From: Hamiltosporidium tvaerminnensis
Taxonomy: Eukaryota; Microsporidia; Dubosqiidae
Direction: 5' to 3'
Length of the DNA: 64,000 nt
NCBI GenBank assembly: GCA_022605425.2
Contig: JAKIMF020000004.1
Span: 1,113,501 to 1,177,500, forward strand
Positions within the stretch are counted from its first letter, which is position 1. Each line of letters opens with the position of its first letter. Positions 1 through 64,000 of the stretch are shown here, one piece after another. Made by a program: the position numbers and the translations under genes. The notes under the pieces are model-generated. The model saw nothing but the letters and a program-made list of their open reading frames with translations. It had not been told where the DNA came from and searched no databases.

Positions 1-905
1 CATCATTCAATCCACGATAGTGATGAATTCTCGCATTGTCCATTACAAATATTGGAGTCAGAATTCCTTGCCTTTGACAACTTTCATTAATCTCCTTAAT
101 AAATAATTTAAAATCCTCATCATTTACGGCCCTCTCATGAATCTTATGGTATATCATACCATATTTGTTCATTGCTGCGACTACTGAAATATTTATACTT
201 CGAGCTGCTGTTACAGATAGGTATGCAGATTCACTTCTCATGTTACGACCTCTACTGGGGCGTGTGACTACTGCAAACCCAACTTCATCTAAAAAGACAA
301 AGTTTTTGTCATCGTTATCAACCTCCAACTCACGAAAACTAGTTACGTAATTGGTTCTTAGCTCAATTATCGAAAGTGTATTTCTACGCTCAGGCTAATG
401 TTACACGCTTTAGGGTGTAATGGAACTCCTTTAGTGCGCGATCAATTGTACTAGTTGACACATCACCATTAAATGTACATTTGACCCATTCTGCCAACTC
501 ATACAGGTTTTTGCGCTCCAAATCACATAGGTTTGTGGCTCTCTTTTATTTCAAGTTAACTTTGAGCGCCTATCACACCTCTTTTCGACAATACCAGCCG
601 GTTTTTGATATCGTCTACGATACTTTAACCGTCTGGCAATTTATTCGATACATAGAGGCAATTGCGGGCATAGAATAGCTTTCTAATTTCTTTTGAATTA
701 TGCGTTCCCGATCATTAATAGAAACTTTTTGTTTCCTCAGAATTGGAATGGGGGTTAGTGGGAGATTTTCATCATGTGATCCCGATGTTTCCACAAGACA
801 CTTCAAAACATTGTCATTTTCGCACTCTATACATTCCGGTATTTCCCCTACATGAAAATCATATTTGTTCTCGTTGGTATTTTTACCTAAAAAAGAATTT
901 GACAT
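1..905 (-). pseudogene. Tc1/mariner-IS630 type DDE transposase, broken and cut by the window edge
   Basis: The minus strand encodes pieces of a cut-and-paste transposase. The N-terminal piece (905 to 615) is acidic and ends in a helix-turn-helix-like stretch (RERIIQKKLESYSMPAIASM). After a region with frame breaks (about 614-380) the frame resumes and gives STIDRALKEFHYTLKRV, then FLDEVGF near position 290 (first catalytic Asp) and FVMDNARIHHYRGLND at positions 3-50 (second catalytic Asp). This spacing is typical of DDE_3 endonucleases. The third acidic residue would lie to the left of the window. At least two frameshifts or stops separate the pieces, so this copy is dead. It could belong to any Tc1/IS630-like lineage; the superfamily call is firm, the family is not. 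Confidence 0.85.
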
Positions 906-2300
906 GGAAGTTAATTTTATAATGAATGAATTATTTTTTCAATTTTTATTTTATAAATTTCTATTTTTTTAATTTTTTTTTAAATTTCTATTTTTTAAAA
1001 ATAATTATTATATTGATTGCAGATTATTATATTGATCGAAAAACCCTATAAGTAGAAATAAACTTACAAGAATTTTTTTAAAACCTTTAAACTAAAAAAA
1101 TAGGAATTACGAATATATCAACAGAATTGTATTCAATATAAATGCATTTTTTTGTTCATAAGTTTTTTGAACCTTAAAAACTATTATTAAGATATTTTTA
1201 AACCAAATCTAAAAAGTTTAAAGTATCGAAGAATATTTAAATTTAAGCTATCAATAAAGTATAAAAAATAATTAGTGTTGATTGATCAGGCGAAGTCGAA
1301 TCAAGTAAAATCTCAATGAATAAAATATTAACAGCAACAAATGTAATAAAAAGATTGCAGACAAATACAATTATCAAAAAATTTGCAGGCTGACTAGGAA
1401 TAGCTTTTTAATCTATCTAGAGAAAAGAAAACGTAGCCACGTATGCAATGGCTACATATAAATCGTAAAATGGAAATTAAAAAATTAAAGTGCATTAGAA
1501 CCAGAAAATAAGTCAATTAGACGTAAAATATTTTAACAGTGCAATTATCTAGAATACATTAAAATATCGTTAATAATATAATTTTAATTTACTTAATAAT
1601 TTATTAATTATTAGAATTTTTAAACATTTTGTATGTTCTTTAAAATTAAGATATAAAATATATGGTGTTGATAGGAATTTGTTTAAAAAAATATTTACCT
1701 TTCAAATTAACATTTTATGATTTTTTTTATCATTTTTTAAATTATATGAAAAATAATATTTACTTAATTCAATAAATTTTAAAATTAAGTATAAAAAATA
1801 AAAAAATCTTTTTATTTATTGTTAATGAATCGGATTGCTTATTTGTTTATGAGGTAGGATATTTAAAAACAAGTTTTAAATATTTAAGAAAATGTAATTT
1901 TTTTTGTTATCAAAACATTTATATTTATTGTTTTATTATTAATCTCCTGTTTTTTTATTCCTCCATATATTTGTTTATATGTCAATAATAATCGAATAGT
2001 AAACAATTCGATCTATTTATTTATCATGTTGGCTTCTATATAGGCAATGTATAAATAATTTTAATCTTATATATTTCAGATTCATTTTTAGAATTTTTTT
2101 TAAGAGATACAACAAATATATTCTTCAAATTTCCAAACTGAATAATTTATTAGATACAATCGTACAAATTACACTTTTTAAATATCCCGAGAAATATTAT
2201 TTTGCTAAAACAATTTTAGAACACATGAAAGATTAGAATTATGTATATAAGTGTTGGGGCTGAATAACCCTTTAAAATTGTCCCCTTTTGTAACGAATTT
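906..2300. other. AT-rich stretch with no gene recognised
   Basis: Very AT-rich sequence with many homopolymer runs. I see no convincing open frame on either strand, no RNA gene and no clear repeat. Confidence 0.6.
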
Positions 2301-2317
2301 TAATGTGAATGTTTAGA

Positions 2318-2600
2318 GATTTTTGATCGAGTATAGAATAACCATTTATATAATTCAGTAATGTCCCGACAACGACGATTCACCTCGAAATGTTTAATTG
2401 GTTAAAAAATTTAAGACACTAGTAAAAGTGCTCCAATTCAAACATGTCGCTTTCTATTTGTTCCTAAATCTTACCCAAAAAATAATAGTTCCTATAAGCG
2501 AACATAAAACGTTTGAAAAGATTCTATTGGTTCAAGAAAAATTTGAGGTAAACTCTGTTAAAATTGTTCCCAGGGTTTGTATTAATTAAGAACTAGTCGT
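2318..2600 (+). repeat. Left arm of an imperfect inverted repeat flanking the Helitron
   Basis: This stretch matches the reverse complement of about 8575-8870 over nearly 290 bases with small indels. Shared landmarks include AATGTTTAATTGGTTAAAAA, a GCTCCAATT segment, TTTCTATTTGTTC and CTATTGGTTCAA, all in the same order. A short open frame inside it (2398-2589) is not preserved in the other arm, so I do not treat it as a gene. Confidence 0.75.
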
Positions 2601-2976
2601 TAAACCCGTAGAAACGGACTAAATTATATATCAAAAAATCTTTAATATTGAGTGAATTATTGCATAGTATAGAAATTTGTTTTATCTTCTTTATACTGTT
2701 GAAACTCCTGCTTATTAAGCATATTAAGTGGGAAAAGGTTTTCATTTCTATAAGATGCAGTTAAGAATATAGAAATAATTGAAGGGAGCCAAGGAATTTT
2801 AATTTACAAAGATATTGCATATACATCCTCCTTCAAACCGAAAATGTTAAGAAATTAACATAAGTAATTAAAGTCATTTATTTATCCTTAAATTTTTTTT
2901 AATAAATAAATTTTCTCCAACCTGGAACAAATAAATTTTTATATTGTTTACATTAAAATAATAAGATTTTAGACTT

Positions 2977-4340
2977 CTAAAATATTTTAATTTTAAAAAT
3001 ATAGCGCTTGTATTTTAATATATACTCAGTTGTCAGAAACTGGTTAATATCCTCATTTTTTGTAAATATTTTGTCACTTCCTGGCAAAATTTTATCTTGC
3101 TCAGCCGTATCTTTAATATAAACTTTAACATCACTTGAACATATAACACTGTAAAATGCAACATAGAATTGCCCATCGCCAAAACAGGTGTTGGCAAAAA
3201 AACAACAAACCTTGTCTAGTGTTTGACTTTGTGATTTGTTTATTGTCATAGCGAAAGCCAATCTGATTGGGAATTGTCTCCGTTAAGTTGAAAGGAAAGA
3301 CCTGAATCTATGGTCAAATCGATTCTTGGAGAAATATATAGTCCTCTTTTAAACAATCGGTCAATAATTTAGCTAATATTAGATTCGGCTTCATTTCACA
3401 TACAATTAGCCAAGTCCCGTTACAAAACCTTCTTTCTGTATTCAAATTTCTAAGAAGCATAATAATAGCGCCTTTTTAAGATAAGGAGCGTGAAGAGGTG
3501 TTCCAGAAGGTCAAGAGAATTTAAAAACTTTATATGATAATCAGTTATATTATAAGTATCATCACCAATAAGACTATCTGTACTTAAATAAGTTTTTTCT
3601 TTGCCCTAAAGAATATCAAGTACACTTTGATTGATTGTATCAACTTTTTCATTTGTATGCGCTAGAATTACCTTCTTGGAAAATTTACAGATCGTATGTA
3701 CGAATAGTAAGTACTTCGCCAAAAATATCTTTGACAATATCTTTAGAAATCATATAAAATAGGATTTCAATTGCGGTTTCTTCTAAACCCTCAGTATTCA
3801 TAAGTTGTCTATTGCCAAATTTAGCAGCTATTCACTATACGGCTTGTCTTTCGCTTGCATTGTTACGAAGCTTCAATGTGTTAAAGTTATTCCACAAAAA
3901 GCAATGCTTTAAGTTGGATTGAATAACGTCTGTTGCTTGAGCTCCGGGTATTACGGCAAACGATTTCAATAATCTCCTCCCAAAATTATTGCTTACACCA
4001 AAACTTAATCGGGATTTACATTAAATGTCTCTCAATAATCTATCTATAGTTTGCATGGAGAAACCTGGAGCTATGGTACCTTCATATTATATAATGCGAA
4101 AAGAATCATGAATTTCTCGCCCTTCGCTCGAGTTTAGTTATACACCACAAACAGACGTTTCATTAAGAATCAGTTGGAACTATAAATCTTGAATAATATG
4201 AGCCCCCTTTATCTAGTAAGTTTGTTAACATTCCTGTTAAGGCACCTGAAATAATAGTTCTTTCAATTCGTTTTATTGCATAATACAATGCTTTATAAAG
4301 ATAAGCCTTTCCCCTAACTCCTGGTCCGTCTAAAAAGAAA
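2977..4340 (-). pseudogene. Helitron PIF1-like helicase domain remnant
   Basis: The C-terminal piece (3261-2977) carries AFAMTINKSQSQTLDKV and GDGQFYVAFYSV, the late motifs of PIF1/RecD-type helicases in Helitrons. Upstream pieces show VILAHTNEKVDTINQSVLDI near 3660 and LLRNLNTERRFCNGTWLIV near 3430. The Walker A site near 4310 reads DGPGVRGKAYLYKAL where the family has GPGGTGKT, so ATP binding would be lost. Stops and frameshifts interrupt the domain throughout. The tract would unwind DNA during rolling-circle transposition in an intact element. Confidence 0.85.
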
Positions 4341-5300
4341 GACTTTTTTCGTTATTTCTGGTATTATAATGTGTTCTAAAGCATTTCTTTGCTCTTCATT
4401 TAATGTTTCTTCATAGTTAAAAATTTCTTGTTCATCAAATGTAGCACATAGTAGTAGAAGATTAGTCGGGAGGTATTCTAATCCGAAATCTCTACAGCGT
4501 TTTCCATGTGTATTCAAAATCATATTTGTATCATTCAAAACATAACTCACACACAATTCGCAAAATTCCCCGACGGCATGCTCGTAAAAGCGGCGACACT
4601 CTTCGATAAGATTATCTTTGTGATTTGTCCATAATTTTGAAATGTAAGCAACATCACTAAAAAGACATATATATGCGAATAAATCTCTTATGTTTTTCTG
4701 TATTTTCATCGTTAATGCATCATTTAAAGTTTCGTTCCCAAAGTTTTCATCAGTTGTCAACTCTTTTGCTATAGCTGCTTTAAAAAAATTTTTATAAGTT
4801 TTTCCGTTCCTGTCCTCAAATATTCGAAATAAGTGGCTCCCGATATATGCAATAACAAAATTCTTAAGTAACATAACTCGAAGTTCACCATAATCATGAG
4901 TAAGATTCTTCCGATACAGTTTTTTGCGATTCTAATTCGAGGTAGCCCCATGTGGTCTTTGCAGACTAAGTTCTCGGGGATTTCGGAAGATTTCAAGTGA
5001 CAGTACTGAGTATATTCCCTATATACCTCGAACAAAGCTGTTAATGTGCTGTCTATATTATTAGATATAGATTCTTTTATTCTTTGTTCAGCTGGTTGAA
5101 AAATATATTTTGTTCTCCTTAAAGATGAACTGGTTTTCTTTCAACAGTATGGCTTTGTTCATGTGTAGGAAATTTAAAAATTCTGCAGAGGGCATCATGA
5201 GGACTTACATACCTTGAATCTTTATGAGTTTTTATTTCGTCAAATTTAAAACTAATATTTGCGCAATCGGATTCTTTATAAGCATAGCCAAATAGATATT
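4314..5300 (-). pseudogene. Helitron linker region between Rep and helicase
   Basis: Two overlapping frames (5035-4769 and 4874-4314) together resemble the region upstream of the Helitron helicase. The first has SGATYFEYLRTG; the second starts around YKNFFKAAIAKELTTDENF, continues through a helical stretch with CRRFYEHAVGEF, and ends in NEEQRNALEHIIIP just before the Walker A site. A frameshift separates the two. Further upstream, near 5210-5140, RYVSPHDALCRIFKFPTHEQ is a signature of the segment after the Rep domain. No independent gene is likely here. Confidence 0.75.
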
Positions 5301-5777
5301 TTACATTTTAAATGAAGCACATATATCAACATTTATATGAAAGTTATATTTTAAGGAAATATATGGATTATAAGGAACCACGCAGCTATTATCAACATGA
5401 TTTTTCCCGATTTTAACTAGATCCTTTTTTCGTCTACGATAAAGAGGGTATCCGTCAGATTTTAAACCGTGTATACTTTTAATTTTTGGTAATAATTTAC
5501 TACATATATTTTCAACCATGTAATGTGAATATGACGTAAATCCACATGCTTCATAAATCATATTTTTAGTTATTATACTAAATAATTCAGGATGAGTATA
5601 TTTATTAGGAATTTCTGCCGAATTCATTTTATCAATTAATGCTGCATCGCGTGGCTTATTATAACCTTTCAAAGTTATCAAAATATGAGCATTTGGTAAT
5701 TCGCTTTTTGGAAATTCTAAGAAATAGCAATATGCTTTTACCTTTCGAAAAATTTTATTTTTTATAATATCTGTCAT
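5301..5777 (-). pseudogene. Helitron Rep-like (HUH endonuclease) domain fragment
   Basis: This 158-residue frame contains FLEFPKSELPNAHILITL, corresponding to the HUH nickase motif region of Helitron Rep proteins (usually PHAHIL with His-x-His). Here the first His is Asn, so metal coordination would be impaired. The following stretch with AEIPN and CSKLLPKIKSIHGLKSDGYP fits the conserved region downstream, including a Pro-x-Tyr-Arg-Arg-Arg-like segment. The fragment is in line with the other Helitron pieces and has lost its start and end. Confidence 0.8.
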
Positions 5778-6277
5778 TAAGACCTTATGTTTTTGTCTAA
5801 AGATCTATCTGGTAAATCAGGCCTATTCTCGTGTTTTTCATTTGCATCTGGATTTTCAAATATTGTAGCATACTTTGGATTGCAAGTCATACTAATGAAC
5901 AAATCAAGTTTCCCACATTTTCTAACCATTGCCATAGCATCTGAGATTTCTGCTGCATGTTTCGAGGACTGCCTGAAAATTTTGAAGGCAAAATTACTCT
6001 CTTTCCCACATTAATGCCTTCTTTACTATCTTGATTTTTCATATACTAAATTAAATCATTTATTTTTTCGGCTCGAAGATCTTTTTGATGTGTCCGAGCA
6101 TGATTCAAATCATCGACTTCAGCTTTGCAATATGCATCTGCTTTAACTGTTGAGTAAATCTCTCTGCTCTTAAAAGTTGGTTGAATTCATCTCTAAATAC
6201 AAGTACAAATAAAATTGTTTAAATGTAAAATTTTTATGAGCTTCAACGCTTTTCCTCTTGCATTATAAAGTTTTATG

Positions 6278-7790
6278 TTAACCATAAGTTTGTTCTCTAT
6301 ATGAAAACAACGGTGGATAAGACAAAGCATTTAGATTTCTATGCCTGTAGTCTATACGACGTGTTTTAGGAATTACAGTATCTTCCAGCCTAAGATGCCC
6401 CAGTATGTATCTATCAACAGGAGTTTCTACGTCTCTACTCGCAAAAACAATTGCTACTTCATTACAGCGGTAATCATTATATCTTTTCGAATCAGCTTTT
6501 CTATTTTGCAATATTTCTATTTAAATTTATGTTTCTATGGTAGGCTTAAATATTTTTGGGCTTCTTCAACTTCATACATCATTTTGAAAGCACGCGCAAA
6601 AGGATTGTATTTCATAAAATAGATGTTTTTTCCATGAGTCTTAACCAACACGTTTTATTTGCTACTTCATTTATCCTTTCGTTATTTGCTGCATCTTTAT
6701 CAAGAATGTATAATTAGCATATTTTCTGCTATAATTTTTGTCTGGATGCAGCGTCCCGAAAGATGATACATTTTTCAATGAATACGGTAACAAAATAGAC
6801 CGGACCCTCGAGGAATTTTAATATTTGCTCAGATCGAGATAAAAGCAAGAGCACTATTATATGATCTTATATTTTTTAAAAATTTATTTGAATCGGTATC
6901 CTGCACGTTCATTCATTTTTTTAGCGTCTCGTGTATTTTAATATTTTTGATTTAATAGATCCTAAATTGCAACATATATTAAAGAGTTTTGATGCTGGCC
7001 TTTTACGTTTGAAAAATTTCGCTTGGCATCTGTGACAGGTTTTTTCTAGTCCGCCAAGATGATGTTTTACAATTTGTTTTTTATCAAATTCTGTCAATTT
7101 CTCAATGCAATACATAAAAGTTGCTCTGTCATAAGTCGTTCTCTAGAAATTCTATGTGAATTTTTATTTCTTTGCGTTTCCCTGCTAGCATTTTATACTG
7201 TTCTATTTTTCCTTAAATTTTGTAGCCTTGGTCTTTCTAAATGTCTCTCTTCTTGTGATTTATTTTCTCTCAAAGCTTTTAGATATACTATTTCAGCCTT
7301 CTTCTCCTCTTCTGATTTATTTTCTCACAAGGCTTTAAACCGTGCAAACTCAGCCTTCCTCTCCTCTTCTGATTTATTTTCTCTAAGAGCCCTCATCCTT
7401 AATCCTTCTGCATTTCTCTCCTCCTCAGATTCATTTTCCCTAAGAGCCCTCATCCTTAAAACTTCTGCATTTCTCTCCTCTTCTGATTTATTTTCTCTTA
7501 GAGCTATTAGCCGAGCTAACTAGGTATTACTCTCTTCTTCTGATATATTTTCTCTCTGAGTTATAAGTCGCATTAATTCGGAATTTTTTTCATCCTCTGA
7601 TCTTTAGCCCTTATCTTTTAAGTCGCGCTAGATTTTTATTCTGTTTTATGCTGAAAGATTTTTTCATTTAGTTTTATCACGTTCTGCTCTTTTTTTGTTT
7701 AGCTTCTAAGATATTTGCGGATTTTTCTTCGTCTATATAAACTTGCTTTTTTCGTGGCGTTACGTAGCACATAGTGAGGTAATCATATAA
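6278..7790 (-). pseudogene. Helitron N-terminal region with 19-residue coding repeats
   Basis: From about 7790 to 7120 the minus strand encodes a highly charged region. Its core (about 7600-7240) is made of 57-bp units that encode ALRENKSEEERNAExxRMR-like 19-residue repeats. After this comes a Cys-rich stretch with CHRCQAKFFKRKRP and FNICCNLGSI (7060-6960), the zinc-finger-like signature of Helitron proteins. The piece 6511-6278 ends in LNALSYPPLFSYREQTYG, matching the family's region ahead of the Rep domain. Open frames on the plus strand here (for example 7059-7523) are shadows of the repeats. Confidence 0.8.
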
Positions 7791-7799
7791 CTTTATATT

Positions 7800-8570
7800 T
7801 TCTGGAAGCGTTTTAGTTTAAACTAATGTTATTTTTTTATGATATTAATCGAAACAAAAATATTATATTAGTTGATTTTTGGTTCATGGTAATCTCTATG
7901 GCTATATTTAAGTTAGGTTAGATCTCTTAATCGTCTTATGAAAAAAATCTCATTAGGTTAGTGTTACCAACAACCTAGGATTTTATGTTTTAATTTGATT
8001 AAGTTATAGATCATGAAAAATAAAAATTATCCTTACCTTTATTGATTTATTGTTTACTAATAAGATTTTTTTAAAATAAGATTACATAAAAATTCGCAAA
8101 AAACATTTATCTCATTCGTCAGCTAGCTTGGATTTATTGTTCTTTTGGTTTAAAATATTCTTTATTTTTAATTTTTTGTTTATATTTCGAGACAAAGCTT
8201 CATTTCTATTCATAGAATTTCGATGTTTTGAATGTATAAATATTACTTTTGATTACATACTAATGCCTTCTCATCACATTAATGTACATTTAGATGATTA
8301 TTCTTTAGATGCATGAAGTATGTTTAACAATCGTTTCTGATTCCGTAATATTTTCCTCCGATTCGAAATTTTTCTTCGTGTAAAATAAAAGATTTAAATA
8401 ATTTTTGACTACTATTGAGTGAATAAATCATCTCATTAGCCAAATTTTAAATATATACATTCATTTATAGTTAATCTATCCTTAAATTCTTAGAAAATAA
8501 ATCTTAACCAAGTGATTTAATTGTTTTTATGACAGAATACTTTAGAAAAATGAAAAATAAATATATTAAT
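7800..8570. other. AT-rich stretch with no gene recognised
   Basis: Between the Helitron start and the right inverted arm. One 62-codon frame (8128-8316, plus) is Phe/Ile-rich and not convincing. Confidence 0.5.
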
Positions 8571-8574
8571 ATTT

Positions 8575-8870
8575 TTTTCCTTCCATATTTATACAGTCTA
8601 AAAAGTATTTTTACAATATTTATTATTTCGAATATTTTGTTGAACCAATAGAATTTTTTTAATTGTTTTATGTTTACTTCTACTTACTATTATTAGTTGT
8701 GTAAGATTTATGAACAAATAGAAAGAAACATATCTTAATTGGAGCATTCTTATTGGTGTCTTATATTTTTTTTAACCAATTAAACATTTCGGGTGAGTCG
8801 TCGTCGTCATCGGAACATTTCTGAATTTTTTAAATGAAAATTGAATACTCAGAAAAAAACAGATATTATG
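8575..8870 (-). repeat. Right arm of the imperfect inverted repeat flanking the Helitron
   Basis: Reverse complement matches 2318-2600. The minus strand here contains a GAC-triplet run (about 8797-8811) followed by the AATGTTTAATTGG block. In the left arm the same place reads as a diverged CGACAACGACGA. Neither arm keeps an open frame. Confidence 0.75.
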
Positions 8871-9404
8871 AAAGCTTTAAATAAATTTGTACACAATATT
8901 ATGCTTTTTAGTGCATGTATCAAATTTTACAACGAAATTTTGCTTTACACATATTGACCAATGCAAATAACTGAAAAAAGCAAAAAAAAGAACACAAAAG
9001 AATAATATTAATTTTATTGGATATTTTATTCATAATTAAAACATCCTATTTGCTTATGCTAAAGAAATCTTAAGAAATGATGGATAATAAAATGTTAAGG
9101 AATTTGGGAATAAATAGGTTATAAGGATATAGAATGTAAAAGGCTATATCAAAAAATAAAGTGTGTTATCAAGATTAAAAATGTATACGAAATAACGGGG
9201 GTTCTATTGGACATGAGGGGGTTTATTGGCCCGTGACAATTATTAACCAATAAAAATTCATACAAAATCCTTTTGAATATAAATTTTCTTTTATGATTTA
9301 AATTAAATGATTCCTTTGCTTTAAAAAATCGGTAATTTAATGTTTTAGTGCTTTTTTAATTTAATTAATATTACTTATAAAAAATCTCTTCTAAATAACC
9401 ATAA
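8871..9404. other. AT-rich stretch with a short G-rich patch
   Basis: No gene seen. An isolated G-rich patch at about 9196-9236 contains GGGGG and GGCCCGTG in otherwise AT-rich DNA. It lies about 170-210 bp upstream of the open frame at 9405. Confidence 0.4.
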
Positions 9405-9959
9405 ATGTCGAAACAAAAAAAGAGAGTTTCCGAGGAGTTTATGAATAATATTTTTGAATATAAACTGCAAGAACGTAAGGCTAAGATTAAAACCGGAATT
9501 TATAAAATTATAACGCATGGTTTTATATTTTCGATTTTCTATACCATGTTTTTGTTGTACTATATTATCTTGACATATCTTTTTATCATGAGATTCGATC
9601 CTAATATAGTTTACAAATCTATAAAAAAATATTTTTTACTCATACATTTATTCCTTCCGCATATAGTGTATCATTTAACGATTATGTCTAAAAATTTAAG
9701 TAATGTGATTCTAAAACTTTTAATTTTTAAAATGTCTATTTTTATATGTAAATCGTTCGAAATAATTATTGATATAAAAAATCCGTTGGAAATTGGAAAC
9801 ACTTTACCGATATTTATCTATTTTATCTATCAATTACTCAGATTAAGGATTTCATTCAAGTATTTTGTAGATTTTGTATCTTTTATTTTTGAATTTGAGA
9901 AACAACTTGTTCAGGATACATCGAATTTATTTTTAAAATTAGTTATGGTTTTATCATAG
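9405..9959 (+). pseudogene. Multi-pass membrane protein, 3' end lost to a retroposon insertion
   Basis: An open frame of 184 codons begins with a charged stretch (MSKQKKRVSEEFMNN) and continues with several hydrophobic segments at about residues 35-62, 78-95, 100-122 and 130-165. It is paralogous to the broken gene at 12208-12995: both share KLLIFKMSIFI/KFLIFNITILF, FEIIxxIxNPL and NTLPI-FIYQ-LRL. The paralog shows that the intact protein was about 100 residues longer. Here a 1-nt frame change near 9945 and then the retroposon starting at about 9965 remove the rest. I do not recognise the family. A truncated but expressed protein remains possible. Confidence 0.55.
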
Positions 9960-9964
9960 AAGCA

Positions 9965-10700
9965 ATGGAGGGAGGATAACCACATAAAAAACTTTCTGCT
10001 TGGCAATGAGTGTGTGAAACTGGTGGGAGATCATTGTTTGGATTTTTGGTGGGAATAAAACCACACTACATCTTCGGTTGTTCCATGGGTGTTTGTATGA
10101 GAAGGAGAGGTCTAAGAAATGGAGAAACTTTTTCTAAAAATTTATTTGTAGTTTTTTATGTAACCAGATTGCAGACCGCAGCTGAACATGTAGGTAATTG
10201 CCATGTAAAAACATGGAAACCTAGCCTTGCTCACTCGGGTTAGAAGACTTAGCGCCTGGGAGATATAAAACAAACAACCATTTAAAGCCGGGTGAGCTAA
10301 GTAGCAGGTTATACCTGTTGGTATGACATTGCACTGTCTAGGTGGACCCCATGTAATTCTCTGAAATATATCTTAGCTAGAAGTTTATTGGGTTCAGAAA
10401 GTGTAGAGTAAGTGGGAATGCTGCATAGTCTTGGGGGGAGCCCAGGGGGGGATTCGGCCTTCGATCACACTCCATGCAACGGACATTAACCAACTTGGGC
10501 AACTGCCTCGCCTAGTAATTAGGTTCTAAACACCTGGTAGATGAAAGGCTTTGGGATGTAGGTATCACAGGGGGTACTGATGGAGTTTTGGCTAGCAGTT
10601 ATTTATGTTAAACCTATAACTACGTTAATGTCATGAAAACAGATATAACACTTGCCACTATTTTAAAAAGATGTGATACTTTTAATAAAAGTCTAAATAC
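9965..10700 (+). mobile_element. Retroposon family R735, copy A
   Basis: Well-preserved copy of the main repeat. It begins TGGAGGGAGGATAACCACAT and ends GATACTTTTAATAAAAG. It carries the internal landmarks seen in other copies: GCAGACCGCAGCTGAACATG, CTTGCTCACTCGGGTTAGAA and ACTCCATGCAACGGACATTA. An open frame at 10010-10243 lies inside it. It truncates the membrane-protein gene at 9405. I see no clear target-site duplication here. Confidence 0.85.
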
Positions 10701-12205
10701 TGTATTTTATATATCATCGTAAAAGAAAGAACAATGTTTCTATAATAAAAATACAATTTAAATTCAATATAAATTACATAATAGCCTGACTGATAACGAT
10801 AAAAAGGCATTTAATAACAAATTTACCTACATTTAAAAATACGCATAATTTTTAAAGATTTATAAGGAATTATATTATAACTTCTATTACCTTAATATTT
10901 TTTAAAATAAAATAATAACAGATAGAATTTAGGTGCTTCTCCTCAGAATTAAAATTTTCGATAAAAGCCTAAATTATTACAAAATGTATTTGGTTTAGAT
11001 TATAAAAATAAATTTGAGGATCTCATATCTTACAACGCCAAAGAGCTTATTTAATTAAATTTTTAGCATTTCATAAAATCAAAAGAATATCCAATTTTCA
11101 ATATAGCTCATAACATAAAACTATTTTATACCAGACAAGCATTAAATTTAGCCCCATAAATAATTATTTTTTAAAATAAAAAATTTTAATATCAAAAGCC
11201 AACATTTTGTCAAAAAATAAATCTTTGCTTTTAAAACGATAACCAAGCTAATTAATTATTATTTTATTTTAATGGAAAAATCTATGTTCGATTTTTTTAA
11301 GACGAGTAATTTTTATTGATCTTACTTGCATCATTCTAAACTCTTATCCACTGTATTTTTTGATTTATACTTAACTCTTTTTATATTCTAAATATTTTTT
11401 TTTATTTCAGTCGTTTTATTCGTATTCTCAGGTTCCTTGGTTTTGGTGATTGATTTTATAACATGTTTTTATCTTATTTGCGTTTATTTAATTTGGGTAT
11501 AAATTTTTCAGGAATTTTTTACTTATATATTACATTTCCAAATGCACCATTTGACTACACATCAAAACTGAGCTTAGTAGAAGCTTTCTGTCAATCGAAA
11601 AAAATAGTTTGCCTTTTTAAAGTCCTATTTCCAAATGTACCCTTTATTCTTACTGATATTCTAAGCTTCAAGGTATATTTTAGATTTTTAGTTCTAATAA
11701 ATAGTACTCCAAGCCTTCACAAAACGTTTGTCTCAATATTTATAAAAAAATCAATATCATTTGGAATAAGCAGTAATTCAATATTTTTAAAATCTGCAAA
11801 TATTATAAATAAAGCAGTTTAGCAAAATTGTGAGTAAATAATCTGAATAAAGAAAAACTTGATAGCCAGAATTTCATGAAAATAATTACGATATGTGCTT
11901 AAAACATAAAGAATGCCTAAATTTGAAATTTAGAGTAGTTTTTTTTCATTTACTATATATTATAAATTTTCTCTGAATATATCGAACTTCAAATATTTCG
12001 AATGAAAAATTAATTACGATCCACCTTTATTACTGGTTGTATACATGCACAATCTTTCAATCAAAAGTTTCATATACAAGTTTTATATTATAACTTTAAG
12101 CTCAAATAAAATTTCTTTCTTAGCTTTAAAATTAATAATTTACTATTTTTATACGGTTTTTTAATTAAAATATTTTTGATTAAAAATATTTTTTAAAATA
12201 CCGTA
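10701..12205. other. Intergenic stretch with one doubtful open frame
   Basis: The only sizeable frame is 11463-11822 (plus, 119 codons). The minus strand of the same interval, read with a few stops, looks equally protein-like (KGTFGNRTLKRQTIFF), so this may be a relic of an unknown gene in that direction. The segment contains two related blocks around 11536 and 11629 (ATTTCCAAATG). I assign no function. Confidence 0.35.
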
Positions 12206-12207
12206 GA

Positions 12208-12995
12208 TACACAGACGAAAAAGCCATCTTTCAGAGGTTTATGAAAAACCAATGTTTACATACGAACTACAAGAAAATAATACACCGTTAAAGAACATAA
12301 TATCTAATTTTATAACCAATGCCATCATATTCACTATAATTTATATAATTTACATGTCCTATTATATAGTATTAATATATTTTCTATGCTCTTTATTCGA
12401 ATTTAAAAGATTCTTTAGATTTATGATAGGTATCTCATTCTTACAAATTTAATTCTTTCATAATTAGTTTATCATTTAATAATTAAATTCCGAGAATTGG
12501 AGATCACTGTTTTGAAATTTTTGATATTTAATATAACAATTCTCTTCTGTGTAACATTTGAAATAATTTTTGAAATAAATAATCCGTTATGTGCTGAAAA
12601 TACTTTACCAATAATTATGCTGTTTATTTATCAATTTCTTAGATTAATGATTTTATTCAAGTATTTTGCAGATTTTATAGCTTTAATTTTAATTTGAAAA
12701 ACAAATTGTTCGAAATACATTTATCTTTTTTCTTAAATTTACTTCTTTTTTTATTATTGAAGCGATTTTAAAGCTACATTTAAGTAATTCTTTCAATGAA
12801 ATTTTCTTTTTTCAATCGATTTTCTTAATTTTTAATATTCTTTATATAACAATATTCATTAGAAGAACGAAAAATATTTTAGACCGTACATTAGGTATAA
12901 TAGTATATATTTTGTTTTATATTATATTGAATGGAACCTCTATGAACAATTTTTTGTTAAAAGAACAATTGAAAGTTAGGCGAATCAACATATAA
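12208..12995 (+). pseudogene. Broken paralog of the membrane protein at 9405
   Basis: Pieces in three frames follow the 9405 protein: YELQENNTPLKN (12261), a hydrophobic block, then KFLIFNITILFCVTFEII and NTLPIIMLFIYQFLRL (12510-12650), then after a stop FFIIEAILKLHLSNSFNE and onward to RTKNILDRTLGIIVYILF. It ends with a stop at about 12995. The start codon equivalent and several frames are lost. This copy preserves the C-terminal third missing at 9405 and shows that the family was about 260-290 residues with six or more hydrophobic segments. The function is unknown. Confidence 0.65.
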
Positions 12996-13149
12996 TGTGA
13001 TTTAATTTAATAAAATTTATTTTTATAACATGTAACTTTTTTCACAAAAACAATCTTTAAATTAATCAAAAAATTGCAATTGATTTACAAATATTTTTGG
13101 TTTTAAAACAATGTGGTATATTGTTTAGTAGTCTAGAAAGATTTATCAC

Positions 13150-13830
13150 ACTTAAACTACAAATTTGGAAAAGAAAAAGCCAAATTAATCTAAAAACCAT
13201 TGCTTGGAGATTCAGGGTGATAACCTACACTTTCTGGTTTCTCCATAAGAAATTTTTGCATGAAAGAGGAGGGTCTTCAAAACGGCGAAAATTTTCTATA
13301 GAGTTAGTTTGTAATTTTTATGTAACAAGATTGAAAATTCAAATTAAATATTTAGTTAATACCGTGTAACACATATATTCATAGTCTTTCTTACATCACA
13401 AGACATTGTGACAAGTATATTAAAACTTTAATGCTTAAAAATGCCTGAATGCCAGGTAGCTGGTTATTCTGTTGGTATAGTATTGTAAACTCTAGATGAG
13501 TTCAATGCAAGTCTCCGAAATATGTTTTAACTAAAACCTGCTCGGTAAGTATGTATAGAGTATGTGATAATGCTGCTAGTGTTTAGGTACCCAAAATAGG
13601 TTTATACTTACGATCAAACATAATATAAAGAATATTATCCATTTCAGGCAGCCGCATAGACTAGTAAATAAGCCAAGAGTGTCTTTTAGATCAAATGCTT
13701 CGAATGTTGGCATTGTAAGAGATCTATATGTTTTAAATGGCTGATATATATCTTTATATTCAGAAATGTATTTATGTCATGGAAACAATATCGAACCAGC
13801 CATTTTTGAAAATATATGATGTTTATTCTA
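13150..13830 (+). repeat. Retroposon family R735, copy B (decayed)
   Basis: Diverged plus-strand copy with the family's order of landmarks: a TTTTATGTAACAAGATTG block at 13315, GGTTATTCTGTTGGTATAG at 13462, CGATCAAACATAATATAAAG at 13613, and a tail near TATGTCATGGAAACA and GATGTTTATTC. Open frames inside it are not genes. Confidence 0.7.
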
Positions 13831-16440
13831 TAAATAAAAACATTGTTTCCTATTCTGGCTTTTTTAAATTGTATTGTTTATCTTTATAGTGTTTCACTGA
13901 ATATTTATACTTTATTTTTTTTATCTTTTGTGTGATTTACTATTCTGGTATTATTTTTTAAAAATAAATCATTTTTGTGGATTTTATTTTTTTATCTTTG
14001 AAATTTTAAAAAATATTCTTAATAAAATTGCGATTCTGATGCTTTAATATATTTCGATTTTTTATCTCTTTCTACATTTAAAAAATTGCAAATTTTTTTC
14101 AAATTATTTTATAATGGTAAAGAGTAAACATTAGTAGTATTATGGTTGTTTTAATGTATTATATTAAATTTGTTCTTCATTGAAATATATTGTGTTTTTT
14201 ACATAGGTTTTGGATTTTATTTTGAAAAGACGGATGGAGAAAGGAGATAAGCATTTGACGAGGTGTGTGAATTGAATTAAAATTATATTTATAAAATTTA
14301 AGAACAGAGGGATGATGGTAGTACATTAAGAGTTGTGTTAATTAAATTGAAATTATTTTTTTTAAGAAGAGAATAGATTAAGGAAGACTTCGGTGGTAAA
14401 TAAAATTTAAGCTTGTGTTTTTAATTTATTGATTTAAAGATAGATAACATAGGAAAAATAATCGTGTCTAGAATAATTAAAATTACAAATTTAAGGTTTA
14501 ACAACTATTTTATGTGGACTTGGATTGGTTTTTAGAAAACGTAAGTAATCTTTTATGTTTGTTGATTCAAAATATATTGGTTTATAGGACGTTTTGAGTT
14601 TGCAAATAAATGCTTATTTTGTGCAAAAGTAAGTTTTGAAGTATCATAAATCATTCAAGGATTATATTATTAAATAAAAGGCTTGGATTAACCATAGCAC
14701 TGAAGTCTTCTTTGTAGTAAGTTTAAATCGATCAAACTGATTTATAGACACATTTTTCATAATGCTAAATATCTGAATAAAAGAAAATGAAGAAGAACAA
14801 TCGGATTGTGTGAAAAAAAACCATACCGAATGATAGATTTGTCTGAACTTAGAAGAAAAAAACCTCTTTATAAAACCTTGAGCAGAAGCTATATAGAATC
14901 ATGTTATTTGTTTTGACTCATTAATAAGGTTTATACTGAATAAATATTTATATATTTTTTAAAAAAAAATTGTATTTGGTATAACAAAGTGCAAGTATGC
15001 ACATTCGGTATTTTTATTTTAATTTAAAAATAAAAATGTATTTTTTGAAAAAGAAATATAGCCCCTAAGTAAGTAAATATGAATTTAGATATTTATGTAA
15101 TATACCTGTAAAGTATGTTTAGTTTTTTTTTTAGAAATAAGAATTAATTTATTGAAAAATTACATTGAAGTGACCCTGGTAAAATATAATTAAAGTCATG
15201 TAAAAAATTGTAAACAGTCTCTTTGAAAATTCTTCCAATTTAGTATGCGGAAATAAGAATTACACAGCTTTCTCTTGATTTAAATCAATAGAATGATTAA
15301 AACTAAATTTTATTTGATAAAAAATAAAATTAAAAAGCAATTATTTGAACTAAAATTTATTATGAGCTTTATTCAAAATAGTAAGACTTCGAAATTGATT
15401 AAGTACTATTTTAAATTAATGTGTAGTATTTGCGTATAAATATAGTATAAAGGGTTTTTTATACTATGAACCGACTATAATTGATCTCGAATAACATATA
15501 TGTGCTTTAGAAACCTATATTTGATATAAACGTATGTTAAATTTCGAACGATCTAAAGTTCAGTAAACCAGGTTTTTTTCATACGAAAAATAGACTAAAT
15601 CAAATGCCAACAAAAGCGTAAAGATAATGCAGAGTTGTAATAAATAGAGCAAATATGCACTAAAATAGGCAAAAAACGGCATTTACGTGCTAAAGAAAAA
15701 GACTGGCAATAATAGCGATAATTAATATTGCAGAAAGTAAGATGAAATCACGGTAAATAAATTCTCGACTCAAAATATAAAAAAAATAGAACAAATAAAA
15801 TGCTACATAAATATCTTGGGATAAACTACTTAAAGAAAATCATACGTCTTGTATTTAGTAAATTTGATTTCTTGTAATTTACTCATTAAGTAAATGATGA
15901 CCACAATAAATACATTTTTTTAAAAAATTATTGATATTTAGCCCAGAATTATTTTCTTATATAGGCAATTGAATTTGGTTAGTAGCATTGAAGCTAAAAA
16001 CCAAGTACAATTTTAATAATTTAAACGAAACGAAAACATAATTAAAATATAACATTTTCACTGTGAAATAGAATTTGAAATTTCTTTCTATTAAATATAT
16101 TCGGTTGTTTGTGTTTTATCAAAAGAAATACTATTTTATCTATTACTAACCATCGGTTGATTTATGGCGTCTTTCTTTAGAAGAAAAATGGAATTAATAA
16201 AATTTAACTAGAATAAAATCTTTATGCGAATTGCTGATTTTCCGTGTTGATTTACCCAATACAAAAATGTGATAACATAGCTCAAGCAAAATACTTCGAA
16301 ATTATGTGTTTAAGCATCAAGATGGTGCATTTACTTACAAATATAAAATTAATTGAAGTAATTTTATTTTTTTTTGTAAATTAACCAATTTTTTCTTTTT
16401 TTAATATTTTTTTGCTATTTTTATATAGAATAAGTAAATC
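13831..16440. other. AT-rich gene desert
   Basis: About 2.6 kb with no open frame of 60 codons or more and no recognised element on either strand. Confidence 0.55.
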
Positions 16441-16444
16441 ATTT

Positions 16445-17210
16445 ATTTAATAAATTTCTGGGTCAAAATAGGTTTACGATTTTTATGCATTTTCTTCTAC
16501 CGCGTTTACCCCTACTGTTGCTTCTTTCGAACCCGACTCTTAATTTATGTTTATCGTCGGCTTCTCAAACGTAGTTCTTCCTTCTGAAATTAGGATTGAA
16601 TTATTTTTCTTTTAAAATTTTATGCACCGTCTTCCTCAATCTTCGCTTGTTTTGGAGGGTGTGTTGGTTCCTTAGGCATCTCTGCTCTCATAATAACAGA
16701 CATTGACCCTCTCTCTGCACTCTCTTCGGCATTTAGTTCTGACTCCAGTCCTCTTCGTAGATCGAAGGAAATTGTTTCGACTGTCTTCTTAGGTACTATA
16801 GACTGAATGTATGCCTCTATATTCATAGGTATTTCTAATTTTTTAAGCTGTGAATTATGGTATTTTGTTAGAATACCGTCCCAAGTCATCACATAAGGGA
16901 TTATCTCAACCCCACACTTATAAATAAGACCCAACTCATTGGTAGCGGGTCATATTCATAAATTTTCAGTTTCAACTATTTGAAGTGAATCTTAGGAAGG
17001 GATTCTTGTTTCAATGAGTGTTATCTTATTCATCTTCTTATCTAAAATAAATCTATCGGACCTATAAACAAGAATTTTAACAGCATTATAATTATGGTGT
17101 CCGGTCTTATCTCTGCCTACTCATTATCAAGAATTGTTTGAACTGAGTGACTCCTAATTCGGTTTGAAGATTTAAACTTAAATCTATTTAGGAGAAGTAA
17201 GTGTAGGCAT
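16445..17210 (-). mobile_element. 3' fragment of an R4/Dong-like non-LTR retrotransposon
   Basis: The minus strand encodes the C-terminal part of the element found at 32.6-35.0 kb. It starts inside CLHLLLLNRFKFKSSNRIRS (about 17207) and runs through QTILDNE, a stop, then the endonuclease-like tail (GVEIIPYVMTWDGILTKYH; QSIVPKKTVETISFDLRRG). The open piece is 16934-16620. It is 5'-truncated, as is usual for target-primed insertions. Its 3' end near 16445 carries the same CTGGGTCAAAA-type sequence as the larger copy. Several stops make it dead. It keeps a Ser codon where the larger copy has a stop. Confidence 0.85.
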
Positions 17211-17611
17211 AAAAAAAACTTACTTGTAAAAATATATTTTTCCTTCATATTAATACATAAGTTAATATCAAATAAATTTTTAGTAACTGAAAGAATATAA
17301 CTAAATTATAATTTTAGAACTAACTAGTTCAAATATAAAGGTATTATAATTTTATTACTTGTATGTATTTTTGAGTAAATTTTCAAATCAATTTATTAAG
17401 TAACTTAGACTAAAATAACTAGATTATTTTTTAAATCTTTGATCATTTATATATTCCTTAAAATTTCTACAAAAGTTTTTTTTACTTTTATATTTCTTTA
17501 GATAATTTACAGTAACGAAAAATAAATTTAAAAAAATATTTTTTTCTCAGATGATAACTTAGAAGTCAATGAGATTTTTTTATTTAAATAATTTTATCAC
17601 ACAAAAATGAT
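17211..17611. other. AT-rich intergenic stretch
   Basis: No gene or repeat recognised. It contains the presumed 3' flank of the Mei2-like gene on the minus strand. Confidence 0.5.
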
Positions 17612-18334
17612 TCATTTTAACATTTTTTCTATTTCATTAATTTTTTGAATAATAAAATCATCGAAAAGTCCAATATAAAAATTCTTTTTTTTGGTGATTT
17701 CTTCTTCTTTTGATAATTTTTTTCTTTTAACAATTTCATTTTTATATTTATTTTCTTGAAAAGATTTTAATACACGATCTGTATTATTTATATAATCCCA
17801 TCTAGCCTTAACAGAATTGTCCCATACAAATCTAAGACTCAAATTATTATTTGAATTTTTTTCATTAATTTTTTTAAATGCTTCTAATGCACTTCTGGAA
17901 TCATAAAATTCTACAAATTTTTGATTGTGACGATATTCTCGTACAGCTTTTATTTCTCCAAAAATACTGCACATTTTTGATACTTCTTCTTCGCTTAGTG
18001 TATTATTATCTTTATTGGTTATAAGAATTGTACTTTGGTTTTTTCCTTCATCGCATTTATCCGATTCTCTTGGTATTTCATATTTAGAAACTGTATAAAT
18101 TGGAACTGCCGGAAAAGGCAATGTAGAACATCTTTGAAAAAATAGTTCTGCATTTCTTAAATCATAAAATATTATAAATAAGATATTTTGATTTTCTTTT
18201 ATTGTATAAACTTCTTTTACCGGTAAATCTTTATAAAATGGTTTAATTTGTTCTGCATTTTCTAAATTTGTAATTAATACAGTTCTTGTAGATTTATCTT
18301 CGATTGCTGTTTCTTCTTGGTAAGGTCTTTTCAT
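17612..18334 (-). CDS. Mei2-like RNA-binding protein with two RRM domains
   Basis: A 240-residue protein if translation starts at MKRPYQEE. RRM1 covers roughly residues 15-90 (TVLITNLENAEQIKPF, then ILFIIFYDLRNAELFF). RRM2 covers about 100-180 (STILITNKDNNTLSEEEV, FGEIKAVREYRHNQKFVEFY, then DSRSALEAFKKI). The pairing of FGEIK with KFVEFYDSRSA is typical of Mei2-family RRMs, which bind RNA in meiotic or cell-cycle control in fungi. The C-terminus is Lys/Glu-rich. An upstream in-frame ATG (18391) would add 19 residues, but ACCC lies directly before the chosen ATG, as expected for the microsporidian C-rich start signal. RNP motifs are partly degenerate. Role inferred from family only. Confidence 0.8.
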   Translation of the reverse strand: MKRPYQEETAIEDKSTRTVLITNLENAEQIKPFYKDLPVKEVYTIKENQNILFIIFYDLRNAELFFQRCSTLPFPAVPIYTVSKYEIPRESDKCDEGKNQSTILITNKDNNTLSEEEVSKMCSIFGEIKAVREYRHNQKFVEFYDSRSALEAFKKINEKNSNNNLSLRFVWDNSVKARWDYINNTDRVLKSFQENKYKNEIVKRKKLSKEEEITKKKNFYIGLFDDFIIQKINEIEKMLK

Positions 18335-18335
18335 G

Positions 18336-18340
18336 GGTGA
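18336..18340 (-). promoter_or_regulatory. C-rich start-proximal motif of the Mei2-like gene
   Basis: On the minus strand TATCACCC runs straight into the ATG. Such CCC-type signals close to the start are described for microsporidia, and the motif favours this ATG over the upstream one. Confidence 0.45.
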
Positions 18341-18391
18341 TACAAAGACTAGATTATATAAAATGAAAAGTTTACGAATTCTGTTAAACAT

Positions 18392-19120
18392 TGATATTTT
18401 TAAAAATTCAAAATTGTGGATTTAAAATATATTTCCAAAATTATTTTATTATTAGATTTTAGAAAAAGTTTTTCTATATGTCGGTACTTATCTTTTAAAT
18501 TTTTTGAGCACAAAGTTATCTTTTTAGCCTTTCTAATTAATAAATAAAAGCTTTAATCATCAAAAACCATCGGTTAAAACAAAAAAGGGATTTACCATCG
18601 CTAATCTATACATAAAAATTTATTTTATCACTAGAATTACGAATAATCCCCATTTCATCGTTTAAATTAGTGGTTTCTTAAAACCACGATAAAATATTGC
18701 AAATTTTTAAAAAAATCTAATATATTCATTTGATGAAAACATAATTGATATTTTAGGTTGTAAAAAATGGTTGTTTCTTTATAAATACAACTTTTTTAAG
18801 AAAAAACTTTTAATATTTACATTCCGGTTCCAGATAATTAAATACGTTTCTTTCCATATTAAAATTATAAATATATCTGTTCAGATTGTTCAATTTTATG
18901 TCTTATGCGTCGTGTGAAGAACATAAGAAGCAGAATACATAGAATTCATAATTAAGCTTAAATCGGAGGTCATATTTGATCTCTTGGTAACAAAAAACTT
19001 CAAATGCAAAATTTTACTGATATAATTAAAAGTCTTAAAATTTATCCTAACATAAACCAATACTTTTCTTGTGATTCAATTCTTTATTTAATAAATAAAA
19101 CATTTTTTTATTACCAGTAA
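18392..19120. other. Intergenic stretch, nothing recognised
   Basis: AT-rich upstream flank of the Mei2-like gene. No open frame or repeat is evident. Confidence 0.5.
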
Positions 19121-19124
19121 CATA

Positions 19125-19690
19125 TGTTTTAGTATTTTCAAGAATTAACGCAGTTCTAGGTTTTACACAGATAATTTCTCGCCGAACAAACTCTATCTAA
19201 CTCTCCAAGGTTGACTCTATCCCAAGGATTTGATATGAAAGTCGTCTGGAACTTATTTAATTTGCCGAGCAGTTTTCCAGAGTCTTTAGCCCTGTTACCC
19301 GGAGTATTAAGGCTGGTCGAAACCCACTTTAAGCACCCTCAAGATCAGCAGAATTCCCATTTATTCTAGGGTTTCTGAATGTAATAGATTTCCATATAAG
19401 ACATATCTCGGTGCTACATGAATTCCATCTAGACACAGGTGACTATACCAACAGGCATAGCCAGTTATTTATAACTCCTGGTTTCTTCAAACAGTATGTT
19501 TTTTTGTACCTATAAAACACTGAATTTTCTAATCGAATTAAGAAGTCTAGGCTTGGAGGTTTTAATATGACAATGCTTGCTATAAAGTTATGGCTTTTGA
19601 TATATTTCCATGAATAACTACAAACTTTTTCATGAAAATTTTTTACTGTATTACATACCGTCTTCTCTTTATACAAATTATCATTTAGCG
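19125..19690 (-). repeat. Retroposon family R735, copy C (decayed)
   Basis: Minus-strand copy. In the plus direction it reads from AACGCAGTTCTAGGTTTTAC (19147) through CCGGAGTATTAAG (19299), ATACCAACAGGCATAGCC (19446) and AAGTCTAGGCTTGGAGG (19542). This matches the reverse complement of intact copies at many points but with numerous changes. The frame at 19443-19676 is a by-product. Confidence 0.7.
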
Positions 19691-19820
19691 ATCAAAATAA
19701 ATGGTTTTTTGTTTATTGTAACTCTAAACAAAGCTATTTGACTAATTTTATTTACTCGTTGTCAAACAGATTTTTTTTAATTTAGTTATCGTCCTTCAAT
19801 ATTTAAATAAAGAAACAAAA

Positions 19821-20247
19821 TTATTTAATATTCTTGCTGTAATCTAAATAGAACATTCCCGAAAAAATGATTAGATCTAAAATTAAAATAGCGCACACTG
19901 ACACGATATAAAAGGTATGTTCGTCAGAATTCAACAAACTTTTTCTATTTCTAGAATCGAAAATAGAATAAAGCAAATAGAATATTTTTATAAATATTTA
20001 AAAGACAAATAAATGTTCTATATGTAGTGCCTTAATCTGTAGCAAAACCATAAATTCAATGACATTAGCACAAAACAAAACTATCATTAAGATTTCAGAC
20101 AGATTGATCCTATCAGAGTCTTTTTTTTGGTGATTAGTTTTATTTTTACTCTCTAGTGTTAGTGGTTCGGTTCGTTTGAGGAAGTTGCTTGGCAGAGATT
20201 CCGTTTTTGAAAAAGGTATAACCACCTAGTATTAGATTCGAATTCAT
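19821..20247 (-). pseudogene. Third member of the 140-residue membrane protein family, frameshifted
   Basis: The copy starts like its paralogs (TATATAATGAATTC context, ATG at 20247). A frame change follows soon after; the piece TLESKNKTNHQKKDSDRINLSEILMIV covers the hydrophilic region and first membrane segment. After a second break near 20000, IFIKIFYLLYSIFDSRNRK and FYIVSVCAILILDLIIFSGM give the second and third membrane segments. The intact relatives at 41326 and 48917 have 139 and 137 residues. At least two frame changes make this a pseudogene. Function unknown. Confidence 0.7.
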
Positions 20248-20810
20248 TATATAGAGACCATGAATTTCTTTACACAAAAAAATAAATTATTTTTTTCGAA
20301 ATATTTGCTGTATTCGGAAACCAATATTACCAATAAAGAATAAGTTGTAAATTATCACATAAAATTTTTTGAAACTTAATATAGCTATTTAGAGAATATT
20401 AATTTTTTTAATACAAAATTTATCGCTTTGATTTTGATTTTTCTTCCATCCCTTTAAATGTTTATAAAATGATTTCTTCTAACTATAAAATAATTTTATG
20501 GATTAACTCACTACATCATTCTTTTATATCTAGTTGGGCAATTCGACCATTTGGCAAATGTTACGCAAAATTTGTTTCGCACCAATATGTGTATTTGATT
20601 GGGCGTATATTGTCATGCATTTCTCCTTTATTTTTAAATTTATTTGAGGTATTTTCTATTCGTTATACAACAATATTGTTTCATTTATTTTTATACATAA
20701 ATAAAAAATTTTAATATTATTTTGAAACCAATAACCGATTGTATGGCACAATAGGTATAAATCGGAAAATTTAACTTTCATTTATTTCTTTCCATTAAAA
20801 ATCATACACT
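20248..20810. other. Upstream region shared with the paralogous membrane-protein genes
   Basis: Immediately upstream of the ATG, a block around CAATATTACCAATAAAGAATA (20322-20342, 20 of its bases quoted loosely) also precedes the paralogs at 41.8 and 49.4 kb. A second block near 20578-20640 resembles 42078-42140 and 50838-50900. The frame at 20469-20714 overlaps this block and is not conserved, so I do not call it a gene. Confidence 0.5.
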
Positions 20811-20814
20811 TTAA

Positions 20815-21440
20815 AACAGCGGAACGCATTATCTTGTTTTGATGACATTAACCCAATGCTAGGTTAAACATAGAAACTTATCTCCTCACATCCAACACTC
20901 ATATCTATACCCCTACAATACCTACATCCCGAGCTTTTCCTCTAAAAAGTATATAGAAGCAATTCAATAGATGGTTCTTTGTTAAAATCTATGACAAAAA
21001 GTGCGATAGCAGATCAAACCCGCATTTGACTACCACCCCCAAGCCTGCACCATTGCCAGTAACTCTAAACTTACCGAACTAAGTAGACTTCAAAGTAATA
21101 TATTTCTGGACAACTTAAATAGAATCCACCTAGAATTTCAATGCTATATCAAGAGTTATCAACTGATAAGAAGCTTTCCGGTTTTAGAAAATGTATTTTT
21201 TTCTGTATTTTCTAGAGGCCATATCTTCTAACTCAAGCGAAAAAGGCTTGTTTTTCATTATTTTGCATAAAAATTACTCGAAGTGGTGCCGTGCTTTCGA
21301 TCCAGTTGCATTTGAAAGTACAAACTTATTTGTAGAAAAAAGTGTCTTCATTTTATAAATCATCTGAATTATATTTATTCCTATGAAAAAACGAAATTTA
21401 ACTAATGATTATCATACATACTACTCAATTTTTGCCAAGC
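20815..21440 (-). repeat. Retroposon family R735, copy D (strongly decayed)
   Basis: The plus direction reads GATGACATTAACCCAATGC (20842), CAATACCTACATCCCGAGC (20918), then later CTAGAGGCCATATCTTCTAA (21211), in the order expected for an inverted copy. Similarity is patchy and the ends are uncertain. Confidence 0.5.
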
Positions 21441-21814
21441 AGATAGTTTTAAATATGGTTCTTTCTTTAACAATTTGATTTCGAAATAATTAAAAACTTT
21501 TGATAAAATACGCAGCAAAAACAAAACCAATTTTCGATACTATGACTTTATAGGGTAATAGAAATAGTTATTTTCCATCCAATTTAGTTAGTTGGTACGT
21601 TGCAATATATGTAAACAGTATAAGGAGGGTATTGTAATCTTAGAATAGAGATATACCTCAGCCATAACAATTTAGGTATGGCATAAGAAAAAATTCTGAT
21701 TTGTAAACCTCCTTATATAATGGAGAAAATTATGAATTACTTGAGTAAACATCATCGAATGACTATTTTAATAAGTATTTCTAAAATTTAAAAATTTAAG
21801 TATTTACCATTAAA

Positions 21815-22530
21815 AGAAGTTGAGTGAGGTTAACTACATAAAAAACATTTTGCATGGTAATGAATGTGTAAAACTGATTTGAGGATCATTTTTTTTTTGC
21901 TTTTTAGTGGGAATAAACCCACAATACATCTTCCGTTGTTACATTAGAGTTTTCCAAGGAGGAGAGGTCTATGAAATGGTGAAATTTTTTCTATAAATTC
22001 ATTTTGTAGTTTTTTATGGAACCAAATTGCAGACCGCGACTGAACATTTAGGTAATTGCCATGTACAAACATGAAATCTGGACTTGCCCACTCGGGCTAG
22101 TAGACTTGACGTCTCGGGGATATAAAAATACAAACCATAAAAAGCCAGGAAAGCTAAGTAGCAGTTTATACCAGTGTATGGCCTTGCACTGTCTAGGTAG
22201 CCCCCCATATAAGTCTCTGAAATATATATTAGCAAGAAGTTTATTGTTTCAAGAAATGTAGAATGAGTTGGAATGCTACATAGTCTTGGGATAGCCCAAG
22301 GGGGGCTTCGGCCTTCGATCACACTCCATGCAACGGACATTAAAAAACTCTGGGCAACTTCCTCGCCTAGTAATTAGGTTTTCAACATCTGGTATATGAA
22401 AGGCTTTGGGATGTAGGTATCACAAGGGGTACCGATGGAGTGTTGGGGTAATAGTTATTTATGTTAAACCTAGAACTGCGTATATTTCATGAAAAAAAAA
22501 TGTAACACTTGCCACTGTTTTAGGAAGATT
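21815..22530 (+). mobile_element. Retroposon family R735, copy E
   Basis: Plus-strand copy starting near AAGTTGAGTGAGGTTAACTA and ending TACTTTTAAGTAAAG. Internal landmarks are well kept (ATTGCAGACCGCGACTGAAC; CGATCACACTCCATGCAACG). Frames at 22014-22340 and 22061-22261 lie inside and are not preserved across copies. Confidence 0.85.
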
Positions 22531-24033
22531 TGATACTTTTAAGTAAAGTAAACTATTTTTTACTTTTTATTTTTATCATATTATTTTGATTTTATTATCA
22601 TTTTACTGCTATTTGAATGGATTAGGAATAAAAGAATCACTATATTTCTTATTATTATTCCAAATTTCTTAATAATTGTAATTTTCTCAAAAAAGGGTGA
22701 GTATGAAATTATAAACATAGAATACATTCAATCACCATGATATTCATTACCATATCTCCATATTCTTACCCGAACCAATAATTTTTTAAATATTATGCTC
22801 AGTTATAATATCTGCATTTTTACATTTTTTTCGAAGAGAAGAGAGATGCGGTATATGTGTAAATGACCTTAATACATTCCCATTTTGATTTTTCGATCCA
22901 CTTTTCTATAAACGAGATAATTTCCCTATATTAGGTTGTAGATAAATAGTGAGTCATGGATACCACAATATATACTCATGTATATTTAATGTCATTATGA
23001 GACAAATTGCAAAATTAAATCCAAATATTCAAGGCTCGCCTATAATTTAACCATGATATATTTTATTCGTTGATCCCAAGTTGAAAAAAAACATCATATA
23101 TTATCTTGACGTTTTTCTTTTAGGAATTTACCAAGTATTCGATATAAAACGGGAATACAATCGAAAATAGATATTTGAATTATATACAGAGACTTAATTA
23201 AATTATATCATTAACTTTGATTCAAAAATGATTAATTCCATTTAGGTAAATATATTAAACATGGAAAAATCGTTACCGCAAATAAAGCCTATAATAGCAG
23301 CATAGTAATATTGCATATTGGCATGATAAAGATAATAAATTATAAAAAACCGAGATTTTTAGTCTGTTTCATAAACAACAATAAAAATTCATTATAACGA
23401 TCTTAATAAAAAAATTAACCCGTTTATATTTACTCATTTGTTGTATAAAATGCATTTCAGTGTTTCAATAGGAAAAAAAACTTTATTCTTAGGCCTAGGT
23501 TTGGGTATAATTTTAAAATAATTTATAGTCTTAACTACAAGTTTTTTCAGTATTTAGGTACCCTCTTTACATAAAAAAGTACAGCAAATCCTGAATTTTT
23601 TACAAAAATTCTACAATTAAAATTTTTTTTTTGCCAAAAAAGGAAAAAATAAATGATAAAAAATTAAATTGAAGAGAGTCGGAATATAAGGTCTTTCATT
23701 GTTATGGAAAAAGATTAGTCGCATAAACAACTAACACCTTCTTTGAAGTAAATGAATAAACAGGAAGATGGTGTTAAAACAGAAAACAAAACATTTTATC
23801 CCTTGTTTCGTATGGCGCAACCACAGCAGAAGAATCGACAATAAACATGAATAAAGATTCGAATTTAAGAGCGAATAATGAAGTGGTTAAAATACCGAAA
23901 AATTCTAGAAAAGAGCTAAGTTTTTTAGTCCAGAATTTGTTAAACCAAAATTTAAAAATTTAATTAAAGATAAAATAGTCTTGATACATATATTTTTATC
24001 CAAATAAAAATTAAATCCTTTATTTAATAATTT
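22531..24033. other. AT-rich intergenic stretch upstream of the LRR gene
   Basis: No gene or repeat recognised. The last 30 bases before the LRR start lack the C-rich motif seen at other genes here. Confidence 0.5.
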
Positions 24034-26388
24034 ATGAATATTTGGACAGCTTTGTGGTTAAAGGCATATTATAAACCTGATAGATTCTATGTGTTTAGAT
24101 TTATTCTGTCTATGTTTATAAGATTGAATTTTGTTATCTCCTATAGATTTACTTATATATTTGAAAGAAGAAGAAATTTAGAAATTATATTTTATGAAGA
24201 GATACAGAATTCACAAGTGTACATAGAAAAATCAGAAGATTGTTTCGATATGAAAATTTATTATGCTGTAGACTCTATAAGTTTAAGCAAAACAAATCAG
24301 GTTTTTACATATAGAAAAGAAAATTTTATTGGTTTTGAAATTTTAAACGATTTTTTAAATGCAAATACATTTCAAAATGTGCATGGAAAAGTTGAATGCA
24401 ATTTTGATTTAGCCTACATTTTTAAAATTACTAAAGATATCTCGGAATTACCCGATAGAATGAACACTCATCGATTTGATTGCCTATTTTCAATATGTAG
24501 AAATCTTAAAGTAATCAAAAATAGAAATATTTTTAAACTTCTTGAAGTAATAATCATTAAAACATATTTTTGTCAAGTTAAGAAGTATATAGTTTACAAA
24601 TATAGAAAACTAGAGAAAATAATTAAATCTATTTCATTTGAAAAAATTGATTTTTACATGAAGAAAAATCTCATCTCTTCCTTTCTGAACATTTTAATGA
24701 TCAGACATACTTTTTACGAAGATAATTTAATATTATTACAAAACACAAAACTTTTTGAAATTTCTTCATTTTATGACCACATTCCATATAAAAATTTATT
24801 GATAAATGATTATATGATATTCGGTTATTTTGAAAAAATGCTCAAAAACCAATGTCTTTTTAATATTTTAGAAATTTTACTGAGTGAAATTAACATTAAA
24901 TCCCTATTACTTGATAATATTAAGGAATTTGAGACTAGAGATAACTATCACAGTTATTCCATCTTTTCAATGAAGATTTTTAGATCAATTGTTATTTCTA
25001 ATTTTTCTGGATCGCCTCATGTGGTTTTGTATGAACTAAGTAAAGCTATTCACGTAAATTTAGAAATATTTGGTTTGGAAAATATAATTATGAACGCAAA
25101 ATACTTTAATTTGATTTTAAAAAACCATAAGTTAAAAGTTTTGATATTAGATAACATTTCAATGAATGGTGGCGGTATATACTATCTTAATGATTATATT
25201 AAGTTAAATAATACATTAGAATTTATTGATTTTCGAAATCCTCAAAATAATTTTACTTGGTGGATTAGTTTTGTTAAGTCATCAAATATTAAGAAAATTT
25301 TAATTACTTTTAATTCGTTACAAATTGAAGAAAATTTTATAAAAGAATTTTGTGGATTGAATTCCGAAGTTCATATATTGTTGTTGCAAATAAATTTTTG
25401 CTTTTTTGCTATGTCTAAAGGATTTTGTAAATCTTTAAGGTATTTCAAATCACTTCAGACCTTGAAACTTTATAATTATGAATCAAATAAAGATATTGAG
25501 CCGTATTTATTAAAAGCCTTAAATAATATGAAAGATTTAACGGTTTTGGAAATAGAATATAGTGAATTTGGAAAGAAATTTTACAATTTTTTAAGTGCGA
25601 ATCAAAAAATCGGTGGTTTGAAGATTAATAATAACTTTTCCAAACATGAAATTTTAAATCTTAAACCATTTATTAATTACAAAACCTTAAATCTACTATT
25701 TTTGAAAAGTATAAGGATTAGTGAATCTGGTTTAATAGAAATTTTCAAATTAGAAAACCTGAAGATTTTGTCTTTAAAGGCATGTACGTTAACGGCAATC
25801 GGAAATCCAAAATCTCTAAATTTTATGTCAAAAAAACTTTCTTCGCTATGTTTACAAGGTACTGATCTAAATTTGCTGAAATATGTCGATATGCTAACTC
25901 ACCTCAGATACCTAAAAAATCTAAAATTAATCGCAAAAGAATTAGAGATGTATCGTCTCGCAAAATTGAACAGCTTGTGCAATGTAACTTTTAATAAACT
26001 TTTTTATAACTGGGGTATCTTAGATTCAAATGATTTAAATAGAATAAAATCGTTTGAAGTTCTGGAGGTGTTAGATCTCTGTGGATGTAAATTTATTGAA
26101 GGAAGCTTGTGTGATTTGGGAAAAGATTGTAAGTTCTTTAATTCTTTGCAAAAATTGAATTTATATTTCGTAAAGCTTACATTGGATGATTTTATATATT
26201 TAAGGAATTTTAAAAATTTAAAAAACTTAAAATTGATGTTCTATGATCTTCGATTACTTCAAATAAACATAAATCTTTTTTGTTTAAAAACGTGTCATTT
26301 TTCGCTTAAAAAAATATATGATAAAAACAATGGTATGAGCATATTGAATTATTTAAAAGAAGAAAGTATTGATGGAATTTATGACTAA
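24034..26388 (+). CDS. Leucine-rich-repeat protein
   Basis: A 784-residue open frame with no close relative in the window. The N-terminus has two hydrophobic stretches (about residues 19-47), possibly a membrane anchor or buried helix. Residues about 60-300 are a helical region I cannot assign. From about 350 to 775 there are irregular leucine-rich repeats with the LxxLxLxx pattern, such as SLQTLKLYNYE, NLKILSLKACTL, VLEVLDLCGC and SLQKLNLYFVKL, spaced about 25-45 residues apart. Expanded LRR families of unknown role are known in microsporidia. Such repeats usually mediate protein contacts, and the partner is unknown. No catalytic motif is visible. The start is the first ATG after an upstream stop. 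The frame is intact over 2.3 kb, which strongly supports a real gene. Confidence 0.85.
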   Translation: MNIWTALWLKAYYKPDRFYVFRFILSMFIRLNFVISYRFTYIFERRRNLEIIFYEEIQNSQVYIEKSEDCFDMKIYYAVDSISLSKTNQVFTYRKENFIGFEILNDFLNANTFQNVHGKVECNFDLAYIFKITKDISELPDRMNTHRFDCLFSICRNLKVIKNRNIFKLLEVIIIKTYFCQVKKYIVYKYRKLEKIIKSISFEKIDFYMKKNLISSFLNILMIRHTFYEDNLILLQNTKLFEISSFYDHIPYKNLLINDYMIFGYFEKMLKNQCLFNILEILLSEINIKSLLLDNIKEFETRDNYHSYSIFSMKIFRSIVISNFSGSPHVVLYELSKAIHVNLEIFGLENIIMNAKYFNLILKNHKLKVLILDNISMNGGGIYYLNDYIKLNNTLEFIDFRNPQNNFTWWISFVKSSNIKKILITFNSLQIEENFIKEFCGLNSEVHILLLQINFCFFAMSKGFCKSLRYFKSLQTLKLYNYESNKDIEPYLLKALNNMKDLTVLEIEYSEFGKKFYNFLSANQKIGGLKINNNFSKHEILNLKPFINYKTLNLLFLKSIRISESGLIEIFKLENLKILSLKACTLTAIGNPKSLNFMSKKLSSLCLQGTDLNLLKYVDMLTHLRYLKNLKLIAKELEMYRLAKLNSLCNVTFNKLFYNWGILDSNDLNRIKSFEVLEVLDLCGCKFIEGSLCDLGKDCKFFNSLQKLNLYFVKLTLDDFIYLRNFKNLKNLKLMFYDLRLLQININLFCLKTCHFSLKKIYDKNNGMSILNYLKEESIDGIYD

Positions 26389-28000
26389 CTATTAAATTTG
26401 AAATTCATTTATTTAACATATTCTGTTTTTTAAATTATAAATACATTATCTTTTTAATATTTCTTACCTATACATTTTTTATTAAAAATTTAAAAATTTA
26501 ACATTTACAAAATAAAATGTGCAAAGAATGTTGATTTAACTATTTTTTTGAAACATAAAGTTTATCAGTAGGGTATAATATTTAAAAAATCCAAATTTCA
26601 CTTTAATAAATATCAGCCTCAATTTCTATCAGAAATTATCAATATAGTCTAATATAACCGATGAACTTTGATCAGGGTTTTCTGCTCATAATTTCAATTT
26701 TGCAACGATCTCGTATTTTAATTTCGAGTTTAAGCCAATTTACGCCCTAAACATTTAATTAATATCTACACATTTCGTGATTTTATTAAGTTTTACTTTG
26801 AAGATTATAGGTTTTTCTCGCTTTTTTATACGCAAAAAAATGTAGTAGTGTATCAAAAACCTCTTGGATGTACCATAAAGGATTAAGAAAAAGTATTCTT
26901 TAGAATGAAAGACTTTTTATTACTTAATGCGAGGCGAAATAAATCCAAAGGAAATTACGAACTGATTACCACATAGTTATTTTGATGTTTTACTTTGAAC
27001 TAGAAAAATACACTTTGTTTGAGAAAAAAAGTTAATACATTAATTCATATAAAATAAACAACATAAATATACCTTCAAAATTGAAATACTGGTGTAACTT
27101 TTCCCATATATACGTAATATACTATGTAAATAATATTTAAAAGTGAATGTTTGACTTACATATCTGATACAATTACGATGCTTTGTACACTATGACCATA
27201 AAATATATTAAAATAAAGAAAAAATAATAATTTACCATGATGAAAATGAGCAGCAGCACCCCTGTAAATACTTAGATTGTGCACTAAAATCAGAAAGAAA
27301 TACGAATAAATTATATTATAAATCATAGAAAAAAGAGTTTTCCAACCAGAATTCTAAAATATCATAATAAAAAATATTTTCTTTTGCAAAAATGACGATT
27401 TAAATAATAGATATTCCAAAAATGAGCCGTGGATCTTTCAATTTAAAGTTGTTAAAGCGAATTATTCTGTTGATACGAACACATTTTATGATTTAACTAA
27501 ATAAATTCTGCGCGTGATACAGTCAATTATCTAATTCGATACAAGAATTCGATATAAAAAATGATAAAATTTTTTATATTAATAGAATTTAGATAATTTA
27601 GTAAGTCATTTTTTAGATAATTACTTTACTATCAGAGCTCTTTTTCAATATGAAATCCTTGAATTGATTGTATTTATAATTTCTTCATACAAAAACTTAT
27701 TTCTTTTCACAAAAAACTTTATATTACTTTGCAACTACCAGCTTGAAAAGAATAGACTATACCAATTGTTATACATACTCTTAATTTTTAACCCGGAAAT
27801 CATTTTACAACTAAATTTCGAATCACTTTCTAAAATAGTAAATACGGGTGTAATGATTCTAGATCAAGTATCGGTTTTAGATTCTTATCTTTCTTAAAAG
27901 AATTGAGTACTGAGCCGACACCTCGAATTAAAGAATGCATCAACGTCTAAAAAATACCTATAAAATAATAAAAGCAACACACTTATTATATACTTAATAG
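26389..28000. other. AT-rich stretch downstream of the LRR gene
   Basis: Nothing convincing. A 77-codon Ile/Leu-rich frame at 27664-27897 has no identifying feature. Confidence 0.5.
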
Positions 28001-28009
28001 CTCACTCCT

Positions 28010-28210
28010 TCCCTACGATTAGAACACAATCCCATGATGAATCATAGCTTCGCCAAGTTCTAGGCGTTTCAAAGACAATTTTCTCTGATTGGTTAGGTTT
28101 TCAGCCTCACGCAAACTTTCCGAACGAAAGATAAAGAGTGCGCCAACTGGGGAATGAACAGGGCCCTTCGAAATCAGATTCAGATATCCTCACCACTAGA
28201 CCATTGGGGA
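28010..28210 (-). repeat. tRNA-like SINE candidate
   Basis: The minus strand from 28210 starts TCCCCAATGGTCTAGTGGTG, very like the 5' part and A box of eukaryotic tRNA-Glu/Gln genes. A degenerate B-box-like GTTCATTCC lies near 28157, and TTGG near 28145 can pair with CCAA of the acceptor. The anticodon arm is poor. The tRNA-like head is followed by a GC-richer body (about 28135-28010) ending in AAGGAGTGAGC, then AT-rich DNA. This layout is that of a tRNA-derived SINE. A plain tRNA pseudogene is the alternative. Confidence 0.5.
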
Positions 28211-29885
28211 CAAAACTACCACACTGAACCTGAAAAACACTTAGTAGATATTCTAAGCTTCTAGTAGAAAAATTATTAAAACTGAAATATATGCTATCTC
28301 GAGCTTGCAATCATTATAATAGTGGTTAAAGTTGCAAAACCAAAGAAAAGTAGCAATAAAATTCATGCTACCAAAACGAGATTTTTTCATATAAATTATT
28401 GGTTCTGTAAAAGTCAAAGTATAATAAACATGCCTGAATGAGATTACGTAATATTTTGTTTATGAATGGCACAACGAATCAAAAAGTGTTATTAAAAAAA
28501 TGATATGTTTTTTTTTACGAAATTTGAATAATCGGATTATGAAACCTTGGGATCTTTTCTCAATGTTAAAAAATAGAATAATGTTCATTCCTGAGTTTAA
28601 TTAATAGTCTAAATATAATACCGATGAGAAAATAAATTTGTTTTTATTGCCAAAAACGTGTTTCTTATAAATTCATTATATTTGCGAAACTTTCGTTTGA
28701 AGGTCTATGAAAGCTTCAAAAGCACGAGAAGACTTCTGAACCAAACCATAATGCTGAAAAAATCAATTTATTAGTGAGTAAAAAGTTAATTTAGAATGTA
28801 ACAAGAATTTTATCAGTGAAAATAAGATAAAATAATATGATTACACGATGTTTATAATAATAACATGAATCGAAAGAAAACATTTAATATCTGAAAGGTA
28901 TAACCATTTAAGAGTCTCAAAGACCGTTCGATATTTTTAAAGCATAAAACCCACAAAATAAATTGTTTATAAATAAGGTTAAAATTCATGTTTAGATGAT
29001 TAAAGAATCTCTCTCTACAATTTTGTGGACTGAAACATCTTTAATTTTGGCAAAGCAATCAAATTAGTGTTATATAACCGTGTAGAAGAAATACCCAGCC
29101 ATAATTTATTATATAAGTATTAATTCTGCATATGCTAGCCTTTACGTAAAATAATTAAGTAGCAGATTTATTATAAGATATAATATTAATTGACTGTTAT
29201 AAAATCATAGTTAGATTAGAAAATATATTCGCATAAATATGTATTTGCTTTTAAAAACTTTATGGCTAAAATATAAAAATACACTAATGATTCAACAATC
29301 GTTGCAAATAAAAGATTCTGTTTGGTTAGATACATCCAGTCGAGGGCCAATATGAAAAAATAAAGGCAAGAAAACGATGAAAAAAACTTCGGATTAATAA
29401 ATCTTGCTTCCATAAGTACAAAAAATTCACTAAGAATCCAAAGTTCTAAAACGAATAATAATAAAGAGGTTTACCCTATGAATTCAAAAGAATTAAAGCT
29501 TTCGAAAAACGATTTTTTTTGGTTTAATTTGCATGAAACAATAATTTTGGAACATAACATGGATGTTGTCAAATATGATATTCGAATGCTGTAACATACT
29601 TACACTCTGTGAAAAAGACATTGGTATGAATTTATGAGCTAAAATTAAAATTTTGCGAATTATATCTTTTTATTTTGACCAATCAAAATATTATTTTTCT
29701 AAAGGCGAGTTTTATTATTTCACAATCTCTTTAACAGAACTGACTGAAATCAGATTCAAAGCATATAAACCAAGATGATTTTAGAATTTAAATGATTCAA
29801 ACACAATAATGCTCATATTTTAGACGTTCACTATAATTCGTTCTAAAATTTAGAAAAAAACATATATTATTTATTTTTCTTATAT
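28211..29885. other. AT-rich gene desert
   Basis: No gene recognised. A 65-codon frame at 29216-29413 (minus) has a hydrophobic stretch but no other support. Confidence 0.5.
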
Positions 29886-29889
29886 TATT

Positions 29890-30140
29890 AAATTCCTAGG
29901 TATAGATTTATTCTCGGCAATACAGCTCCACATGAGCCGTAGTCTCTTCCAGCAATGCCACCCACCGGTCTCTTTCCAGTGGGTTCTTTTACTTTTTTGG
30001 GTGTCGTAAAAAGGTGGTTTTAAAGGGTGGATTGTTAACTAAACTTCCAACTTGGAGGAAGAATCCTTTTTAATCGCCTCGTACGACAAGTAGAGAATAA
30101 CCCAAGTCAAATCTGCTCCCGCCATGGTTGGGAATAGATA
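29890..30140. repeat. GC-richer retroposon-like island
   Basis: About 250 bp of markedly higher GC in an AT-rich desert. It includes CCACCCACCGGTCTCTTTCC (29959) and ATCGCCTCGTACGACAAGTA (30074). From memory, the latter resembles conserved tails of arthropod retroposons; I cannot verify this. No open frame of useful length. Orientation is unknown. Confidence 0.4.
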
Positions 30141-30144
30141 TAAA

Positions 30145-30972
30145 TACCGACTAAAATTAGTCTATGTGCGAACCAAATATATTATCTATAGACTATAAAA
30201 TTTGACACTTTAATTACCTTGTATGAGTTAATATTAGGTCACAAATCAAATGAATCTTCTTAAAAATCAATCGAAGTTTTGTAAAATAATGTTAAAAGAT
30301 AATTTGTTTCAATACGCTCATTTCTTTTCCCACGTATGGAATAAAAAAGACACTTGAAATAAAGATTTGCTTGGTTTTAGGTGTTCCAGTGAATTTTTTT
30401 TCGTATGCTAATGTTGTGTATTTACCGCAAACTTAATTGAACAAAGTCAAAATAAATTTCAAGAATCTTTATAAAATCAATGATACAAAATTATCTGTTC
30501 TGACGATATTTTTTTCTTTTTTATACTGTATCGATGCGTTATAATATATTTTTCAAATATATTTGAATACTCACCAATTTCAGATATTAAGATCGAAAAT
30601 TAAAAATTGAATGAAAATTAAGAATATAAATTATAATCAGGAGATTATAGAATAGAAAAATCTAGATAATAGACTAAGATACTAGTCAAATGTAATTTGA
30701 GTACTTATTAAAGAATATTGTGAGTTTTATATTGTATAAAATCTCTAAAAATAGGCAACCCAAAGTATGTATCATTTTATTAACCCTATATTCATATATT
30801 TTTTTTTCGGTGCCAAGTCAAATATTTATATGCAGGTCCTAATATTTTATTTCAAGTATTTGAATGAAAAATATCCACGTTTCGGTTTCTTATTTCGCAT
30901 CTCAAATAAAATTTATAAATTTTTAATTTTTTTTTATTAAAATATTTAATTGAGTATTTTTTTTGGCTTAAT
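30145..30972. other. AT-rich intergenic stretch
   Basis: No gene or element recognised. The last 11 bases (TTTGGCTTAAT, 30962-30972) form the left target-site duplication of the next element. Confidence 0.5.
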
Positions 30973-31688
30973 AACTTTATTTAAAAGTATCACATCTTTT
31001 TGAAATAGTGGCAAGTGTTATATTTTTTCCCATGACATTAACCCAGTTTTAGGTTTAACATAAATAACTATTACCACAAAACTCCATCGGTACTCCCTGC
31101 GATACCTACGTCCCAACGCCCTTTCATCTACCAAGTGTGTAGAACCTAATTACTACGCGAGGCAATTGCCCGGAGTTCGTTAATGTCCGTTGCATGGAGT
31201 GTGATCGAAGGTCGAAGCACCCCAAAACCATGCAGCATTCCCACTTACTCTCACTTCCTGAATTAATAAACTTCTAGCTGAGATGTATTTCAGAGACTTA
31301 TATGGGCGTCAACTAGACAGTGCAATGCCATACCAACAGGTATAACCTGCTACTTAGCTTTCCTGGTTTTAAATGGCTTTTTGTTTTATATCTCCAGGCT
31401 CTAGGTCTTCTAACCCGAGTAAACAAGGCCAGGTTTCCATGCTTTTACATGGCAAATACCTACATGTTCAGCTGCGGTCTGCAATCTAGTTACCTAAAAA
31501 ACTATAAATAAATTTGTAAAAAAAGTTTCGTCATTTCATAGATCTCTCCTTCTCATGCAAACCCATGGAATAACAGAAGATTTAATGTGGTTTTATTCCC
31601 ACAAAAAATCCAAACAATAATCCTCACATCAATTTGCCACACTCATTTCTAAGTAAAAAAGTTTTTATGGGTTATCTTCCCTCCACTA
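30973..31688 (-). mobile_element. Retroposon family R735, copy F, with target-site duplication
   Basis: A 716-bp inverted copy with the full set of family landmarks. It is directly flanked by TTTGGCTTAAT (30962-30972) and TTTGGCTGCGT (31689-31699), an 11-base duplication with 8 matches. The 5' end of the element faces the U1-C-like gene, whose preferred start lies 45 bp away. The frame at 31320-31511 is internal and not a gene. Confidence 0.85.
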
Positions 31689-31723
31689 TTTGGCTGCGTA
31701 AATTTAAATTTTATAATAAAATG

Positions 31724-31728
31724 TCCCC
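31724..31728 (+). promoter_or_regulatory. C-rich motif before the U1-C-like start
   Basis: TCCCC lies 4 bases before the ATG at 31733. It resembles the CCC-type start signal of microsporidia and argues for the second of two close ATGs. Confidence 0.4.
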
Positions 31729-31732
31729 GAAT

Positions 31733-32224
31733 ATGTCTCGTTTTTATTGTGACTTTTGTAAAGTAATTTTACCAAATTGTTCTCAAAAAAGTAAAGAAAC
31801 ACACAGAGATGGTTTTAAACACAAACAACTGCGAACCACCTATTATAACGACATGCTAAGCAAAAAAGAAATATTTTCAAAAATAAATGACACTATTTAC
31901 AAAATAAAAATGTATAATAATATTAAACAGAGTGAAGAAGTCATTAAAATAAATGAACCTTCGAGAAAAAACATAGAAAAGGTGGAAAAAAAGGATGAAA
32001 ACAAAATAAAATCAGAGTTTTTGAATATATTTAACGAATCATGCAATAAAATACAAAATATCAAATTTGAAATGCCCAATTTTAATATTCCACCCGATTT
32101 TATTTACCCACCACCACCAAAAAATTTTAGACTGCCTAAGGATTTTGATTTCTCAAATATTAGTAATTTTCCAAAGAATATGCAAGAAGCGATTCAGAAA
32201 TTTACATCAGATTCACATAATTAG
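31733..32224 (+). CDS. U1 snRNP protein C-like zinc finger protein
   Basis: A 163-residue protein if it begins MSRFYCDFC. Residues 4-35 match the U1-C type C2H2 finger: YCDFCKVIL, then THRDGFKHK, with Cys-x2-Cys and His-x5-His. In the spliceosome, U1-C stabilises U1 snRNP on the 5' splice site. The rest is Lys/Glu-rich and then Pro-rich (PPPPKNFRLP), as in U1-C tails. An ATG 12 bases upstream (31721) is possible; the frame further upstream lies in retroposon F and its flank and cannot be original coding sequence. Other matrin-type zinc finger proteins share this motif, so U1-C is likely but not certain. Confidence 0.75.
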   Translation: MSRFYCDFCKVILPNCSQKSKETHRDGFKHKQLRTTYYNDMLSKKEIFSKINDTIYKIKMYNNIKQSEEVIKINEPSRKNIEKVEKKDENKIKSEFLNIFNESCNKIQNIKFEMPNFNIPPDFIYPPPPKNFRLPKDFDFSNISNFPKNMQEAIQKFTSDSHN

Positions 32225-32565
32225 TTATCTAATCAACCATTATGTATAATTTATGAAACATGTATTTAGTACAATCAAAATACATTATTTCCTTCTTATC
32301 ATATGCATATTACATGTTTCATCTAAATTCTTCCTTTTTTTAATTGCAAGTTAAATTAAAAATTAAACCAAAACAAATTTTATTGTCAGTTTCAAATAAT
32401 TCGATAAATTATATAATAATTTTACCATAAATTTAAAAGTGAATTTATTTTGTTATTTCACATAAATTATGAATAGTAAAATAAATCTTGGTATATAATT
32501 ATATTGGTATTCTTTTGTAAAAATACTTAAATCTTTTTAAAAAATAATTTTCTATATAGTATATT
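32225..32565. other. AT-rich spacer between U1-C-like gene and retrotransposon
   Basis: No feature recognised. Probable 3' flank of the U1-C-like gene. Confidence 0.45.
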
Positions 32566-32567
32566 TT

Positions 32568-35035
32568 TATTTAATAAAATTCTGGGTTAACAAATTTTTC
32601 TTTTTAAATAATTCTTTCCACCATTTCAACCACTTCTATCTCTTCCTCCAACTCCAACTCTTCATTTGTATTAGTTGTTGGTTCCTTTGCCGTGGTTATG
32701 CCATCCAAAATAAGGGGTAAAATATTTTTTGTATTTTCCGTTTTAACATCATCTTCCTCGTTGTCTCTTGCTTTAAAGGGGGTATTGGTTGTTTATGCAT
32801 CTCAGCTCCTAAGATAACACTTAATGATGCTCTCTCCCAGCTCTCCTCGGCATTTGGACCAGACTCAAGTCCTCTTCGTCGATCAAAAGAAATTGTTTCG
32901 ACTGTTTTCTTGAGTACTATGGATTGTATATATGCCTCTACATTCATGGGTATTTGCAGTCTCTTAACATACGTCTTATGGTATTTTGTCACAATACCGT
33001 CCCAGGTCATCACATAAGGAATTATCTCTACATTGCATTTATAAATAAGACTTAACTCATTTGCTAATAGGTCATACTTCCTAAGCTTCTCTGTTTCAAC
33101 TATTTGAAGAGAGTCTTGGGATGTGATTCCTACTTCAATGAGGGTTATCCTATTCTGTCTCTTGTCTAAAATAAATATATCTGGTCTGTTACACCAGATC
33201 TTGACATCAGTTTTTATTCTGGTGTCCACTCTTATCTCTGCATATTCGTTATCAAGAATTTCTTGAACTTAGTGGCTTCTAATTTGTTTCGAAGACTTAA
33301 ACTTATATTTATTCAGCAAGAGTAAATGTATACATCGTACCACTTCATTATGTCGTCTAGTATAGTCATGACCAAGCATTTTTTCACATCTCGTTGCTAA
33401 GTGATCAACAGTTTTCCTAGACTGGTTGCAGTGTTGACACATACCTTCTGCACCCCAGAATACATTTCTATCCTGGATATAACAGAACACTGCTTCATTA
33501 CGTGATCTTACACTTCCTTTCTTTAACCATCTTGAGGAGTCATTTACACTTACCAGCTCGTTATTTCTAGCGCTATATAACTTTGAATGTAGTTTTCGAT
33601 TTTTGATTTCGTTATATAGGTTAGCTAGTTGAGCTTCTTCCAATTTCTTTTTTGTGACTTCCTCTTCCAACCCGTATTTTATTTTTAAAAAGTTTTTAAT
33701 TAGTGAAAGGTGGGTTTTATTATTATTCTTAACCTTTAGGATTGCTGCTCTTCTGGTCGATGTATCTTTATGTTTTTCCAGACAATCCAAGAGTTGCAAA
33801 AGCATATGTTCGCTTTTTAACTCGACACTATGTAAACCTCTTCCAAGTTCTTTACGTGGAAGGTATAGACGTTCTTTGCATCCTGGGCGTAGAAGTATTT
33901 TGTTCTTTACTAGCACTGCACGCACCGCATCATCTAACTTAGAGAAGTCAGCCGGTTCTAGTCGGTGTACACTTATATGATAGTTTAGTAAAGAAATTGC
34001 ATGTTGATTAATGGCTTGAAATAAATTTCTTGCATTTAATCTCGTGCGACAAAGTCTTTCTACTCGTGCTATAAGTTTGGTCTGTACTTCCTCAAACGAC
34101 TTACTTGTTGGAATTCCTCTGCTATCTTCTATAATTCCAAGGTATTTATAAAAACCTATTCCTTCAAGAAGAGTAGCAGTATCTTCACAACATGGATCAT
34201 TAGTGGCTGACTTCTCTTTGTTAATTTCCAATCCTATATTATTCATAAACTTTTTAACCTCCTCTGTCATTTCTTCCAATGTTTGTCCATCTTCGGCAAG
34301 AAGCTTAAGATCATCAATAAACAAGAGATGATTAGTCGCGTGGGATTCTGCATCTGTCTTTATTGTCACTTTTGTGTATTTCTCATTAAGCTTTCGGCTC
34401 AATGGATCCATACACAACACAAACAATAATGGTGACAAACTATCTCCTTGCAGAATCCCTCTATCAATCTTCTTGCTCATAATTTTTTCAGGCCCTATTG
34501 ATATATCAATTTTCCATTTTGATATAATTACCTTAATAAATTTCAGGATCCAATCAGGTAAATTAAGGTTTTCAATACATTGAGTCAAATAAGCATGATC
34601 TATTGAATCATAAGCTTTTTTGACATCAATCCATGTTGCCTTAAGATTGTTTCCGTACTCCTTATTAATGGCAATATTCAATAGGGCCTGTTCTTTCGCT
34701 CCTTGCACTCCTCTTACTGCTCCCAACTGATTTTCTGAAAGTAATCCTCGTCTTTCCACCTCAACCTGAACCACTTTAGTGACACATTTTGTAGTCAGTT
34801 TATACAGGTTTGACATACAAGTTATTGGCCTGTAATCAGAGCCAGTCTTTGGTGTACCTTTAGGTATCAGATAAGTAAGTCCACAATAATACCAATCGGC
34901 TTGAGGCGTTCCTTCTAAACATATGGCTTTTACAATATCGTAAAGATATTTATGAAGGCTCGTAAGTTTCTTGATGTAAAAGTTATAAATACCATCAATT
35001 CCAGCGGCTTTCCAGTTAGGCAGCCAATTATAGTA
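32568..35035 (-). mobile_element. R4/Dong-like non-LTR retrotransposon, 5'-truncated
   Basis: The largest copy of the family. It begins abruptly within the reverse transcriptase at about 35033 (LPNWKAAGIDGIYNFYIKKL) and ends near 32570 with TTCTGGGTTAACAAA in plus orientation, matching the 3' end of the copy at 16445. AT-rich, non-homologous DNA precedes the start, as expected for 5' truncation during target-primed reverse transcription. Decayed relatives lie at 42.5-46.0 and 51.2-51.8 kb. Confidence 0.9.
32696..35035 (-). pseudogene. R4/Dong-like reverse transcriptase-endonuclease with one in-frame stop
   Basis: One frame runs from about 35035 to 32696, broken only by TAA at 33271-33269. 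The RT shows ATWIDVKKAYDSIDHAYL (motif A), GILQGDSLSPLLFVLCMDPL (B) and HLLFIDDLKLL (C, with IDD in place of the usual ADD). Near the C-terminus CQHCNQSRKTVDHLATRCEK and RRHNEVVRCIH form the CCHC-type finger. After the stop, RPDIFILDKRQNRITLIEVG is the PD-(D/E)xK endonuclease of this clade. The downstream part (33229-32696) would otherwise appear as a separate frame. The fragment at 17.1 kb has a Ser codon at the stop position, so the stop is a recent point change. Without the 5' end the copy cannot move alone. Confidence 0.9.
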
Positions 35036-35690
35036 TATAACAATATAAATATTATAATCAAATTCCACTGATACTTTATTTATATGAATGAAATAAAACA
35101 GATATTCACTAGCAAAATAAATTTTGGGTTTGTTGTAAATAAATTCACTAAATAGCAAACAAATAGATTTAGGTTACGACGTAGTTCCTAATAAATTGCC
35201 CTAATATAATCATTTAAAAATATAGTTATGAAATCTTTAATCTTGAAATTTTCATTAAATATAAATTTTTTTTAATCGAAATATTTGTGTAATAATCTTG
35301 TTATTGGGACAAATGAATATTAATAGAAATCAAATTATTTTGTCCTAATTTGGGTAAGAAGAATAATTTAAAAGACACTGTATAGAAATTATAAAATATT
35401 TTTAGTTATTTAAGAATTAAATTAAAAATATGGAAAAAACTACTGAAAATATTGACATTGATTTTCATTTACTACAATAATTTTTTTATATAGTTAATGC
35501 AATTTTGGACATTAATGTATTGAAAGGTATATGATTCTTGACTTTTTTTCTTACAAAATTATTTTATAATTTGAAAATTTATACAAAAAGAATGTTACTT
35601 GCTAATGTATAATGTGATAAATGTAATTTTCAAAATATCATAATTTACAGTTTATTTAAATAAATTGGTTGTGACAGTTAACCACTTTTA
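35036..35690. other. AT-rich stretch
   Basis: Nothing recognised. The first 120 bases extend the RT frame upstream but show no homology to it. Confidence 0.45.
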
Positions 35691-35694
35691 AAAC

Positions 35695-36560
35695 CATCTG
35701 CTGCAACAATTAGGCACATTTGATGGGAAAATCCTTTTTCAATTTTTTAGTAAGATGAAAAAAATCATATTTTTGGTTTTTAGATGGAATTTTGCTAACA
35801 AGCCAACGGCGAAGATACTATGAAATATCTTTTGCAAATTTTTGACTTTTTTTATAGCTAGATTGTAAACAGCGGCTTAAATCAAGTTTAATTTACATGT
35901 AAAGCCTGTAAACCTAGCCTTGCTCACTCGATTATAAAATTTATTATAAAAAAAAATTATACCCCTTAAAAAGCTTACAAACTTATTTCTTTCCTCTTTT
36001 AACTCTGAGTGTCGGGGATGAACAAATGAATGTTTTCCATTCGTTTCTTTTCATCAGTTGTAACTCGGGATTATAGAAGATTGGTCCATAGACCCGATGT
36101 GGTTTATTTATACTCCTCCACAATGGTAGGAATAATTGCAATACAAATTGTACATATTTATTACCAGGCTGAAAGTTTTTAATGTGGGCATCCTCCCTCC
36201 ACAGCCCCTTAAAATGCATAAAAAGAAAATTATAAAATTATACCTCTTGATATGAATTTGCGATTTCAAGGTTTACCATGTGTAACTCGCTAAAGTATAT
36301 ATTAGATAGAAGTCTATTAGGTTCGAAGAGAGTACATGAAGGTACGAATACAGCTGTTCATTCTTGAAATAATTGTGGTTTTATAACGACCACATCTTAG
36401 GATTCAAATTTTAACAAACTCATGGTAATTGCTTTAGGGATTAAGGAATTTAGCATACCTTTTAGATAAAACCTATGTGAGTTGGTTATTTTAGGGGGCA
36501 TCGAGAGAACTCTATCGACCAATTATCTTCTTAATGCTTTAAATGTGTTATTAACATAAG
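35695..36560 (+). repeat. Retroposon family R735, copy G, interrupted
   Basis: Decayed plus-strand copy in two parts. The first (to about 35980) ends after AAACCTAGCCTTGCTCACTC. The second resumes at about 36225 and includes TAGAAGTCTATTAGGTTCG and the AACCTATGTGAGTTGGTTAT region. An insert in the opposite orientation lies between the parts. Confidence 0.65.
35980..36219 (-). repeat. Inverted insert nested in copy G, related to the retroposon 5' end
   Basis: On the minus strand it starts with a 78-codon frame whose first part, GLWREDAHIKNFQPGNKYVQ, parallels the translated 5' end of copies A and I (WREDNHIKNFLLGNECVK-like). The following 150 bp differ from the family. It may be a related element with a different body, or part of the progenitor gene from which the retroposon took its 5' end. 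Confidence 0.5.
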
Positions 36561-36639
36561 AACAATATAACATATAATACTTTTATAAAAATTTGTAATA
36601 TTTATAAAATAAATAAAATTTATATTCTAAGCTGTTTTG

Positions 36640-37345
36640 AAGAGAGGATATCAATAAAAACTTTATACTTGCCAATGAATAGGCGAAATTCGTGTTAAGA
36701 TCATTGTATAAATTTTCGATGAGGATATCTCCTGATATATTTTCGGTTGTTTTATATGAATTTGTAGATGGAGGTCTACTAGATGGCGAAACCTTTGACG
36801 CGAATCTATTATGTAGTTTTTATGCAACCAGATCAGAGCCAAACCTGTAGATGATTTCTATGTAAAATCATATGTACTAGACCTTTTCACTCGGGCTAGA
36901 AGACTATGCGCTCGGATGATAAAAAAATAAAATCTTTAAGAGCCAGGAGAGCCAAGATACATATTATACCTGTTGAACAAATGGTACTGTTTAGTTGTAA
37001 TCCATTAAAGTCACCGAGATATATCTTAGCTAGAAATTTATTAGGTTTGGAAATTGTAGAGTGATTGAAGACGCTGCATAGTCATGAGAGGAAGCCCCGA
37101 GAATGTTTTTACCTACGAGCAAACTCTATGCAATAGACATTAACAATTGCTTGAAACGCATTGCCCATTAATTGGGTTCTACATGCCTTTTAGATGAAAG
37201 TATTTTTATTATAGGTATTTCAAGGGATATCGATGTGATGTTAGGGGCCAGTTATTTATCTTAAAATTACGTTATATCATGAAATAAATATAAAACCTGC
37301 CATTATTTTTTAAAAAGGTATGATGTTTGTAAAGAATGATATTTA
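36640..37345 (+). repeat. Retroposon family R735, copy H (moderately decayed)
   Basis: Plus-strand copy with CTTTTCACTCGGGCTAGAAG (36883), ATATATCTTAGCTAGAAAT (37019) and TATAAAACCTGCCATTATT near the end. It lies in tandem with copies G and I. Confidence 0.8.
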
Positions 37346-37514
37346 AGCTAATGAAATTGAAGGGCATATAAATTTATTTAGATTCTAATATAGATAATCA
37401 TTTTTTGAAAAAAAAATTAGTCATTAAATCTCTTAAAAAGCTTTTTGGATCTCTGAAACTTGAAATGTAGTTTATAATAAAGTAAAATATTATAGGAGTT
37501 GTCAGATATAAATG
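37346..37514. other. Spacer between retroposon copies
   Basis: AT-rich, nothing recognised. Confidence 0.4.
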
Positions 37515-38215
37515 ATGGAGGAGGATAATCACATAAAAAACTTTCTGTTTGGAAATGAGTGTGTCAAAGGGTGTGAGGATCATGTTTGGATTTTTGGTTG
37601 GATTAAAACCACACATCATCTTCATTGTTCCATGGGAATTGTTATGAGAAGGAGAGGTCTACAAAATAGCGAAACTTTTTCTACAAATGTATTTTTAGTT
37701 TTTTATGTAACCAGATTGCAGACCGCAGCTGAAATAGTAGGTAATTGCCATGTAAAAGCATAGGAACCTACCCTTGCTCACTCGGGTTAGAAGATTTAGC
37801 GCCCGGGTGATATGAAAATAAAAACCAGGAAAGCCAAGTAGCAGGTTATACCTGTTGGTATGACACTGAATTGTCTAGGTGAACTCCATATAAGTCTCGT
37901 AAATATATCTTAGCTAGAAGTTTATTGGGTTCGGAAAGTGTAGAGTAAATGAGAATGCGGCATAGTTTTGGGGTGCTTCGGCCTTCGATCACACTCCATG
38001 CAACGGACATTAACGAACTCCGGGCAACTGCCTCGCCTAGTAATTAGGTTCTACATACCTGGTAGATGAAAGGGCGTTGGGACGTATGTATCGCAGGAGG
38101 TATCGAAGGAATATTGGGTAGCAGTCATTTATGTAAAATCTAGAACTGCGTTTATGTCATGAAAACAAATATAACACTTGCCACTGTTTTAAAAGGATGT
38201 GATACTTCTAAATAA
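37515..38215 (+). mobile_element. Retroposon family R735, copy I
   Basis: Well-preserved plus-strand copy from TGGAGGAGGATAATCACAT to GATACTTCTAAATAAA. The internal frame (37512-37763) begins MMEEDNHIKNFLFGNECVK and shares the VFYVTRLQTAAE segment with copies A and K, but frames do not match along the whole length. I see no clear target-site duplication. Confidence 0.85.
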
Positions 38216-40660
38216 ATATTATATTATTCGAAAAAACTCGCTTCTTTGCTTCCCGAAAAACCAAAATAAATTTCGCCAATATGAAAATGATAATTTTTTT
38301 CACATAAATATGCATTTAGATGAATTATTTGTTTTTGCAAACAAATATTATCCTGTGTTATATAAACGGATAATCAAAAGAATAATTACAATTTATGAAA
38401 AAACCAAATATTTTTTTAAATTGCACGTGTTGAATTTTTCGATGCCATTATGTCTTTCGAAAATTATGATATAAAATGCTCTCTAGAACTCAATCCTTAC
38501 ATTTTAAAATTATGAAAATCTAAAAGAATTTTATCTAAATTATATGTAGCACCCGTCTAATAGAGCTGATTGTACATTGGAGTTTAATATAACCGTTGTA
38601 TTAATGGAAAGCAGACCGGAACTAACCTCGGTCTCTTAGAAAGCCGGCATCTTTGGCAAGCACCTTACAAGATCAAAAAAACAATTCCAGATAATGCGTG
38701 CATTGGCGACTTATGTTGGGTCCCATATATTTTCCCTTTCAAATAAACAGATATAGCCGGTTACTCCGATTTCCTGGCTTTCTGAAAAATGTCTTCATAT
38801 CACACCGGGAATAAGTTGTGTAATCCTTATGGGAAGGTTAAATTTATACTTTACATTAGAACTACCCACGAGTTAAGTTACAGTTTATAATATATTTAAA
38901 TAAAAAACGAAATTTTTTTTTGTAGAAAATATTACCGATATGTGGATTTTTCATACTCAACACAAATAGGTACAAGAGAACTGAAATAATTAAGTAAATG
39001 AGACCTTCTTCATCTTATAAAAAATTTCCGAAACAGATCAACACGTAATGTGAATTTCATCTTACTAAAACCCAACCAATAATTTATACACAAATCCAAA
39101 TTAAATAATACTTAAAGGATGTTTTCTATGTGGTCATATACTTATCCTTTGACCTATAATATAGGAATAAGTATATTAAAATATCAAATATTTCTATTAG
39201 TTGATGTAATTTAGTATTTTTTGAATTAATCACACGATAGAAATATAAAAATTTATAGTAAAGCTTTTTTAGTTTGAAAAACAACACATCTTTACTTATG
39301 AAGAAATCGGATTTCAGTGCTAGAGATAGATAAAGATTTCTTTGCTTAAATAACTAACCAAAACATCAGACTTTCTTGTTTAAGTATTAGTTTAATTTTT
39401 TCTAAATGACTTTCACCTTGAATCATTATTTTACAAAACTCTAAGAATTAGCATAAAGGTAACTTTGAATTTTTAGGAAAATGCTTGTGAATTTCGAATA
39501 ACTTGTTCAATATATATCATTAATAGATTAACAAGGCAGATAATCTCATGATATTATATATTTTATCTTGTTGATGTTTTCATCAAAACTAGAACAGTTT
39601 ACCAACCAATTTATTTCAAACATTTTAGCATACAAACCCTTATTCTTTTAGACTCTGTAATATCATAATTCGATTTCTGGATAATGAAGTTGTATTTTTA
39701 TAATAAAATTATAGTTTTCCTAAGTAAATTTCATCTTTGGTGTTATAAAAGACTTAAATTCATCTATTTCCATAAAAATATTGTTTTCTTTTGTTTTTTC
39801 AACTAAAATTATTAACTTCCACATTATTTTAATTTTAATTTTGAAAATATTATGAATTATCCAAAAAAAACTAACTTGCCAAGGCTCACTCAAGGTAACA
39901 ACAACAAGAATTTTTTAAAAAATCAAAGCATTAAAACATTTGGCTTTATAATTGTTTAAAACGCTTTTTGAAAAAAAACTTGGTCTTATAATAACAAACA
40001 AACCAATAATAGTCTAATTATGAAATTTATACAAACATATAATCTAGATTTTCAAAGTGATAACGATTATAAATCAATTGCGTTTAATTATAAAAATAGT
40101 TAATAAAACAAATGATATTAAAAATATTACAACAAAAATTCTTAAATAAAAGACTTACTAGGATAAAATTTTAATCACTATATGCGTTTCTAATTTAATA
40201 TAATTGATTCTGTGTCTTTACGTTTTTTTACATTTGATTTTTGATTTTGAATCTATGGTTTGTTTCCCTTCATTTCTCTACAATTTATTCTTCGATAATT
40301 TGAATTTATATGCATAATATAGCCTAGTATATTTATTTGGATGTTGGAAAATTTATTCGTTTCGGGTAATGCCTACTTCTTTAATTAAAGTTATATTCGT
40401 TCTTCTTAGTGAACATCTGTATTTGTTTTGAGTTCAAATCATTTTCATAGAAAAGAAAATAAATTTTGAAAATGCTATATTATATATTGCCTAAATATAT
40501 ACTTCAATTATAACTGATATCTGCGTTTATTAGGCACATAATATAGTGTTAAAACAATAATCTCAGAAGTTTAAAGAGTAATGATATTCAAATACTATGT
40601 ATATAAAGCGTTTTACAACATCAGTAAACAAGTATTGATTCTTAAAGGTTTAGTATAACA
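38216..40660. other. AT-rich stretch with a GC-richer patch holding a retroposon fragment
   Basis: A GC-richer patch at 38540-38880 includes AACAGATATAGCCGGTTACT and TTTCCTGGCTTTCTG (about 38750-38797), a short inverted remnant of the R735 family. The rest has no recognised feature. A 91-codon frame at 38199-38474 has no support beyond length. Confidence 0.45.
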
Positions 40661-41325
40661 ATTTTAAGTGATGTTTGATTTGTTTTGCGACAAAAACCGT
40701 CTAAGCTTGATTTTTCAAATTTTATACATTATATTTTTTAGGATTCTCTTTCTGCTTCTTATAGTTCTTTTTTGTTTTAAAAAAAATAATTATTTAGACA
40801 AACTATATACAATCAATTCCAGTATGCCCTCTAATATAGTCTTTTTCGAATATTTTTGTCTCCAATCGACAAATTTCGCAGTAAATTTCGGATACCACGA
40901 TATAGACACTTTCATACTTTAGTCCAAAACATGTTTCTAAGTTAGGTGCAAATATAACCCTTTTCGGCTTTGGCTTTTTCCTCCAATTCTTAAGCATCCA
41001 TAAAATGTTTTTATAACCATTATTTTTCGAAGTTAGCTTTAAATAGTTTAGAATAAAATTTTATATTCGTCATATACGTTGAAATATTTGTGCTCTTACA
41101 ATTTTTTATAAAAGAACGATTTGATTAAAATTATACAGTAAGAAAATAAATGACAAATATATGCGATTACCTAAAGAAAAAAATAGTTATCATTTACTAT
41201 TTTATTAAAAAAATTATAGCAAACACTCTTTCATTGAAGAATTATGAATAAAATCAAATATTACTTCTCTATTCGAGGTTGGTAATAGTGTTAAAAAAAG
41301 TATTATCAATAATTAAACCAAATAT
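40661..41325. other. Stretch with one small hydrophobic frame
   Basis: The frame at 40668-40922 (plus, 84 codons) has one strong hydrophobic segment, but no homolog in the window and no start signal. I would not call it a gene. Confidence 0.35.
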
Positions 41326-41745
41326 TTAATGAACTGGATTGTAATATAAATATAACGCTTCAGAAAAAATAAAAATATCTAATAAAAGTATAAAAAAAAT
41401 TGATATTAGATAGAAGATTATTTCGCTCCAATAAGAAGATCTCAATACATTTTTTAAATCCAGAATTAAATAGAGCAAAAAAACTATTTTTATAATTATT
41501 GAAAAAAAATTCATGAATGCAAGTTTCTCTGAATTATTTTCTATCGAAATTAAAATTTCTATCAAATTGAGAATCAACAAAATCGTCATTAATATATAAA
41601 ATAAAATTTGGATCACGATGTCTTTTTTTTGAAGATTAGAATTGTTTTCTTGGTTTGTGTTTAATGATTCGTTCGATGAATTCAAGCGAAAATAATTGTT
41701 TTGGTCGTGTAAATTCACGGGATTTAGTATCAAAGATGGATTCAT
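41326..41745 (-). CDS. Small membrane protein, family with paralogs at 48917 and 19821
   Basis: A 139-residue protein starting MNPSLILNPVN. The frame extends further upstream, but the ATG inside CCATATAATGAAT is shared with both paralogs and gives matching lengths. The N-terminal 50 residues are polar with the conserved NSSNESLNTNQENN and LQKKDI. Three hydrophobic segments follow (about 52-72, 82-102 and 112-132), the second containing FFSIIIKIVFLLYLILDLKN. I do not recognise the family. The polar head and three-helix tail suggest an integral membrane protein with a cytosolic N-terminus. It sits in a duplicated segment with an R4/Dong relic upstream. Confidence 0.65.
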   Translation of the reverse strand: MNPSLILNPVNLHDQNNYFRLNSSNESLNTNQENNSNLQKKDIVIQILFYILMTILLILNLIEILISIENNSEKLAFMNFFSIIIKIVFLLYLILDLKNVLRSSYWSEIIFYLISIFFILLLDIFIFSEALYLYYNPVH

Positions 41746-42479
41746 TATATGGAACCCACCGATTTTTTTAAAAATATAATTTATCATCTTAATAAAATAT
41801 TTGCTGTATTGAGAATTCAATATTACTAAAAATGAATAACTTATAAATTATGCTAAAAAATCGCAAAAACTTTTGTTAAGAGGTTTTTAAGCATAAATGT
41901 ATCCAATTAAAGATTACCAATTCATTTATTCTTTCATATCTTTTTTTCTACTTAAAATATTCTGTTACCTGGTCGTTTTATTAAAAGTCATTTTCCAAAT
42001 TAAAATGTGTTTTTAATCGTAATTCTTTGCAATAATCGGCATTTACCAATTTTAAGCCTTTAAGCAAGAACAATTGCTTGCTAATCTGTGTATCTGATCA
42101 GCGCATTTTTCTCAATGCAGCTCTGCACTCTGATCGAATTGTTAAGTTATTTCACTACTCTTTATGCATTCAACTCGCCATCAATCAAACGAAACAATTT
42201 ATACTATTCTTTTTGAAATCAATATCTTGATTTATCTTAGTATTTTTGTTGAATACACGTTTTTTTAGTATATTATTAAAATATTTCGTCATTATATATT
42301 GCTTTGTTCAAAAATTACGAAATATTTATGCCTCGAATTTATACATAAGACTACTTCTGTAACTACCAGATCCTAAATCTTACTCTCAAATCTGAAGGTT
42401 TATCTATTTGACAAAAGTTTCGTAAAGATAATTCAGTAAGTATCTTAGTAATAAATTCTTAATCCTATTTAAGTATTAA
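41746..42479. other. Upstream region of the membrane-protein gene, duplicated at 49.3-51.2 kb
   Basis: The block nearest the start (41800-41860) and blocks at 42078-42140 and 42270-42310 (ATTAAAATATTTCGTCATTA) recur upstream of the paralog at 48917. No gene of its own. Confidence 0.6.
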
Positions 42480-45400
42480 GGTGTGTGATTTGGAAAATGC
42501 ATCTCGATTGAAGCTTTGTACCATATTTTATTCCTATACACTCGTTTAGAGAATTTCTTGAACTGAGTGATTATAATTCATTTTTTTTGACATAAATTTG
42601 AATTTATTTAAAAGATTTGGATGTTGAAACATGAAAAATTTGTTGTAATGATGCGTATAGTTGAGTCTAATTTTTTTTCGTTCTTACCTGTTGATTTCAT
42701 TATTAGCTTTGAAAACCTTATCAATCAGATACTCAATTTCCGCAAGCCAGAGTATTTTTATATTCTGTATAGAGCAAAGAAATTCTTTCTAAGTTTACAC
42801 ACAACTTTTTTTTCTTTAGTCACTATCCACAATTAGGACATAAAATGACTAGTTTTTTCTAGCATTCTATAATTTTAAAAGCAGTTTGAGTTTTTCTATT
42901 CATTCATATAAATTAACTAGTTGAGGCTCATCTAATTTCTTCTTTGTTCTTCTCTGCGAACACAAAATTTACTTTTAAGTAGTCTTTTATTCGAATACTA
43001 AAAATTTTTAAATTATTCTCAACTTTTGGTATTTGGGCTCTTTTGGTGATTTTCTTTGGTTTTTCAAGAAAATCTCAATGTAGCAAAAGCATAATTCGAT
43101 TTTAAACTTAACACTTTTAGACTTTTCCAAGTTTTTTTTTGAGATGGAGTAGACAATATTTGAATCCGGTGCTTAAAATTTATATTTCTTATAGCAAGTT
43201 CGTTTTTACACCATCTTACTTTAGAGTCGCCAAGCCAAAATCAAACTACTTTTATGGGATAATTAATTAAAAATATTGCCTCCTAGGGAATTACATATGT
43301 AGGGTTTGGGTATTTGATCTCGTGCAACGGAGCTTCCCTGGTGATGGTATAAATTTCGTCTGTACATATGCTACATGTTTTTGTGTTAGAAGCACTAAAT
43401 ATGTTAATTGATCGAGTCTATTTATATATCCATTTCCCTTTAAAAGACAGTTTATTTCCAGACTGACGATCATTTAATATTTATTCCATCTATTTATTTT
43501 TAAAACGTGTTGTTTATAAATTTTTAAACTTATTGGTCCTCTTTTCGATGTTTTTTTTCAGAATTAAGCAAGGCCAAAGTTAACCAATGAGCAAGAGATG
43601 ATTTGCAATGTGATTAATTTAGTTTTTATTGTCCTTTTTAGGTATTTCTGATGTAACTTTCGGCTTAATACTTGAAGATATAACACAAAGAATAAAACTG
43701 AAAAATCAATTTTTTCCAAAAACTTTTTTTAATTTTTGTTTCATAATTTATTAGTTCTTACTGATTTATCCATTTGATTTAAAATTACGACCTCTATAAA
43801 TTTAATATTTAATCCGGTAAGTTCGGATTTCAATGCATTATTTAAGACAAACTTGCCCCATTGCAAGGTTTAAAATACTTTTTAGCTAGTGGTTCATATT
43901 GACTTCTTTAATAAGTCTCGATGTCTAGATACTCTTTATTTTTAATACCAGGGAATTGAAAGGTATGCCTTCTAGTTTTAATATTAAAATTTTCATACAG
44001 ATATCCGAAAAAATAAATTACTTCGTAATAATTTTTTTTGGAAAAATATTCAAATACATTACCGAAATTTTATAAGGTTTTTCAGCTATACATAATTAAA
44101 TTCAGTACATCATATTTCTTAAGGTTTTATTTCGGTTTCGGCACTAAAATTCTAAGTAAAAAGATTTTCTACAATGAAATACAAAATAAATATTTACGAA
44201 TCTAAATTAACAGATAAGCACGTGGAGTTATTATTGCCAATTTCTACGATTGTTTAGATCGTCAAGTTCAAGAAATTATTTTTAAAATCTTTTAATTAAC
44301 TCGTTCTCTCAAGTAATTAATCCTGCCATACTTCTTTTGCTATTCCATTTTTAATATTTAGAATAAATAATAATAAAAATAATGTTCAAAAAAAGTCGCT
44401 TGCTATATAGATTTTTGTTGTATTACAAATTCAATATATAAATTATCTATAATTGTAGATTTTTGTTGTATTGCAAATTCAATAATAAATTAACTATAAT
44501 TGTAGATTTTTTATATAATGCTCATATTTTTTGGATTATTCGTATAAAAATACCTCATCTACAAAAAATATCGTGAAGGACCAGATAAATGAGTCTACGA
44601 TCTAAAGGTTAAACCTCATGCTCTATTGAAGCATGTGTTCGACAAATTTTACAATGCATTTGGATTGTTATATAGCTCTTTGTTTAAATGAGCCTTGTAC
44701 TAACACTATTTTTTGCCTTTTAAAACCTGCGACCACATTATATCGGTTATCGGCCAGTAGAACTAGCTATTTAATTTCTACATGAATGACTTTTGCAATA
44801 CACATAGTGGTCAGCGTGTAAAGGTTTAACATACGAGAAATTAGATGTATTGAGTCCCTTTCTGTAGTCAAACTTGAATATCAGAGAACTCGATTTCGAT
44901 AAAACTAATTAGGTAAAGAGAGATTTTCTTAAACAAAAAATAACTTTGGTAATATCGTAAAGATATTTATTAAGAATTTTAAGATTTCTAATTTAAATGC
45001 AGATACACTCAAATCAACAGCTTCTAATTAAAGCTGATTAATGATACATACAAATATTTGAATTGAGGAAACGACTGTTGGCAAGTATCTGAAAGTTTTC
45101 AAATGCTTATCCTACGTAAAAATTAATTCTTTTTGTTAGACATTGTGAAAAAATTCAAAATTTTGTTTAAATGCACAACATCTTAGAATTCGTAGCTCTC
45201 AGAATGCCTGATAATATACACCTCGAGATAACCTAAACATAAAGATTTCTATTTTGAAGGTTTTCCTACCGTCTCACCGGAATAGTTTCGGTAAGCGCAT
45301 TCACAAGATAATTATTTTTTTAATGAAACCTTTAACGATAATATGTCGCGTTTAGATCCAATTAATCTCTCGCCTTCGTTTTTGAAATTTTTTTGTCTGA

Positions 45401-46020
45401 TGAGACGAGTTTTTCATGTATGCTTTGATGAGAATATCATTTTTAGGTTTAAACACCAAGATTTACCCTTGAATTTTCTTTACCTGTAAAACCTGGCTTC
45501 TCGTTACGTGTTTTCTTTTCTTAACATACTTAATGCACCTGGAAGATTCGCTTTACATCCGATTTTATCGTCGGTATATCAGTTCGGATATAAATCGACT
45601 ATTCGAGCAATTAAATTCAGAATTATGCTTTCAAATAGGCTTTTAACATTTTTGCTTATGAACTACTCGTTTTCTGTTTTCCTTCTCTTATATTTCTTTG
45701 ATTGTTTTAAATACTTTCTATAGAGCCTTTTGACAAGATTTCATTTATCTTTAAACATTGCTCGCATAAGGAAAAGCTAGTAAATGGTACTTAATATTCT
45801 CTTTTGGCCGGGTTATTTTGCTCGCTACCAAATCCAGGGTTTTTTGGCACATCCATATTTCTACATGAAAAAATCTCTTTATGTTATTTTTATCCCTTTT
45901 CAACATTCCTAAGATTAAACCAAACCTTGTCTGTGCTGCAAAAAGAACTTCGAATAAATTTCCGACCCTTAGATTCAACAATTCTGAGTATAGTTCGAAG
46001 TACTATTAGTCTTTGAAAAT
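42480..46020 (-). mobile_element. Heavily decayed R4/Dong-like retrotransposon
   Basis: Nucleotide blocks align in order with the 32.6-35.0 kb copy: TTCTTGAACTGAGTGA (42557), ACTAGTTGAGGCTCATCTAA (42916), CAATGAGCAAGAGATGATTT (43585) and AATATCGTAAAGATATTTAT (44951). Stops occur everywhere. Beyond 45030, where the other copy is truncated, the minus strand keeps protein-like pieces (LIRQKNFKNEGERLIGSK near 45400; FHVEIWMCQKTLDLVASK near 45870), possibly the otherwise missing 5' coding region. That last part is inference. Confidence 0.75.
44404..44510 (+). repeat. Tandem duplication of a 55-60 bp unit
   Basis: Two copies of TAGATTTTTGTTGTATT(A/G)CAAATTCAAT followed by TATAATTG, plus the start of a third, inside the decayed retrotransposon. 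Confidence 0.7.
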
Positions 46021-47618
46021 AGGTAAACACGGGCGATTTTATTACTAGCTTTATATCTGGCTCATAGGGTTCTTCACTTAATTGTTTTTAGGTGTAGATA
46101 ACAAGGGCATGTTGTTAATAAAACATATCGACATGCTTGATTTACACTATGATTGTTCTATAAATGCGTTTCGAATGACAGGTGGGTGTGCTGGGGAGCC
46201 TGTTGGTGGCTATTTTTTTAGATGATTTGCTCGCTTTTTTACTTTATTATCTTCTTTGCAGGTTCCATCACTTTTTTTCTTTTTAGCTACCTTCATTTTT
46301 TTATACCTTTTCAAATATACAAATTATCAAATAAAATACATTTTTTCATGCCTAACTATTTTACTGTTTTCTATTTTTTTAGCTTTTATTATGTTTACAA
46401 ATCGAAAGAAGTATTGGCTTTTAGATATATAGCTAAACAGCATAAAACAGTCTATAAATGTATCGAGGCTTTCTATTCTTAGGTTTTTTTTCTTTTGTGT
46501 TTATATTTTATATACTAGATAACTTTATTGTAACTAAAATGTGAATGTGTATATATTGTATAAATAAAGAAAAAAAATTCAACGACATATTTTAAATTCG
46601 GTCAGCATAAAGAATCGTGTAAATCTTAAGAGATCTAATAATAAATATCTGAAACTTTACTTGGTTAATGATTTCATGAATACGCAAAAACTTTCATTTA
46701 ATAAAAAATAAAACATTAGACTTCAAAATTGGTAAATGAATTATTTAAATTTCTATATTTAAACATTGTTTTTCGGTGCTGATACTACCTAAGACAGCCA
46801 TCGTTTCAAAAATAATCTTTTTGAGCTGCTTTCAATTACTAATTATCAAGTTATAGACGATGGAGTAAAATCAAAGAGCGGAAGCTTAGTAGAAAGGGCA
46901 AAATAGGTTATAAAATATATGACGGAAGAATAAAATTGATTAAATAGAGCTAAAAAGTGGATCAGGCTTTAAAAAAGAGTTTGCGCATATAAATGCGCAA
47001 AAGACGATGCCATAAAGATATCAAAATTTGTGCTTTTCTCTTGGAAATTAGGTTTTAATAATTCCCTTCGTTTAGCATAATAGCAGAAAACAAAGCAAGG
47101 CTAATTTAATGGTACCTACTATTAAATAAGTTTCTGTTGTGTTACTAGAATTAGAATGCGCATGGTAACCAAGCTTAGTGATTGCTCCGAAGCGTAGGAT
47201 AAAACAACAGAACAGTAACACCCATAATTACCTCGAATAAATCTAAATATCGATAATTATAGAACATTTCCGCAAATTTGTAAATTTTATTTCTAAATCT
47301 TAGAGAAAAAAGGCATATTAAAAATGAATTAACCGAGTCTGGAGCTTTTTGTCTGTTGTTAAAAGGGCCTAATAAAATTTCCTGTACATAAATATAAAGA
47401 ATATGTCCAATTTTGACTCTTTTTAGGTTAAATTAGTTCTTATTATGACATATATTTTGAGAAATAACATTCTTGAAGGAGAATAATGAAATTGATTAGA
47501 ACAGTTTACAAGTACCTAAAAAATTGCATTTAAACTTTTCTTTAGCGAATACATCTATGCCCATTTTTTATATGCCAAAATATCTTATACAATGATAACA
47601 GATTTTTTTAGAAATTGA
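46021..47618. other. AT-rich stretch with no supported gene
   Basis: A hydrophobic 86-codon frame at 46222-46482 (plus) could encode a small membrane protein, but nothing else supports it. The remainder shows no recognised element. Confidence 0.4.
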
Positions 47619-47912
47619 TTAAATTACCCAATTATATAAACGGTTTTTAAATTGATCTCTATTAAATTTAAGAAGAAAATCACTCCATTTGTTTTGAATA
47701 TCTGTCGATTCAAAGGCGAATAATAGTAAATAACGGAGAGCTAAAAATACAAAAATGTAACCAGAGATATAAAAGCACAAAGGGAATGCACTTTCCCGTA
47801 TGCCTTTTATAATCCCTGCCAAAAAAGCTATTATAATGGTAAGAAATGCTTCGAAAGCATATATACAACAAAGAAGTACAGTATTTAGGCTGTACGATGA
47901 CATTGATGACAT
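47619..47912 (-). CDS. Small hydrophobic protein, unknown
   Basis: A 97-residue frame with two or three hydrophobic segments (about residues 10-33 and 43-68) and a polar tail (STDIQNKWSDFLLKFNRDQF). I do not recognise it. The tail has a weak resemblance to the frame at 53016-53231, so the two may be diverged members of one family. A start at 47912 follows an in-frame stop about 13 codons upstream. It may equally be a gene relic. Confidence 0.3.
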   Translation of the reverse strand: MSSMSSYSLNTVLLCCIYAFEAFLTIIIAFLAGIIKGIRESAFPLCFYISGYIFVFLALRYLLLFAFESTDIQNKWSDFLLKFNRDQFKNRLYNWVI

Positions 47913-48059
47913 AGCGAAAAAGATTAAACCGCTCTGCAGATCTATCAGGAAGATTGAACATGAAACACGAAAGGCAGAGTTTCATACGACCGAAAAAAAC
48001 AGAGTACATGATGACTCCGAGAAATCTGGATAATATTGCCTTTATACGTAAATTCTAAC

Positions 48060-48660
48060 CACTTCGAGATTATAGCTTTTTATTGAATATCTAGGAGTGC
48101 TTCTGACAAATAATAGTAGAATGTTGCAGGAAATAATGCATATATTGACTCACAAGAAATCCTATAATCATGACCTTTAAGCGGTGAAGCAAAAAATAAC
48201 ACATATGAATATTTTGAGATCCATAGTGATGTACGGCTACAAAACTTAAATATTGGCAAAGCGTAATGAAGTGATGTTACGCATTAAGGTCAAAAGATTC
48301 ATCAAAATTTGCGAGCCAATAATAAACCAGCAAGAATGTGGAGAACACGTAAGAAATTGAGCCCCAGCATTTATTTTGGTATAAAGAATGGGTAAACGAT
48401 GTTAAAAGAACAAGAATCCGACGACTACGCCATCTGGAGGAATGCTAGAAAGAAAAGCATTGAAAAGAGGTTATATGTATAATCCCAATGTCGATGCTTT
48501 CTGGTCGTTCCAAAACTAGATGGCTAGATGATTTAAAAACAAAATCTCAGTAACTTTGGTTAAGACGAATGGAAAATATTTTGCTTCATCATGACAATCA
48601 AAAGTTTATAGCAAATGAGACCAAGGCTCTTAATGAGCTGCAAATCATTGAGTAACTATG
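48060..48660 (+). pseudogene. Relic of the C-terminal end of a second LINE-type reverse transcriptase
   Basis: Plus-strand pieces in changing frames follow the well-known end of many LINE RTs. YLGVLLTNNSRMLQEIMHI (48092) is followed by ILRSIVMYGYKT with a stop in place of Trp near 48245, then AKRNEVMLRIKVKRFIKICE. After frame changes, RIRRLRHLEEC (48412) and RSKTRWLDDLK (48506) follow. The common family form is LMYGSETW...RRLRWLGHVERM...GRPRKRWLDDL. This differs from the R4/Dong copies. Many stops make it long dead. Confidence 0.7.
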
Positions 48661-48916
48661 AATTATAGTGTGCAAGAAACTATTAAAAATGAAGAGGAAA
48701 TATAGTAAGCGAGAGCTATATTGGACCCTGATGGAGCTTAATAGATAGGCTTAACCAATTAAGAAAGCGCCTTAGATCATTTTACGGGGTTTGAATTAAT
48801 TTAGTACAAATGACGACTATTTGGGATTATTTTTAACAATCAAGTATTAATCTTAGATTTAAAGTATATTTTATCAAAGAAGAATGAATAAAATCACAGA
48901 TTTTAATGAAAATATT

Positions 48917-49330
48917 TTATTGAACCTTATGGTAAGTGAAATAAAATGATCCCGAAATAATATCAACTATAAGTATAATCAACATCGTTATGTTATAAAA
49001 AGATATTTCGTGGCAATAAAAATATCGCTTTACGTTTTTTAATTCAAAAAATGAATAAATCAAATAAAATATTTTTATAAATATTGAAAAACCAGCCAAT
49101 AATGTTAGTTTTACTGCATGCTCATTCGATAAGTTTGAGATTTGTATCCAATTAAGAGTAAACAATGCCGTCATTAATATAAAAAATATGATTATGTTCG
49201 TGATGTCTTGTTGTTGAAGTTTGAAATTATTTTCCTGGTCTGAGTTTAATGATTCGTTTGTGGAATCTAAGCGAGAAAAGTCATTCTGTCTTAATAAGTT
49301 CGCAACATTCAATTTCAAAGAGGAATTCAT
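48917..49330 (-). CDS. Small membrane protein, paralog of 41326
   Basis: A 137-residue protein starting MNSSLKLNVANLL. It aligns along its whole length with the 41326 protein: LDSTNESLNSDQENN, LQQQDI, then hydrophobic segments at about 47-63, 78-98 and 108-130, the second with FSIFIKIFYLIYSFFELKN. The ATG lies in the shared context CCATATAATGAAT. The conserved polar head and intact frames in two diverged copies suggest that both were under selection for some time. Function unknown. It lies in the second copy of a segmental duplication, whose upstream part is split by about 1.2 kb of extra DNA. Confidence 0.65.
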   Translation of the reverse strand: MNSSLKLNVANLLRQNDFSRLDSTNESLNSDQENNFKLQQQDITNIIIFFILMTALFTLNWIQISNLSNEHAVKLTLLAGFSIFIKIFYLIYSFFELKNVKRYFYCHEISFYNITMLIILIVDIISGSFYFTYHKVQ

Positions 49331-51170
49331 TATATGGAAGCTAGAATTTCTTTTTTTAAAAAAATTTAATTTATCATTTTTTATAAATAATTATTTGCTC
49401 CGTTTGGAATTTAATATTGCCAATAAAGGAAACTTAAAAATTAAGCAGTGAAAAAAATTAAGAAACTACTATATAAAGGTTTTAGTGCATGGATTTATTT
49501 TAAATTGATTATATTCCGTAAATTCCATATTTATTTTCTCTTTCGACCCATAATCGTTTCGGCTTGCCGTTATTATTAAAATCTTCGGTTGAACATTAGA
49601 TACGGTTAGAGAGAAATGAAATTTATTTTTGTCGCATTTTTCTCTATTTAATTTTTATTAACAAAATTCGTGTAAAATAATATCCGCTTTATTTAATATA
49701 TACTTTCAATTAATTTTCAAAAAGTTTACTTTTAATTTTAAATCGATGATTCCTTTTAAAAAATATTCGTAAATGAAATCATTCAACTTAAGCCTTTTGT
49801 TAAAATTATGTTTTGTTTTAAAACTTTCAGATCTCGACTATAAATTTTCGATTATGTTGTTATTAATACCTGATTCCCGTATAAAATATGTTAAAAGGTT
49901 TACACTATCATAAGAAAAGAATTTTGTTTCTTTCTAATTGTTGTAGGCATGAATGGTGTTCATCGGAATATAAGGTTCATCTTAAAAGATATATTATATC
50001 TAGCATTTTTTAAAAAAACCAAAAGTTCTATTTGTAACAATTTGCATATAGAATCTCTTTGTCGTTCTCAAAATAGCTCCTCACACCCATTGTGGGCAGA
50101 TAAGACTCATCTATTATACTTTCTTTTGACTATAACTATTTCATATATTTACCTACCTGTTCACGCCCAACAATTTTTTTCACAAGAATACAAGCAATCG
50201 TTTTGCATTAGATATCTTAGGTTCTTTAATAGTGTCTGTTATAGTTGCATCTGAAAAATCATGCATGGCTCTGATGGATCATATGGTAATTCAAAAGTAT
50301 ATCTTCAAATGATATAAATTACATCATGAATTCCGATTTTTAAGTTTTCAATTACACTAAAGCAATATTCGGTTATATTTCTTATCACAAAACGTACAGC
50401 AGAAAAGAATCCTTCATAGAGAAAGAATCTAGGTGTTAAGTCTTCTATTTCAAACATAACATGATTTTGCTAATTATGCCTTTCTAAGAAAAAAAATTAC
50501 ATCTCTATGTTACTATCGTTTCTTACTTGTATTTCGAAGCTTTTGATAAATAGTTTTCTAATTTTAACAAGTACCATAACAAATAGAAAATTTAATGCGA
50601 AATTCAAATAGTTATTAAAGTTATATATTTTGTAATATTTAAATTTTTCATTGTAAATTGATAAAAAAAGAGGTAAAAATAAAAACTAAATTCCCTTAAA
50701 AAATTTTTATTTTCCCTCTGACCTTCATCGAGATTCCAACCAAATCATCTTCCATATTAAATTTTTGGATTACTTGTCTTTCTTTTATACAATTCAAGTT
50801 TGCTATTTTTGTGAATTGAGTCTAAAACTGCTGTATTGCTAAAATATGTGTGCGGATTAGCGCGTATAATGCAAAGCAGTTCTGTAGTCTATCTCACATT
50901 TTTTTATATTATTCTTTGTGCGATAAAAATTCAGTTCTTTTAAGAATAAATATAAAGAATTTTTACTGAATTTCGCTGTCAATAATCCGGGTTATGAGAT
51001 TCATTTCTCCAAAACTACGGATTTTTAATGTATTAATTAAAATATTTTGTCATTATATATTGTTTCGCTAATAATATCAAAAACCAGTTCCACAACAAAA
51101 TTTTAAATTAGACTTGAATTCATAACAAGAAGTCTTCTATCTTTAGTTTGATAATTGGATTTAATTTGAA
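49331..51170. other. Duplicated upstream region split by about 1.2 kb of extra sequence
   Basis: 49331-49450 and about 50690-51170 match the upstream region of the 41326 gene. The middle part (about 49450-50690) has no counterpart there and probably contains an insertion. Its frame at 49949-50254 runs against a minus strand with protein-like fragments (ESIIDESYLPTMGVRSYFEN), which might be a transposase relic. I could not confirm a family. Confidence 0.5.
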
Positions 51171-51174
51171 AGAG

Positions 51175-51765
51175 CCTTGAAACGCGATTCCTAATTCAAG
51201 GCATCCATCTTGATTTTAGTCTTATCTAAAATTAAAATTCCAGATTTATAAAGCCATATCTTAATATTTCCGCACAAATGCGTTCAAACTGTTGAAGTGT
51301 GTGACTTCTGATTCGTTTCTAAGACTTAAATTTAATTTTATTAAAATTATTTAGACGTTCATATCAAACCAATTGTCTGAGAATATTTGTATAGTTGTGT
51401 CTAGGCATTTAAAAATTTTCCATCGCTAAATACATTATTGATCTTTCAAAAATCTACCAATATATACACTTTATTTCTGCACGCCTAAATGTATTTATAT
51501 TGTGTATATAGCCATCAATTTGCTTTCTCGGGCTACCACGAGTTAATTTTCTGATTCCCCGAAATAAACCAGAATATCCAACAGCTCATAATTTCTAGAT
51601 TTCTATTATTGTGTGAAGTTTTATGTTTCTAATTCAACATTCAAATCCGCCATTAAGCTGAATTAAAGATTATCTTAATTCAACCTATATTTTACAAGCT
51701 CGATTTTCTACTAATGCAAGTTTGGATTAATTAGTATTTTTCGACTTGTGGATTTCTGCTGCTCC
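51175..51765 (-). mobile_element. 3' fragment of an R4/Dong-like retrotransposon (decayed)
   Basis: The minus strand reads KSGILILDKTKIKMDAL-like sequence near 51230, equivalent to the endonuclease segment, and at 51290-51340 the RxHS-Val-Gln equivalent next to a KSFKS-like end. Nucleotide blocks match both the 33.2 kb and 42.5 kb copies. Its place relative to the membrane gene mirrors the 41-43 kb segment. Confidence 0.65.
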
Positions 51766-51968
51766 CTTTAGTGATTCGAATTTACTACTTTACAGAAAAT
51801 TCAAGACAGGAAGAAGTAGGTATTTACTTACAATTAAACACCAGTAGGGCATTTTATAAGTTCTGTTCTGGAAGTTAGAATTTTATAAAACCACAATACT
51901 AATATAGTAGTACTATGGGCATTCTCCAAACAACATAAATTTCTTATCTATAAATATAATTAAGAATA

Positions 51969-52729
51969 TATCATTCATCAGAAGTGGAGGGAGGATAACC
52001 ACATAAAAAACTTTCTGCTTGGCAATGAGTGTGTGAATCTGGTGTGAAGATCATTGTTTGGATTTTTAGTGGGAATAAAACCACACTACATCTTCGGTTG
52101 TTCAATGAGAGTTGTTATGTGGAGAAGAGGTCTAAGAACTGGCGAAACTTTTTCTACAAATTTATTTGTAGTTTTTTATGTAACCAGATTGCAGACCGCA
52201 GCTGAACATGTAGGTAATTGCCATGTAAAAGCATGGAAACCTAGCCTTGCTCACTCGGGTTAGAAGATTTAGCGCCTGGGAGATATAAAAATAAAAACCC
52301 TTAAAAGCCGGGAGAGCTAAGTAGCAGGTTATACCCGTTGGTATGACATTACACTGTCTAGGTGGACCCCATGTAGTTCTCTGAAATATATCTTAGCTAG
52401 AAGTTTATTAGGTTCAGAAAGTGTAGAGTAAGTGGGAATGCTGCATAGTCTTGGGGGAGCCCAGGGGGAGGTTTCGGCCTTCGATTACACTCCATGAAAC
52501 GGACATTAACAAACTCCGGGCAACTACCTCGCCTATTAATTAGGTTCTAAACACCTGGTAGATGAAAGGCTTTGGGACGTAGATATCGCAGGGTTTACTG
52601 ATGGAGTTTTGGGGTAGCAGTTATTTATGTTAAACCTAGAACTGCGTTAATGTCATGAAAACAAATATAACACTTGCCACTGTTTTAAAAAAGATGTGAT
52701 ACTTTTAAATAAAGTTTATCATTCATCAG
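51969..52729 (+). mobile_element. Retroposon family R735, copy K, with 13-bp target-site duplication
   Basis: The element spans 51982-52716 (735 bp) between exact copies of TATCATTCATCAG at 51969-51981 and 52717-52729. It begins AAGTGGAGGGAGGATAACCA and ends ACTTTTAAATAAAGTT. Long duplications of variable length (13 here, 11 at copy F) point to target-primed reverse transcription. An open frame at 52054-52263 (FYVTRLQTAAEHVGNCHVKA) is shared in part with copies A and I. No reverse transcriptase is encoded, so it must rely on another element. Confidence 0.9.
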
Positions 52730-53015
52730 TATAAAAATATGAAATACACTTTCAAATCGAATCAAAAACAACCAGAGTACATCCCATTATTTAAAATTTT
52801 ATATTTTTTTTCTTAATAAGATATACATTTTAATTAATTAATTCTCAGAATATGTTTTAATAAATATAAAATCTAATTCAATATAATAAAATGAAGTATG
52901 GATATTGTGTTTAAATAATGTCATATGTAATAAATCTGTACTGTATCGATATAAAATTAACAAATTAAGTATAAAAAATACGAAGCACTAGTTTTAATGT
53001 AAAAATATATTTAAT

Positions 53016-53231
53016 CTAATAATTGGAAAAATTATTTCTGAAATTTATTTTTTCAAGAAGACTTTGAAAATCTTTAATAATCGTATAAAAAGACCCGAAC
53101 TTTCCTCTCATTTTTTTATCTGTTGATATATAACGTAGTAAAGAAATAATAGCAAATAATGATGAATTATAGACATATAATACACCCAACACCCGAATGT
53201 AGAAACAGATTACAATAATTAAATAAAACAA
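53016..53231 (-). CDS. Small hydrophobic frame, unknown, possibly a relic
   Basis: A 71-residue frame with a hydrophobic first half and a polar tail (GSFYTIIKDFQSLLEKINFR). Protein-like hydrophobic sequence continues upstream in another frame (about 53320-53232), so this may be the end of a broken membrane-protein gene. It is weakly similar to the tail of the 47619 frame. Confidence 0.25.
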   Translation of the reverse strand: MFYLIIVICFYIRVLGVLYVYNSSLFAIISLLRYISTDKKMRGKFGSFYTIIKDFQSLLEKINFRNNFSNY

Positions 53232-53623
53232 TAAAAAAATAGGATATAAATGTGGTACAACGTAAAAGGCACTCTATAGCTATTTTTTTAGTTAAAATTT
53301 TTAATTTTTACCAAAATTCATAAAACCAAAGTAGAAAGCCAAATCCTTTTTCAAAACAGTAAAATCACCAATAAAAAATAAAAATAAATTAAAATCAAAC
53401 AGTAGTCTTTAGTTGAATATAAATAGATTTACTATTTTTTTACATAAATTTTAAAAAAATAAATCAATCTCTATTTTTTCTTAATAAGCAAATTTATATA
53501 AATACTAAAAACCACCACCTAATAATACAAAGCACATCTAAACACCACCTAATACCATTAAACACATCGTTATACCCACTAAAAAAATTTTTAATTTAAA
53601 AAGATCTATTTCGATAAAAAATT

Positions 53624-53702
53624 CTTTTAATTAAAAAAATATTTTTCACCCAATAAAAAACTATTTTAATTAAAAAAATATTTTTCAACCAATAAAATAA
53701 TT
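53624..53702 (+). repeat. Tandem pair of a 40-bp unit
   Basis: TTTTAATTAAAAAAATATTT followed by TTCA(C/A)CCAATAAAA occurs twice in direct succession, 85 bp upstream of the Hsp70-like start. It might influence expression; no evidence for that beyond position. Confidence 0.6.
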
Positions 53703-53772
53703 ACAAATGGATTTAAAATAAATTAAAAAAAAAATTTAACGGAAAAAAAAATATTTTATTTTGTATTTTAAA

Positions 53773-53778
53773 TCCCCC
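53773..53778 (+). promoter_or_regulatory. C-rich start-proximal motif of the Hsp70-like gene
   Basis: CCCCCT lies 8 bases before the ATG, in a TTTTAAAT context. It resembles the CCC-type signal described for microsporidian genes. Confidence 0.5.
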
Positions 53779-53786
53779 TAAAAAAA

Positions 53787-56222
53787 ATGATAATATTTCT
53801 TTCTTTTTTCATTTTTGCAATAAAATGCGAAATACTTGGAATTGACTATTCAGATGAAATGAGAACAGCTCAAAATATTCGATCTCGAAGAGTTGTATAC
53901 AAGATAAATGGAAGTTTATCGCGACCTACAATATTAGACCTTAAAGAAATGTCACCTACAAAATTCCTTTCTTATTTTACTATTGAAGACCTTTCAGATA
54001 TTTTTTGTTTTGAAAGTAAAGATTTGTGTGAAAAAGTTCCGTATTTAGTAATTTTAGAAAACAAAGAAAAACATTTTAAGATTCCTAGTTTAGAGTCACC
54101 TTTAAATTTTACAGCCTTAAATTTTCTTTTTGTTAAATATTTAAATCTGGAAAATAACAAATTTAAATGTGTTTTGTCAAAGCGATCTTATCTCACTAAA
54201 GAACAGTCCCAACAGTTGTTTCAGTCTTTTCATAAAGCAGATTACAAAGTTTCTATGGTTGTACCAGAATCTCTTTGTTTTCTAGCAGATTATATCTCAG
54301 CACTTCCCATTGAAACAGAAGAAGAAGTTAAGAAAAATAGTGAGAATGAAAAGAATGATGAGAAAACTGAGAATGAAGTTAAAGCCGACAGTGAAGTTAA
54401 AACTGAGAAAGATGAGAAAAGTGATAAAGAACAGAAAGATGAAAATGAAAAGAATGAAAAGAAAGATGAAAAAGAGAAAGACAATAATAAATACGAAGGA
54501 AGAAATTACCTTGTAATCTCTACAAGAGGTATAAAATCTGTATTTTCAATGTATTCAGTAAAAAAAACAGAAAAAAAAGTAAATTTTAAAAATTTATTTC
54601 ACCTCGAATCAGAAGATTTCAGTGACAAAACAATAAAATCAACATTTTACTCAATCGTAGAAGATATAACAGTAACCAATTTTAAAAAAGAATTTTTAGA
54701 ATCAAAAGGATCCTCAGTTGAAATACCAACCCTTATATGTTACCCAAGAGACAAAACAGTTACTCAAGAAAACAATAATTTTTTATTTTGTGATTTATCA
54801 AAAATAATAAAAAAAATAATTGAAGGAATCATAAGAAACGATGATATTTACAAACCTTTAGACATAAAAACCTACAATTTAAACAAAGAAGTTAAATTTG
54901 TGTTGTTTAACACATTTTTTGATTTAAAAGAAATAAAAAATATTTTTTTAAAAATTATTTTAGAAAAAAAAACAAAATTTGAAAATATAAAAGAAGAAAT
55001 AAAAAGTAAAATTGAAAATAAAGAATTTAAAACATTATTTTGTTCAAATTTTGTAGAAATGAAAATGTTCCAAAATATTTTTCCATTTTATTTTGAAACC
55101 AAGTATACCAATAAAGACAGTATTTCATTTGGTGCTGCGTATTTAGGAGAAAAGCATGTAAAAATACAAGACGAAAGAATTCTATATCCAACCTCAGACA
55201 CCTTATTTGGAAATTCCAAATCCAACAAAATAATTGAAAATGTTATTAAAGAAATTAAAATACGAAATGACTTTAAAAATACTCTTGAAAAATTTGAAGG
55301 CCAAAATCTTTTAAAAAATTTCAGTGAATTTTCTGACACAGAAATTGGTGAAATAATTGAAAAAGCAAAAAAACAATTTTCTAATTTAAAAGAAATGGAA
55401 AATTTTATTTCTTTAATAAAAAATAAAATTGAAGAAAATTCTAAACGAATCCGTGAAAAAGAAAGAAAAGCCAAAGAAATTGAAAGAAGAGGTGAAGGTG
55501 TTAAACAGTTAGACAATTTAATCTCAGAACTTGAAAAAGAGAATTTATTTGCAGACCTAGAAGATTTGAGTAAAGAGAGTATTTCTAAAGAAGATATAAA
55601 GGATCATAGTAAAGAAGATATCAGTAAAGATAATACTAACAAAGATAATACTACCAAAGATAATATTACCAAAGATAATATTAACAAAGAGAATACTACC
55701 AAAGAGAATATTAACAAATATAATATTAACAAAGAGAATATTAACAAAGAGAATATTATTAGAGATGTAAATACTACCATTCCTACTGATACCTCTACTA
55801 AAGAAGTAAAGAACATAGGAAGTGAACACCTTGTTGAACTTAGAGATGTATTTGTTAGTGTTAAGACTTGGTTTGAAAATAACAAAGAAAATAAAGAAAT
55901 CGGACATTCAGAATTCTTAAATCAGTTTGTTAATTTAAAATCAAAACATCGAATTATTACCACACGAATACAAAGAATGAAAGAAGAAAAAGAGAGAATT
56001 GAGAAAGAGAAGTTGGAGAAAGAGAAGTTGGAGAAAGAAGAGAAAGAAAAGGATAATAAAGGTAAGGATAATAAAGAGAAAGAAAAGGATAATAAAGAAA
56101 AGGATAATAAAGATAAAGAAAAAGAAAAGGAGAAAGAAGATATTCCAACTTTACCCTCTGAAGAAAATGAAGTCTTACCACCCTTTAATGAAACACCTTC
56201 TTTTGAAAAGACTGAGTTATAA
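53787..56222 (+). CDS. Divergent ER-luminal Hsp70 (GRP170/Lhs1-like)
   Basis: An 811-residue protein. Residues 1-15 are a hydrophobic signal peptide (MIIFLSFFIFAIKC). EILGIDYSDEMRTAQNI (15-31) corresponds to the first phosphate-binding motif of Hsp70s but lacks the usual Gly-Thr-Thr/Ser. SISFGAAYLGE (444-454) is the family's late nucleotide-binding-domain motif. The expected DxGGGT motif is missing: YLVISTRGIKSVFSMY (243-258) occupies that place, so ATP hydrolysis is doubtful. A Lys/Glu-rich insert covers about 175-241. The C-terminal half is helical with KDNT/KENI repeats (about 611-660) and a KEKDNK tail (about 735-785). The last residues, KTEL, resemble an ER-retention signal. GRP170/Lhs1 proteins act as nucleotide-exchange factors for BiP; this role is inferred. 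Confidence 0.8.
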   Translation: MIIFLSFFIFAIKCEILGIDYSDEMRTAQNIRSRRVVYKINGSLSRPTILDLKEMSPTKFLSYFTIEDLSDIFCFESKDLCEKVPYLVILENKEKHFKIPSLESPLNFTALNFLFVKYLNLENNKFKCVLSKRSYLTKEQSQQLFQSFHKADYKVSMVVPESLCFLADYISALPIETEEEVKKNSENEKNDEKTENEVKADSEVKTEKDEKSDKEQKDENEKNEKKDEKEKDNNKYEGRNYLVISTRGIKSVFSMYSVKKTEKKVNFKNLFHLESEDFSDKTIKSTFYSIVEDITVTNFKKEFLESKGSSVEIPTLICYPRDKTVTQENNNFLFCDLSKIIKKIIEGIIRNDDIYKPLDIKTYNLNKEVKFVLFNTFFDLKEIKNIFLKIILEKKTKFENIKEEIKSKIENKEFKTLFCSNFVEMKMFQNIFPFYFETKYTNKDSISFGAAYLGEKHVKIQDERILYPTSDTLFGNSKSNKIIENVIKEIKIRNDFKNTLEKFEGQNLLKNFSEFSDTEIGEIIEKAKKQFSNLKEMENFISLIKNKIEENSKRIREKERKAKEIERRGEGVKQLDNLISELEKENLFADLEDLSKESISKEDIKDHSKEDISKDNTNKDNTTKDNITKDNINKENTTKENINKYNINKENINKENIIRDVNTTIPTDTSTKEVKNIGSEHLVELRDVFVSVKTWFENNKENKEIGHSEFLNQFVNLKSKHRIITTRIQRMKEEKERIEKEKLEKEKLEKEEKEKDNKGKDNKEKEKDNKEKDNKDKEKEKEKEDIPTLPSEENEVLPPFNETPSFEKTEL

Positions 56223-57725
56223 TTCTAATTAAAAATATTATTTTTTTCTAGTAATGATCATTGTAATTTTTATATTATGTTTTATAGTAATTTTTATAGT
56301 ATTTCCTAGTAATATTTAGTAATCTTTATAGTATTTCTTAGTAATATTTCTAGTAATGATTATAGTCTTACATTCTAATATGCTCTAGTAATGATTATAG
56401 TAATTTTTATAGTAATTCCTAGCAATATTTAGTAATCCTTATAGTATTTCCTAGTAATATTTATCATTTAGTATCCACTTAACTGTTAAAGATATTGCAA
56501 AAATAACTTATTTACATCTAAAGTATGTAAAATACATAGATTATTTATATTAAACTTTATTATATAAATCATAGTTTCTCATCCTTCTAAATAATAATTT
56601 TACATTCTCTCTATATCTATACATATAATACTTCCTTAATATTTCATATCCAAATAAGTAATTACTCTTGAGTATCTTCCTATTTTATATTTAATTTGTT
56701 TAATTTACCATTTATACTTTTCTTCTTATATTCTTCTCTTCTTATATTCTTATATACTTCTATTCTTATATTTAATCTGTTTAATTTACCATTTATACTT
56801 CTATTCTTCTTTCTTATATTTTATATTTTATATTTTATATTTTATATTTTATATTCTTCTATTCTTCTATTCTTATATTTAATCTATTTAATTTACCATT
56901 TATACTTCTATTCTTCTCTTCTTATATTTTATATTTTATATTTTATATTTTATATTTTATATTTTATATTTTATATTTTATATTTTATATTCTTCTATTC
57001 TTCTATTCTTATATTTAATCTATTTAATTTACCATTTATTTTACTTACAATTAACATATATTTCTATGAAATGTACATATATTTCTATGAAATGTTTTTA
57101 TTTGTCAGAAAAAAATACTTTTCTTTTATTAAAGATATAATTCTTTTTCTTAAGATATAATTCTTTTTTTTAAGATATAATTCTTTTTTTTAAGATATAA
57201 TGTATTCTTAAGATATAATGTATTACTTAATTATATTTTTTTAAATAAATTATTATATTTTTTATAATTCTTACTTTATTTCTTACTTTAATTCTTACTT
57301 TAATTCTTACTTTATTTCTTACTTTATTTCTTACTTTAATTTATCAACTATCTTGACATTTAAACCAAATACCAATACAAATAACATTTACCAATAACAT
57401 TTACCAATACAACTTATAAATAACATATTAACAATACAACTTATAAATAACATATTATTAATACAACTTATAAATACAACTTATAAATAACATATTATAA
57501 ATAACATATTAACAATACAACTTATAAATAACATATTACCAATACAACTTATAAATAACATATTATTAATATCACCAATACAATTGATACACCCCTTTCT
57601 ACAATCACCTATCCAATATCCACACCCCTTTACTTTCTCCACCCCCTTTTACTTCCTCCACACCCCCTTTACCTCTCCACACCCCTTTTTTTTCACAAAT
57701 ATTAAAACCCACCAAAAAAGAAAAA
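56223..57725. repeat. Tandem-repeat-rich spacer between the Hsp70-like and DOP1-like genes
   Basis: Almost wholly made of simple tandem repeats. 56240-56460 has TAGTAATATTTATAGTATTT-like units. 56690-57040 has three or four units of about 115 bp around TTTAATTTACCATTTATACT, each with TATATTTTATATTT runs of different length. 57120-57230 has TAAGATATAATTCTTTTT units, 57270-57345 has TTCTTACTTTA units, and 57375-57580 has ACAATACAACTTATAAATAA units. The 154-codon frame at 56696-57160 is a by-product. From 57590 the DNA becomes C-rich on the plus strand, leading into the next gene. Confidence 0.8.
57709..57716 (+). promoter_or_regulatory. C-rich motif upstream of the DOP1-like start
   Basis: ACCCACC lies about 12 bases before the ATG at 57728, in a broader C-rich tract (57590-57690). 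Placement matches the CCC-type signal at the other genes here. Confidence 0.4.
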
Positions 57726-57727
57726 GA

Positions 57728-60700
57728 ATGCAACCCGAAAAAAACACAGACACCAGATACAACACAGAAATAAAAAAGAAACTTGACGCTTTCAAAACAG
57801 CAAAACAATGGTCAGATTTCATATCACTCCTCTCTTCTTTAGACACAACCCTAAAGAAACACAACACAACATACATTCCCCACAAAACCCAACTATTCAA
57901 ACGTTTAAGCCAATGTCTAAACCCTGCACTACCATCAGGTGTCCATAACAAAGTACTTCAAACATACCACATCATTTTCCAAAAATTAGACACACAAAAT
58001 TTTATAAAAAACTTTAATTTATACACACTTGGTCTCTTCTCATTCTCTATTCATACACGTTTAATTCTTAAATCTCAATATGTAACACTTATCCATACAC
58101 ATATAATACCCCTTTCTCCATATTTACATCCATTTATAAGTAATATACTTTTAGGTATTTTACCTAATCTTGATGAAGAAAATACAGATCATTATTCTCA
58201 AGCACTTAAATGTCTTAAAGATTTACTTACTCTTATACCTTTACCTTTATTTAATACATCACTTTTTTATTTATTACAAACATGTACACACCTTAGACAA
58301 CCAATTACTAATTATTTAATTAAGTATTCTATACAATATAAAGTATATATTACATTACAAACTATTAAAGCATTTTCATATTCTTTAAAAGATAAAGAAA
58401 TATTTGTATTAAGAAGTATATTAGATATACTTATAATGAAATATAATCTTAAAAAGATACTAGAGTATAGTGGTGAGGGTAGTGGTGGTGTGGGTGGTGA
58501 GGGTGGTGATGTGGGTGATGTGGGTAATGATAAGAATAAGGATAGTAGTGGGGATAGTGATAAGGATATAGATAATAAGGATAACATAGATAATGATAAC
58601 ATAGATATTAGGGATAACATAGATATTAGGGATAACATAGATAATACCCCTATCATAGATAAGGATATTAAGGATATTATAAATACAGATGTTAAGGATA
58701 AAGAAAGAAATATGATTTTAGATATTTCATTTAAAGAGAATTACAATGGGGGTAATGATAGTGGTAATAACAAAGGGGATAATGATAATAGGGGTAATGT
58801 TTTAGGTAATAATGATATAGGTAATAATGATATAGGTAACGATACTTTAAATAACCCTTTAAATAACCCTTTAAATAACCCTTTAAATAACACTTTAAAT
58901 AACCCTTTAAATAAGGATACTATTACCAATAACACCCCTTTAAATAACAACAATACCAGTAATAATATCACCCTCCACTATATCGTTGATCTCTCTGTTA
59001 ATATACTTAAATTATTTTTAAAAAGAGATATTTCCTTAACAAAACGTGTTTATAGTTTTTATGAAATATCAGATTCTATAAACAAAACCTCTTTAAATAT
59101 AATATGTCTTAGTTTATATGAATTATTAAAAAGAAAAGATTTTATTTCTTTTTTTAAGATTATGATATGTCTTAGTGATAAGAAAGATGTATGTGATAGT
59201 GTATTGTTATTAATAACACCATATTACCTATATAGGATATATGAGGTGTATGGAGTGGTGGAGGGTTATATGGGTGATATAGGTGATATTAGTTATATGG
59301 GTTATATGGGTGATATAAGTAATAGAATAGGTGATAGTAATAGAATAGGTGATAGTAATAGAATGGGTGATAGGTTAGAGAATAACCCTACTACTAACAA
59401 CCATTATACCAACAATACTACTAACAATACATCTAACCCTTATACCAACAACCCATACAACAACCTTATAAATATTAATGTAGATGTTCTTAAGTATGTT
59501 AATCTCTTTCATGATACTGTTGAAGTATCTTTTATATGGAAATTAGTTATAACATCCTTTATAAAGAGAATAAAGGGTATATGTAATGAAGAGGGTGATA
59601 TAGGTGATGAAGAGGGTGATAGTAGTTATAAGGGTGATGTAAAGGGTGATAGTGATAGTAGTGGTAGTGATAGTAGTGATAGTGGTATAGGTGATAGGGG
59701 TAGTAGTTATAAGGGTGATAATAAGTATAAAGATATAAGACATATAAATAACAGTACTAACAATAACCCTACTATTACTAATACTTATACTAACAGTACT
59801 AACCCTTATACTAATAATACTAATAACCCTAATACTAACCCCAACCCCACCCCTACCCCTACTAATAATACTACCCCTTATACTAACACACCCTCCACCC
59901 TTATTACCCCCCTACCTCTTAACCATTTTATTTATGTTTTATCTTTTTTTATTAACAACTTTAATTTCTGTGATAAAGAGGTGTTAGAAATACATATTTT
60001 ATTTTTATTTTATTTATGTTTAAAATATAAAAAGTATTTTAAAAAAGAAGAATTAACAGTATTTTTATTATTATGCATAGAGAGAATGGAGTGGTGTTGT
60101 GATAGTGGAGGTAGTGGTGATAGTGGTAGTGATATAGGTGGAGGTAGGGATGTGGGTAGTGGTAATATAGGTAATATAAGTAATATAAGTAATATAGGTA
60201 GTATAGGGTGTTATAGTGCTAGTAGTATAAGTGATATGTATAACACTATAAATGATAGTATAAATGATAACAGTATAAGGGATAAGAAAAATAAAGATAT
60301 AAATACTAAGAATACTAAGAAAAATAAGAATATAAATAATAAGAAAAATAAGGATAATAAGGATAATAATAATAACAATACTAACAATAATAAACATATC
60401 AATACTAACAATACTAACAATACCAATACTAACACACATAATATCAACCAACATAATAACAACACACATAAAAACATTGATAGTCTTAACTCTCTTCATA
60501 TTTCTATTTTTAATTATTATGAAGGTGTTAATGATAGTATTATTAATAATTTAGATATTGTTTATGTAGGGTGTTATTTATTAATATTAGGGTTTTTTAA
60601 AGATAAAAAGAATTTTCATTTTTATAATTTAATTTTAGTAAAATATTTAGAGAGAATGGGTGTGGGTAAGGGTGATAGGGGGGAGGGTGATAGTAGTAGT

Positions 60701-63700
60701 AGTAGGGGTAAGGGTTATAATAACACTAGTATAAATAATAACCCTAGTATAAATATAAATAACCCTAGTATAACTAATAACCCTTATACTAAACATATAA
60801 ATAATACCCCTTATATAAATAACCCTTATATAAATAATAACCCTTATAACCCTTATATAACTAATATAAATAACACACACATTACACCCTCCCCCATTAC
60901 ACCTCTACCTTTATCCTTCTTACATTTATATTTTAATATAATATTACAAGGTAGTGTTAATGAATTAGAAAATTCTTTAAAAATATTTAAAAATTATAAA
61001 TTAGAAGGGTTTTATTCATTAGAATTATTTAAAAAATTATGGAATAATTTTAATTTTAGAATGTGTTATTTATTATATGAATTTAATATTTTATATTGTT
61101 GTATATTTGAGAGGTATGTTATTATAAGGTTAAGTGGTATAAGTAATAACATAGAGTATTACAGTAGGGATTTAGATGATAGTATGTGTGATAGTGATAT
61201 TATGTGTGATGGTGATAGTATATGTGATAGTGATAAGAATTTAGATAATAGTAATAAGAATTATAAGAGTAGTAGTAATAAGAGTAATAAGAGTAATAGT
61301 AATAGTTATAAGAATAAGAGTAATAAGAATAAGAGTAGTAACAACCAATATAATAACAAATACACTAACCAATATACTAACCAACATACTAGTAACAAAT
61401 ACACTGATGTCTATAAAACTTCTAATCTTTTACTTTTTATTATAAATGTTTTAAGAAGTGAAGAGTTATACTTTATGGATGCATTTGTATATTTAAACAG
61501 GATATTAAGAGAGAGTATGTGGTATAAGGGTAATGATAGAGATATTAGGTATAAGGGTGATATTAGAGATACTATAAGAGATAACAGTAATACTATAAGA
61601 GATATAAATTATAAGGGTGATATTAGAGATACTAATAATAACATTAATACTATAAGAGATAACAGTAATAATATAAGAGATACTTATAATAACACACCAT
61701 CATATAACACACCATCATATAACACCCTATCATATAACACACCACCTAATATATCTAACACATCAGATGCTAATATCTTTCTTACTTGTTTGAAAAGAAT
61801 AAAACACTTTAATTCTATTTATAAATTTATATTAAATAAATTAAAGAATGCATGTATAGAAAGTAAAGAAGGATATTATTATGATATTATAGAATATGAT
61901 ATAGTATATGGAGTATTTGATTGTTTAATTAATATGTTTGAGTATTGTAATGAGTTTATTATTTTTTTAAGAAGTAGTGTGTATGTACAGGGTGATGGGT
62001 TTATGGTGTTTCTTAATAATGGGGTTGTTAATGTTAGAAAGGTTTTATTTTCTAGTTTTTTGTATTTTGTTATCAACGATGTTAAATGTGATTTAGGGTG
62101 TGGGGATGGAGGGTGTGGGTGTGAGTGTGGTGATGGAGGGTGTTATAGTAAGGATAGTAATTATAAGGATAGTAATTATAAGGATAATACTAAGGATAGT
62201 AATTATAAGGATAGTAATACTAAGGATAATGATTCTAACAATACTGACAATACTACTTACAATACTAACAATACTAATAACTATAACTATACTAATAACA
62301 ATACTAACTATAACAACTATAACAACTATAACAACCATCCAAATTATCCAAATACTAATACTAATTATCCAAATAATCACTTGTCTGAGATACGTAGAGT
62401 ACGTTTGATGGCTTTGTTTTTAATTTCTAAAATGGTAGATTTAAATATGTTAGAATCTCAAGAAATAATATCTTATGATTTAAATCCTTTTATTTCTTTT
62501 ATAATAAAAAATATAAATGATGTGTTAATTGTATGGGAATGTTTACCTTTATTAAAAATATTAACAGGTAATGAACAATGGGTGAATATTTATTTTAAAA
62601 AGGTGTTTGAATTTTTAGTTGTGTATTTTTCTAAGAAATATTCTTTTTTTATTTTTGAGATTTTAAATATAGAATTAAGGAATAAGGTTGTTCGTGAGGT
62701 GGTGAGTAGTAATATGTTGTGGGATATGGATGTTTGTGTGGTACAGGGGTATTTTTCTTATGTTTTTGGGAATAAAGAATATTTTGGGGATGTTCTTGAG
62801 AAATTGGTGTGTGGGTGTTTTAGGTATGTTGAGGGTAAAGTTGGAGGAGGAATAAGAAATTATGATATTTTAATAGGTGGTAGTATAGGTTATGTAGGTA
62901 ATAGGGAGATAGTAGAGGAATTAAAGGATAGTAAAGAAATAAAGGATGTAAATGATATAAGAAAGGATGTAAAGGATAAGAATAGAGAGATAAAGGATAT
63001 AAGAAGGGAAGTAAGGGGTAACAAGGAGATAGTAGAGGATAAGAATAGAGATGTAAAGGATAACAATAGAGATTTAAATGAATTAAGAAAGGATAATAAA
63101 GAAATAAAGGAATTAAGGGATGTAAGGGGTAACAATAGGGATTTAAATGATATAAGAAGGGATGTAAAGGATAAGAATAGAGAAATTAAGGAATTAAGAA
63201 AGGATAAGAATAAAGAAATAAATGATGTAAAGAAAACCCCTAAAACCCTACTAAATGATGTTCTTTATGATAAATATTCTACTTCTTATATGTTTACAGG
63301 GTTAAATATAAAAGAAACTTCTAATTTTATTTGTATGGATTCTTTAATAGAAGAATTTAAAAATATAAATTTTAAGAAATGTGTAGATTTAAATGTAGAA
63401 CCTTATATTTTACTTTTAGATTTTATATTTTTAAAAGAAAATATTTTATTTGCTAAATGTCTTTTAAATTTTAAATGTGAATCTATAATTTTAGAATTAA
63501 ATTCTTCAAAATTAAATCTTTATATGATTTATTTAGAAAAATTTAATAAAAATATAGAAATATTTCCTTTTTTATGTAAAATAGAGGAAAGTTTTAGTGA
63601 GGAAAGGATTTTAGTAATTTTAGAACAAAGTATTAATATTTTAAATATTATGTTTTTAGGGAAGAGTAAGAATGGAAATTTAAAACATTATATTTGGTTT

Positions 63701-64000
63701 TTAAATTTGATTTGTAAAATTAAAATGAATAAAATTACAGATAGAATTATTGAGATTGTAATTAGAATTTTAGAAAATTCTTTTACTGTTTTTTTACGTA
63801 CATTAGATTTACCAAATAAAAAGAAAGAAAATAAAGATATTTTACTTTTAATTAAAGTAATACGAAATATTTTAGAAAATATAAATATTGAAAGATATTC
63901 TTTATTGTTTAATAATGTTGTGTATGGGTTGTTGAGACAAAGGAATTATTTGTATTCTGAGTCTTTGGGTATTTTGGGGCTTTTAAAGAATTGGAAAAAA
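57728..64000 (+). CDS. DOP1: Dopey/DOP1-like protein, 3' end beyond the window
   Basis: One frame stays open for 2091 codons to the last base; I checked each line for stops. Residues 1 to about 245 match the Dopey N-terminal domain: KTAKQWSDFISLLSSLDTTL (18-37), then CLNPALPSGVHNKVLQTYHI (62-81), and ILGILPNLDEENTDHYSQAL (140-159). DOP1 works with MON2 and the flippase NEO1 in Golgi-endosome membrane traffic in yeast. The rest is helical, interrupted by about nine low-complexity inserts (about residues 248-418, 510-583, 619-723, 791-917, 977-1058, 1138-1228, 1258-1345, 1456-1553 and 1718-1838), roughly 45% of the visible protein. The last insert is a charged KD/RE repeat. Frames on the minus strand here are shadows of the inserts. 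The start is the first ATG after stops and follows a C-rich motif. Confidence 0.85.
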   Translation, partial: MQPEKNTDTRYNTEIKKKLDAFKTAKQWSDFISLLSSLDTTLKKHNTTYIPHKTQLFKRLSQCLNPALPSGVHNKVLQTYHIIFQKLDTQNFIKNFNLYTLGLFSFSIHTRLILKSQYVTLIHTHIIPLSPYLHPFISNILLGILPNLDEENTDHYSQALKCLKDLLTLIPLPLFNTSLFYLLQTCTHLRQPITNYLIKYSIQYKVYITLQTIKAFSYSLKDKEIFVLRSILDILIMKYNLKKILEYSGEGSGGVGGEGGDVGDVGNDKNKDSSGDSDKDIDNKDNIDNDNIDIRDNIDIRDNIDNTPIIDKDIKDIINTDVKDKERNMILDISFKENYNGGNDSGNNKGDNDNRGNVLGNNDIGNNDIGNDTLNNPLNNPLNNPLNNTLNNPLNKDTITNNTPLNNNNTSNNITLHYIVDLSVNILKLFLKRDISLTKRVYSFYEISDSINKTSLNIICLSLYELLKRKDFISFFKIMICLSDKKDVCDSVLLLITPYYLYRIYEVYGVVEGYMGDIGDISYMGYMGDISNRIGDSNRIGDSNRMGDRLENNPTTNNHYTNNTTNNTSNPYTNNPYNNLININVDVLKYVNLFHDTVEVSFIWKLVITSFIKRIKGICNEEGDIGDEEGDSSYKGDVKGDSDSSGSDSSDSGIGDRGSSYKGDNKYKDIRHINNSTNNNPTITNTYTNSTNPYTNNTNNPNTNPNPTPTPTNNTTPYTNTPSTLITPLPLNHFIYVLSFFINNFNFCDKEVLEIHILFLFYLCLKYKKYFKKEELTVFLLLCIERMEWCCDSGGSGDSGSDIGGGRDVGSGNIGNISNISNIGSIGCYSASSISDMYNTINDSINDNSIRDKKNKDINTKNTKKNKNINNKKNKDNKDNNNNNTNNNKHINTNNTNNTNTNTHNINQHNNNTHKNIDSLNSLHISIFNYYEGVNDSIINNLDIVYVGCYLLILGFFKDKKNFHFYNLILVKYLERMGVGKGDRGEGDSSSSRGKGYNNTSINNNPSININNPSITNNPYTKHINNTPYINNPYINNNPYNPYITNINNTHITPSPITPLPLSFLHLYFNIILQGSVNELENSLKIFKNYKLEGFYSLELFKKLWNNFNFRMCYLLYEFNILYCCIFERYVIIRLSGISNNIEYYSRDLDDSMCDSDIMCDGDSICDSDKNLDNSNKNYKSSSNKSNKSNSNSYKNKSNKNKSSNNQYNNKYTNQYTNQHTSNKYTDVYKTSNLLLFIINVLRSEELYFMDAFVYLNRILRESMWYKGNDRDIRYKGDIRDTIRDNSNTIRDINYKGDIRDTNNNINTIRDNSNNIRDTYNNTPSYNTPSYNTLSYNTPPNISNTSDANIFLTCLKRIKHFNSIYKFILNKLKNACIESKEGYYYDIIEYDIVYGVFDCLINMFEYCNEFIIFLRSSVYVQGDGFMVFLNNGVVNVRKVLFSSFLYFVINDVKCDLGCGDGGCGCECGDGGCYSKDSNYKDSNYKDNTKDSNYKDSNTKDNDSNNTDNTTYNTNNTNNYNYTNNNTNYNNYNNYNNHPNYPNTNTNYPNNHLSEIRRVRLMALFLISKMVDLNMLESQEIISYDLNPFISFIIKNINDVLIVWECLPLLKILTGNEQWVNIYFKKVFEFLVVYFSKKYSFFIFEILNIELRNKVVREVVSSNMLWDMDVCVVQGYFSYVFGNKEYFGDVLEKLVCGCFRYVEGKVGGGIRNYDILIGGSIGYVGNREIVEELKDSKEIKDVNDIRKDVKDKNREIKDIRREVRGNKEIVEDKNRDVKDNNRDLNELRKDNKEIKELRDVRGNNRDLNDIRRDVKDKNREIKELRKDKNKEINDVKKTPKTLLNDVLYDKYSTSYMFTGLNIKETSNFICMDSLIEEFKNINFKKCVDLNVEPYILLLDFIFLKENILFAKCLLNFKCESIILELNSSKLNLYMIYLEKFNKNIEIFPFLCKIEESFSEERILVILEQSINILNIMFLGKSKNGNLKHYIWFLNLICKIKMNKITDRIIEIVIRILENSFTVFLRTLDLPNKKKENKDILLLIKVIRNILENINIERYSLLFNNVVYGLLRQRNYLYSESLGILGLLKNWKK

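Follow-up and report, generated by a model that had tools for sequence, protein, structure and literature searches.

The closest described analogue of the element reported here is EhSINE1 of Entamoeba histolytica, together with its partner EhLINE1 (PMC2996970, PMC3118788). In the portions of these reports that are accessible, EhSINE1 is a long SINE (500-600 bp in Entamoeba) that is inserted by target-primed reverse transcription, its target-site duplications (TSDs) form one class centered on 9-13 bp and another on 18-24 bp, its partner has a restriction-enzyme-like endonuclease, and it has about 70 bp in common with EhLINE1 as well as internal 26-27-bp repeats (PMC2996970, PMC3118788). The element of Hamiltosporidium tvaerminnensis, a microsporidium that parasitizes water fleas, resembles EhSINE1 in being long, in its TSDs, in its probable mode of insertion, and in the predicted endonuclease of its candidate partner, but it differs in its host, in its body of about 728 bp, and in a tail of only 9 nt shared with the partner.

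SINEs derived from tRNA, 7SL RNA, or 5S RNA are, like the element, non-autonomous, non-coding, and dispersed with TSDs; no tRNA and no exact A or B box, however, were found for the element, which contains internal runs of T5-T6 and is longer. The RIME elements of trypanosomatids are non-coding, several hundred base pairs long, and LINE-dependent, and they have both ends in common with their LINE, whereas the element has no DNA similarity to the body of its candidate LINE at E ≤ 1. The R2/R4 (Dong-R4) LINEs resemble the candidate helper in its reverse transcriptase, its CCHC motif, and the predicted R2 fold of its C-terminal domain, and differ from the element in that the latter codes for nothing. 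In the accessible part of PMC13174016, no retroelements of Microsporidia sp. MB are given as more abundant than Dong-R4 LINEs. No title among the matches listed for the microsporidian or Dong-R4 literature names a microsporidian SINE, and papers on microsporidian genomes and transposable elements do not use the term "SINE" in their main text, as far as accessible (PMC4202319, PMC7313128, PMC10542269, PMC12449221, PMC13174016, PMC2784321). We judge the element to be a further case of a kind of genomic parasite that is already known, its most unusual point being the sparseness of the shared tail.

Ends, length, and copies of the element

The window, that is, the whole stretch of DNA that was analyzed, comprises 64,000 nucleotides of contig JAKIMF020000004.1 (positions 1,113,501 to 1,177,500), and the genome searched comprised 21,638,905 bases in 17 contigs. 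Features of the window are collected in Table 1.

Table 1. Element copies and LINE sequences in the window, with positions counted from its first nucleotide
Feature	Positions	Strand	Remarks
Left TSD TATCATTCATCAG	51969..51981	+	exact 13-bp match with 52717-52729; same site as locus L001
Retroposon copy K	51982..52716	+	96.2% to consensus
Right TSD TATCATTCATCAG of copy K	52717..52729	+	
Full-length copy	9966..10689	+	95.6% to consensus
Full-length copy	21819..22547	+	84.8% to consensus
Full-length copy	30976..31686	-	87.0% to consensus
Full-length copy	37516..38216	+	87.4% to consensus
Old nearly full-length copy (consensus 23-727)	36656..37336	+	71.3%
Old fragment (consensus 138-468)	13266..13583	+	66.6%
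Old fragment (consensus 233-728)	19083..19574	-	66.6%
Old fragments (consensus 14-42 and 153-704)	20810..21460	-	86% and 67%
Old fragment (consensus 160-273)	35822..35930	+	74.8%
Head fragment (consensus 1-51)	36152..36202	-	82.4%
Fragment (consensus 345-431)	36238..36324	+	75.9%
Truncated, frame-broken copy of candidate helper LINE	32565..35173	-	RVT_1 E=6.3e-30
Reverse transcriptase ORF of LINE copy	33269-35173	-	matches to relatives begin at about residue 12
Further LINE ORF piece	32696-33268	-	
LINE 3' end	near 32565	-	LINE 3' ends align at 32565-32612
Second fragment of candidate helper LINE (3' part)	16441..17057	-	3' end alignment at 16441-16560

The unit of the family is an element of about 728 bp, GTGGAGGGAGG…TTTTAAATAAA(G), and both of its edges were sharp in 28 copies aligned with their flanks. 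Agreement was 35-71% in the 17 columns that precede the initial G and 96-100% from this G onward; following AAATAAA at the other end, it was 85% for the G and then 82, 64, and 53%. Exactly two bases of varying sequence were the most frequent arrangement between the TSD and GTGG (19/37). Copy K consists of two extra nucleotides (AA), a body corresponding to consensus positions 1-728 at 51984-52713, and then G and TT. The length of head-to-tail spans was 723-730 bp in 44 of 46 cases, the other two (749-750 bp) being the outer spans of loci with a doubled 5' stub (L010 and L011). These two loci entered the consensus (728 bp, 42% GC, from 44 rows) and the fold alignment with their inner body only.

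Exact matches to the 28-nt head of the element occurred 242 times in the genome and exact matches to its 26-nt tail 271 times (0 in each backward-read control), and the family was spread across contigs. A genome search with the element gave 1,411 candidates, 40 of which were scored; all 40 were nearly full length with at least 95% identity, a value rounded by the tool (the lowest among the 28 was 94.8%). Fourteen loci on contig C1 with a single exact terminal tag listed were selected manually for that reason, and ten of them proved to be full length (1-728); truncation or rearrangement affected the other four (L085, L087, L088, and L092), in L088 partly because the sequence retrieved starts inside the copy. 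Within the window, 13 BLAST blocks on both strands made up 5,906 bases, or 9.2%, at 66.6% to 96.2% identity to the consensus: five full-length copies (84.8-96.2%), one nearly full-length copy (71.3%), and seven older fragments.

Copies L011 and L024 were one substitution apart, and L012 and L015 one substitution and one gap apart. Since the members of both pairs lie on different contigs and have different TSDs, these near-identities indicate that the element has been active recently. Differences between nearest neighbors ranged from 1 to 195 substitutions, some close pairs being far from the remainder. Old copies used as queries revealed no closer sister group: apart from the query itself, the 40 candidates scored out of 700 and out of 354 matched at 71-72% and 68-70%, respectively. 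The exact head was found 0 times in viral contigs. The earlier note on this DNA had described a family of many copies, in both orientations and of very different ages, with constant length, two defined ends, and, around copy K, exact 13-bp repeats. All of this was borne out, the coordinates of the repeats to the base, and the consensus, which ended at about 730 bp in the 28-copy alignment, did not extend far past the 735 bp of the earlier description.

Rearranged copies were also seen. In L010 and L011 the full element follows a doubled 5' stub (GTGGAGGGAGGATAACCACA, about 20 nt) within one TSD; when as many as two mismatches were allowed, one version of the stub had a single occurrence in the genome. 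L087 (G000:C1:1293500-1294520) has the last 43 nt of the element three times in tandem, and in L088 a truncated copy lies directly behind another copy.

Target-site duplications and a candidate helper LINE

Exact TSDs of 9-19 bp (mode 12-13) flanked 33 of 46 element spans, representing 44 loci, as compared with 41 of 2,228 shuffled flank pairs that reached at least nine exact bases. The TSDs of the element thus exceed chance, and their variable length beside fixed ends is as the earlier note had proposed. In an enlarged set, TSDs were present in 37 of 51 spans. An exact TSD of at least 9 bp was missing from 13 of the 46 spans. Two of these 13 begin at the inner head of a doubled locus, L010 or L011; both loci were counted twice (outer and inner head), and their outer ends do carry TSDs. 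The counts exclude L007 (whose flank is identical to that of L006, a duplicated region), L016, L021, and L027, in which one of the two terminal motifs (first or last) is changed, and L057, which is interrupted by the end of the locus. A search of the collected sequences for empty sites with joined flanks yielded none that was convincing, the spanning rows being AT-rich or weak.

The genome contains an abundant LINE with a protein of 1,253 amino acids and 353 exact tails. RVT_1 lies at residues 504-743 of the 1253. In a set of 24 sequences, C147, C150, H159, C164, P232, D233, E248, K264, K267, and Y268, which we take to be CCHC and restriction-like endonuclease motifs, were at least 90% conserved. 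The predicted structure of the C-terminal domain matches the R2 endonuclease fold. A reverse transcriptase followed by CCHC and a predicted restriction-like endonuclease is the arrangement of an R2/R4-type (REL) LINE, and the candidate helper has this arrangement. The copy of this LINE in the window is broken, and four relatives elsewhere in the genome (93-94%) have open frames of 1254-1287 amino acids with no stops; two direct repeats, D8 and D19, connect the second fragment to the LINE at 32764-33181. TSDs of 11-18 bp were found for 17 of 26 LINE copies vs 9 of 1,245 shuffled pairs, the other nine copies having no exact TSD of at least 9 bp. These 26 were the loci, among 30, with both end motifs, which L029, L037, L039, and L058 did not have.

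Up to eight non-duplicated bases precede the ATG in LINE copies. L043 has AAGCAAGT in common with the TSD end of L044, and L048 has CTT, three bases only, in common with the TSD of L047; the bases before the ATG look as if LINE transcripts start in flanking DNA and carry a few bases along. In L009 and L062, the insertion site of an element copy coincides with the 3' end of a LINE copy or lies no more than about 15 bp from it.

What connects the element to this LINE is found at the 3' end and at the insertion site. Both end in TTAAATAAA, with no microsatellite tail, and nine terminal nucleotides are identical. The genome is so rich in AT, however, that an end resembling AATAAA has little distinctive value, and we count the shared tail as weak evidence for the pairing. 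At the nick, T was present at -2 in 29/37 element sites and 13/17 LINE sites, and at -8 in 26/37 and 12/17, respectively. Between -10 and +4, the A/T contrasts of the two were correlated (0.48, permutation p 0.036). The profiles differed at -1 (T in 17/37 for the element vs 13/17 for the LINE), and the abundance of T at +1 and +2 in element sites (27/37 and 26/37) was not clear in LINE sites (10/17 and 8/17). T at -19 was also enriched for the element, and part of the profile is therefore noise. A resemblance between the tail of the element, TAAATAAA, and the DNA that lies upstream of the nick was not supported, the boundary ranking 3/43 for the element and 7/43 for the LINE.

It is conceivable, though unlikely, that the element is a retroposon whose helper is some other LINE, either a low-copy APE-type LINE or a family not seen here. 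The element and the abundant LINE have, after all, only those nine terminal nucleotides in common, and an APE-type LINE with endonuclease and reverse transcriptase in a 1130-aa ORF (PF03372, RVT_1) exists. However, PF03372 matches only six places in the genome, four of which lie on C1 and some of which may not be LINEs, and PF14529 matches none; in L095 and L096 the apparent 3' end of this LINE carries repeats of TTTTA or TTTA (with no such motif in the third copy, L097) that are absent from the element. The R2/R4-type LINE, meanwhile, is far more abundant, and it resembles the element in the length of its TSDs and, in part, in the context of the nick. Because the APE-type LINE is low in copy number and its 3' repeats are absent from the element, we favor the R2/R4-type LINE as the most likely source of the enzyme, a pairing that we infer, given that the shared tail is only 9 nt long. 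The earlier note had suggested mobilization by a LINE and a search for one with the same 3' tail; a candidate LINE was found, and the tail that it shares is short. In L095 (G000:C1:619800-623900), which holds the 1130-aa ORF, a downstream block containing TCTAGAACCGAAGT and CCGGGTCGGTTT is present twice, and TTTTA or TTTA repeats lie further on from each of the two.

Content of the element and its other possible origins

The longest open stretch in the six frames of the 728-bp consensus is 77 codons, in agreement with the absence of a polymerase from the earlier description. A coding origin was not apparent: the best match in a blastx comparison with 52 LINE proteins had an E of 1.6, and in a tblastx comparison with LINE loci the best eight rows listed all fell in the element copy inside L057. 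ARAGORN detected no tRNA in the window, and Rfam gave no match above the gathering score in the window or the element (five weak matches to the element had E 1.1-9.1). Using consensus forms of the pol III A and B boxes, we found no exact box in the element and, with one mismatch, one B box and 12 A boxes. The lack of an obvious tRNA head was accordingly upheld, and the claim of no recognized relative holds for Rfam at the gathering score and for DNA and protein comparison with the abundant LINE, which is its scope. A SINE in the strict sense has a pol III-derived head with A and B boxes, and the element is not one; in the broad sense of a short, non-coding, multicopy element with variable TSDs at fixed ends, it is. 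The internal T5-T6 runs make full-length transcription by pol III unlikely, and the RNA of the element is probably made by pol II.

The full-length element folded with a z of about -1.5, and one of 11 windows (241-380) reached -2.5, a moderately stable central fold. In an alignment of 24 diverse rows out of 49, windows 241-360 and 301-420 had z values of -3.3 and -3.1, and the whole alignment folded at -94.6 vs -74.1 ± 4.9 in 10 column shuffles. Because such shuffles do not keep dinucleotides, this is weak evidence, rather than none, for a conserved RNA structure. The central fold, the alignment-based energy below that of the shuffles, and a GC content of 42% in a genome of 26.6% would suit a swarm of processed pseudogenes of one host non-coding RNA gene instead of a self-perpetuating SINE lineage. 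We consider such an origin improbable, as close pairs of copies are set well apart from the others (1 to 195 substitutions), the weak Rfam matches are no better than E 1.1, and the fold of the full-length element has a z of about -1.5.

A MITE or other non-autonomous DNA transposon would also have a constant length and dispersed copies, and MITEs are described in Nosema (in the literature as far as accessible), but TSDs varying from 9 to 19 bp and the absence of TIRs (the best 15-nt TIR-like match was only 8/15) contradict this reading and make it very improbable. Least credible of all is a solo LTR, which would be non-coding and of similar length, as LTR retrotransposons make fixed TSDs of 4-6 bp and the element has variable ones, mostly of 12-13 bp, and starts with GTGG and ends with AAATAAA(G) in place of TG...CA. 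Judged by its ends and TSDs, the element thus fits neither an LTR nor a DNA transposon, a match to which would have counted against the earlier note.

Proposed mechanism and wider significance

We regard it as quite probable that the element is a long, non-coding, SINE-like retroposon inserted by target-primed reverse transcription, with the enzyme most likely coming from the abundant R2/R4-type LINE. Constant ends and length, TSDs of 9-19 bp, the lack of coding capacity and of TIRs, and hundreds of copies argue for the non-autonomous retroposon of the earlier note. An RNA of about 730 nt would be transcribed, probably by pol II, from 0-2 nt before GTGGAGG to an end near AAATAAAG, and copied into new sites by the LINE enzyme with its reverse transcriptase, CCHC motif, and restriction-like endonuclease. 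The LINE would nick the bottom strand at AT-rich sites that have T at -2, reverse transcription would begin on the RNA at its ...TTAAATAAA end, the terminal nucleotides of which may matter for recognition, and a staggered second cut would create the 9-19-bp duplication.

As given in the accessible text of PMC10542269, the H. tvaerminnensis assembly (21.64 Mb, 17 contigs) has 39.56% interspersed repeats, with 25.45% of the genome classed as "other"; the 2009 draft genome (then Octosporea bayeri) had unexplained non-coding repeats for which, in the accessible text, telomeric or sub-telomeric regions were suggested (PMC2784321). Since the element is dispersed, was recently active, and makes up 9.2% of one window, it may account for a sizable share of the "other" repeats. 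More tentatively, and with some doubt on our part, a REL-type LINE might mobilize in many copies an unrelated 730-nt RNA that shares with it a tail of 9 nt and is recognized by a tiny terminal motif or its own fold, and this SINE by itself might rank among the leading causes of genome expansion in Hamiltosporidium. The element and the candidate LINE share so little sequence that they form a natural pair with which to probe the RNA needs of an R2/R4-type enzyme, and insertion polymorphisms of the element could serve as population markers.

Finally, we note other features of the window. An ORF of 785 amino acids at 24031-26388 matches a leucine-rich repeat, with a score under the curated cut-off. 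At 41326-41861 and 48917-49455 (both minus strand) and 20299-20365 there are two ORFs, 173 and 157 amino acids long, that resemble each other and have hydrophobic stretches, together with a neighboring stretch that is repeated; perhaps they represent a multicopy family of membrane-protein genes. Nearly 10 kb at 53580-63222 contains short tandem repeats at high density, the unit in many of them resembling AAAGATAATA or GATAACAATA, and overlaps a charged 816-aa ORF (53772-56222) with no Pfam match.
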